A stretch of 37,255 bases of DNA from Candidatus Raymondbacteria bacterium RIFOXYA2_FULL_49_16 (GTDB lineage Bacteria > Fibrobacterota > OXYB2-FULL-49-7 > XYB2-FULL-49-35), in assembly GCA_001789205.1 (NCBI GenBank), contig MFYT01000069.1, positions 1,109 to 38,363 of the forward strand. Reading direction: 5' to 3'. Of the stretch, positions 1-37,255 are shown piece by piece. The position numbers were made by a program, and so were the translations under genes. The notes beneath the pieces are model-generated. The model was not told the origin of the DNA. It saw only the letters and a list, made by a program, of their open reading frames with translations, and did no database searches. Within the stretch, counting starts at the first letter, position 1; every line of letters begins with the position of its first letter.

Positions 1-2
1 AC

Positions 3-3000
3 CTGCATATCCAGTCAAGCTCAACCGCCAACACCAAGGGTATTGGCCCCTGTTCCGACAACCAGGTGGCGGCGACGGACATTGACGGCGACTCCCGTCT
101 GACAAGTTGCGCCGCAGACATAGGAGCTGACGAGAACCTCGCGTTTACCGCACCCGATACCGTAGTGCGGTATATTAACACCGCCTCTGCTCCGGGTGGC
201 ACCGGCATAACAAACGCCACATCCGGCACGGACCGGGCGTATCATTCGCTTCTTGAGTGGGATGATGCGGAGGACGGAAACCTTGTTGTCAATAACCAGA
301 TTAAGGTGGCTGTTTGCGAAGGCTCGGATGTTGACGACTCCGGCGTGGTCGACCTCAACGGCTGGACAACCGATTACCAGCATTATATCGTGATAAGAAC
401 AGATTCCACGGCCGCATATGGGCAGCATGGAGGGAAATGGAACACTGGCACGTACAGGCTGGAGGCCAATGGCAGCAGCGGTGCGATGATAGTACGGACG
501 GATTACATAAAAATATCAGGTCTGCAGATACGTAATACAAATACCGGCAGTACCCCAGCAGCCCTTCTGTTGCTTGACTATGATCCGGCAAACAATTGCA
601 ACAAATACGAGATTTCGAAATGCATACTCCGTGGGAGTTGCGATCGTGGCATTTATGTGAATGACGACGATGCTAACGTATTTATTTCCAACACAATATG
701 CTATCTTGATTATGTCGGCAATACATGGCCGGTATATGCGTCTTCAGGTGATTCGATAGTGCTGTTTAACTGTTCGTTCTTGGGGACCTATGTATATGCG
801 CATGCCACCAACGTGGCGACCGCCATAGCTAAGAACACCTACGGCGAACACTGGTACAGTTACACGAAGTTTAGCGGAAACAACAACGGAACAGCCGATG
901 CAAACGCTCCAGGCACAAGCGGACAAACGTCGAAAACAGCGACGAACCAATTTGTAAATGTTACAGCCGGAAGCGAAGACCTGCATTTGAAGATAGGCGC
1001 AGCCATCATCGACCAGGGCACCAGCCTGTCGGGCGACGGCGTTTATCCGATAACCCAGGACATGGAGAGCGGCACACGCGTCGGCGGCACTTGGGACATT
1101 GGCGCGGACGAGGTATATGCGACATCGGCGGCCACGGACAATCCGTGTGCTATATATTATTCCGTGGGTACAAGCACGGCCGACTTAAAGGGCAACGCCA
1201 CTACTATTTCCATCACGGACGGCGCCGCGACCATTTCAGGCCTGACCGGAGGCGAAAACATCGGGGTTGGGGACAAAATAACCTTCAACAACCACTGGGC
1301 CGCATATATAAAAGGAAAGACGTCTGCAACGCAATGGACCGTATGCGGGCCCACGGGTCTGCGTCCGACCGGCATATCCGGATTGACCGTAAACAACATA
1401 AAACGCGCGTTCAACTCACTTTATGCAGCCATGAACGGCGCATCCCCCGGCGCGGCCAATGCTAGCCATCTGAACAGCAAGGCGCTCACCACAAACGATA
1501 CAAGGCTGTACATCGCCTGCTATGCCGACGGGGACGACGCATCCATGACAAGGGTTGATTATTCATGGACCACTGACGCAACAAGGCACATCACCATCTT
1601 CACGCCCACGAACACTTCGACCGAATGCAACACCAGCCAACGTCACAACGGCGTGGTTAACGGAGGCGGTTATACCCTCAAAAGCACTGACGCCACAACG
1701 GATGTGCATAATCTGGCCATCAATGCAAGTTATACAAAAGTTTTCGGCATAAAAACAGTCAGGACGTCCTCAAATTGGAGTGACGGATATGGCATAGGGC
1801 ATGATTATTTGACCGGAAATGGAGCATGCAGTTGTGAAGTGGCATATAACCTGTTGTACCAGGAATCAGGCGGAGCTGGGACCCTGCTTAAGTGGGACAA
1901 TCTTTCTGACGTAGATGGATATGCCTGTCACATATACGACAATATTGTTATCAGCAACTCCAGCACATTACAAAATGGCCTGAAGCTGGGTAATAACACG
2001 GGTGGTTATCAGACGACAGCGGCCCGGCAGTGCAAAATATACAACAACACCTCTTATGGCCAATTCCTAGGAGGGGCCATCCGTATGTCAATACTAAACA
2101 GCAGCGGTTCGTTGTATATGCCGCTCGTGAGAAATAATTATGCGGCAAATACCGGAACAGGTACTGACTACAATTTAACCGGCGATTATACCAATGCGCT
2201 TAGCGTATTCGCCTACAACGCCTCGGACGACGGCACTTGCGGCAGCAGCAACAGCAACACGACCATAACCGCGGCTGCCATGGATTTTACGTCCACCACG
2301 TCCGGCAGTGAAGACCTGCGCATAAAGGTATTATCAGGCGCTATAAACAGCGGCGTTGGGCCGGCCACGGACGCGAACGTAGCCGCGTCCGACCTTGACA
2401 ACGACGCCCGGTCAGGCACAACAACGGACATTGGCGCGGACAAGTTTCCGTACACGTTGAGCGCGTGCGGTTCAAGCCCGTGCAGCGTATATTACTCCGT
2501 GGGCACGAGCACGGCGGACTTTAAGGGCAGCGCCACCACTATTTCGGTTACAAACGGAACAGCGACCATTTCAGGCCTTACAGGGAGCGAAAACATAGGC
2601 GCCGGGGACATTGTGACGTTCAACACCAACTACGCGGTGTACCTGAAAAAGAAGAACACTGCAACCGAATGGGTCGTTCATGGGTCAAAGGGGCTTGTTC
2701 CAACAGGCATATCGAACGCCGTTGTCACTTCAATAAAGCGCGCGTTTAATTCTCTCAATGCGGCCATGAACGGCGCATCCCCGGGCGCGGCAAACGCCAG
2801 CCATCTGAACACCATGGCCCTTACCACAAGCGATAAAAAGCTTTTCATTGCCTGTTATGGCGACGCTAGCGACGGTTCCAGCGTCAATGTGAATACAGGC
2901 TGGACAGCGGACGCCACCCGTTACATCACCATTTTTGCCCCTTCGAACACCTCCACCGAATGCAACCAGGGCCAGCGTCACAGCGGCAAATGGAACACGG

Positions 3001-6000
3001 GCAAATACCTGCTGGTGGTGACCGCTTCTTATGCATTGAAGCTGGACGAAAGCTACACGGTCATTGACGGCCTTCAGATGAGCAACAACAATAATGATGT
3101 TTTCATTGTAGGCGCCGGTACGGGCAATTTTACGACCAAGAATTGCATAATCAAAGGCAGCGGCAGCAGCGGCAATGGAATGTGGTTCAGCACAACCGGC
3201 GGCAACAATACCTTGTATAATAATATTGTGTATGATTGTCCTGAAATTGGCGTCAGCGTTCCAGGCGACGCCACTTATAATTCGCATAAAGTGTATAATA
3301 ACACGGTCTATAACTGCAACACGGCCAACGGCAGCAACAGGTCCGGCATCATTGTCGGCGGCGCCAACACCCTGGTCAAGAACAACATCGTGATGAATAC
3401 CCACCTTGCCAGCGGGTGTTTTGATATTGTGGTCAATAATTCTGCGGCCCAATCTTATAGCGTCACTTCCGATGCTACAGGCGCGGGTACGGGTTCCCTT
3501 GCAAGCCGCACAGCTACTGCCAATGCAAGCCCAGGCATTGGCAACTGGGTGGTTTTCACCAATATCACCGGCGGCTCCGAGGATTTCCACCTTCAGAATG
3601 TTACCGAGAACGACGCGAACAATGCGGGCATTGGGCCAGGTTCTGACGGCAATGTTCCATCGACGGACATTGACGGACAAACCCGTTCGGGAAGCGCCGC
3701 GGAAATGGGAATGGACGAGAATTTGGAATACTCGGTGGGAACATGCGCGACAAGCCCATGCAGCGTTTGTTATTCGGTGGGTACAAGCACTGCGGACTTG
3801 AAAGGCAGCGCCACCACTATTTCCATCACGAACGGAACAGCGACTATTTCAGGCCTGACAGGGAGCGAAAACATAGGCGTGGGCGACATGATAACTTTTT
3901 CGACCAGCAGCGTGGCGTATATCCGCAAGAAGAATTCGGCCACCGAGTGGCTGGTGACATCGGCCAATGGCCTAAGTCCCACAGGGATTTCCTCGGCAAC
4001 GGTGAATTCCATCAAACGGACGTTCAATTCCCTGAACCTAGCCGTAACCGGGGCCAGCCCAGGCGCGGCCAATGCCGCGCACTTGAACAGCAAGGCGCTC
4101 ACAACCAACGATAAAAAGCTTTTCATTGCCTGTTATGCTGACGGCGATGACGCATCCATGACAAGAATAGATTATTCATGGACAACTGATGCTACGCGAT
4201 ACATTACGATATACGCCCCGACAAACACTTCAACCGAATGCAACACCAGCCAGCGGCATAACGGCGTGGTGAACGGCGGCGGTTACACACTCAAAAGCAC
4301 TGATGCAAGCGCGGACGTGTTTAATCTGGACATCCATGCGGATTATACAAAGGTTTTCGGCATAAAAGCCGTCAGGACATCGTCGAATTGGACTTGGGGC
4401 AGCGGAATATGCCAGTATTATTTGACTGCCGATGGCGGACGTAATTGTGAAGTGGCTTATAACCTGTTGTACCAAGAATCAGGTGGGGCTGACGGTCGCC
4501 TGATCAACTGGGCGAATATTTCAGCGACAAATGGATATGCCTGCTATATCCACGACAATATCATGGTCAGCAACTCAAGTACGTTGAATATTGGCTTAAA
4601 CATAAAGGGGGAATATCAAACGGACGCGGGCCTTCAATGCAAAGCCTACAACAATACCGTGTATGGCGCGTACGATGTGGCGGGGATAATCATAGATATT
4701 AACAATAGTAGCGGTTCTTTATATATGCCGCTTGTGAAAAACAACTATGCCGCCTGTACCGGCGCCGGCACAGATTACAACTTCGCAAATGATTATACCA
4801 ATGCGCTGAACGTCTTCGCCTACAACGCCTCGGACGACGGCACATGCGGCAGCAGCAATGGCAACATAACCATCACAGTTACAAACGCGGCATTTATCTC
4901 CACAACAGACCCTAACCAGGACTTGCACATCAAAGGGTCTTCTTCGCTGGCCGGCGCCGGCATAGGCCCCACGAGCGATGCCAATGTTTCGACAACAGAT
5001 ATTGACACCAACTCCCGTTCCGGGACCACTACGGACATAGGTGCGGACAAAACATACGGCACGCTCACGCTCTCAAACCATGCTGCAGGGCATGAAATAA
5101 ACGCTTTTACGTACAAGGGAAACGAAACCGACGCAGAGCTGTTCGGCTTTAGACTAACGCCCGGCGTGTCCAGCTACAATTTTGTGAGCCAGCTTGTGTT
5201 CTCGCTGACAAACATTGTGGGTCTTGCTGATGGTGATTGGGGTAGCGTTGAGATATGCATTGATGCCAACAACAACGGTACCGTCGAGGCCGGGGAGTCC
5301 GGCACTGTGGGCGGTTCAGGCGTTGTGAGCACTGCGGGAGGGACCATAACCTTTTCCACGGGCTTCTTTGTTTCCAGCGCCACAAACTATATACTGCGAT
5401 CTGATTTTTCCAGCTTATCGCCGGGTGACAAGGTTACGATAGCTTTGTATAACAGCGTCATCACAACCGCCAGCGCTAAAAGCGGTACGTGCGATTCAGT
5501 GACCCACTGGGAAGTGCCATGGTACGATCCCGGAAGGCCTCTTCTGAAGCTGTATACAAGCACAGGCAGCGTGAACGTGCAGAATATTGGCCCCGGTGCA
5601 ACCACAAGCAGCTATTTCTCGGTAAATAACGACTCTCTGAACCAGTTTTTTCTTATGTTCGATCCCCAGGCCTCAACTGTGGAAGGCATGTTGACATCGT
5701 TTAAGACAGCAGCTTCAGATACTGGCTCCCAGGTATCTTCCGCATACGAGCTCCTCCCCTCTGACAAAAACCATTACAACATGTTCAACATTTGGCGCAA
5801 GCAAGGTTCGAATCAATCCTGGTACGCAAATGATGTTTCGGCCATGCCAAACGGCTTCACCATTGCCGAATCAACGACAACGCGTATGAAATACAGAATA
5901 AACCAGCGCACGGTGAGTTTAAGCGGTGCTAACTTGGATGCGGTTTCCGAGATCACAGTATATCCCACCGGCCATATGTTCGTGTATGATTCGGCCTATT

Positions 6001-7424
6001 CTTCGGGAGACATAGATACCTTCGGTGTGCAATTCTTCATGAAGAAAAACGCTGACGACGGCACATTATATGCGACGGACAACGCTGGTAAACCCTATGG
6101 AGGCATACACAGCACTGGAAGAGGCGCTGATTCCTTGCATGATTTCGTTGCCGGGTACTTGGGATACCGCGACTCTGCAGGAAATACGGCCTCTCCTTTC
6201 TCTTCATCTTATAGCTTTGACAGCGCTTCCAATGGTTTCAGGGGTATATGGATAACTGGAACAAGGACCGCCTGGAACACAGGAGCAGGCAAGCGCCCAT
6301 ACCAACAAGCCTTTATGGTGGATTTCTCTGAGGACGGGGCAAACCAGAACGACCTGGACGATCACATGTTGGACAGACAGAATCCGCATGTCTTTGATAA
6401 ATATGATTTTAGGAAGGGATGGTATGACAAGAATAAGAAGGGTGACCTCAACACAGATGGTTTTAATGAGTCTGAAGGGGTCTACGAACTCTACTGCCTT
6501 GGCGACCAGGTCTATTTCTTGTTCAACCATCATACAAACAAGCGGAAGCGCTTCTATTCAGCGTTCAGAATGAACAACTTCGCAGGTTCCAGCGCACCTA
6601 CAAGGGTCTTCCTGCAGCATGCGAACAATGAAAGCATTGTTGATACGCTGACATCCTCCGCCGGAGAGGTGAATATATCCTTGCACGATGCGGACAATTA
6701 CGTTGTGTTCCAGATAAACCGGGTGATAAGGGACAGTGTGTTGATATTCTGCGGTGATCCATCGAGCAACCTTGCGGTTGAAATGAGCCGTTTCTGGGGC
6801 GATGCGGATGAGAGCGTATGCAGACTGCATTGGGTGACAGAGAGCGAGAGCGATAATCTAGGATTCAATTTATACAGGAGGGAAGTGGAGAGAATGGGAA
6901 AAGGGAAATCTGAGGGGCTTAGTACGAACGATTCGCTGTACAAGCGGATCGCCGACTACTCAACGCTCAAGGGCCATTTAACCAGCGCTCTGCGGAACGA
7001 CTACACTTTTTTTGACCATGGTGTTGAGCTTGGTAAGACATACGAGTACTGTCTAGAAAGTGTTGATTTGTATTATACTGCGCAAGAATACGAAAAAACT
7101 GTGGTATTGACTGTTGACAAGATCTTTGCCTTTGCCCTGGAGCAAAATATTCCAAATCCTTTCAATCCGAACACGCTGATAACCTACTCAGTTCCTGGGC
7201 GGTACAATGAGAAAAAAAAGTGTCCGGTGCGACTGGAAATTTTTGATGCGCGCGGGCGGCTGGTGAAGAACCTGGTTACAGCCGATAAACTTCCCAATCA
7301 ATACGTAGTAGAGTGGAACGGCAAGGCGAATAACGGAAGGTACGTATCTTCAGGTGTTTATTTCTACCGGATTAAAGTTGACGATATTTATAAAAAAACG
7401 CGGACAATGGCCATCCTTAAATAG
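3..7424 (+). CDS. Giant secreted repeat (beta-helix) protein with C-terminal sorting tail, 5'-truncated by window edge
   Basis: The frame is open to the first complete codon at nt 3, and those codons already encode the end of a repeat module (LHIQ...DIDGDSR...DIGADE), so the GTG at 66 is not the true start and the N-terminus lies outside the window. From nt ~118 to 5050 the protein consists of large modules with Asn/Gly/Thr-rich parallel beta-helix character, each closing with a DIGAD-type motif. It then has a beta-sandwich-like region (nt ~5060-5560) with a calcium-loop-like DANNNGTVEAGE, an unrecognised globular region with a second such loop (GDLNTDGF, nt ~6440), a fibronectin-III-like domain (nt ~6770-7130), and a tail with IPNPFNPNT (nt ~7147) ending in SSGVYFYRIKV. 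It is probably exported across the outer membrane and surface-bound or released. An adhesin or polysaccharide-binding/lyase role is possible, but no catalytic site was recognised. Confidence 0.85.
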   Translation: MHIQSSSTANTKGIGPCSDNQVAATDIDGDSRLTSCAADIGADENLAFTAPDTVVRYINTASAPGGTGITNATSGTDRAYHSLLEWDDAEDGNLVVNNQIKVAVCEGSDVDDSGVVDLNGWTTDYQHYIVIRTDSTAAYGQHGGKWNTGTYRLEANGSSGAMIVRTDYIKISGLQIRNTNTGSTPAALLLLDYDPANNCNKYEISKCILRGSCDRGIYVNDDDANVFISNTICYLDYVGNTWPVYASSGDSIVLFNCSFLGTYVYAHATNVATAIAKNTYGEHWYSYTKFSGNNNGTADANAPGTSGQTSKTATNQFVNVTAGSEDLHLKIGAAIIDQGTSLSGDGVYPITQDMESGTRVGGTWDIGADEVYATSAATDNPCAIYYSVGTSTADLKGNATTISITDGAATISGLTGGENIGVGDKITFNNHWAAYIKGKTSATQWTVCGPTGLRPTGISGLTVNNIKRAFNSLYAAMNGASPGAANASHLNSKALTTNDTRLYIACYADGDDASMTRVDYSWTTDATRHITIFTPTNTSTECNTSQRHNGVVNGGGYTLKSTDATTDVHNLAINASYTKVFGIKTVRTSSNWSDGYGIGHDYLTGNGACSCEVAYNLLYQESGGAGTLLKWDNLSDVDGYACHIYDNIVISNSSTLQNGLKLGNNTGGYQTTAARQCKIYNNTSYGQFLGGAIRMSILNSSGSLYMPLVRNNYAANTGTGTDYNLTGDYTNALSVFAYNASDDGTCGSSNSNTTITAAAMDFTSTTSGSEDLRIKVLSGAINSGVGPATDANVAASDLDNDARSGTTTDIGADKFPYTLSACGSSPCSVYYSVGTSTADFKGSATTISVTNGTATISGLTGSENIGAGDIVTFNTNYAVYLKKKNTATEWVVHGSKGLVPTGISNAVVTSIKRAFNSLNAAMNGASPGAANASHLNTMALTTSDKKLFIACYGDASDGSSVNVNTGWTADATRYITIFAPSNTSTECNQGQRHSGKWNTGKYLLVVTASYALKLDESYTVIDGLQMSNNNNDVFIVGAGTGNFTTKNCIIKGSGSSGNGMWFSTTGGNNTLYNNIVYDCPEIGVSVPGDATYNSHKVYNNTVYNCNTANGSNRSGIIVGGANTLVKNNIVMNTHLASGCFDIVVNNSAAQSYSVTSDATGAGTGSLASRTATANASPGIGNWVVFTNITGGSEDFHLQNVTENDANNAGIGPGSDGNVPSTDIDGQTRSGSAAEMGMDENLEYSVGTCATSPCSVCYSVGTSTADLKGSATTISITNGTATISGLTGSENIGVGDMITFSTSSVAYIRKKNSATEWLVTSANGLSPTGISSATVNSIKRTFNSLNLAVTGASPGAANAAHLNSKALTTNDKKLFIACYADGDDASMTRIDYSWTTDATRYITIYAPTNTSTECNTSQRHNGVVNGGGYTLKSTDASADVFNLDIHADYTKVFGIKAVRTSSNWTWGSGICQYYLTADGGRNCEVAYNLLYQESGGADGRLINWANISATNGYACYIHDNIMVSNSSTLNIGLNIKGEYQTDAGLQCKAYNNTVYGAYDVAGIIIDINNSSGSLYMPLVKNNYAACTGAGTDYNFANDYTNALNVFAYNASDDGTCGSSNGNITITVTNAAFISTTDPNQDLHIKGSSSLAGAGIGPTSDANVSTTDIDTNSRSGTTTDIGADKTYGTLTLSNHAAGHEINAFTYKGNETDAELFGFRLTPGVSSYNFVSQLVFSLTNIVGLADGDWGSVEICIDANNNGTVEAGESGTVGGSGVVSTAGGTITFSTGFFVSSATNYILRSDFSSLSPGDKVTIALYNSVITTASAKSGTCDSVTHWEVPWYDPGRPLLKLYTSTGSVNVQNIGPGATTSSYFSVNNDSLNQFFLMFDPQASTVEGMLTSFKTAASDTGSQVSSAYELLPSDKNHYNMFNIWRKQGSNQSWYANDVSAMPNGFTIAESTTTRMKYRINQRTVSLSGANLDAVSEITVYPTGHMFVYDSAYSSGDIDTFGVQFFMKKNADDGTLYATDNAGKPYGGIHSTGRGADSLHDFVAGYLGYRDSAGNTASPFSSSYSFDSASNGFRGIWITGTRTAWNTGAGKRPYQQAFMVDFSEDGANQNDLDDHMLDRQNPHVFDKYDFRKGWYDKNKKGDLNTDGFNESEGVYELYCLGDQVYFLFNHHTNKRKRFYSAFRMNNFAGSSAPTRVFLQHANNESIVDTLTSSAGEVNISLHDADNYVVFQINRVIRDSVLIFCGDPSSNLAVEMSRFWGDADESVCRLHWVTESESDNLGFNLYRREVERMGKGKSEGLSTNDSLYKRIADYSTLKGHLTSALRNDYTFFDHGVELGKTYEYCLESVDLYYTAQEYEKTVVLTVDKIFAFALEQNIPNPFNPNTLITYSVPGRYNEKKKCPVRLEIFDARGRLVKNLVTADKLPNQYVVEWNGKANNGRYVSSGVYFYRIKVDDIYKKTRTMAILK
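1141..2445 (+). repeat. Intragenic tandem module, type A, copy 1
   Basis: The module begins with the YYSVGTSTADLKG stretch and ends with DIGADK. Its second half carries NGVVNGGGYTLKST, YNLLYQESGGA and NASDDGTCGSSN, which are shared with the module at 3757-5050 but not with the one at 2475-3720. Confidence 0.8.
2475..3720 (+). repeat. Intragenic tandem module, type B
   Basis: The first ~500 nt match the type A modules (YYSVGTSTADFKG, then NAAMNGASPGAANASHLN). The second half instead carries GQRHSGKWNTGKYLL and a short beta-helix. This resembles the module before nt 1134, which has GQHGGKWNTGTYRL. Confidence 0.75.
3757..5050 (+). repeat. Intragenic tandem module, type A, copy 2
   Basis: This module is a close relative of 1141-2445 over its whole length at both protein and DNA level. 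It shares NGVVNGGGYTLKST, YNLLYQESGGA, NSSGSLYMPLV and NASDDGTCGSSN, and closes with DIGADK. Confidence 0.8.
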
Positions 7425-7612
7425 GGTCAGGCAGGTCCAGGGTAGTTCAGCACCATGGGGCTTGCTCAGAAGGCGATACAGACACATGATAAGGGCAATG
7501 TCGCGCATATCCTAAAATCAGACGGTGACAGACCATGAATATCATAGAATAACGATACCCCTCCGTCTCTAGACACCTCTGAAAACTACTATCCATTTTT
7601 CGTTTTCTGATT

Positions 7613-7637
7613 TGTGACCTGCATCACAGCTTTTTTT
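7613..7637 (+). promoter_or_regulatory. CRP/FNR-family-like palindrome or short terminator
   Basis: TGTGA at 7613-7617 and TCACA at 7624-7628 are separated by six bases, which is exactly the half-site arrangement of a CRP-family operator. A run of seven T follows at 7631-7637, so the same bases could instead form a 5-bp hairpin terminator for the giant gene ending at 7424. Sequence alone does not decide between the two readings. Confidence 0.4.
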
Positions 7638-7723
7638 CCCGTTCCAGGCTATATTTATTAATAATCATGAAAAGATCTCCTTCACCGCGGCGCATTCAAC
7701 AGTATTATTTCTGGATATTCATG

Positions 7724-7752
7724 TTGCTTTTTATTAAAAAATAGGGTATACT
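7724..7752 (+). promoter_or_regulatory. Sigma70-like promoter for the 7834 gene
   Basis: TTGCTT at 7724-7729 and TATACT at 7747-7752 are separated by 17 bp. The -10 box matches consensus at five of six positions and the -35 box at three. The predicted leader is about 75 nt, ending in GGAGG six nt before the ATG at 7834. Confidence 0.45.
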
Positions 7753-7833
7753 ACTATTAATGCTATATTCTTTTCATAGGAATTTACCAACTCACAATAA
7801 TTTGAACCCAATAATCTAAAAACCGGAGGAATA

Positions 7834-10821
7834 ATGAAGACTCTTCTTGGAGCCGTGGTACTCTCATTTTTCCTGAGTGCGCCACTGTTCGCCACCATCA
7901 GCAACATCGTTTTCGACAACAGCCAGCCCATGCAGCCGTCCGACAGCCTTATCATAGCATACGAATCAACGCAGGACACCACCTATCTTTTGCTCTATCT
8001 GGACAAAGACGGCCCTGCGACACTCGACACCCTCGTGGACCAGCTCATGTACAATATTATGATCATCGACAATGGTACTGAACAAATGTGGTGGGACAAT
8101 GGCGGACTCTTCCCTGACAGCGACCCTGCTGACCACGCCCTCCTCTTTTCGCCCGGTTCACCTGATTTTGCCGCGGCAAAGTACTGGTTTACCCTTACCG
8201 ATGCTGATAACGCCATATCCGACAGTTTCCGTATCGATGCCATAGCCAATCCCTATCGGACCATCAGCGGCACCATCACGCCGCCCTCGGGCGAATCAGC
8301 CGCCTTCATAAGCGTGGACGCAGGCGCCAAGGATTACAATGGCCATGCTTCAGCTTTTACAGACGTAAACGGCGACTATACACTCTATTTTGACAGCGCA
8401 ATGGTGGTTGCGGACAGCGGCAGGATCGGCGTACAGGTTACATCCGATGCATTCCCTGGTTATATTCCCGACCCCATGGGACAGCAGGTAAATCTCCTCA
8501 ATGCCAGTCAGTCAAATATCGACTTCTCGTATATTGCGGCCGCATGCGCGGTAAAGGGCCAAATACTCAGCGGCACCGATCCTTTGTCCAACATCTGGAT
8601 CGGACTGCGAAGCGCATCGACTGATCAGGACGCAGGCAGAGGTAACACCGATTCAGCAGGAAATTACTTCATGGCATGCGCTGCCGACAGCTACGAGATT
8701 CAACTGAGCCACGACGATCTGCTGCCCGACTATCTGATGCCCGACCAAATCAGATTCCGGGTTGACCAGGACGATACCGCCACCGTGGACATACAGATCA
8801 CGCGAGCCGACACGGCCATATACGGCCGTATCACTCTTGAAGGAAACGAATTGAGCGGCCAGAAATACGCGCTCCAGTTATGGAGCAACAACGGACACGG
8901 AACAAGTGAGACTGAATGCGACAGCCTTGGATATTTCAGGCTTCCGGCAACCACCCTTGACTCACTCTGCAACATCAATCTTGCTGTCTGGTGGAAGGGA
9001 TACGACTCCCTGCCGCAGGGATACATGATCGACAACGGTAACTATCGCCAGGCAAGACCCGGCGACACCGTGGTTTTCAATATTATCCCCGAACAGCAGT
9101 TGCCCAGAGGCTATATTTCAGGCTCTGTTTCATACAGCGGCCAGTTCGATCCTGATTTGATCGGTGTCTGTCTGATTGACCCGAAAAACATGTTTGCAGG
9201 CCCAATAATGTGCACGCAGCCCGATACTGCGGGTAATTTCTCCTTTACAGACGTACCTATGGGCGAATTCCTTGTCCTGGGCCTTATCGATACCAACAAC
9301 GACCATACAAGCGAAGCACAGAGCTTCTCCGACTCCACCATCAAAATCTTTGGGGGAGATTCCATACAAGGCATTATGCTGACTATCAACGACATGGGAT
9401 CCGGAGAAGCCGCAATTTCAGGCGATCTTTCAGCGATGGGTCCGTGGCCCGACAGTACGCGCATCTATGTTGTCGCTATTCCGGCCGATACCACGCTCCC
9501 GGACAGCCTCGCCCTCTCCAACCCACTCGTCTGGCTAACGGCAAAAAGCGTGACAATTGAAGGCCCTGGCCCCTATGCCATACCGGGTCTTGACAGCGGT
9601 GTCTATTATGTCATTGCCAATGCGGAATCGCTCGATCTTAACGGATCCTCGTGGAACCAATTCGGACACGGTATGTACGGATCAATCGGCCCGGGCAACG
9701 CCTATGACCTCTTTCCGGTTGTGCTGGGAAGCGCCACACAGGTAACGGGCATTGATCTCGTGCTCTATCGTGAACAGAAAAATGATTCTGTTCCTGTGGG
9801 AACAGGGCTGATCGAAGGGACAATAGAATATTCCGGCGCCTTTTCAATGCACAACATAGAAGTGCTCCTGTTCGAAGGAAACGATTATTTTACCGATCCT
9901 GTGCGCTCCGTTGTCCCCGATACGGATGGCCAGTACGCCTTTATCAACGTAGCGGACGGCCAGTACACGGTCATGGCCATGATTGACACAAACCAGGACC
10001 ACTCCGCCGAAGCTGCCGGGATCAACGATAGCCTGATTGTCATTGCCGGCAGCGACACCTTCACGGCCATCGACATTGTCTGCGAAGACAGACCCGCGGG
10101 TCAAGCCTCCATTTCCGGCGCAATCACCTATGCCGGAACCGTTCCCGCTGGCAGCGTTATCTCCGTCATGGCAGTCCCCGTGGACACGCTCCTGTCCGAT
10201 AGCGTAAACCTCTCTGATGCGAACATAGCCCTGAAAGGGGTCATGATACGGCTGCCGGGAGGGCCGGACACCTTCACCATCGCCGGTCTTGCCGCGGGCG
10301 TCTATTACCTGGCATCCTTTGCCGATTCCGCGTACTGGGACACAAGCTCGGGAAAGTACGAATCGCGTGAATTCGCCATGGGCATATATGGCGTTATCGC
10401 AACGCGAGATTCCTCGGGCAAACCCGATTCCATGGTCTTTGAACGCGTCCTTCTTGGCGCCTCTACCCATGCAACCGGAATAAACATTGAGATTGAATCT
10501 CCCGATATCGCTGTTGAAAAAGTCGCGGCAAAGGCCTTGCCCTCGTCGTTCGCCCTTTCCGAACCCGCGCCCAACCCCTTCAATCCCACGGTCAGTCTGA
10601 AATACCAGGTTCCGCAGGCGACTTTTGTCTCGGTCTCGGTATACGACATCAGCGGCAAACTGGTGACGCAGTTGACCGGAAAAACACACCAGCCCGGCTA
10701 TTACCAGGCAGTCTGGAACGGCACGAACGCGCTGGGTCAGCACGTTTCATCGGGAATGTACGTGTGCCGCATGCAGGCAGGAAGTTTTGTCAAGCAGCAG
10801 AAGATGGTTTTATTGAAGTAA
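7834..10821 (+). CDS. Secreted carboxypeptidase-regulatory-like repeat protein with C-terminal sorting tail
   Basis: 995 aa. The ATG is preceded by GGAGG at 7825-7829. The N-terminus is a typical Sec signal peptide (MKTLL, hydrophobic core, then LFA-TIS near residue 21). The body contains several transthyretin/CarboxypepD_reg-like beta-sandwiches; two nearly parallel copies are visible around nt 9100-9370 (GYISGSVSYSG ... LIDTNNDHTSEA) and nt 9800-10060 (GLIEGTIEYSG ... MIDTNQDHSAEA). The DTNxDHxxE stretches look like calcium loops. Residues ~905-995 form the NPFNP sorting tail (SEPAPNPFNPTVSLKY ... VSSGMYVCRMQ). It is probably an outer-surface structural or binding protein. No enzymatic motif was recognised, and function beyond export is unknown. 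Confidence 0.85.
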   Translation: MKTLLGAVVLSFFLSAPLFATISNIVFDNSQPMQPSDSLIIAYESTQDTTYLLLYLDKDGPATLDTLVDQLMYNIMIIDNGTEQMWWDNGGLFPDSDPADHALLFSPGSPDFAAAKYWFTLTDADNAISDSFRIDAIANPYRTISGTITPPSGESAAFISVDAGAKDYNGHASAFTDVNGDYTLYFDSAMVVADSGRIGVQVTSDAFPGYIPDPMGQQVNLLNASQSNIDFSYIAAACAVKGQILSGTDPLSNIWIGLRSASTDQDAGRGNTDSAGNYFMACAADSYEIQLSHDDLLPDYLMPDQIRFRVDQDDTATVDIQITRADTAIYGRITLEGNELSGQKYALQLWSNNGHGTSETECDSLGYFRLPATTLDSLCNINLAVWWKGYDSLPQGYMIDNGNYRQARPGDTVVFNIIPEQQLPRGYISGSVSYSGQFDPDLIGVCLIDPKNMFAGPIMCTQPDTAGNFSFTDVPMGEFLVLGLIDTNNDHTSEAQSFSDSTIKIFGGDSIQGIMLTINDMGSGEAAISGDLSAMGPWPDSTRIYVVAIPADTTLPDSLALSNPLVWLTAKSVTIEGPGPYAIPGLDSGVYYVIANAESLDLNGSSWNQFGHGMYGSIGPGNAYDLFPVVLGSATQVTGIDLVLYREQKNDSVPVGTGLIEGTIEYSGAFSMHNIEVLLFEGNDYFTDPVRSVVPDTDGQYAFINVADGQYTVMAMIDTNQDHSAEAAGINDSLIVIAGSDTFTAIDIVCEDRPAGQASISGAITYAGTVPAGSVISVMAVPVDTLLSDSVNLSDANIALKGVMIRLPGGPDTFTIAGLAAGVYYLASFADSAYWDTSSGKYESREFAMGIYGVIATRDSSGKPDSMVFERVLLGASTHATGINIEIESPDIAVEKVAAKALPSSFALSEPAPNPFNPTVSLKYQVPQATFVSVSVYDISGKLVTQLTGKTHQPGYYQAVWNGTNALGQHVSSGMYVCRMQAGSFVKQQKMVLLK

Positions 10822-11230
10822 GGAGACGCACTTTTTAGCGGACGCAAAATTAATCGGGCGCTGAGCGAAGTCGAAGCGCCCGAATGGCCCGATAAACGCT
10901 CGTTTCGACTCCGCTCAACGAGCGTTTATCCTATGTCTCACTCCTTGAGTCTCTTTTTCTTCCAGTGCTTCTCTATTTTCTTGTTTTCACAGCTTGGAAG
11001 GGTTTTTTCTTGACACGATGGGTAATATCAAATACCGGAACAAAATACGCCCTACAGGCATCAACACACCGCGCCACGAACCGGAAAATCAAAATGCTTA
11101 TCAGTTATAGGTTCTTGTGAAATGACGGGGATATCTTCTGCAAAATTTGCACCATAAATTTAAACTCTGAAAAGCGCCTGCTCAATTATTATTTTATTAT
11201 AAATCAGTGTTAAAGTATGGTTGAATTCTC
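10822..11230. other. 409-bp intergenic region with twin-hairpin element
   Basis: No gene is visible. The left part carries the paired hairpins at 10854-10930. The rest is AT-rich. No convincing promoter was found immediately upstream of the regulator at 11231; a perfect TTGACA at 11010 lacks a matching -10 box. Confidence 0.55.
10854..10930. repeat. REP-like twin-hairpin element
   Basis: Hairpin 1 has a perfect 9-bp stem (TCGGGCGCT at 10854-10862, AGCGCCCGA at 10875-10883) and a 12-nt loop. Hairpin 2 has a perfect 14-bp stem (GATAAACGCTCGTT at 10891-10904, AACGAGCGTTTATC at 10917-10930) and a 12-nt loop. The loops (10863-10874 and 10905-10916) are complementary to each other at 11 of 12 positions. 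The core GAGCGAAGTCGA / TCGACTCCGCTC resembles short palindromic repeats that recur in intergenic DNA of many bacteria. No T-run follows, so it is not a standard intrinsic terminator, although it may stop transcription or protect the 3' end of the upstream mRNA. Confidence 0.75.
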
Positions 11231-13432
11231 ATGATCGCTGTTGTCTTGCTTATCGTTTTTAGTTATTCCAGCACCTTTGGTGAAATTTATTTCCACTCAG
11301 ACTTTGAAAGAGGTGAAACCTATACGCAAAACAGGGTTGCAGCTAACCAAAACAGGATAAAACTCATGCCAAATTGTCGGGTGGAAGAATGGCCCCTGGA
11401 CGGCGGGCAGGGAATTATAGAGGGCAATTATCCGGTCTTTCTGGACACCTTTTCTTATGATTATAGAAAAGGCAATATGTTGGCAGGTGTCCGCGGTATT
11501 CAAAAAACACACGATCCCGGCGTAGATATCCGTACAGGAAATCTTGACGAGTGGTATATGCTCAAAGACATTCCGGCTGTTTTAGGCATAAAGGCGCTGG
11601 ACAATAAAACGCCGATATTCGGGCGCTATTCCGCCATGTTAAACAGCAGTGACGCTTTTTATGCCATGCTGAGTAAAGAAGTGCTTTCCCTTCCCAATAA
11701 ACTTTATTTTCGATTTTATGTCCGTTTTTCAAATGAACTTTTAAGCAGCGAAAAAATCGGCATTACTCTGTTTGCGCCGAGTTTTAATTTTTCCCAGATG
11801 CAGGTAATTAATCTGCAGAATAACAATAAAAACGAAATACCCTATCTGTCGTTAGGCATGCTTGATCCCAGGTATTATAATATCATTGCAAAAGAATCCA
11901 GAATTGAAAACAGGGTTGAAATCCGGCCAGGTGAAAATTACTCTGTGGAATATGAATTGTTTTTTGCAGACAGCGTCCATGGGATGGTCGTGCTTTCTGT
12001 AAACGGAAAGGAGCAGGTACGGGAACAGTGCGAGTATTTTCCACAGCCGGAAGCGCCGGGAAATCGTTTTTATTTCGGCAGATGGGACCGTATTAAAACA
12101 AATGGCGTTCTTTTCATTGATGAGTTCGTTTTCGCAGACACCAAGATCGGTCCAGTACCCAATACGCCTGTCATTATCTTTGCCGATAATATGTTTACAT
12201 TAAAAAATGAAAATAATGCGTTTGCCGCCCACCAGTTACAGATCAATACAACTAATTCATGGCTTATCCCTGTTTATAACAGCGGAGAAGTCGCACATCG
12301 GGACATAACCGTACCAGACGGTATTGCGCCCGATATGTCTTTTTATGCGCGTATTCGTTTAAAACATAATACCAGACAGTGGAGCCCGTGGAGCGAACCG
12401 GCCCGATTTAAATTGCCTGTTACTTTAGCCGGTGCTTCGGGGATGTCTGAAAAAGATTTGCCAACGGTAAGGAAGGCTTATTTCACCAGGATTAACAGTC
12501 AAAAACCTCTGGATGAAGTTCACAAGGGGAAATGGTACGATTTCTACGTATATCTCGGTGATCCAAAGGGTTGGTCCAATCTGGCCAATGCCGATATCTG
12601 GTTGAACGGCGATCCCACAAACAGTATCGGGAATTATGAAAACAGGGGCGGACCATTTAAGGAGGCGGAAAATTACATAATGAGTTTCTCTATTACTGGA
12701 AAAGAGCTGTGGGTAAGGCAGACTGAAAATTCCAATGCTTTTACACGCATCAATACACTATTGGGCGTTTATATTGATGACAATAATGGGGAATATGAAC
12801 AAAACAGCGGATTGGGATGGGCAAAGGCCAGAATAAAATTATCAGATTCTGCAAAAATCGGCCCCTGGATTATTCAGGGTTTTGCGGCAAATAAACAAAA
12901 GAAGCTGTCCGGTATGTATGTAAGTCCCTTTCAGGTAGTTGAAAAAAGATATAGTGAGAAGCAAAATTTATGGAAAATATTATCAATTATAATGGTATTG
13001 TTGGTTTTTTTATTAGTTATCTTAACGGCATATCTGTTTAAACGCAGGCACGCCAAAAGCGTATTAGAAAATAAACAGATAATCGCCCCGCTTGATTTAA
13101 ATTCTCCATACGGCGAAAACATTAAAAAGGCTCAGAAGTATATATTGGAGAATTACATGAAGCCCATATCCTTAAAAGATGTTGCTGCGGGTATTTTTGT
13201 GACGCCTAATTGGCTGAGTATTTTTTTCAGTAAGGGGAGCGGAAAAACCGTGACTAGCTACATAAACGAAGTGAGGATTAAACACGCAAAAAAACTGTTG
13301 GAAGAAACAAAACTGAGTATTTCAGAAATTTCATTTAAGGTGGGTTTTAATAATTTCAATCATTTTATTAATACATTCAGAAAAGCTGAAAACATCGCGC
13401 CGGGTAAATATAGAAAGAAGTTTATGGATTAA
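11231..13432 (+). CDS. Membrane-anchored AraC-family transcriptional regulator with extracytoplasmic sensor
   Basis: 733 aa. A short hydrophobic N-terminal segment (residues 2-17) acts as signal or anchor. Residues ~20-310 look like a jelly-roll/LamG-type carbohydrate-recognition fold (SDFERGETY ... FYFGRWDR ... GVLFIDEFVFAD). Residues ~315-395 resemble an Ig/FnIII-like domain, and a third beta domain runs to ~565. One clear transmembrane helix lies at ~580-604, followed by the basic KRRH. Residues ~630-733 are a complete AraC/XylS DNA-binding domain with two helix-turn-helices (SLKDVAAGIFVTPNWLSIFF, then SISEISFKVGFNNFNHFINT, and the C-terminal APGKYRKK). No kinase or receiver domain is present, so it is a one-component transmembrane regulator. 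An in-frame TGA at 11222 leaves only the ATG at 11231. There is no good Shine-Dalgarno sequence, and the n-region lacks a basic residue. It lies just upstream of the operon it probably controls. Confidence 0.88.
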   Translation: MIAVVLLIVFSYSSTFGEIYFHSDFERGETYTQNRVAANQNRIKLMPNCRVEEWPLDGGQGIIEGNYPVFLDTFSYDYRKGNMLAGVRGIQKTHDPGVDIRTGNLDEWYMLKDIPAVLGIKALDNKTPIFGRYSAMLNSSDAFYAMLSKEVLSLPNKLYFRFYVRFSNELLSSEKIGITLFAPSFNFSQMQVINLQNNNKNEIPYLSLGMLDPRYYNIIAKESRIENRVEIRPGENYSVEYELFFADSVHGMVVLSVNGKEQVREQCEYFPQPEAPGNRFYFGRWDRIKTNGVLFIDEFVFADTKIGPVPNTPVIIFADNMFTLKNENNAFAAHQLQINTTNSWLIPVYNSGEVAHRDITVPDGIAPDMSFYARIRLKHNTRQWSPWSEPARFKLPVTLAGASGMSEKDLPTVRKAYFTRINSQKPLDEVHKGKWYDFYVYLGDPKGWSNLANADIWLNGDPTNSIGNYENRGGPFKEAENYIMSFSITGKELWVRQTENSNAFTRINTLLGVYIDDNNGEYEQNSGLGWAKARIKLSDSAKIGPWIIQGFAANKQKKLSGMYVSPFQVVEKRYSEKQNLWKILSIIMVLLVFLLVILTAYLFKRRHAKSVLENKQIIAPLDLNSPYGENIKKAQKYILENYMKPISLKDVAAGIFVTPNWLSIFFSKGSGKTVTSYINEVRIKHAKKLLEETKLSISEISFKVGFNNFNHFINTFRKAENIAPGKYRKKFMD

Positions 13433-13493
13433 TCAATAATAGTTCAATTAAAATCAATAATAGTAGTTAAATAATCAATTTCCGTGTTAGATT
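13431..13493. promoter_or_regulatory. Candidate AraC-type operator: three 21-bp-phased direct repeats
   Basis: AATCAAT occurs at 13431, 13452 and 13473, exactly 21 bp apart each time. The first two copies extend identically to AATCAATAATAGT, and all three keep GT at unit positions 12-13. A 21-bp spacing puts the sites on one face of the helix and equals the half-site spacing of AraC-family operators. The third unit ends immediately upstream of where the -35 box of a promoter with TATACT (13516-13521) would fall, and that -35 (13493-13498) is poor, as expected for an activated promoter. The first unit overlaps the stop codon of the regulator gene. Confidence 0.55.
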
Positions 13494-13551
13494 TTTCCTA
13501 AATTGCAGCATATATTATACTTATAAATCATAACGTTAGCCTTTGGATGAA

Positions 13552-13556
13552 GGAGG
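13552..13556 (+). promoter_or_regulatory. Ribosome binding site that sets the start at 13562
   Basis: GGAGG lies five nt upstream of the ATG at 13562 and inside the coding sequence if the ATG at 13547 were used. Starting at 13562 also gives a clean signal peptide (MKYVLLIWVLLSLS). Confidence 0.8.
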
Positions 13557-13561
13557 AAAAT

Positions 13562-16500
13562 ATGAAATATGTGTTACTGATATGGGTATTACTCTCACTC
13601 TCCAATGGAGACACAATTCCAGCAATCAGAGAATCGGCTAGAGATATTCCGGTTGCCTATACCGTAGACATTGTTGTGGGTGGCGGCAACCTGGCAGGCG
13701 TGGCTGCCGCGATCACTGCCGCCAACCTCGGCGCCGAGGTCCTTATTATCCATTCGCGCCCAAGTTTCAGCCACGAGGTCTCGGATAAGTCACGTTATTG
13801 GCTGGAACCGAACGAGGTCCCCCAAACCGGTCTTGAACAGGATTTGCTGGGTACGCGTGCCAGTGGCGCCGGTTACTATTTTATTACACCCGGCCCGTAT
13901 AAAAAAAGGATTGAAGAAGCCTTGGTACAGACGGGAGTACGGTTTCTGTTCTGGACCACAGCAGTGGGCGTGCTTGAAGACGGTTCCGGGAATATCTCTG
14001 GAGTCGTGATCGTCAACAAGGCGGGCAGGCAGGTAGTAAAAGCAAAAGTGGTGATCGATGCAACATCCATGGCCGGCATCGCGCAGATGGCGGGAGCTGA
14101 AATGACAGCCTGGCCTGGCGGCAATCAAACCGTATCATGCACCAAAATGATCCCTGGAAGCGATGCTGAAGGGACCCCAATCGTCAACTATTCCGCCTCC
14201 ACATCAGACTATCTGCGCGAATACTCGATGCAGTTCCCTTTTACTGATGGATCCTGGACGGAACGATGCGCGGCGGAGTATCAGATTCGGCGAACTTTCC
14301 CGCGCCAGGATGCGGCCTGGATGAGCCACATGATCCATTTAAACGAGCCAAACCATATCATCGCGGAGGCGACTGATAGCTCTCCGACATGGCCCGGCGC
14401 AGCCAATCTGAGTTTGGACTGCTGCAGGCCCCGGGGGCTCTCACGCATATATGTGGCAAGCGGCGCTTCGGCGGTTTCCCGCGCCAATGCGGCTAAACTT
14501 ATCAGGCCGCTTGAACTTATCGCACTTGGCAAGCGTATCGGCGCACAGGCAAAGACAGATGCTGACGGACTTTCCCACCCCTCTTCAGTAATAGTTAAAA
14601 CGAACACCTCTACTGTCGGATATCAGCCGGGCCTGGATGTATCAGAGGCTCTGGATGGCCACCGGCCCTACCATATCTATCCGACAGTGCGCCAGGAATC
14701 AAATGATCTGCCGATATGGGGCGCGTATGATGTAATAGTAGTTGGGGGCGGCTCTGCGGGCGCTCCGGCGGCGATCGGAGCGGCGAGAAAAGGGGCCAAG
14801 GTACTGGTGATCGAGGCACTCGGCATACTCGGCGGCGTCGGCACCAATGGGATCGGACATTTCTATCAGGGATACACGCACGGATTTGCCATGGAATATC
14901 CGGTTGCCTGGTGGAAATCGGTGCATAAAGCTGAATGGCTCTTTGATGAAATCGCCAAACATAGCGGTGAGATCTGGTTCAATACCCTTGCCTGCGGTAC
15001 GGTTAAAAATGGAAACCGGGTATGCGGCGTGGTTGTTGCAACTCCCATGGGACGAGGAGCCGTGACCGGAACCGTGATTATTGACGCTACCGGTGACGGC
15101 GACATTTCATACTGGGCCGGAGCAGAGGTCATGCACCTGAACAATGGCGATCTTGCCATTCAAGAGGCCAGCTACATGGGCGATGATGCTGCTCCGGCAG
15201 GCATGAGAAATGAATGGGGGTCAATATTTTTTGATCCGGCGGACATCGAGAGTATGACAGATTTCTATTATCTCTCCAGAAAATACGGCGCGCACAAAGA
15301 CAGGTTTGATTTTTACGGACTGATCGGAAATCGGGAGACCAGGCTTGTGGTAGGCGATTATGTGGTAACCGCCCTGGACCAGAAGATCGGGCGCACCTAT
15401 CATGATATGATAAATATCGCCAGTGCGGACTTCGACATGCATGGATACCCTGATGGCCCGACTTGTATGGCGGGCCTCTTTCCAAATGGCATCAACTATG
15501 TACCCTATCGCGCTTTATTGCCGCGCGGGCTAAGGGGAATACTGGTCATAGGCCGGTGTAAGTCAATGATCCATGACGCCATGCCGATTACCCGCATGCA
15601 GGCTGATTTAACTAATGAAGGTTATGCGGCAGGCTATATCGCAGCAAAGTGTGTTGCGGACGGGGTTGATTTACGCGCTGTGGATATCGGCGCGGTTCAG
15701 GACCACCTGGCGGTTATCGGAAATATGACTGCAACGCACAGGGCGACTGTGTGCATAGAGATGGCGGAAGTCAATGACTCCGAACTGCAGAGCGCTGCAG
15801 AAAATCCCATTAATGAAAACCTGGAGAAGATCCTACGCGCACCGGCACGGGCCCTTCCCTATCTGCACGCCTCATTTGCCCAGACCCCGACCAAAGACAA
15901 GGCGCAGGCACTCTGTCTTATCGGCGACGCTGCTGGTGTGGAATACCTGGCCAACTGGTTTGATGGTGAGTCTCTTGGTACCGGCGTCTCTTATCTGGAC
16001 TTAATCCCCTTTCCGCCTATCCCTGCAATTAATGCCACTATCTGGGCGCTGGGCCAGTCCAGAGATGTTAGAGCCGTACCTGCGCTTGCACAAAAACTCG
16101 ATGATGTAGCGTTCCTCAACAGGGGGTCAACGGACTTTACCCATGTACGCAGCCTTGTTTTAGCGCTTGGCAAAATAGGCGATCCCTCCGGCACACCTGC
16201 GCTCAAACGGTTTCTGGAACGTAGTAATATAAACGGAAATGTCATGGGGCCTATGGATTGGCAGGCATCGTCAAAGTACGAGTTAGTTGAGTCAATTGTT
16301 GAGCTTCTTGGAGCTGCAGCATTATATAAGTGCGGTGATATAGGAAATATAGCTAGAGATAGACTTATCGATTACCGCGATAATGACTGGCGCGGCGTGT
16401 GCGTGCGCTTTGCCGGGTTTATTTTAAGCGGCGATTCGACCGTCTCTCCAGTTAAAACACAATATGATCGGCCAAAAACGCCTGAAGCTGCAGTTGCCGT

Positions 16501-16765
16501 CTATCCCAATCCTTTTAATCCGACTATTACTATCTCTATTGCTACCCATAAACACATTCCGAACAATTCTTTCCTGGTTGCAGTTTATACCCTGAGCGGT
16601 AGAAGAGTCCAGGTATTGGATGTGCAAAGGCTGCCCATACGCAGTAATGGCGCCCGGAATATGGTAGCATACTGGAACGGTGAGGGTATGGCAAGCGGCA
16701 TGTATTTTATAAAAATTAAAGTTGGTTTACGGACCTATACCAAACGCGTTATTCTAGTCAGATAA
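13562..16765 (+). CDS. Exported tandem FAD-dependent oxidoreductase with HEAT-like repeats and sorting tail
   Basis: 1067 aa from the ATG at 13562, chosen because of GGAGG at 13552-13556. A Sec-type signal peptide is followed by two separate FAD_oxidored-type Rossmann segments. The first is at residues ~36-65 (VVGGGNLAGVAAAI ... GAEVLII), the second at ~390-425 (VIVVGGGSAGAPAAIGAA ... ILGGVGTNG). The second copy looks complete, with IDATGDGDISYWAGAE and a GRCKSMIHDAMPITRMQ segment. Residues ~787-890 resemble HEAT/PBS-lyase repeats (ALGQSRDVRAVPALAQKL, then ALGKIGDPSGTPALKRFL). Residues ~977-1067 are an NPFNP sorting tail. The family oxidises diverse substrates and the one used here is unknown; carbohydrate neighbours suggest a sugar or glycoside. 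It is followed after one base by the symporter gene. Redox flavoproteins with this export tail are unusual. Confidence 0.85.
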   Translation: MKYVLLIWVLLSLSNGDTIPAIRESARDIPVAYTVDIVVGGGNLAGVAAAITAANLGAEVLIIHSRPSFSHEVSDKSRYWLEPNEVPQTGLEQDLLGTRASGAGYYFITPGPYKKRIEEALVQTGVRFLFWTTAVGVLEDGSGNISGVVIVNKAGRQVVKAKVVIDATSMAGIAQMAGAEMTAWPGGNQTVSCTKMIPGSDAEGTPIVNYSASTSDYLREYSMQFPFTDGSWTERCAAEYQIRRTFPRQDAAWMSHMIHLNEPNHIIAEATDSSPTWPGAANLSLDCCRPRGLSRIYVASGASAVSRANAAKLIRPLELIALGKRIGAQAKTDADGLSHPSSVIVKTNTSTVGYQPGLDVSEALDGHRPYHIYPTVRQESNDLPIWGAYDVIVVGGGSAGAPAAIGAARKGAKVLVIEALGILGGVGTNGIGHFYQGYTHGFAMEYPVAWWKSVHKAEWLFDEIAKHSGEIWFNTLACGTVKNGNRVCGVVVATPMGRGAVTGTVIIDATGDGDISYWAGAEVMHLNNGDLAIQEASYMGDDAAPAGMRNEWGSIFFDPADIESMTDFYYLSRKYGAHKDRFDFYGLIGNRETRLVVGDYVVTALDQKIGRTYHDMINIASADFDMHGYPDGPTCMAGLFPNGINYVPYRALLPRGLRGILVIGRCKSMIHDAMPITRMQADLTNEGYAAGYIAAKCVADGVDLRAVDIGAVQDHLAVIGNMTATHRATVCIEMAEVNDSELQSAAENPINENLEKILRAPARALPYLHASFAQTPTKDKAQALCLIGDAAGVEYLANWFDGESLGTGVSYLDLIPFPPIPAINATIWALGQSRDVRAVPALAQKLDDVAFLNRGSTDFTHVRSLVLALGKIGDPSGTPALKRFLERSNINGNVMGPMDWQASSKYELVESIVELLGAAALYKCGDIGNIARDRLIDYRDNDWRGVCVRFAGFILSGDSTVSPVKTQYDRPKTPEAAVAVYPNPFNPTITISIATHKHIPNNSFLVAVYTLSGRRVQVLDVQRLPIRSNGARNMVAYWNGEGMASGMYFIKIKVGLRTYTKRVILVR

Positions 16766-16766
16766 A

Positions 16767-18461
16767 ATGAATTTTCAGTTACAGGCCATTGATGCAGTGG
16801 TCATTATTGTTTTCCTGATTGCTACCATTGTCGTCGGGCTCTGGTATTCACGCAAGGCAGGTACAAACAAGGAGGAATTCTTTCTTGCTGGCCGGACCCT
16901 TACTTGGCCGCTGATTGGCGCCTCACTCTTCGCTACGAACATCTCCACTCAGCAGTTCGTGGGGCAGGGTGGGTTGGCCTATTCTATTGGTATCGGCGCC
17001 TGTTTCTTTCAGTTGCTGGGGGCCGTTGCCACCATGCTCCTTGGTCTGGTTTTCGCACCCAGGTTCCTGAGAATGCGGCTTTATACCCTTCCCCAGTTCA
17101 TGGAAGAGCGATTTAGTCCCGGTATACGTGCTTTCCTTTCCGGATTTTCTATTGTCACTATGGCCATCGCCGGTCTAAGCGGTGTACTTTATAGTGGTGC
17201 TATTATTATGCAGCGGGTGTTTAACCTGGAATCCACCTTTTCGCTCTACATAAGTGTTGTTGTCCTTGCAGTTACTGCCGCTCTTTATACGCTGGCAGGC
17301 GGGCTCAAATCCGTGGTGATTACGGATTTTATCCAGAACGCCGTGCTTTTGCTGGGCGGACTGGCCATATTAATCTTTGCGCTGATTTATGCAAGCCACA
17401 TGCCCGACGGATTGGCCGGCATGTGGTATCTCAAAGAGGTTGCTGCTGACGGCAGAATATTCAGTAAATGGAGCCTTTTTCGGCCCTATGATCACGCGAT
17501 TATCCCATGGTTCGGGTTGATAACCGGCGGACTGATTGTGGCCATAAACGGCCATTGCACAAGTCAGGATTATCTTCAGCGCTGTCTGGGCGCAAAGAAT
17601 ATATATCACGCCTCCATGGGATCATTATTCGCCAGCCTTCTTAAAGTGGTTGCGGTTTTTCTTATCGGGGTTCCCGGCGTAATTGCTGCTTATATTTTCC
17701 AGGGCCAAAACGTGGTACCGGACCAGGCTTTTACCGCGCTTATTATAAAAATCCTTCCCGCTGGAATAACGGGTCTGGTGCTTGCCGCATTAATCGCCTC
17801 GATTATGTCCTCGGTGGATTCCGTGCTGGCTGCGTGTTCGAGCCTGTACACAGTGGATTTTTACCTGAAAAAACATAAAAACATTGATGAAAAAAAGTAT
17901 GTCAGTGTTGGCAGAATCACCATGGTGGTAGTCATGCTTATAGGGATACTCTGGATTCCCGTAATATCTTCATTCAGCCACCTCTACGTATATTTCCAGC
18001 AATTCATTTCTTATATCGCACCTCCCATATTCACTGTTTATCTTTTCGGGCTTTTCTACAAACGGGCCAACCATGTGGGCGCCATGGCCACTCTTATCCT
18101 GGGAACCGCCATGGGGGCGTTTGTATTCTTCCTTACGTCCATTAAGAACATGGCTGTAATTACGTTCGCTGAAGTCGCGTTTATGCGCAATCTGCTTATG
18201 GGGATCCACAATTTCTTTCCTGCATGGCTTACGGGTATGAATTTTCTCTACGGCTGTTTTTACCATTTTCTTTTTTGCGTTGCCGCAATGTTAACATTCA
18301 GCCACTTAACACCTCCTCCACCCATTGAAAAACAGGAAGCGGCCAAACGGAACGACAAGGGAGGGTTTGATAATGAAACGCCTTATGCCAGTAGGAATGT
18401 AAAAATTATGACGGCAGCATTTATCGTCGCGCTGATTGCTGTATTTATCGCATTTTCATAA
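16767..18461 (+). CDS. Sodium/solute symporter (SSS family), SGLT-like
   Basis: 564 aa integral membrane protein with about 13-14 predicted helices. Family signatures visible by eye include the N-terminal AIDAVVIIVFLIATIVVGLWYS, then FFLAGRTLTWPLIGASLFATNIS (residues ~38-60), LYTLAGGLKSVVITDFIQ (~175) and LAALIASIMSSVDSVLAACSSLYTVDFY (~330-360). The last includes the Ser-rich TM8 region that contributes to the sodium site. These match the sugar/sialate branch of SSS. The ATG lies one base after the oxidoreductase stop with no Shine-Dalgarno of its own, which implies translational coupling. The likely role is sodium-driven uptake of a sugar or sugar derivative produced or sensed by the neighbouring genes; substrate is inferred only from context. 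Confidence 0.92.
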   Translation: MNFQLQAIDAVVIIVFLIATIVVGLWYSRKAGTNKEEFFLAGRTLTWPLIGASLFATNISTQQFVGQGGLAYSIGIGACFFQLLGAVATMLLGLVFAPRFLRMRLYTLPQFMEERFSPGIRAFLSGFSIVTMAIAGLSGVLYSGAIIMQRVFNLESTFSLYISVVVLAVTAALYTLAGGLKSVVITDFIQNAVLLLGGLAILIFALIYASHMPDGLAGMWYLKEVAADGRIFSKWSLFRPYDHAIIPWFGLITGGLIVAINGHCTSQDYLQRCLGAKNIYHASMGSLFASLLKVVAVFLIGVPGVIAAYIFQGQNVVPDQAFTALIIKILPAGITGLVLAALIASIMSSVDSVLAACSSLYTVDFYLKKHKNIDEKKYVSVGRITMVVVMLIGILWIPVISSFSHLYVYFQQFISYIAPPIFTVYLFGLFYKRANHVGAMATLILGTAMGAFVFFLTSIKNMAVITFAEVAFMRNLLMGIHNFFPAWLTGMNFLYGCFYHFLFCVAAMLTFSHLTPPPPIEKQEAAKRNDKGGFDNETPYASRNVKIMTAAFIVALIAVFIAFS

Positions 18462-18510
18462 ATGAAAATAAAAGCATATTAATCCATACGGGGCCTTGCC
18501 TGCGTCCGAA

Positions 18511-20403
18511 TCAAACGTAGGTGTTGAATCGCTCATTGGCGCCCCAATTATTTCCCGCTGACGCGAAATCACAGAAAAGAACGGTGGAGCCATCGCTGTA
18601 TTTGATGGTCCACGACCGATAGATCCCATCAGGCGGCTTGCAAGGCATGACTGTGACTATGTTGGAACAGGACATGGGAGCAAAGACATCTTTTTTCTCA
18701 AGCCGTTCGTCCCTTGAAAGGGCAAAGGGCCCTCTAAAGAGCACGGCCCCGCTACGGTGAGGAAGAGCGTCTTCTTTTCGGAGGGTGGTATTCTCCACAG
18801 GATCAATACTGCCGCTTTCCTCCATAATCAGGCCCATTTTACTCCACTTGTCTTCATGCCATGAAATGATATCTTGATCCGGCCTGTTTCTGTCCGCTTC
18901 GAATAATTCCCTGCGGATGCTGAGATCGAATGTGATCCTTACGCGGTCATTGTGCTGCCACGCCCTCGTTATTTTCTGAAAGCCCGCCCCGTTGCAGATG
19001 ACGGGGCTTTCCTCGTTTATCCCGTATGACATTGTTTTGCTCCAGTAAGGAATCCGCAGGAACAGGGAAAACTCCGCTTTACAGATATGCGTAAAAGTTA
19101 TGTCAACCGAGTCGGAATCATAGAGGTTGCCCTTAAGTGATAATGATATATTTTTTCCGGATAGCAGGCAAACATGAGCATCCAATTCATTATATAGGCC
19201 AATATAAATTCCGGAAGGGCTCTGCAGCACTGCGGACTCCGCCGCCTGAAAGTACCCGCGGGGCAGATTGTCCACACAGCACTGATGGCGCCGGAGAAAG
19301 TGGTTGTGAGCGGGGATATGCTCGTGGGTAAGCCGGAGCCTTCTTAATGCCCAGCTGCAGTCTCTGTTTATGCCCGAGAGTAAAGCGTTGTAAAGGCTTT
19401 TTTCAATCTCGTCAAGATAAGAGATGTCTCCGGTAAGGCACAGGAGCTTGTGTGAAAGGCGGTTCCAGTACACTGCATCACAGATCTCGGACACTGTATT
19501 TTTCAAAAATCGGGAGCCCACGAATTTATCATTGAAGCCTACGCTGCCCACGGGGGAGCGTTCCCATAAAACAAGCCGGGAGTGTATATTTTCTGCCGCG
19601 GTAAGATATTCCCGTGTACCAACGGCGCAGTACAGTTCAAGCAGTCCTTCTACACAGGAAATCAGTTCATATCCCTTTGCCCATTCCTCGGGATTGTTTC
19701 CCCATAGGTGTACGGGCCGGTTTTTCAAGCCGTTCTCGAGAATATTAGGGAGCCCTCCCGGATGGCGGGACCATTGATCGACAATATACAGTCCATAGTC
19801 CAGGAACCTTTTTTTTTCACAGGCATTGAATAATCTTATTATTGGACCGAGTATGGAGGTGCTGGGCATTCCGCAAAAATATCCCGTCTCTATTATTTCT
19901 TTTTTTCCCGGACCAACTTCAGAAATGAGATGGTCGGTGAATTTCACCGCGGCATCCAGTATTTTCTCGTCCTTAAGCAGTTCGTATGCTTCCACAAGGG
20001 CCCAAAGCGTGTACTTGCGGCACCAGATATTCCAGGAAGGCCCTGTAAACCCAGGATCATGATAAGTACCTATGTAACCGTTGCTTTCCTGAGTCGACAG
20101 GAGTCCCTCTACGGCCCGGGCAATGAACAGTTCAAGGCTTTCATCTTTATAGTACCTGCATGCCGCAATGGCGGAAAGCATCCACTTGCCCCAGAATTCA
20201 CCGCGCCAGACTCCCCTGCCCGGTATGTCCCGGTCGTCTATTCTCCGCCTGAAGGCCTCTTCTGTTTCCGGGTAGATCACTTTTAACGCGAATTCTGAAA
20301 TAATACGCTTTTCGGCTGTCCGGTCAAGGATATCCCCCAGACGGCCTTTCAGCTGTAACGAGCCGATGGGCAGTGGTGTGAGTACGTTCTTTATCTTATA
20401 CAT
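18511..20403 (-). CDS. GH127-type glycoside hydrolase (beta-L-arabinofuranosidase-like, DUF1680)
   Basis: 630 aa starting at the ATG complementary to 20401-20403. A longer TTG start at 20442 is unlikely because those bases form the probable -35 box. The protein has the DUF1680 (alpha/alpha)6-barrel pattern: LGDILDRTAEKRIIS near the start, WNIWCRKYTLWALVEAYE, then SEICDAVYWN and HQCCVDNLPRG. The zinc/nucleophile set known from HypBA1 (Glu, Cys two residues later, and a Cys-Cys pair) is present as E306, C308, C375 and C376. I see no Glu in the 10-20 residues before E306, where the acid/base Glu is expected; Asp292 is the closest acidic residue. There is no signal peptide, so it acts on imported oligosaccharides in the cytoplasm. 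It is convergent with the symporter, which could deliver its substrate. Confidence 0.85.
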   Translation of the reverse strand: MYKIKNVLTPLPIGSLQLKGRLGDILDRTAEKRIISEFALKVIYPETEEAFRRRIDDRDIPGRGVWRGEFWGKWMLSAIAACRYYKDESLELFIARAVEGLLSTQESNGYIGTYHDPGFTGPSWNIWCRKYTLWALVEAYELLKDEKILDAAVKFTDHLISEVGPGKKEIIETGYFCGMPSTSILGPIIRLFNACEKKRFLDYGLYIVDQWSRHPGGLPNILENGLKNRPVHLWGNNPEEWAKGYELISCVEGLLELYCAVGTREYLTAAENIHSRLVLWERSPVGSVGFNDKFVGSRFLKNTVSEICDAVYWNRLSHKLLCLTGDISYLDEIEKSLYNALLSGINRDCSWALRRLRLTHEHIPAHNHFLRRHQCCVDNLPRGYFQAAESAVLQSPSGIYIGLYNELDAHVCLLSGKNISLSLKGNLYDSDSVDITFTHICKAEFSLFLRIPYWSKTMSYGINEESPVICNGAGFQKITRAWQHNDRVRITFDLSIRRELFEADRNRPDQDIISWHEDKWSKMGLIMEESGSIDPVENTTLRKEDALPHRSGAVLFRGPFALSRDERLEKKDVFAPMSCSNIVTVMPCKPPDGIYRSWTIKYSDGSTVLFCDFASAGNNWGANERFNTYV

Positions 20404-20442
20404 TGTTATGAAACAATATAATATTTTTAAACGGAACCTCAA
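20402..20442 (-). promoter_or_regulatory. Promoter and overlapping palindrome at the GH127 gene start
   Basis: On the minus strand TTGAGG (20442-20437) and TATATT (20420-20415) are 16 bp apart, placing the predicted transcript start about five nt before the ATG at 20403, so nearly leaderless. The palindrome ATTGTT-ATGA-AACAAT at 20402-20417 covers part of the -10 box and the start codon, the position of a repressor operator. Confidence 0.4.
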
Positions 20443-20522
20443 TATAGAATTGGGTTAAAAGAAGCGGGGGAAAGCAGAACCAGGGAAGGTATGTGTTTCT
20501 TCGGGTTATTTGATTGACCAGC

Positions 20523-20560
20523 GGAAATAAAAGGGACCCTCTGCCTGTATTTCCTTTTTT
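20523..20560 (+). terminator. Terminator-like hairpin in the panD leader
   Basis: GGAAATA (20523-20529) pairs with TATTTCC (20548-20554), with an inner AGG/CCT pairing, and six T follow at 20555-20560. No plus-strand gene ends upstream (the nearest is 2 kb away), so this could be an attenuator in the panD leader or a fortuitous structure. Confidence 0.4.
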
Positions 20561-20593
20561 ATTGGACTGAATAATATTTATTTTTTGTTCCCT

Positions 20594-20935
20594 ATGCGCT
20601 TCGTCCTCAGATCAAAAATACACAAGGCGACCGTGACCATGGCCGATCTTAATTATATCGGCAGTATAACTCTTGACCAAGAACTTATAAAAAAAGTCGG
20701 GTTCTGGCCTGGTGAAAAAGTGCTTATAGTGAGTAATACCACTGGTGAAAGACTCGAAACATATATTATTGCCGGAAAAAGCAAATCCGGGGTCATTTGC
20801 ATGAATGGCGCATCAGCCCATATTATTAAAAAAGGTGAAGAGATCATTATTATGGGCTTTGAATTGAGCGCAAAACCCATTAAACCAAAGAGTATCCTCG
20901 TCGACAAACATAACAAATTCGTTAAATTCTTATAA
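20594..20935 (+). CDS. panD: Aspartate 1-decarboxylase proenzyme
   Basis: 113 aa from the ATG at 20594, which gives the usual PanD N-terminus MRFVLRSKIHKATVT; the in-frame TTG at 20585 would add three residues the family lacks. PanD decarboxylates L-aspartate to beta-alanine for pantothenate and CoA. The self-cleavage site that produces the pyruvoyl cofactor is visible as NYIGS-ITLD with Gly23-Ser24. The NGASAH segment (NGAAAH in E. coli PanD) follows at about residue 70. Length is normal (family about 115-140 aa). It is encoded just before ffh but separated by a 108-bp gap with its own promoter-like sequence, so it is probably a separate unit. The enzyme is cytoplasmic. Confidence 0.93.
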   Translation: MRFVLRSKIHKATVTMADLNYIGSITLDQELIKKVGFWPGEKVLIVSNTTGERLETYIIAGKSKSGVICMNGASAHIIKKGEEIIIMGFELSAKPIKPKSILVDKHNKFVKFL

Positions 20936-20971
20936 TTCAGAAAATCCATTCCCAATAGAAACGGTCTTTTC

Positions 20972-21001
20972 TTGAGAATTATTACGCCAAATACATATAT
21001 T
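20972..21001 (+). promoter_or_regulatory. Sigma70-like promoter for ffh and the downstream ribosomal block
   Basis: TTGAGA at 20972-20977 and TATATT at 20996-21001 are 18 bp apart, each matching consensus at five of six positions. The predicted leader to the ffh ATG at 21044 is about 35 nt. No similarly good pair was noticed between the genes downstream. Confidence 0.5.
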
Positions 21002-21043
21002 ATCAATTCTATATTTTTATTGGTTTAAGCGTAGAATTTCATT

Positions 21044-22381
21044 ATGTTCGCTACTTTATCCGATCGACTCGAATCGATCTTCAAGACCCTCAGGGGCCAG
21101 GGAAAGATCACCGAGCAGAACATCAAAGATTCAATGCGCGACATCCGGCGCGCTCTGCTCGAGGCCGATGTCAATTACAAGGTAGCAAAAGATTTTGTTC
21201 AGAAGGTGATGGACCGCGCCCTTGGCACTGAGGTGCAAAACAGCATTACCCCGGGCCAGCTCATAGTAAAAATCGTCCACAACGAACTCACCGCGCTCCT
21301 GGGCGGCACATCATCCGAGTTCTCATTCATCGGCCCCGCACCGCACAAAATCATGATGGTCGGCCTGCAAGGTTCGGGCAAAACCACCATGAGCGCCAAG
21401 CTGGCGCTCTATTACCGGAAAAAAGGCAAACGCCCCATGCTGGTCGCCGCCGACGTTTACCGGCCCGCTGCGATAAAACAGCTTGAGATCCTGGGAAAGT
21501 CCATACAAGTCCCGGTATTCATTGGCGACCAGAAAAACCCGGTCGCCATCTGCCGCGAAGCAACCGGACAGTCTGAGAAAGAAGCGTGCGACCTCATCAT
21601 TTTTGATACCGCCGGACGCTTGCACGTTGACGCGGAAATGATGCGGGAACTGGAAAAAATCGCCGCGGCTGAAAAACCAAATGAAATTTTCTTCACCGCC
21701 GACGCCATGACCGGACAGGACGCGGTCAATTCCGCGATCGCGTTTAACGACCGGCTCAATTTTACCGGCGTGGTACTCACCAAACTCGACGGCGACTCCC
21801 GGGGCGGCGCCGCGCTCTCCATTCTCGCTGTCACTGGCAAACCGGTACGGTTCGCGGGTATTGGAGAAAAAATCGACCAGATAGAGCTCTTCCATCCAGA
21901 CCGGCTGGCCTCACGGATCCTGGGCATGGGCGACATCGTTTCCCTGGTCGAAAAGGCGCAGGAGAATATCAAGGTCGAAGAGGCGCGCGAACTCGAGAAA
22001 AAGATGCTCAGGGCGCAGTTTACACTCGAGGATTTTAAAAACCAGCTTGCCCAAATAAAAAAAATGGGGCCACTCGACCAGCTGCTGGGACTTATTCCGG
22101 GGGTGGGAAAGCAGCTCAAAGGTCTGCAGGTCGACGAAAAAGCCTTCTCGTCAATTGAGGCCATCATAAACAGCATGACAAAAAAAGAGCGCGCAAAGCC
22201 GGTCATCATCGACGGATCGCGTCGCAAACGGATAGCCATGGGAAGCGGCTGCGCGGTCAACGAAGTAAACAAGCTGCTCAAGCAGTTCACGGACATGCAG
22301 AAAATGATGAAAAACATGGGAAAAATGATGGGCAACATGAAGGCCGGAAAAGGCCTTATGGGACGCATGCAGTTCAGCTGA
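21044..22381 (+). CDS. ffh: Signal recognition particle protein Ffh (SRP54)
   Basis: 445 aa, normal length. The order is N domain (residues 1-90, with the ALLEADVNYKV signature), then G domain with P-loop GLQGSGKTT (from residue 107), DVYRPAAIKQL, DTAGRL and TKLDGDSRGGAALS, then a methionine-rich M domain (residues ~300-445) with IDGSRRKRIAMGSG for SRP RNA binding and a Met/Gly-rich C-terminus (MMKNMGKMMGNM). With 4.5S RNA it targets ribosomes making membrane and secreted proteins to FtsY. It leads the block ffh-rpsP-rimM-trmD-rplS, a common order in bacteria. No SRP RNA gene was recognised here. Confidence 0.97.
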   Translation: MFATLSDRLESIFKTLRGQGKITEQNIKDSMRDIRRALLEADVNYKVAKDFVQKVMDRALGTEVQNSITPGQLIVKIVHNELTALLGGTSSEFSFIGPAPHKIMMVGLQGSGKTTMSAKLALYYRKKGKRPMLVAADVYRPAAIKQLEILGKSIQVPVFIGDQKNPVAICREATGQSEKEACDLIIFDTAGRLHVDAEMMRELEKIAAAEKPNEIFFTADAMTGQDAVNSAIAFNDRLNFTGVVLTKLDGDSRGGAALSILAVTGKPVRFAGIGEKIDQIELFHPDRLASRILGMGDIVSLVEKAQENIKVEEARELEKKMLRAQFTLEDFKNQLAQIKKMGPLDQLLGLIPGVGKQLKGLQVDEKAFSSIEAIINSMTKKERAKPVIIDGSRRKRIAMGSGCAVNEVNKLLKQFTDMQKMMKNMGKMMGNMKAGKGLMGRMQFS

Positions 22382-22413
22382 TACAAAATGCATACACAAA
22401 CATTAACCATACG

Positions 22414-22420
22414 AAGGAGG
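22414..22420 (+). promoter_or_regulatory. Strong ribosome binding site fixing a TTG start for rpsP
   Basis: AAGGAGG at 22414-22420 lies five nt before the TTG at 22426. The next ATG (22444) is too far from it and would remove the conserved start of bS16. Confidence 0.8.
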
Positions 22421-22425
22421 ATCCT

Positions 22426-22704
22426 TTGGTAACACTTCGCTTCATGAGAGTAGGACGCAAAAAAAGACCGTCATTCCGGCTCATTGCCATCGACAAGGCA
22501 AGCCGCCGCGACGGCAGGGCCATCGAAGAACTCGGGTTCTACGGCCCCACCCAAAACCCGCCCGTGATTACGGTCAAGGAAGAACCACTCATTGGCTGGC
22601 TCAACAAGGGCGCTGAACCCAGCGAGACCGTGGAATCGGTCCTGAAACAGGCCGGCATATGGCAGAAGTGGCTGGCGCAGAAGCCCGCCCCTGCGAAAAA
22701 TTAG
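22426..22704 (+). CDS. rpsP: 30S ribosomal protein bS16
   Basis: 92 aa from a TTG codon set by AAGGAGG five nt upstream. The N-terminus (VTLRFMRVGRKKRPSFRLIAID) and the ELGFYGPTQNPP and GWLNKGAEPSETV segments are diagnostic of bS16, which binds 16S rRNA and helps assemble the 30S body. The C-terminus is short and basic (LAQKPAPAKN). Initiating from TTG may tune its level relative to its neighbours. The gap to rimM is only 30 bp, and the KH-domain gene (khpA) that sits here in many bacteria is absent. Confidence 0.97.
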   Translation: MVTLRFMRVGRKKRPSFRLIAIDKASRRDGRAIEELGFYGPTQNPPVITVKEEPLIGWLNKGAEPSETVESVLKQAGIWQKWLAQKPAPAKN

Positions 22705-22734
22705 CATTGACGCGGAAAGGAAGCCAGCGCGCGC

Positions 22735-23250
22735 ATGAGACCGCAGGAACTGGTGGCCTTGGGCCGGGTGCTTAAGCCCAGAGGCCTCAAAGGCGAGGTA
22801 AAAGTTGCCTCGTTCGCGCAGTCAGACGAACCTTTCCTGAAGGCCGGCCGCGTCCAATGCGACGTGGACGGCAGGCTCTTTGAATTGACAATACATGAAG
22901 TTTCGGGCGCTGGGGACATTCTGTTCCTAAAATTCGAAGGAATAGACTCGATTGAGAAGGCCGAGACCTTGCGCAACGGCATACTCCGGGCGGGCATGGA
23001 CTGCCTTCCCGCTCTCAAGGAAGGCGAATTCTTCTATTACGATCTTGCGGGCATGAGTGTTGTCACCGAGGAAGGCAGGGAAATTGGCACAGTGCGTGAA
23101 GTGGTCTCCTATCCCTCGTGCGATGCGCTCACGATCCTGAGCAATGGAAAGGAACTCTCCCTCCCTATGATCCATGACGCGGTCAAACAGATAGACGCTG
23201 GCGCGCGGCGCATTGTCGTGGCGGCCAAGGCCCTGGAAGAGGCGCTGTAA
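22735..23250 (+). CDS. rimM: 16S rRNA processing protein RimM
   Basis: 171 aa, normal size. The N-terminal barrel shows LVALGRVLKPRGLKGEVKV (residues ~6-24), with FLKFEGIDSIEKAETLRNGIL near residue 63. The C-terminal PRC-barrel begins around FFYYDLAGMSVVTEEG (~98) and includes REVVSYPSCDALTI. RimM binds ribosomal protein uS19 and aids maturation of the 30S head. It sits between rpsP and trmD, with three bases to trmD, so the genes are cotranscribed and probably coupled. Confidence 0.95.
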   Translation: MRPQELVALGRVLKPRGLKGEVKVASFAQSDEPFLKAGRVQCDVDGRLFELTIHEVSGAGDILFLKFEGIDSIEKAETLRNGILRAGMDCLPALKEGEFFYYDLAGMSVVTEEGREIGTVREVVSYPSCDALTILSNGKELSLPMIHDAVKQIDAGARRIVVAAKALEEAL

Positions 23251-23253
23251 ACC

Positions 23254-23997
23254 ATGCATTTCGAAATCATAACCCTCTTTCCCGAGTTGTTCGACGGTTT
23301 TATGGCCACCAGCATCATAGGCAGGGCGAAAAAAAACAGGCTGCTCACCGAACACCGCCTTCACCTGCGCGACTACGCGATCAACGAGTATGGACAGGTG
23401 GACGACGCGCCCTATGGCGGTGAAGCGGGCATGGTGCTGCGTCCCGAACCTGCCGCGGCGGCAATCAAAGCGGCAAAGGAACTCTGCGGAGAAAAGAAGG
23501 CCAAGGTCATTTTTTTCACACCCCAGGGAAAGGTCTTCACGCAGGCCATGGCGCACAATCTTGCCGCTTCGCTCGACGCGGCCGTGCTCTTCTGCGCGCA
23601 CTACAAGGGGCTCGACGAGAGGGTCTGTGAAAAATATGTGGACGAGGAGATCTCCATAGGCGACTACGTGGTCACCGGCGGCGAACTCCCTGCCATGGTT
23701 TTTATGGACGCGCTCGTACGGCTCAGGGAACATGTGCTGGGAAACAAGGCGTCGGCGGAAGACGACTCGTTCCATACCGGACTGCTGGAGCACCCGCTCT
23801 ACACGCGGCCCGAGGAATTCGAAGGAGTCAAAGTGCCTGAAGTGCTCAGATCAGGACACCACAAACAGATTACCGAGTGGAGCCGGAAAGAGTCGCTCAG
23901 GCGCACCCTGCTGCGCAGGCCCGACCTGCTGCGGCCTGAAACAGTCAGTGAAAAAGATTGGAAGATACTACAAACAATAAAAGGAGAAACGCTATGA
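23254..23997 (+). CDS. trmD: tRNA (guanine-N1)-methyltransferase TrmD
   Basis: 247 aa. TrmD methylates G37 of tRNAs with SAM, preventing +1 frameshifting. The knotted SPOUT signatures are present: HFEIITLFPELFDG at the N-terminus, DDAPYGGEAGMVLRPEP (residues ~50-66), SIGDYVVTGGELPAMV (~135) and YTRPEEFEGVKVPEVLRSGHH (~190). The catalytic Asp region is conserved as SAEDDSF, and the Arg of LVRL is also kept. The end overlaps the rplS start as ATGA at 23994-23997. The GGEAGM loop replaces the more common GGGPGM or GGGAGM. Confidence 0.96.
   Translation: MHFEIITLFPELFDGFMATSIIGRAKKNRLLTEHRLHLRDYAINEYGQVDDAPYGGEAGMVLRPEPAAAAIKAAKELCGEKKAKVIFFTPQGKVFTQAMAHNLAASLDAAVLFCAHYKGLDERVCEKYVDEEISIGDYVVTGGELPAMVFMDALVRLREHVLGNKASAEDDSFHTGLLEHPLYTRPEEFEGVKVPEVLRSGHHKQITEWSRKESLRRTLLRRPDLLRPETVSEKDWKILQTIKGETL
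23981..23986 (+). promoter_or_regulatory. Ribosome binding site inside trmD that sets the rplS start
   Basis: AAGGAG lies seven nt before the ATG at 23994 and within the last codons of trmD. It selects 23994 over an upstream in-frame ATG at 23958 that would add 12 non-family residues. Confidence 0.75.
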
Positions 23998-24398
23998 ACC
24001 AGCTGCTCAAGGAAATCGAACAGAAATACCTGCAACCCGACAGGAACTTTTCAGTCGGCGACCACGTACGGGTGCATCTCGAAATCGCCGAAGGCGGTAA
24101 AAAGCGCATCCAGATCTTTGAGGGCGATGTGATCAAACGCGAAGGGGCGGGCACAAACGCGACCGTGACCATCCGCAAAATGTCCGAGGGCATCGGCGTC
24201 GAGAAAATCGTGCCCATACATCTGCCGGGCCTCAAAAAAGTCGAAATAATGCGTAACGCCAGTGTACGCAGGGCAAAGCTATACTACCTCCGCGGCGCCG
24301 TGGGACAGGACGCCAAACTCAAGGAAGCTTCCGAGTCAGCGGCCACCTCGTCCAGAACAGCCAAAGCGGCCAAACTGGCCAAAGCTTCCACCAACTAG
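23994..24398 (+). CDS. rplS: 50S ribosomal protein bL19
   Basis: 134 aa starting at the ATG that overlaps the trmD stop (ATGA). The core is typical bL19: FSVGDHVRVHLEIAEGGKKR (residues ~18-37), IQIFEGDVIKREG, TVTIRKMSEGIGVEKIVP and the RRAKLYYLRG motif near residue 98. bL19 sits at the subunit interface. The C-terminal ~30 residues (Ala/Lys/Ser-rich, ATSSRTAKAAKLAKAS) are an extension beyond the usual end. The gene is followed after 16 bp by namZ with no terminator visible, so transcription probably continues. Confidence 0.96.
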   Translation: MNQLLKEIEQKYLQPDRNFSVGDHVRVHLEIAEGGKKRIQIFEGDVIKREGAGTNATVTIRKMSEGIGVEKIVPIHLPGLKKVEIMRNASVRRAKLYYLRGAVGQDAKLKEASESAATSSRTAKAAKLAKASTN

Positions 24399-24414
24399 GG
24401 GCCTGCCGCAGCCC

Positions 24415-25587
24415 ATGGTACTCACGGGCCTCGATCTGGCCGCTGCCGCTTTTCCAAAACGCTACGCGGGAAAACGGTGCGGCCTGCTCTGTCATCCCGC
24501 ATCAGTGAATGCGCGTCTGGTGCATGCCGTTGACGCGCTCATGGCCTGCAAAAAGATCCTGCTCACCGCCCTCTTTGGCCCGCAGCACGGCATACGCGGC
24601 GAAACCCAGGCGAACATGATCGAATGGCAAGGCTTTACGGACAGCCGCACCGGCCTGCCGGTCAACAGTCTCTACGGCAGCCACCGTACACCCACGCCGG
24701 CCATGCTCTCCAACATCGACGCCCTTATTGTCGACCTCTGCGACGTGGGCGCGCGGTACTATACCTACATCTGGACGCTCGATGTCTGCATGGAGGCCTG
24801 CTGCGGCGCGGGCAAAGGCGTTGTGGTGCTCGACCGCCCCAATCCGATCAACGGCATTGACATCGAAGGTCCCCTACTCGACGAAACGCGCTTCGCCTCG
24901 TTCGTTGGCCAAAAGAGACTCCCGGTGCGCCATGGACTTACCATCGGCGAAATCGCCCGCTATCTCCAGAAACAGTATTACCCCAAACTCGACCTGCATG
25001 TGGTCCCCATGAAAGGCTGGCGCAGAAACATGTATTTCGAACAAACAGGCCTGCCCTGGGTCATGCCATCGCCCAATATGCCAACGATTGACACCACGCT
25101 CGTCTATCCGGGTATGTGCCTTCTTGAGGCCACCATCCTTTCCGAGGGCAGAGGTACCACGCGGCCCTTTGAATTCTATGGCGCCCCCTTCATCGATCCT
25201 TTCCGTCTCGCGCGCGTTCTGGAAAAATTCGCGCTCCCTGGCGTACGCTTCAGACCGGCCTGGTTCACCCCCACGTTTGACAAATTCAAGGCAAAACTCT
25301 GCGGTGGCGTCCAGCTGCACATTTCAAACAGACGTTGTTTCAAACCCTTTCTTACCGGCCTTATGTGTATATACGCGGTCATGCGCCTTTATCCTGGCTC
25401 TTTCCGTTGGATCAAACCACCCTATGAATATGAACGGAAAAAAATGCCCATCGACATTCTGTGCGGCACTGACCGTATCAGAAAAGCGCTGGAAAAAAGA
25501 TGTACCCCCGCTGGCATTGAAGCCCTGTATCGCAAGGACTGCGCATCCTTTGCATCGGTCCGCGGACCCCACCTTCTTTATTCGTAA
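24415..25587 (+). CDS. namZ: Exo-beta-N-acetylmuramidase NamZ-like protein (DUF1343, GH171)
   Basis: 390 aa from the ATG at 24415; the open frame extends upstream but there it only shadows rplS. The DUF1343 signatures are clear: LFGPQHGIRGE (residues ~45-55), GLPVNSLYGSHRTPTPAML, DLCDVGARYYTYIWTLD, VVLDRPNPINGIDIEGPLL, PSPNMPTIDTTLVYPGMCLLEATILSEGRGTTRPFEFYGAP. Characterised members remove terminal MurNAc from the non-reducing end of peptidoglycan fragments. The protein begins MVLTGLDLAAAAF with no basic n-region or cleavage site, so I predict a cytoplasmic location, unlike secreted B. subtilis NamZ. It is nine bases upstream of the MurU-AmgK fusion, which would use free MurNAc. Substrate is inferred from the family. 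Confidence 0.88.
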   Translation: MVLTGLDLAAAAFPKRYAGKRCGLLCHPASVNARLVHAVDALMACKKILLTALFGPQHGIRGETQANMIEWQGFTDSRTGLPVNSLYGSHRTPTPAMLSNIDALIVDLCDVGARYYTYIWTLDVCMEACCGAGKGVVVLDRPNPINGIDIEGPLLDETRFASFVGQKRLPVRHGLTIGEIARYLQKQYYPKLDLHVVPMKGWRRNMYFEQTGLPWVMPSPNMPTIDTTLVYPGMCLLEATILSEGRGTTRPFEFYGAPFIDPFRLARVLEKFALPGVRFRPAWFTPTFDKFKAKLCGGVQLHISNRRCFKPFLTGLMCIYAVMRLYPGSFRWIKPPYEYERKKMPIDILCGTDRIRKALEKRCTPAGIEALYRKDCASFASVRGPHLLYS

Positions 25588-25596
25588 GGCCCTGTC

Positions 25597-27465
25597 ATGA
25601 AACAACGCACCCTGTTAAAAAAACGGCTGAACGCCTTTATTCCCGCCGCAGGACTGGGCGAACGATTGCGGCCGCTTACGGCCGCCATTCCCAAGCCGCT
25701 GCTGCCGGTCATGGGAAGCGCGGCAATTGAGCACGCTCTCGACAAAGTGCTCGATCTGCCCGTTGACCGGATCGGCGTGAACCTCTATCATTTGGGCGAT
25801 ACAATCCGCGCGCACATCAGCGCCACGGGCTATGCGGAAAAAGTCGATTTCTTTCCCGAAGAGCCCCTCCTGGGCACGGGCGGGGCCCTCTGGAACGCGC
25901 GCTCTCTTCTGAAAGAAAAAACCTTCGTGGTCCACAACAGCGACGTACTATCCGGCTGCGATATTGTCTCCATGTACGAGCGCCATGTAAAAAACAACAG
26001 CTGCGCCACGCTCGGCGTGCATGCCATCCCGGCTATCAGCCATGTGGGCGTTGATGCGCGCGGCAACTACCTGGGAATCGGGGAGCAGGTCAAAGGCGCG
26101 GCTTTCAATCGCTTTGTCTCCTTTACGGGTATTGCCATATACGAGCCCCGGTTCCTCGACTATCTGCCGCAAGGAAATTCCCATGTCACCCGCGCTTGGG
26201 ACGCGGCGCTCGCCCAGGGCGAACGGATAAGCACCTACGACCTCTCCGATTGCGAGTGGCACGACCTGGGGACCCTCCATTCATTCGCCGAAGCGATATT
26301 CTACCAGCTCTCCTTGCTCAATGCTGAGCGCTTCATCGGTGATGGTGTCAATGTTCCCCTTTCGTGCGTGCTTGACGGAAGAATTGTACTTGAAAACGGC
26401 TGCATTATTGGATCCAACACCGAACTGAACAACTGCATCGTGCTGCCCGGCACCCATGTTGCTGAAGGCGCCAGACATAAAAATTGCCTTCTCTTCCTGG
26501 ACCATGAGCTTCCCCTGCCCGGGCCGGGCGCACAGTCCCTTGCACCGGCATCCGGCATTTTCTGGGGAGGATCGAATCGCCTGTATACGCGTATACGCCT
26601 GTCCGACGACCTTACGGCAATAAAATTGAAAAGCACACAACACGACCCTGACTTCACCCGCCAGATCGCCTATACCGGCTACTTTACGGATCTTGACCTT
26701 CCTGTGCCGCGGCTGTTATCCGCCGATCAGGTACGCAAGCAGGCGCTCTTCGAAGATCTGGGAAAAACAAGCCTCTATTCGTGGATGAGAAACCAGAGCA
26801 ACGAGGATGAAATCTTCGTCATGTATTCCGCTGTCATCAAAGCGCTGGTCCGCTTCCAGACAATGGACATCTCGGGCCTGCCCGCGTTGGGGTCGTGGAT
26901 GTTTGACCGCCATACCCTCCTGTGGGAAACCGGATATTTTCTCAATCGGTTTGTTCGGGGATATTTGGGAAAAGATCCCGGACCCGAGACGGCTCTCATT
27001 GCTGAATTCGAAGCCCTGGCAACAAAAACCGACGCATACAAAAAAACCGTGATGCACCGCGACTGTCAGTCGCAAAACATCCTCATCCGCGACAATGAGC
27101 CCTTGTTCATCGACTACCAGGGTGCGCGCATGGGACCGCCCGCCTATGACGCAGCCTCACTTTTCTTTGACCCCTACTGCCCTCTTGGCCAGGAACTCAG
27201 GGAGCGCCTGATCCAACATTATGCTGGCGAACTATGGCGCGCGGCAGGGATTGCGCCGGAAACATGCATCGAATCACTCGCCTACTGCCGGCTCCAGCGC
27301 CACATGCAGGCGCTTGGCGCATATGGTTTCCTGTCTAAAGTCAAAGGAAAGAAGGGCTTTGAACAATATATTCCCGAAGCCCTGCGACTTCTAAAGCAGG
27401 ATATCATGGAACTGGAAAGACAATTCCCTACATTAAATGGCCTTATCCAATCACTTGGCGTATAA
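25597..27465 (+). CDS. Fused MurNAc-1-P uridylyltransferase / anomeric MurNAc kinase (MurU-AmgK fusion)
   Basis: 622 aa with two catalytic halves. Residues ~12-240 are a sugar-phosphate nucleotidyltransferase: PAAGLGERLRPLT ... PKPLLPV is the nucleotide-binding signature, LLGTGGAL and HNSD contribute to substrate and metal sites, and CEWHDLGTLHSF closes the fold. Residues ~248-305 look like a short left-handed hexapeptide helix. Residues ~320-615 form an APH-type kinase with the catalytic motif HRDCQSQN (His487, Asp489, Asn494) and the metal Asp506 in IDYQGAR, followed by GPPAYDAASLF, the pattern seen in AmgK. In Pseudomonas AmgK phosphorylates MurNAc at the anomeric position and MurU makes UDP-MurNAc, as separate proteins. 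Here both steps are in one chain next to NamZ. Other sugars (a heptose or hexose pathway) remain possible. Confidence 0.82.
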   Translation: MKQRTLLKKRLNAFIPAAGLGERLRPLTAAIPKPLLPVMGSAAIEHALDKVLDLPVDRIGVNLYHLGDTIRAHISATGYAEKVDFFPEEPLLGTGGALWNARSLLKEKTFVVHNSDVLSGCDIVSMYERHVKNNSCATLGVHAIPAISHVGVDARGNYLGIGEQVKGAAFNRFVSFTGIAIYEPRFLDYLPQGNSHVTRAWDAALAQGERISTYDLSDCEWHDLGTLHSFAEAIFYQLSLLNAERFIGDGVNVPLSCVLDGRIVLENGCIIGSNTELNNCIVLPGTHVAEGARHKNCLLFLDHELPLPGPGAQSLAPASGIFWGGSNRLYTRIRLSDDLTAIKLKSTQHDPDFTRQIAYTGYFTDLDLPVPRLLSADQVRKQALFEDLGKTSLYSWMRNQSNEDEIFVMYSAVIKALVRFQTMDISGLPALGSWMFDRHTLLWETGYFLNRFVRGYLGKDPGPETALIAEFEALATKTDAYKKTVMHRDCQSQNILIRDNEPLFIDYQGARMGPPAYDAASLFFDPYCPLGQELRERLIQHYAGELWRAAGIAPETCIESLAYCRLQRHMQALGAYGFLSKVKGKKGFEQYIPEALRLLKQDIMELERQFPTLNGLIQSLGV

Positions 27466-27501
27466 TCAGCCCTAGTATCATTACCTATTTCTTTTATTTC
27501 C

Positions 27502-28896
27502 TTGTCTTATAAAGTTATATATGAATATTTTAGAAGCGTGCCAAGAGCAGCTGAAATATATCTATACTTAAAAGGCAAATGGGGTCTCTCCCGTTTTCTC
27601 GGACTTACCATAGCCCTTTTCTTTTTCACGTTTCTCCAAACACTCTATCCCCAGGCATTCAAATCCCTTCTGGCGATGAACCAGATGCGGATCATTGTTC
27701 CCGCGGCATATCTGTTAATGTATGTTGTCTGTTTTACGTCATATTCAAAAATTTATAAGTTCAAGGTCTTTTTAACAGGTCATCTGTTCCTTGCCATTGG
27801 GCTGTTTTATTACTATCTCAACTTCCAGGCCTATCCCAATCCCACGGCCTGGTATGCGCTGCCCTTCCTAAAAAACCTTCCCTTCCTTACGTCGCTCCGC
27901 ATCCTTGTGGGATTCACGTCGTTCAATATTGTCATAATCACCCTCTCTCCGCTGTCGCTGCGCTATAGGCTTACACGTTTCATCGCCCTCTTTATGTTCT
28001 TCAGCGAACTGGTGCTCTGCACCATTGTGTTGTTCAACATTTCGAAGATTGGACCAGGTAATGTGCTCATCTACGGTTCAGGATACATGGCCGCCATCTA
28101 TTTTATCAACCTGGGCGCGCTTGTCCTTTCTATCATCGTGGCAAAGGACGAAAATAGCTTCGGCGGCATTATCGCCAGCTTCTCCGTGGCCAACATCCTT
28201 ATTGCCCACGGAATCAACAGCATGGATTTCGTCTATATCAAGAGCATGTTCACGCTCATGCCGTCACTGGTGCTGGCCGCCACCCTCTACTACTGGTTCT
28301 CCTGTCTGCACCACCGCGTCGCCTACGATCCCCTGCTCAAAATCTACAACAGGGAATACGCCCATGCGATCATCAGCGGCACATCGCGCGTGACCCTGGG
28401 ACGGCCCTTCACCGTCGCCATGATCGACATTGACCGTTTTAAGAAAATCAACGATACCTACGGACACCAGGTAGGCGACGAGATCCTGGTGGGCACGGCC
28501 CAATGCATAAAGGCCACGGCCATGCCCACAGGCATCACCTGTAGATACGGCGGCGAAGAGATCATTGTCTTTCTCTGCGGCACAGGCGAAGCTGATGCGC
28601 TTGCCATCTGTGAGAAAATACGGCGCAAAGTGCGTGAGGTCCGCTACCAGTTCGACGATGGCCGCGAACTTGCGGTCTCTGTCTCAATTGGCCTGGCCGA
28701 ATGCGACGACCCTGAAATTCCGTTGGAACGGGTCGTTAAAGCCGCGGACGAGGCCGTGTACGTGGCAAAGGACACTGGCCGCAACAAGGTGGTGGCGGGC
28801 AAGGTGACCAAGCGCAACTCTGACCAGTCGCGTAAAACCTATCTCTTCATGCGCGTTCCCGGACGGGACCGCAGAAACCCTGAAAAAGACGCATAG
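27502..28896 (+). CDS. Membrane-bound diguanylate cyclase (GGDEF)
   Basis: 464 aa. The first ~270 residues hold six to eight hydrophobic helices (for example FLGLTIALFFFTFL and IIVPAAYLLMYVVCF). The C-terminal ~180 residues are a GGDEF domain: MIDIDRFKKINDTYGHQVGDEIL and the active site RYGGEEI (R348-I354), followed by VSVSIGLAE. It makes c-di-GMP from two GTP. The I-site RxxD expected five residues before the GGEE motif is replaced by MPTG, so product inhibition is probably absent. The start is uncertain: a TTG at 27502 is the best available, since an in-frame TAA lies at 27463 and no ATG precedes the first helix. No ribosome binding site is visible. It lies between the MurU-AmgK gene and pal on the same strand. 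Confidence 0.88.
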   Translation: MSYKVIYEYFRSVPRAAEIYLYLKGKWGLSRFLGLTIALFFFTFLQTLYPQAFKSLLAMNQMRIIVPAAYLLMYVVCFTSYSKIYKFKVFLTGHLFLAIGLFYYYLNFQAYPNPTAWYALPFLKNLPFLTSLRILVGFTSFNIVIITLSPLSLRYRLTRFIALFMFFSELVLCTIVLFNISKIGPGNVLIYGSGYMAAIYFINLGALVLSIIVAKDENSFGGIIASFSVANILIAHGINSMDFVYIKSMFTLMPSLVLAATLYYWFSCLHHRVAYDPLLKIYNREYAHAIISGTSRVTLGRPFTVAMIDIDRFKKINDTYGHQVGDEILVGTAQCIKATAMPTGITCRYGGEEIIVFLCGTGEADALAICEKIRRKVREVRYQFDDGRELAVSVSIGLAECDDPEIPLERVVKAADEAVYVAKDTGRNKVVAGKVTKRNSDQSRKTYLFMRVPGRDRRNPEKDA

Positions 28897-28935
28897 TCTA
28901 TTTGTTTTCATAAATATAAACCTGGAGGTTTTAAA

Positions 28936-29475
28936 ATGATCCATTCAATCACGATTGCGCTTGTATTCGCTTCAGTGGCCCTTTTTTTATCGTGTTCATC
29001 GTCAAAAGCAGTGAAACGCGATACGTCCGCTGACGAAAACAAACAGGAAACAGTTCAGCAGAAGGACCTGCAGCCGGTAACCACGGCTGAAATGACCGAG
29101 GACGAACTCACCCAGCTCAAGAAAATCATGGACCTGCTGAAGGACATTCCCTTTGATTTCGACAGCTATACCATTCCAACCGAAGGAATGGACATTCTCC
29201 GGAGCAACGTGGACCTGTTGAATGCTATGCTTGAAAAGCGGGGAAAAATGATCGTTATCACCATTGAAGGTCATACTGACGAACGGGGATCAGAGGAATA
29301 CAACCTGGCCCTGGGCGAACGCCGGGCAAAAACCGTCAAGGAATACCTCTTCAATGTGGGCTTTCATGAAGGTTCGCTTAAGGTCATAAGCTACGGCGAG
29401 GAAAAACCGAAAGTCGCGGGTTCTTCAGTTGAGGCTTGGGCAGCCAACCGGCGCGCGCACCTGATCGTCGAATAA
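28936..29475 (+). CDS. pal: Peptidoglycan-associated lipoprotein (OmpA/Pal family)
   Basis: 179 aa, preceded by GGAGG at 28924-28928. The signal peptide ends in a lipobox (LFLSC, with Cys20 as the lipidated residue), so it is anchored in the outer membrane. The C-terminal OmpA domain (residues ~65-179) has the Pal pattern: IPFDFDSYTIP, ITIEGHTDERGSEEYNLALGERRAKTVKEYL and ISYGEEKP, ending AANRRAHLIVE. It binds meso-DAP peptidoglycan and normally partners TolB. No tol genes are in the window. It is the last gene of the block before a clear terminator at 29491-29527. Confidence 0.93.
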   Translation: MIHSITIALVFASVALFLSCSSSKAVKRDTSADENKQETVQQKDLQPVTTAEMTEDELTQLKKIMDLLKDIPFDFDSYTIPTEGMDILRSNVDLLNAMLEKRGKMIVITIEGHTDERGSEEYNLALGERRAKTVKEYLFNVGFHEGSLKVISYGEEKPKVAGSSVEAWAANRRAHLIVE

Positions 29476-29490
29476 ATTTGTATATTGACC

Positions 29491-29527
29491 AGGGCAGAGA
29501 CGGCGTGGTCCAATCTGCCCTTTTTTT
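29491..29527 (+). terminator. Rho-independent terminator after pal
   Basis: AGGGCAGA (29491-29498) pairs perfectly with TCTGCCCT (29514-29521), with a 15-nt loop and a T-run at 29521-29527. The last T is also part of the stop codon of the convergent DUF362 gene. No T-run follows on the minus strand, so it acts on plus-strand transcripts. Confidence 0.85.
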
Positions 29528-31812
29528 CATTTCACCAGACAAATCCTCCGAGAAACCGACCTGCCCCCTGCTGTCGCGCGGACAATATATACGCCCGATG
29601 GCTGTCCTGTTGCATCCCATGTAATTCCAGCAGGTCTGCCTGAGGCAGAGCCGTTTGCAGCTGGCAGGTTTTTGACAAGCTTTCCATGAGCATTATAAAT
29701 GTCTATATAAACGTTTCCGCTGCCTGCTGCCCGCTGCATATTAACAGCTATCTTTATTGTCGGATTAAACGGATTGGGATTGCAGCTGATATGTAAATCA
29801 GCCGCACCATCAACCACAAACTCAACCGCAGGCGCGCCGTTGGCGCCAAGATGATAAAACGAGCCTTCAAGCGTGCGTCCGCCAAAGTAGGAACGTTTCA
29901 TTTCATCGGTGAGCGTACGCGCCGCCTGGAACGGATTGGACACGGAATAAGGATAGGTATAGGGAACATAGGTGGAGCGCGTTGCCGTGGATCCGTCGTT
30001 CACTATGGCGCAACTGAAGCCATATTCTGAACCTGACCGCCGTACCTTGACAAGGATCCTATTGTCGCCCTGGTTCAGCGTCACGCCTTTTACGCAGGTC
30101 ACCCGGTTGTAGGTAAGCAGGGCCGTGGTGTCGACAATCATCTGACCGTTCACGTAGATGCGCAGATCGCGCACGCCGCCCGCGTATACAAACCCTGTCT
30201 GGGCGGTCTCTGAATAGATCTTCGTAAATGCGTAGACCACGCTGTTGGCGCCTGTCCCCGCGACCGCCGCGGTCAGGTCAACAAAGTCCTGGGTCGCATA
30301 GAACCCTGTCCACGCATTGCCGCCCTCCAAATCGTTGGCAAAAGGGTTGACCGCCGCCTCGTTGATGTGCTGAGTGGTATTGTCCGCTGCCGTATAGGGG
30401 CCATTGAGCAGCCACCGTCTGCACGCACGCCCCAAATAATGCATGCCGTTAAAAGTTGTGTATGTGGTCCCGGTTCGGCCAATGGGCGCAAGAACATCGG
30501 TCTGCACGGCGCCCAGGGAATCGCCCACAATGGCAATCTGGTCGGGAAAACCCGTACCCAGACCGCGGGCAATGGACCACCTGATAATGTCCATATCGAG
30601 CGGGTTGAGTTTCATGGTCTGGCAGGCAACAGCCTCCACTGCCACTGGGTCTCCTCCGGCAAGAAGAAAATTCCTGCGCAGCCATCCGGTCTTGCTGCCC
30701 GACGGGTGCGACCCCTCTCCTTCAAGCGAGGCAAGCGCATCCACAAGCGTGTAATTGCCGGGATGATAACTGAAGAGGTTTGATACGGTATTGACCAGCT
30801 CAGTATGGTCAAGCAGTTCGAGTGACGCCCCCCGGTCGCGAGGATATGTCTCCGTTCCGTTGAGAGCATACACCCCGCGCGAGACTGTACCGATATAATT
30901 CTTATGTACGCAATTAATTATGATACCCCCCGTGGTCTTCATGACTGGAATGTTGACCAAAACATCGCAATTTTTCACTGCGTCCGTGATGTTGTAACCG
31001 CCGTCTGCGGCAATATTCGCGGTGGTAAGTGCACCAATGGCATTGGGGTTGTTATCCGGTACCGGATATATCTGGGGAACACAGCCGGCAAGCTCCGCAG
31101 GCGGTATTTCATTGTATGGCCGTCCATCGTCTAAAATCTCATTGTAATTGAGATTCAGACACTCTATGGTCTTTGCGGTATGGCGCGCCTGCGCGGCAGT
31201 CACCATGGACTGGAGTGCATATCCTGTTGGCAAATCAAGAAAATTACTATTCCAGCCTACGCCGCTGAAATCGCTTAGGGTAAAAATATCGTTTGCCGCG
31301 GAAAACGACCCGTATGAACCACCAGCCAGCAGCGAGATACGCTCCGCAGAAGTGCTGTCGGCAATATAGTCGAGAAGAGCCTGGATAATCCGCGGATCTG
31401 TCTGATCGCCTACCATGTAATTCCGTCCCGGATAAGAAACCAGATTGGGTAACAGCGTTACCCAACAGCCAGCGCCCAGAGCGTCGATTGTGTATTTCAG
31501 TTCAGGTATGGATGTTCCCCAATGTTTGTCCAAATCAATGACCGTATACACCATTTCACGTATCTCGGCTGTGGACAAAGTCTGGGTCAATGCTTTTGGA
31601 GATGAAAGTCCCGTGTGTTGCGAATTCACCAGGGCAACATGGGTCTTGATTGAAGCCGCTGTGTAACCGTCGACCAAAGCGCTGCCCGATTCATAGAAAA
31701 ACGAATCGACCGAAGGGTCGTTACCCGCTTTTATACGCGAGGTGACGATATCGATGGCCATAAAACAAAAAATCGCGGCAAACACGAAAATATATTTTAT
31801 CCGTTTTCTCAT
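29527..31812 (-). CDS. Exported DUF362 protein with C-terminal sorting tail
   Basis: 761 aa from the ATG complementary to 31810-31812. That codon has AAAGGA nine nt upstream and yields a signal peptide (MRKRIKYIFVFAAIFCF); an in-frame start at 31848 would put 12 extra residues in front of it. Residues ~45-470 match the DUF362 pattern: NIPVMKTTGGIIINCVHKN, YTLVDALASLEGEGSHP, and LAGGDPVAVEAVACQTMKLNP. A jelly-roll-like region lies at ~500-640. The last ~90 residues form the NPFNP tail (ISCNPNPFNPTIKIAV ... SGVYIVRATAGG). No [4Fe-4S] CxxCxxC cluster was seen, although DUF362 proteins are often near ferredoxins. Function is unknown. It starts 56 bp after the histidine kinase gene on the same strand. 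Confidence 0.85.
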   Translation of the reverse strand: MRKRIKYIFVFAAIFCFMAIDIVTSRIKAGNDPSVDSFFYESGSALVDGYTAASIKTHVALVNSQHTGLSSPKALTQTLSTAEIREMVYTVIDLDKHWGTSIPELKYTIDALGAGCWVTLLPNLVSYPGRNYMVGDQTDPRIIQALLDYIADSTSAERISLLAGGSYGSFSAANDIFTLSDFSGVGWNSNFLDLPTGYALQSMVTAAQARHTAKTIECLNLNYNEILDDGRPYNEIPPAELAGCVPQIYPVPDNNPNAIGALTTANIAADGGYNITDAVKNCDVLVNIPVMKTTGGIIINCVHKNYIGTVSRGVYALNGTETYPRDRGASLELLDHTELVNTVSNLFSYHPGNYTLVDALASLEGEGSHPSGSKTGWLRRNFLLAGGDPVAVEAVACQTMKLNPLDMDIIRWSIARGLGTGFPDQIAIVGDSLGAVQTDVLAPIGRTGTTYTTFNGMHYLGRACRRWLLNGPYTAADNTTQHINEAAVNPFANDLEGGNAWTGFYATQDFVDLTAAVAGTGANSVVYAFTKIYSETAQTGFVYAGGVRDLRIYVNGQMIVDTTALLTYNRVTCVKGVTLNQGDNRILVKVRRSGSEYGFSCAIVNDGSTATRSTYVPYTYPYSVSNPFQAARTLTDEMKRSYFGGRTLEGSFYHLGANGAPAVEFVVDGAADLHISCNPNPFNPTIKIAVNMQRAAGSGNVYIDIYNAHGKLVKNLPAANGSASGRPAGITWDATGQPSGVYIVRATAGGRSVSRRICLVK

Positions 31813-31821
31813 GAAAGTTGG

Positions 31822-31827
31822 TCCTTT
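31822..31827 (-). promoter_or_regulatory. Ribosome binding site that decides the DUF362 start
   Basis: AAAGGA on the minus strand lies nine nt before the ATG at 31812. It favours that start over the one at 31848. Confidence 0.6.
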
Positions 31828-31868
31828 CAAACAAAATATTAAAAACAATCTATCATTTCACGGACATA

Positions 31869-34124
31869 TCAGAGCTCTTGCTTCCTGAGCGCCTCAAGAA
31901 TCACCTGTGAAATCCTGACAATAGTGAAGGGCTTCTGAAGATATCCGGAAATACCCTCTGCGGACAGTTCCTGGGTCTGGGCATCGAGAGCATACCCTGA
32001 TGAAATGACCGCTTTCACATTCGGATTGATTTTTCTGAGCTCCTTCAGGCACTCAGGCCCCCCCATCTTGGGCATAATGACATCGAGTATCACTAGATCA
32101 ATGTTCACCCCTTGCTCACGATAGAGAACAACGGCTTCTTCACCGTTTGCCGCGGTCGACACCTCGTATCCGAGTTCCTTGAGTATTTCGGACAGCATCT
32201 CCCGTACAACATCTTCATCATCAACCACGAGAATATGGCCAGTACCGGTTTCAATGGAAGCGTCCAGCGTTTCATTCCTGCTCACCTGGCTTTCGGTAAG
32301 GGGTAGAAATACGCTGAACGTCGAACCTTTGCCAATTTCGCTGAATACATCCACAAATCCGTCATGGCTCTTTGCTGTCCCGTATACGGACGCCAGGCCA
32401 AGACCCGTCCCTTTGCCCACTGCCTTTGTGGTAAAAAAAGGCTCGAACAGGCGCGCTTTTACCTCTTCGTTCATTCCCATGCCAGTGTCTGAGATGGATA
32501 TCCGTATATATTTTCCCAGATTTATTTTATAGGCGCGCTGGGCAATAAACCGTTCGTCTATTGTGATGACGTCAGTGGCAATGTTCAATTCGCCGCCCTT
32601 GGGCATGGCGTCACGCGCGTTCACCGCAAGATTAAGGATCGCGTTCTGCACCTGCGATGGATCGCCAAGCAGGGTACTTGGCCGGGCCCTGAATTTCTGG
32701 GTAATGGTGATGTTCTTCTCTATGGTCCGTTCGAGTATCTTGACCACCTCGGTAATGGTCTCATGCACGTCGAGCAACACCAGCTCGAATTTGCCCTTGC
32801 GCGAAAAAGCAAGCAATTTAGAGGTAAGATCCGACGCCCGGCCGGCCGTGGAAACGATGGAATTCGCGTATTTTTCCACAATGGGGTTTTCTTTGCCGAA
32901 CTTAGTCCGCAGCAGGTCGCCGAAACCTGAAATACCCGCGAGCATATTGTTAAAGTCGTGCGCGATGCCTCCTGCCAGCTGGCCAATGGCCTCCATCTTC
33001 TGCGACTGGCGAAGCTGGTTTTCAAGCTGGCCCCGTTCCTCCTCGGTCTTTTTCCTATCGTTGATGTTCGCGGCTATCATGACCGCGGAAACCACACGTT
33101 CGCCCTCTTTAATCGGTCCCAGCCTGCACGAATACCACTGATGTTCGCCATACGACTCGCTGCTCTGGATCTCTATATTGACCGGTATTTTCTCACGGAA
33201 AACAAAGAGGAGCGCGTCTACCAGCATGCGTTGGTCCGTCTCTTTCCAATATCCAATGATCTTTGTTCCTATGATATTTTCCCGCGTTGCATTGCCGAAT
33301 GAATGGTTGATGAATAGCACTGTGCCTGCCTCATCAAGAGTGCAAACAATATCGGGCGCGCTTTCAACAAAGAGCCATTTTTTCTCTGACTCACGCAACG
33401 CGTGGTTCGCTTTTTCCAAATTGACGACCATGGCGTTAAACGCGATCGCAAGCTGGCCGATTTCATCGTGCGACGCCACCACCGCGCGCTCCATGAGGTC
33501 GCCCTGGCCTATCTTTTCCACGGTCCTGACCATGCTGCTCAACGGCCTGGTAATGAGGGTGCTTATCGCGAACACCGCGGCAATGCCCAAGAGGAAGATG
33601 GCGAGTGAAATAAGGAACATCGTACGCCTGATTTGAAACACATCACCATTCATCGATTCCAGTGAAAAGCCCGCATACAGAGTGCCCAACCGCGCCGCCC
33701 TCGCTGTTATGGGCGCCGCCACTTTGTAGAGTGCATGTTCCTCGGTAAAACCCTTGTTGCGCGCCGCGTCAAAATAGGCGGCCGCATTTGCAGCGGAATC
33801 GTTGAACGAGGCGAACACAACACCCGCGCTGTCCTGCACCATGATATAGACCAGGTCTTCGAGTTCCCGGGGCGCCTTGAGCGCCTCTTCGCACGACTGG
33901 CGGTCGTCAAAAAGCAGCGCAGGGCCAATCGAGAGCGCGGTGATCTGGGCGATGCTGTTTGCCTTATTGACAATGGCCGCCCTGGCCTGGCGCTCGAAAT
34001 TGCGCGGAAAATAGAGCGAAATGAAAATGGTGAGCGCCGCGAGCAGCAGGGTATAGAGAAGCAGGAATTTGAACCTGATGGGCAGATCAGCGAACATGGC
34101 GCGCAGTGCATTGCGATTAGGCAT
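31869..34124 (-). CDS. Hybrid histidine kinase with CHASE8-like sensor, HAMP, PAS and receiver domains
   Basis: 751 aa. TM1 is at residues ~18-39. A periplasmic domain follows (~40-165) with the CHASE8/YfiN-like pattern SIGPALLFDDRQSCEEAL ... QDSAGVVFASF. TM2 is at ~170-192 and HAMP at ~192-240, then a PAS domain (~250-360). HisKA has the phospho-acceptor His389 in GGIAHDFNNML. The ATPase domain shows the N-box NLAVNARDAMP, DTGMGM and GKGTGLGLA. A C-terminal receiver (~630-751) has VDDED, phospho-acceptor Asp681 in LDVIMP, and Lys731. All catalytic residues are present. No DNA-binding output is fused, so signal must leave through the receiver or a phosphotransfer partner elsewhere. The gene begins 13 bp after the YfiR-like gene and no Shine-Dalgarno is visible. 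The PAS may sense a second, cytoplasmic cue. Confidence 0.92.
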   Translation of the reverse strand: MPNRNALRAMFADLPIRFKFLLLYTLLLAALTIFISLYFPRNFERQARAAIVNKANSIAQITALSIGPALLFDDRQSCEEALKAPRELEDLVYIMVQDSAGVVFASFNDSAANAAAYFDAARNKGFTEEHALYKVAAPITARAARLGTLYAGFSLESMNGDVFQIRRTMFLISLAIFLLGIAAVFAISTLITRPLSSMVRTVEKIGQGDLMERAVVASHDEIGQLAIAFNAMVVNLEKANHALRESEKKWLFVESAPDIVCTLDEAGTVLFINHSFGNATRENIIGTKIIGYWKETDQRMLVDALLFVFREKIPVNIEIQSSESYGEHQWYSCRLGPIKEGERVVSAVMIAANINDRKKTEEERGQLENQLRQSQKMEAIGQLAGGIAHDFNNMLAGISGFGDLLRTKFGKENPIVEKYANSIVSTAGRASDLTSKLLAFSRKGKFELVLLDVHETITEVVKILERTIEKNITITQKFRARPSTLLGDPSQVQNAILNLAVNARDAMPKGGELNIATDVITIDERFIAQRAYKINLGKYIRISISDTGMGMNEEVKARLFEPFFTTKAVGKGTGLGLASVYGTAKSHDGFVDVFSEIGKGSTFSVFLPLTESQVSRNETLDASIETGTGHILVVDDEDVVREMLSEILKELGYEVSTAANGEEAVVLYREQGVNIDLVILDVIMPKMGGPECLKELRKINPNVKAVISSGYALDAQTQELSAEGISGYLQKPFTIVRISQVILEALRKQEL

Positions 34125-34137
34125 TGTTATGTCTTGG

Positions 34138-34719
34138 TTAATCGATGATTTTCGTCAGTTTAAGCATCTGGGAGCTCAGATTCATGCCTTCGGCCTTTGC
34201 CGCGGCCAGATTGACCAGTATCTGCGGCTTATCTCCCTTAACATCGAGGCCCATAGCAATTCCCAGCGAAACATAAGCCGGTACGCCGGTCAGGGTCACA
34301 ATCTTGTTGGCGCGCGCAATGGCCGTAATGTCTTTTATATTAAAAGCCCGCAGCGGGGTCACGTAGAGGACCGATACCCCGGCATCACGAATGGCCTTTT
34401 CAACCCCATCCCTTTCGGCAACCTCTAAGGGAACAAGGATCACCTGCCGGTTGTTGACCTTTATGGACTGGTTTTTCTGCGCGGTTTCAATGAAAAGTTC
34501 TTTTGTACGTAAAGATTCGTTGAATTTGGTCTGAAAAATAACGCCGATGCGCAGCTCTGCCTGGCTGGCAAGGTCCAAATTGCGGTCAAATCCAAGAATT
34601 TTCATAAAAATAAGGTATTGCACGTCAATCGGCACTGCCATCTCCTGCGCATGGCACCACGACGGTATCATGCCTGCGGCGGCAAAATAAAGAGCAATAC
34701 GGAGTAGCGTTTTTTTCAT
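34138..34719 (-). CDS. YfiR-like periplasmic protein (DUF4154)
   Basis: 193 aa from the ATG complementary to 34717-34719; the longer frame upstream overlaps the receptor gene and lacks a signal peptide. The Sec signal peptide (MKKTLLRIALYFAAAG ... CHAQ) gives a mature ~169-residue periplasmic protein. It has the DUF4154 pattern: YLIFMKILGFDRNL, LRIGVIFQ, VLYVTP, IVTLTGVPAYVSLGIAMGLDV, and PQILVNLAAAKAEGMNLSSQMLKL near the end. YfiR in Pseudomonas is a periplasmic repressor that holds the CHASE8 diguanylate cyclase YfiN inactive. Here the partner is almost certainly the CHASE8-like histidine kinase encoded 13 bp downstream. It follows the TonB receptor with a 7-bp gap. Confidence 0.86.
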   Translation of the reverse strand: MKKTLLRIALYFAAAGMIPSWCHAQEMAVPIDVQYLIFMKILGFDRNLDLASQAELRIGVIFQTKFNESLRTKELFIETAQKNQSIKVNNRQVILVPLEVAERDGVEKAIRDAGVSVLYVTPLRAFNIKDITAIARANKIVTLTGVPAYVSLGIAMGLDVKGDKPQILVNLAAAKAEGMNLSSQMLKLTKIID

Positions 34720-34726
34720 GGGTTTA

Positions 34727-36733
34727 TTAGTAAAAAATATCAATCTGCAAACCGAACGTTCTGCCATCCTGCCGTATCAACGGCATCGTATGTTCGAACC
34801 CGCCAGGATGGGCGTATTGAACATTAAAAATATTGCGCGCATAGGCGCTTGCGCGTACATGATTGAAGAGCCTTGCCGTGCGCAGATTCAAGTCAGACAG
34901 AAAAACCGGCGCACTCAGAGTATCATATATGGCAGCGCTCTTCCGTGATGTTTCATAATAGAGCTCCATGGAAGCGTAGACATATTTCCCGGTTGGTACG
35001 CTAATGCCAATTTTGGCCATATTCGTGGGGGAATTGGACAGCTTGATCTTATCCGGCACTTGCAGGGCGTACTGGAGCGTGTAATTGAGGTATCCGCTTA
35101 AACCATTGGGCAAACGCACGTCAAATGATGTTTCAACGCCTTTGGCTTCGACACGCGCGATGTTATCGTAGTATTCGCGTTGATACGGATCATTTTCATC
35201 GGTAAACACGTCTATCTGATCATACATACGGTAACCGAAGACCGAAGTCGAAGCGTACAACCATTCGGTAATGCGTTGTTCCCATACCATCTCCACCGTA
35301 TGTATCTGTTCAGAGGTAAGTCCGGAATTGCTCTTTCGTTCGGGGACAATAGTTGCATCTATGAGACTAAAATCTTTGTCCTCAAAATACTTCTCCCATA
35401 TATTGGGCGTCCTGAAAGCATGGCCGTACAGGAGTTTGAATGTTGTGGGCTGCAGGGGATGGTAGATGATGGCAGCGCGAGGACTAAAAGAATTCCCCTC
35501 GCGCGAATGATTGTCGTATCGTATTCCGGCGGTTAACAATACATTCGTAAAAGCTTGGAATTCGCCTTCGATAAAAACACTACGGGTGCTGTACGGCATG
35601 TTCCTGGAAAAAGAAATAAGAACCGTATCAGACAACACATATTCGTTCATATACAACGCGTCACTATGTTCTTGCACCTCTCCGCCAGCTATCACCCTGA
35701 TGTTCGAAAGTACATCATAAGAAAAACGAACCTCTCCGCCAGCCCAATTTCCATTCGTGGAATCATGTGTTTGATATATCCCATAGGGATACGTTCCCCC
35801 GTAGTCATAGTGGTCTAGATACATCTTTAAAAATAGCTGCATTTTCGGGGAAAGGGTGGATTCATACTGGATTTTGACAAATCCATTCTCATCCAAGGTT
35901 TTCTCGTTCGGATCATTAAAAACCGTCTCATACGAGGCTGTTGGCACGCCCTTCCACTTAGAAGTGACGAATCCTTCCAGCGTTAAGCCATGATATGAGA
36001 GGGACGAGAGGATTCCCCAATATTTGCTCCAATCAAGCCCTTCCGCGATCCCATTGTTTGTTACTGGATCATCAAATTCACGGTAATACTGGTTCTCTCC
36101 GGGATTATAGAACCAGCCGCCTGAAACCATTAAATCAACCTCGTCGTTTAAAAGGGACTTTCCAAACGACGCGCTACCGCCGCGCATGTTGGAACTGCCA
36201 TAGCGGGACGACATACGCAGGCCGTTCATCTGCTTTCCATTCTTAGTAATAACGTTAATGACCGCAAACATGGCGTTTGTGCCGTACAAGGCGGACCCTG
36301 GTCCGCGTACAATCTCAATGCGTTCGACATCTTCGAGCGGCAGATACGCCTCGTCTCCAAAGTAAGCGGAAAGAAAGACATTCTCATTAAGCGAATGACC
36401 ATTTAAGAGTAACAGTATTCGATCGTTGTAATCCGTGGGTCTGCTGAATCCCCGCGTACCAAGGTACCAATAATTCCGGTCATACGTTATATAAAAACCG
36501 GCAATGGAACGCAGCGCATCGCTGAGCGTATGATAGCCATATCGTGTAATGTCTTCAGCAGTGATAATTCTCACTGATGCAGGTGCATCCCCTATTTTCT
36601 GCTGGTATTTGGATGCGGTGCTGATAGGCATATCAAGCATCTCTTCCAAACCTATAATTGGCTGGTTTTGTTCATTGCTGAATATCATCGTTGCAGTACA
36701 GAATAGCCCTATAGACATTAATAATTTAGTCAT
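34727..36733 (-). CDS. TonB-dependent outer-membrane receptor
   Basis: 668 aa with a signal peptide (MTKLLMSIGLFCTATMIFS) and AAGGGA eight nt before the ATG. The plug domain (residues ~40-165) starts with LEEMLDMPISTASK, then APASVRIITAEDI, LSDALRSIAGFYI, RILLLLNGHSL and the plug signature VERIEIVRGPGSALYGTNAMFAVINVIT. The remaining ~480 residues form the 22-stranded barrel, rich in aromatic-terminated strands, and the chain ends in IDIFY, a terminal-aromatic outer-membrane signature. The ligand is unknown; size and plug resemble the colicin I / siderophore type. It heads the minus-strand set receptor-YfiR-kinase-DUF362, so ligand binding may be the input to the relay. Confidence 0.94.
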   Translation of the reverse strand: MTKLLMSIGLFCTATMIFSNEQNQPIIGLEEMLDMPISTASKYQQKIGDAPASVRIITAEDITRYGYHTLSDALRSIAGFYITYDRNYWYLGTRGFSRPTDYNDRILLLLNGHSLNENVFLSAYFGDEAYLPLEDVERIEIVRGPGSALYGTNAMFAVINVITKNGKQMNGLRMSSRYGSSNMRGGSASFGKSLLNDEVDLMVSGGWFYNPGENQYYREFDDPVTNNGIAEGLDWSKYWGILSSLSYHGLTLEGFVTSKWKGVPTASYETVFNDPNEKTLDENGFVKIQYESTLSPKMQLFLKMYLDHYDYGGTYPYGIYQTHDSTNGNWAGGEVRFSYDVLSNIRVIAGGEVQEHSDALYMNEYVLSDTVLISFSRNMPYSTRSVFIEGEFQAFTNVLLTAGIRYDNHSREGNSFSPRAAIIYHPLQPTTFKLLYGHAFRTPNIWEKYFEDKDFSLIDATIVPERKSNSGLTSEQIHTVEMVWEQRITEWLYASTSVFGYRMYDQIDVFTDENDPYQREYYDNIARVEAKGVETSFDVRLPNGLSGYLNYTLQYALQVPDKIKLSNSPTNMAKIGISVPTGKYVYASMELYYETSRKSAAIYDTLSAPVFLSDLNLRTARLFNHVRASAYARNIFNVQYAHPGGFEHTMPLIRQDGRTFGLQIDIFY

Positions 36734-36760
36734 ACTGCATTCCCTTGAATAAAAATGAGA

Positions 36761-36788
36761 TATATATAATATATATTAATTCTATCAA
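36761..36788 (-). promoter_or_regulatory. Sigma70-like promoter for the receptor operon
   Basis: On the minus strand TTGATA (36788-36783) and TATATA (36766-36761) are 16 bp apart, upstream of the receptor ATG at 36733. The surrounding AT-richness makes the -10 assignment uncertain. Confidence 0.4.
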
Positions 36789-36814
36789 TTTTTATATAGG
36801 GTAAAAAATAGCCG

Positions 36815-36856
36815 AACCTGTTATAAAAGGCCCGGGGAAAACAGAACCAACAGGTT
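36815..36856 (-). terminator. Possible terminator after the right-edge fragment
   Basis: AACCTGTT (36815-36822) and AACAGGTT (36849-36856) form an 8-bp stem with a 26-nt loop. On the minus strand a TATTTTTT run follows a few bases later. It is downstream of the gene fragment at 36875 and upstream of the receptor promoter. Confidence 0.35.
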
Positions 36857-36874
36857 GTTTAATATAGCGTTAGA

Positions 36875-37180
36875 CTACAATCCAAGAACCAGTGTATCAG
36901 GTCCGGACACTTTCTCAACATGGCAGCGGCAGGTGTCTGTTGCCACAACAAATGTCCCTGAAACCGTGTCCAAACCCAGAACTCCCGTGAAAACAAGTGT
37001 GTCGCCCGCTGTGCCAAGAAAACCTGTGTAATTGTCGTCAACAACCGTATACCAGCCTGCGGCAACGCCACTCATCATAGTTGGTTCGAACCGGACCTTT
37101 TCAGATGAGCCCAGTGTAATCGTTACGCCAAGTGACTCTACAGGCGCGCCATTTGCGTTGAGTACTAGTGCTGTGACCAC
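36875..37180 (-). pseudogene. Orphan beta-sandwich fragment (probable gene remnant)
   Basis: A 101-aa frame begins at a GTG directly preceded by an in-frame TAA, without a ribosome binding site or signal peptide. The protein (TALVLNANGAPVESLGVTI ... VVDDNYTGFLGTAGDTLVFTG ... ATDTCRCHVEKVSGPDTL) looks like a single transthyretin/Ig-like domain of the kind found inside larger exported proteins. It is probably the 3' end of a degraded or truncated gene whose remainder, if any, lies right of the window. A genuine small cytoplasmic gene is less likely. Confidence 0.4.
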
Positions 37181-37255
37181 TTAATTTTTACACTTTTTTA
37201 ATTTTCTTTTTCCGTGCTGGTTCGTTCGGCTTAGAAGCAATAAATTATTGTTTTC

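Follow-up and report, generated by a model that had tools for sequence, protein, structure and literature searches.

A 21-bp-phased triple repeat behind a membrane-anchored AraC-type regulator gene is a probable operator of the adjacent oxidoreductase–symporter operon

In a 37,255-nucleotide stretch of the genome of Candidatus Raymondbacteria bacterium RIFOXYA2_FULL_49_16 (hereafter, the window), three direct repeats lie between the gene for a membrane-anchored AraC-type regulator and two co-oriented genes for a secreted oxidoreductase and a symporter. We conclude that these repeats are most probably the operator half-sites of the regulator encoded upstream, which would activate the oxidoreductase–symporter operon. 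The evidence comes from the sequence and rarity of the repeats, their position relative to a putative promoter, and a matching 21-bp signal behind sister genes in the same genome.

The regulator gene (11231..13432, forward strand) encodes a protein of 733 aa, recognized from its open reading frame, an HTH_18 match, hydropathy and PDB matches. HTH_18 was matched at residues 653–729 (E=1.4e-17), and PDB entries of AraC DNA-binding domains, 2k9s among them, matched residues 631–730. The hydropathy profile has maxima at residues 1 and 583, giving a signal sequence or first transmembrane (TM) segment at the N terminus and a second TM segment at about residues 583–602. The protein is thus divided into a periplasmic sensor of about 560 aa and a cytoplasmic AraC DNA-binding domain (631–730). 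Scans with Pfam and NCBIfam returned HTH families alone above or near cut-off, with neither kinase nor receiver domains. With a TM segment that separates an extracytoplasmic sensor from the HTH, and with kinase and receiver both absent, the protein falls among membrane-bound one-component AraC regulators rather than the HTCS class, in which histidine kinase and receiver are combined in one protein. The C-terminal double HTH, and direct repeats about 21 bp apart by a promoter of weak consensus, are features of the AraC/XylS type. We also built a sensor profile from 15 regulators, that of the window and 14 sisters. Its N terminus matched Cip1 (3zyp, E=4.4e-4) and, weakly, a glucuronan lyase (2zzj, E=0.076), and further on it gave weak matches to fibronectin-like receptor domains. 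These matches point to a jelly-roll carbohydrate-binding domain at the N terminus of the sensor, which we treat as a lead.

Each repeat is a candidate 13-bp half-site on the forward strand. Half-sites 1 (13431..13443) and 2 (13452..13464) are both AATCAATAATAGT, confirming the 13-bp identity reported in an earlier note on this DNA, and half-site 3 (13473..13485) is AATCAATTTCCGT, with 9/13 positions kept. The positions common to all three units are 1–7 and 12–13. Two further readings of the note were also correct: the heptamer AATCAAT starts at 13431, 13452 and 13473, exact to the base, and GT occupies positions 12–13 of every copy. Half-site 1 overlaps the regulator stop codon, TAA (13430–13432). 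Among the 8-bp spacers that follow each unit, almost no position agrees. A recent tandem duplication was ruled out, because the cores agree and the spacers do not. Conserved cores and drifted spacers at a constant phase form the pattern predicted for selected binding sites.

The array occupies 63 bp, its half-site is very AT-rich, and the surrounding region (13430–13546) has 23% GC. A chance or mutational repeat, arising by local slippage in AT-rich DNA, would draw support from this composition, from the small number of base pairs involved and from the lack of ortholog support for conservation of the array. In 20,000 dinucleotide-preserving shuffles of 13430–13546, however, a 7-mer triplet never appeared at spacing 21 (0/20,000), appeared once at spacings of 20–22 (1/20,000) and 15 times at any spacing of 7–60 (15/20,000); an exact 13-mer pair was found in 47/20,000. 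Within 894 kb of the genome, the window triplet is the sole exact heptamer triplet that is phased at 21 bp and uses three or more letter types; counting every spacing of 7–60, there are just five such triplets, this one included. Across the whole 5.43-Mb genome, AATCAAT-N14-AATCAAT is unique to this site. These results bear out the earlier judgement that the repeats are hard to dismiss as chance. The 13/13 identity of the cores next to unconserved spacers and the class-wide enrichment at lag 21, described below, also argue against a chance or slippage origin, which we regard as extremely improbable.

Downstream of the array, a putative −10 element, TATACT (13516..13521, forward strand), lies 43 bp past the start of half-site 3 and matches the consensus weakly; TATATT (13511–13516, forward strand) is an alternative consensus match. 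No TTGACA-like −35 element was recognizable in the window at the expected place. The claim that the third repeat ends where the −35 region begins holds approximately: TATACT with a 17-bp spacer puts the −35 hexamer at 13493–13498, 7 bp past the 13-bp repeat, and TATATT as the −10 element puts it at 13488–13493. On sequence grounds, this geometry is that of a candidate AraC-type activator site at −35. A Shine–Dalgarno-like AAGGAGG (13550..13556, forward strand) precedes the ATG at 13562, the first codon of a signal peptide. For the oxidoreductase gene, the start listed at 13547 probably lies 15 bp upstream of the true one.

The first predicted target gene (13562..16765, forward strand) encodes a secreted FAD-dependent oxidoreductase (FAD_oxidored, E=1.2e-70) that also has HEAT-like repeats and a T9SS-type sorting tail (Por_Secre_tail, 4.6e-07). 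Directly behind it, the second predicted target (16767..18461, forward strand) encodes a sodium:solute symporter (SSF, E=2.2e-64). Profile matches identify the product of a neighbouring gene on the minus strand (18511–20442) as a GH127 protein resembling aceric-acid hydrolases, suggesting that the cluster handles pectic (rhamnogalacturonan II) sugars. Both the GH127 gene and that of the T9SS-tailed oxidoreductase are thus polysaccharide-degradation or secreted-enzyme genes adjacent to the regulator.

Since such arrays lie between two co-oriented genes and the first copy overlaps a stop codon, they might instead act in repression, through looping or blocking, or in terminating transcripts that run on out of the regulator gene; AraC itself is able to repress by looping. 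Neither a terminator-like hairpin nor an Rfam match was found, however, and the last half-site begins about 38–43 bp upstream of −10-like hexamers, an activator position, at three loci (43 bp in the window, 38 bp at L039 and 43 bp at L060). If one counts a degenerate fourth half-site, assigned by eye, the distance is about 38 bp at L046 (second gene) and L049 as well; at the other sister loci the distances are less regular. A role in repression or termination instead of activation is therefore very improbable in our assessment.

The genome contains about 52 AraC-type HTH matches, and among the AraC neighbourhoods fetched, 24 proteins have a TM segment 110–200 residues before the C terminus. 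Genes were called as longest open frames, and membrane segments were taken from the hydropathy average. Among 23 membrane AraC genes with a callable neighbour, 22 are followed by a co-oriented gene, versus 4/20 cytosolic ones (p=5e-7), and the median gap between regulator and next gene is 158 bp. The position between an AraC gene and its likely co-oriented target operon, which the earlier note described for the repeats, is thus the usual one in this class. Most of the next genes have secreted products that bear type IX sorting tails, and at the sister loci these products include GH30-like, esterase, GDSL, metallophosphoesterase and Sde182-like enzymes.

We then took the 150-bp segment that follows each of the 24 membrane AraC stop codons and scored its self-similarity at all lags from 8 to 60. 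A single outstanding peak was observed at lags 19–23, with its maximum at 21 (z 6.75–7.1 for the 24 gaps), accompanied by a weaker harmonic at lag 42 (z 2.8–2.9). When the window was left out, the maximum remained at lag 21 (z=6.0). The sister genes were gathered with knowledge of the window; lag 21 had been named beforehand in the earlier note, and the peak emerged among all lags tested. No lag-21 peak was detected upstream of the same 24 genes (z −0.5), at cytosolic AraC genes (upstream 1.7, downstream 0.6) or in 42 co-directional gaps distant from any AraC gene (z −0.8). Lags 19–22 alone distinguished membrane-AraC gaps from distant gaps (Mann–Whitney p=4.4e-6; p of at least 0.12 in the other bands). 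Co-directional gaps near AraC genes, but not directly behind them, gave an intermediate lag-21 z of 3.8, and some of these may hold additional sites belonging to these regulators.

Triple arrays with spacings of 18–23 were present at p<=0.01 in 8/24 gaps versus 1/42 controls and at p<=0.05 in 12/24 versus 2/42, and none of the 24 gaps had a significant one at the wrong spacings of 25–30 and 11–16. Together with the class-wide peak, these counts strongly support the earlier note's reading of the repeats as AraC-family half-sites. The significant arrays (p<=0.01) are those of the window (L038), L041, L045, L046 (second gene), L049, L050, L052 and L054; their lags vary from 18 to 22, and about half of the sister gaps are without a significant array. 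When a third copy was sought beside the best pair, offset 21 was again the best. At L046 (16269–16474), a gene for a T9SS-tailed esterase-like protein is preceded by an array in which AAAATGCC, about 21 bp beyond half-site 3, is probably a fourth copy; L060 may hold up to five half-sites.

The half-site sequence is specific to each locus or to a small group of related regulators. The half-site of the window is not shared by the sister gaps, even that of the closest paralogue in the genome (p=0.77), whose product is 36% identical to the window regulator over its full length and 41% in the HTH. This paralogue has its own, different, weak 21/21 array (p=0.043). L052, L054 and L046 (second gene) have the most similar DNA-binding domains among the array loci (56–79% identity), and their arrays have the core AAAAnGmCGAA or one close to it, with spacings of 19 and 21–22 and differing spacers. 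Over 18 loci, HTH identity correlated with array similarity (rho 0.22, Mantel p=0.006); the correlation is modest, and common descent could partly lie behind it. At L053, the array behind the sister regulator gene (ACCGTTTTT...AAAAACCGCTTTTTCATTCATTT) appears again, its spacer changed, ahead of a gene further along in that cluster (2437–2636, minus strand, and 5428–5580; 20/20 at best), apparently as a second operator of one regulator. The locus-specific arrays, the HTH correlation and the L053 recurrence would all fit reading of each array by the adjacent regulator.

An operator read by another factor, either a different AraC-type protein (roughly 50 are encoded besides this one) or a global binder of AT-rich DNA, would be in keeping with the number of AraC-type HTH matches in the genome and the AT-richness of the half-site. 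The lag-21 signal, however, goes with membrane-AraC genes and is missing near cytosolic ones, and the array sequences vary by locus, tracking the adjacent HTH. In addition, no second copy of the double 13-mer was found elsewhere in the genome, even with 3 mismatches, so that the search revealed neither the regulon of a distant factor nor a wider regulon of the window regulator. We consider reading by another factor improbable.

No ortholog of the window regulator was found in 40, 167 (phylum) or 391 related genomes, and no full-length ortholog in one scan of a genome-contig database; sister regulator L060 likewise had none among 294 relatives. The genome analyzed here is the sole member of its family among those searched. 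AraC proteins with TM segments from other families of the phylum (L002, L004 and L007; about 390 aa) were considered for comparison, but their next genes are unrelated or distant and inspection revealed no comparable array. In the most sampled genus of the phylum, Fib_succ_major domains number about 86–126 per genome, which makes Fibrobacterota its probable identity.

From the arrangement of sensor, membrane segment and phased repeats, we infer the following course for ligand sensing, binding, subunit number and activation. The periplasmic domains (jelly-roll, carbohydrate-lyase-like and Ig/FnIII-like) probably sense a polysaccharide or its fragments, and the signal would pass through the single membrane helix to the cytoplasmic AraC domains. 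Several subunits would then dock their AraC domains next to one another along a single face of the DNA, each on its own half-site, with the half-sites two helical turns (21 bp) apart. The promoter-proximal half-site would immediately precede the −35 position, at which the promoter has no element of its own, so that the bound regulator would recruit RNA polymerase to the oxidoreductase–symporter operon (class II activation).

A further proposal concerns why the array should follow its own regulator gene so closely, right after the stop codon. The array might be placed there because transertion of the nascent sensor pulls that DNA to the membrane, although we think this rather unlikely. If true, it would be a local solution to the problem of how a tethered factor finds its promoter, with at least three half-sites binding an oligomer in the membrane, and the roughly two dozen parallel cassettes would represent one general device with locus-specific half-sites.

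The proposed activation by the membrane-anchored regulator through the array has a counterpart in E. coli AraC, whose araI1–araI2 direct-repeat half-sites are 21 bp apart, with the proximal one at −35. Both systems have a double-HTH domain and 21-bp direct-repeat half-sites, whereas AraC is soluble, binds arabinose and has two half-sites at the promoter. ToxR, TcpP and CadC use a different DNA-binding fold, a winged helix in the classic cases. They resemble the window regulator as one-component regulators that act on DNA from the membrane; such transmembrane regulators are widespread, and their access to promoters is poorly understood (PMC10269533).

Operators of Bacteroides HTCS proteins are direct repeats with a mean distance of 21 bp centre to centre (PMC3878776). 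HTCS proteins likewise combine a periplasmic sensor, a membrane helix and a C-terminal AraC domain, have many paralogues per genome and polysaccharide-use neighbours, and read similar motifs with similar HTHs (PMC3878776). They differ in carrying the histidine kinase and receiver that the window protein lacks, and their published motifs have two sites (PMC3878776), compared with three or more here, in an array directly behind the regulator's stop codon. According to the part of the Saccharophagus degradans study available to us, 16/31 AraC proteins of that bacterium are membrane-bound, in a lineage-specific expansion, and their genes lie beside those for cellulases, leading to the proposal that they sense extracellular polysaccharides (PMC2386152). 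The expansion of membrane AraC proteins beside secreted polysaccharide-degrading enzymes is common to both genomes. Most of the S. degradans proteins listed in that part have 6–7 TM segments, and no operators are described there (PMC2386152), whereas those described here have two hydrophobic segments and a large periplasmic sensor, as well as T9SS-tailed targets and mapped arrays.

Membrane AraC regulators are already known; less expected is a three-copy array behind the stop codon across a large family in one genome. The literature searched contains hardly any description of operators for membrane-bound one-component AraC regulators. The roughly two dozen regulator–gap–enzyme cassettes of this genome, many with readable half-sites, suffice to begin decoding the relation between recognition helix and half-site. 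They could also help to predict polysaccharide-sensing regulons in a poorly studied lineage and show whether a membrane-anchored factor needs gene adjacency.

Two minor observations concern the secreted proteins of this genome. T9SS-type sorting-tail matches number well over 100, in a lineage that is apparently Fibrobacterota, not Bacteroidota. In addition, two otherwise different secreted-protein genes, near 6645 of L040 (forward strand) and near 16159 of L052 (minus strand), share GTCAGTACACAAGCG at their 5′ ends, perhaps as a recombined signal-peptide start.

Follow-up and report, generated by a model that had tools for sequence, protein, structure and literature searches.

A gene cluster for a TonB-dependent receptor, a YfiR-like periplasmic protein and a CHASE8 hybrid kinase with features of the Yfi signalling system

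Described systems related to the locus

The YfiBNR system of Pseudomonas aeruginosa comprises the periplasmic protein YfiR, the inner-membrane receptor YfiN with a CHASE8-type periplasmic domain followed by HAMP and a GGDEF output, and the OmpA-like lipoprotein YfiB as the outer-membrane partner. The AAVVF motif of YfiN (F70) has been mapped genetically as the YfiR-docking motif (PMC3375315). Malone et al. 2012 described a YfiR-YfiN[PAS/HAMP] core, called modular, with kinase, Hpt, GGDEF-EAL and MCP outputs and including a hybrid kinase with a YfiR regulator in Thauera sp. MZ1T; the HMMs of that study were built from P. aeruginosa-like YfiR, and its main text contains no occurrence of TonB (PMC3375315).

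Three other systems invite comparison. NCBIfam holds a YfiR-like family, TOL_0243 (NF053591), and a TonB-receptor family, TOL_0244 (NF053590), whose consecutive locus tags suggest, from the names, that curators noticed a YfiR-TonB pair. Transducers of the FecA-FecR type employ a TonB-dependent receptor in signalling across the outer membrane, through an STN domain and an anti-sigma factor. In the LapD/LapG system, the protease LapG is a periplasmic protein that binds to the PAS-type HAMP receptor LapD, itself a receptor for c-di-GMP; neither is a known relative of YfiR.

Organization of the gene cluster

The window, meaning the whole stretch of 37,255 nucleotides analysed here from Candidatus Raymondbacteria bacterium RIFOXYA2_FULL_49_16, contains the following three genes:

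34727-36733, minus strand: TonB-dependent receptor (plug and barrel; Pfam), outer-membrane tier, 668 aa
34138-34719, minus strand: YfiR-like periplasmic protein (DUF4154; Pfam), 193 aa from the ATG at 34719
31869-34124, minus strand: inner-membrane hybrid histidine kinase TM-CHASE8-TM-HAMP-PAS-HisKA-HATPase-REC (Pfam, motifs), 751 aa

They form a tight cluster with intergenic gaps of 7 bp (34720-34726) and 13 bp (34125-34137), and the ORF coordinates thus agree with the original prediction, which had named this trio and these gaps. The mechanical ORF of the middle gene begins at 34767, and the ATG at 34719 was taken as its start. No OmpA-like lipoprotein of the YfiB kind is encoded with the yfiR and kinase genes of the window, that position being held by the TonB receptor.

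The receptor matches the Pfam Plug (69.5 bits, 4.1e-19) and barrel (87.4 bits, 2.5e-24) families, and its relatives in the PDB are Cir, PfeA and BtuB. Although it may, like the FecA-FecR type, signal across the outer membrane, it has no STN signalling domain by Pfam, and its gene partners are YfiR and a kinase rather than an anti-sigma factor. The best NCBIfam matches of the receptor and the YfiR-like protein are the paired families TOL_0244 and TOL_0243, respectively, although both remain far under the equivalog cut-offs (145 of 645 bits and 33.5 of 125 bits).

The YfiR-like protein and the CHASE8 kinase

The YfiR-like protein carries an N-terminal signal peptide and scores 40.1 bits against DUF4154 (PF13689; cut-off 24.9), with a match covering only the C-terminal 100 positions of the profile (43-142 of 143). 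Its AlphaFold2 model (pLDDT 89) is matched by Foldseek to the P. aeruginosa YfiR crystal structures 4yn7, 4yna and 5eb1, with TM about 0.72-0.77 by target length, so that a YfiR fold is predicted; the same search retrieved L-Trp-bound ABC substrate-binding proteins and a single-domain substrate-binding protein of Rhodothermus marinus. Subfamily alignment places the protein in a divergent "KIL-FDRN" ("FDRN") subfamily, which is hereby defined and for which no solved structure was found by sequence. In contrast to P. aeruginosa YfiR, the mature protein lacks cysteines: the only one, Cys22, lies within the signal peptide, the Cys145-Cys152 disulfide is absent, and redox control as in P. aeruginosa YfiR is hence unavailable. 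This disulfide characterizes the P. aeruginosa protein and does not define the Pfam family. Alignments also reveal changes at three positions that strengthen YfiN binding (F151 to M156, E163 to L168 and I169 to A174), with the surface still hydrophobic.

The kinase is built from the following parts:

33675..33974, minus strand: CHASE8 periplasmic domain, residues 51-150 (PF17152, 1.2e-8, 35.6 bits against a cut-off of 27)
33909..33923, minus strand: PALLF motif, residues 68-72, counterpart of AAVVF in YfiN
33414..33563, minus strand: HAMP domain, residues 188-237 (Pfam, 47.5 bits)
33051..33368, minus strand: PAS domain, residues 253-358 (Pfam PAS_4, 25.5 bits against 23.1)
32295..32984, minus strand: HisKA and HATPase_c core, residues 381-610 (Pfam), with phospho-acceptor His389
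31902..32234, minus strand: C-terminal receiver (REC), residues 631-741 (Pfam, 85.9 bits), with acceptor Asp681

All six domains (CHASE8, HAMP, PAS_4, HisKA, HATPase_c and REC) exceed their Pfam cut-offs, which upholds the earlier assignment of the periplasmic segment to CHASE8. With its CHASE8 match between two TM-like segments (residues 16-40 and 165-195) and HAMP next, the protein has the layout of a CHASE8 receptor (PF17152). A motif check found His389, the N, G1, F and G2 boxes and Asp681 of the receiver all intact. The CHASE8-HAMP part was modelled with moderate AlphaFold2 confidence (pLDDT 73), and its CHASE8 domain resembles the sensor domains of WalK, LapD-type, DctB and CitA proteins, including the output domain of a LapD ortholog.

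The phenylalanine of PALLF (F72) matches the docking F70 of YfiN, and across 65 paired CHASE8 domains this position is phenylalanine in 58 and hydrophobic in all 65. The locus therefore shares with YfiBNR the docking Phe motif, the CHASE8-type domain with HAMP, the predicted YfiR fold and a clustered gene for an outer-membrane partner, and with the modular core of Malone et al. the adjoining genes for YfiR and a PAS/HAMP receptor with the docking hydrophobics kept (PALLF for AAVVF). It differs from YfiBNR in the outer-membrane partner (TonB receptor instead of YfiB), in the output (HisKA-HATPase-REC instead of GGDEF) and in the subfamily of its YfiR. The genome was found to hold only two DUF4154 genes, one of which adjoins the window kinase gene, and no CHASE8 domain besides that of this kinase.

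Conservation of the gene trio across phyla

The sample comprised 94 YfiR genes, drawn from six phylum-level groups, with 336 genes as the background; three of the searches hit one phylum and were counted as one sample. Two composite YfiR sequences were included in the genome-scan bait for broader peptide patterns, while later counts used real sequences only. A CHASE8-HAMP protein is encoded directly downstream of YfiR in 65 of 86 cases, as compared to 7/336 (about 2%) in the background (p = 1.9e-49), and Pfam alone detects CHASE8 in 61/70 of the partner proteins. In the phylum of the window, all 16 of the CHASE8 domains above the cut-off adjoin a DUF4154 gene, showing that genes for CHASE8-HAMP receptors and YfiR-fold proteins come almost obligately in pairs there, and CHASE8 may simply be read as the YfiR-docking domain. 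Similarly, the usual gene directly before this pair is that of a TonB-dependent receptor (47/82 against 6/336, again about 2%; p = 5.5e-33), although about 40% of the YfiR genes in the widest set lack one directly upstream. The exact order of the trio is present at 36 loci, with median gaps within loci of 1 and 3 bp, and a YfiB-like gene lies near just one of the 94 YfiR genes. The trio is thus not a chance arrangement and is found in several bacterial phyla. One locus (L039) encodes, directly after a TonB receptor gene, a fusion (7360-9729) in which a YfiR domain leads through a coiled coil and a TM segment into a kinase of the HisKA-HATPase-REC type. Over 65 pairs, the distances of YfiR and of CHASE8 are correlated (rho 0.72), for which shared ancestry accounts in part; this number of pairs was deemed too few for inferring contacts by covariation.

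The co-occurrence of DUF4154 and CHASE8 is therefore extremely strong, and the TonB receptor that the original prediction saw as the outer-membrane component turns out to be the usual neighbour. The view of that prediction that the output is "rewired" is doubtful, since a kinase is the common output in the sampled phyla (42 histidine kinases, 8 MCPs and 6 GGDEF proteins), and kinase, Hpt and MCP outputs had already been reported by Malone et al. 2012 (PMC3375315). A kinase output with YfiR is thus already known, and it is the conserved TonB partner and the divergent FDRN subfamily that are less described. Overall, the trio appears to be a widespread form of a known signalling system that has been little described. 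None of the six loci with a GGDEF output has a TonB receptor within two genes.

Proposed relay and alternative readings

The trio probably constitutes a Yfi-like relay with three tiers that signals across the membranes, and its mechanism is supplied by the genetics of P. aeruginosa YfiR and YfiN (PMC3375315). Through the hydrophobic motif A-[LV]-x-F, the YfiR-like protein would dock on CHASE8 and hold the kinase in one state, which, judging from YfiN, is presumably the repressed one. The input would be the TonB receptor on binding or carrying its substrate, either by capturing YfiR at the outer membrane in the manner of YfiB or by delivering a ligand which YfiR binds; a contact between the receptor and YfiR is what we infer for the former. 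Departure of YfiR from CHASE8 would switch HAMP, upon which His389 and Asp681 may be phosphorylated by the kinase; the signal would then be passed onward by a phosphotransfer protein and a response regulator encoded elsewhere. The gene co-occurrence, the YfiR-kinase fusion, the YfiR fold of the model, the conserved docking Phe and the correlated distances speak for this relay; the changed binding positions of YfiR, the YfiR genes lacking a TonB receptor directly upstream, the GGDEF-output loci, the lack of an adjoining response regulator or Hpt gene and the moderate confidence of the CHASE8-HAMP model speak against it. Such a relay bears on how outer-membrane events reach a cytoplasmic kinase in these bacteria, and suggests a possible non-import role for TonB receptors that lack STN and are encoded next to YfiR genes. 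More tentatively, many phyla might share a second general route of TonB signalling, devoid of STN domains and anti-sigma factors, in which the substrate load of the receptor decides whether its periplasmic face catches or frees a YfiR-family protein, and so governs the activity of CHASE8 kinases or chemoreceptors.

A conceivable but less favoured reading takes YfiR as a ligand-binding protein, whose fold, similar to that of substrate-binding proteins, is loaded with a small molecule imported by the TonB receptor and which then activates or releases CHASE8. The Foldseek matches to substrate-binding proteins, including those with L-Trp, agree with it, as does the constant neighbour being a transporter gene and not one for a peptidoglycan-binding lipoprotein. 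Vitamin B6 and L-Trp are ligands of P. aeruginosa YfiR, but these published affinities are very weak (tens of mM, PMC4887326). Yfi systems, moreover, are known to work by protein capture. This reading corresponds to the ligand-delivery option of the relay and makes contact between TonB receptor and YfiR unnecessary.

It is unlikely that the receptor is instead an output, co-transcribed because the kinase controls substrate uptake, with YfiR sensing something else such as the envelope or redox state. Input and output are not separable by gene order alone, and many YfiR-CHASE8 pairs have no adjoining TonB gene; however, the TonB gene comes first and adjoins yfiR at the 47 of 82 loci counted above, a response-regulator gene is not a constant part of the loci, and the cysteine-free mature YfiR speaks against redox sensing of the P. 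aeruginosa type. A TonB receptor gene lying by chance beside a two-component kinase gene with no functional link is very improbable and is largely refuted by the co-occurrence counts, given p values under 1e-30 across phyla, an order and strand that stay constant, reading frames that overlap and the YfiR-kinase fusion.

Surroundings of the trio

Three further features flank the cluster:

36812..36835, minus strand: terminator-like hairpin (consensus match only), just upstream of the trio
29527..31812, minus strand: DUF362 protein with a type IX secretion C-terminal tail
28936-29475, opposite strand to the trio: Pal-like lipoprotein, beyond the DUF362 gene

Judged from its consensus match, the hairpin would set the trio apart from the gene upstream. 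Neither a response regulator nor an Hpt gene adjoins the trio, the window has no riboswitch or other Rfam match that could hint at a ligand, and the viral and plasmid collections searched yielded no relatives. The DUF362 gene, whose start (likely ATG 31812) is 56 bp past the kinase gene, is possibly the last gene of the unit and is not a conserved member of the trio. A first pass had pointed to DUF362 genes after the trios of loci L047 and L048, which would have made it a conserved fourth gene; by Pfam these encode ankyrin/beta-lactamase proteins, the false match being due to a short common stretch outside the DUF362 domain, and no homologous full-length DUF362 gene was seen after other trios. 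The Pal-like lipoprotein scores 58 of 128 bits against the YfiB family.

Organization of the three-gene cluster

The cluster comprises three minus-strand genes separated by 7 bp (receptor/YfiR) and 13 bp (YfiR/kinase), as described in the original prediction:

34727-36733, minus strand, TonB-dependent receptor (Pfam Plug and barrel)
34138-34719, minus strand, YfiR-like protein (Pfam DUF4154, YfiR/HmsC-like, 40.1 bits)
31869-34124, minus strand, hybrid kinase (Pfam CHASE8-HAMP-PAS-HisKA-HATPase-REC)

The sensor segment of the kinase, predicted to be CHASE8, reaches 35.6 bits against the Pfam cut-off of 27, which removes assignment to an unrelated sensor family, and the TM-like segments that flank it on both sides predict a periplasmic location. 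Kinase motifs are intact, as are both phospho-acceptors, His389 and Asp681.

Conservation of the gene neighbourhood

The 168 genomes of the window's phylum contain 22 DUF4154 genes and 16 CHASE8 domains over the cut-off, and a DUF4154 gene adjoins 16/16 of these domains and 0/12 of the below-cut-off CHASE8 matches. Six of the 22 DUF4154 genes lack an above-cut-off CHASE8 neighbour: two sit at the end of a contig, a third forms a fusion with a kinase, a fourth neighbours a CHASE8-HAMP chemoreceptor (MCP) that passes the custom profile and fails the Pfam cut-off, and the last two have a TonB receptor without a CHASE8 gene. One of these two is the additional copy carried by the genome of the window itself (locus L023, 6172-8768; G000:C19), which is of the classic type, is adjoined by a TonB receptor gene at 20 bp and has no CHASE8 or kinase gene among its neighbours.

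The genome-collection scan and profile searches of five more phylum-level groups (Gemmatimonadota, Calditrichota, Acidobacteriota, a KSB1-like group and a group represented solely by a MAG with the label 'bacterium'; all groups are named per record titles) enlarged the set to 94 YfiR genes, with neighbours scored by profiles built in this analysis and more distant genes of the same loci (n=336) serving as background. In this set, whose genomes are partly related and hence not independent and whose out-of-phylum loci were chosen by similarity to the window subfamily, a CHASE8-HAMP protein is encoded directly downstream of YfiR in 65/86 cases versus 7/336 background genes, and the TonB receptor, also predicted as a neighbour, directly upstream in 47/82 versus 6/336. 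Median gaps are 1 bp (YfiR/CHASE8) and 3 bp (TonB/YfiR), the exact order TonB-YfiR-CHASE8 occurs at 36 loci, and Pfam, independently of the custom profiles, finds CHASE8 in 61/70 partner proteins.

Several loci depart from this arrangement. At L039, a single protein (7360-9729) encoded straight after a TonB receptor gene joins a YfiR domain, a long coiled coil, a TM segment and HisKA-HATPase-REC without CHASE8; the protein at L042 (12950-13564), truncated where the contig stops, may be another fusion of this kind. In a two-kinase version (L031, L033, L034, L035), an extra kinase gene, whose product of about 520 aa has REC ahead of the histidine kinase part, sits between the TonB receptor gene and yfiR, directly before the latter. 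Three loci (L138, L139, L140) carry orphan FDRN-type YfiR genes with neither CHASE8 nor TonB neighbours, in a different constant context of three downstream opposite-strand genes of matching size (about 236, 576-591 and 121-126 aa).

Outputs and relation to known systems

By custom profiles, with which Pfam classes agree, the partners comprise 42 histidine kinases, 8 MCPs, 6 GGDEF proteins and 14 unassigned or truncated proteins. A same-strand TonB receptor gene lies within two genes in 35/42 kinase loci, 5/8 MCP loci and 0/6 GGDEF loci, the last all from one phylum, which suggests, without proving, that TonB input pairs with kinase output. In the Acidobacteriota group, L145-L150 carry YfiR-CHASE8-GGDEF pairs with no adjoining TonB gene, followed in 5/6 by a protein of 1100-1330 aa that terminates in a HisKA_2-type kinase.

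Receptors with PAS/HAMP that accompany YfiR have been reported to end in kinases, Hpt, GGDEF-EAL or MCP modules, and the YfiR-YfiN[PAS/HAMP] core was proposed to be ancient and modular (PMC3375315). Kinase output is thus already known, and describing the trio as 'rewired' to phosphotransfer may reverse history. Unlike YfiBNR, the trio has neither YfiB nor a GGDEF output, and because both were looked for, it is filed under the modular Yfi core rather than under YfiBNR; across the 94-gene set an OmpA-type gene is close to YfiR in one case only. TonB does not occur in the main text of PMC3375315 or in the structural paper PMC4887326, and literature searches for YfiR together with TonB-dependent receptors gave either nothing or incidental-looking matches. 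Since NCBIfam holds the paired family names TOL_0243 and TOL_0244, curators have probably already noticed the YfiR-TonB gene pair.

The YfiR-like protein and its putative interface

Judged by alignment, the window YfiR-like protein is a divergent member of its family: the Pfam DUF4154 match covers the C-terminal 100 residues only, and in its subfamily 'KIL-[FY]-DRN' replaces the 'F-[VI]-x-WP'-like residues of classic members and 'T[LF]TGVPxY' stands in place of their 'LTVSDxxxF'. A profile of its own subfamily matched none of the solved structures; a wider profile (20 sequences) matches P. aeruginosa YfiR (4zhu, E = 6.5e-14), and the AlphaFold2 model (pLDDT 89) aligns by Foldseek with YfiR crystal structures at TM about 0.7-0.77 by target length. 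The mature protein contains no cysteine, which excludes for it the redox role that has been suggested for YfiR of P. aeruginosa. The lowest Foldseek E-values belong to a protein of Rhodothermus marinus (6k1x, 8wgl, 5z6v) that is entered as a single-domain substrate-binding protein, a kind described as often encoded close to chemoreceptor genes (PMC10805632); from this model-based likeness, it may be a YfiR-type protein that partners an MCP and has gone unrecognised as such, comparable to the eight MCP loci here.

In YfiN, the AAVVF motif is the YfiR-docking site, and substitutions including F70L render it insensitive to YfiR (PMC3375315). Residues 68-72 of the window kinase, at this position, are PALLF, whose Phe position is F in 58/65 and hydrophobic in 65/65 paired CHASE8 domains. 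On the YfiR side, the aligned counterparts are altered (F151 to M, E163 to L, I169 to A) yet still hydrophobic, hence the same face may serve docking with different chemistry. The correlation between YfiR and CHASE8 distances has a rho of 0.72 overall and of 0.75 and 0.71 in the two YfiR subfamilies taken separately, values that still include shared ancestry.

In the most probable mechanism, docking of YfiR on CHASE8 keeps the kinase in a single state, the TonB receptor alters YfiR availability or loading, and HAMP relays the change onward to kinase and receiver. This analysis shows the gene order, domains, co-occurrence and fold; the contacts, the sign of control, the ligand, and the downstream Hpt protein and regulator are inferred.

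Other genes in the window

Close to the trio on the other strand, 27502-29475 (plus strand) encodes two proteins: first a GGDEF protein that lacks CHASE8 and whose N-terminal half is long and hydrophobic, then a Pal/OmpA-like lipoprotein. The latter comes closer to Pal, with 112.7 of 125 bits, than to YfiB, with 58 of 128, and the arrangement recalls yfiN-yfiB pairs without yfiR (PMC3375315). Type IX secretion C-terminal sorting tails occur in three proteins (7834-10821, 13547-16765 and 29527-31812), one carboxypeptidase-regulatory-like, one an FAD oxidoreductase and one a DUF362 protein.
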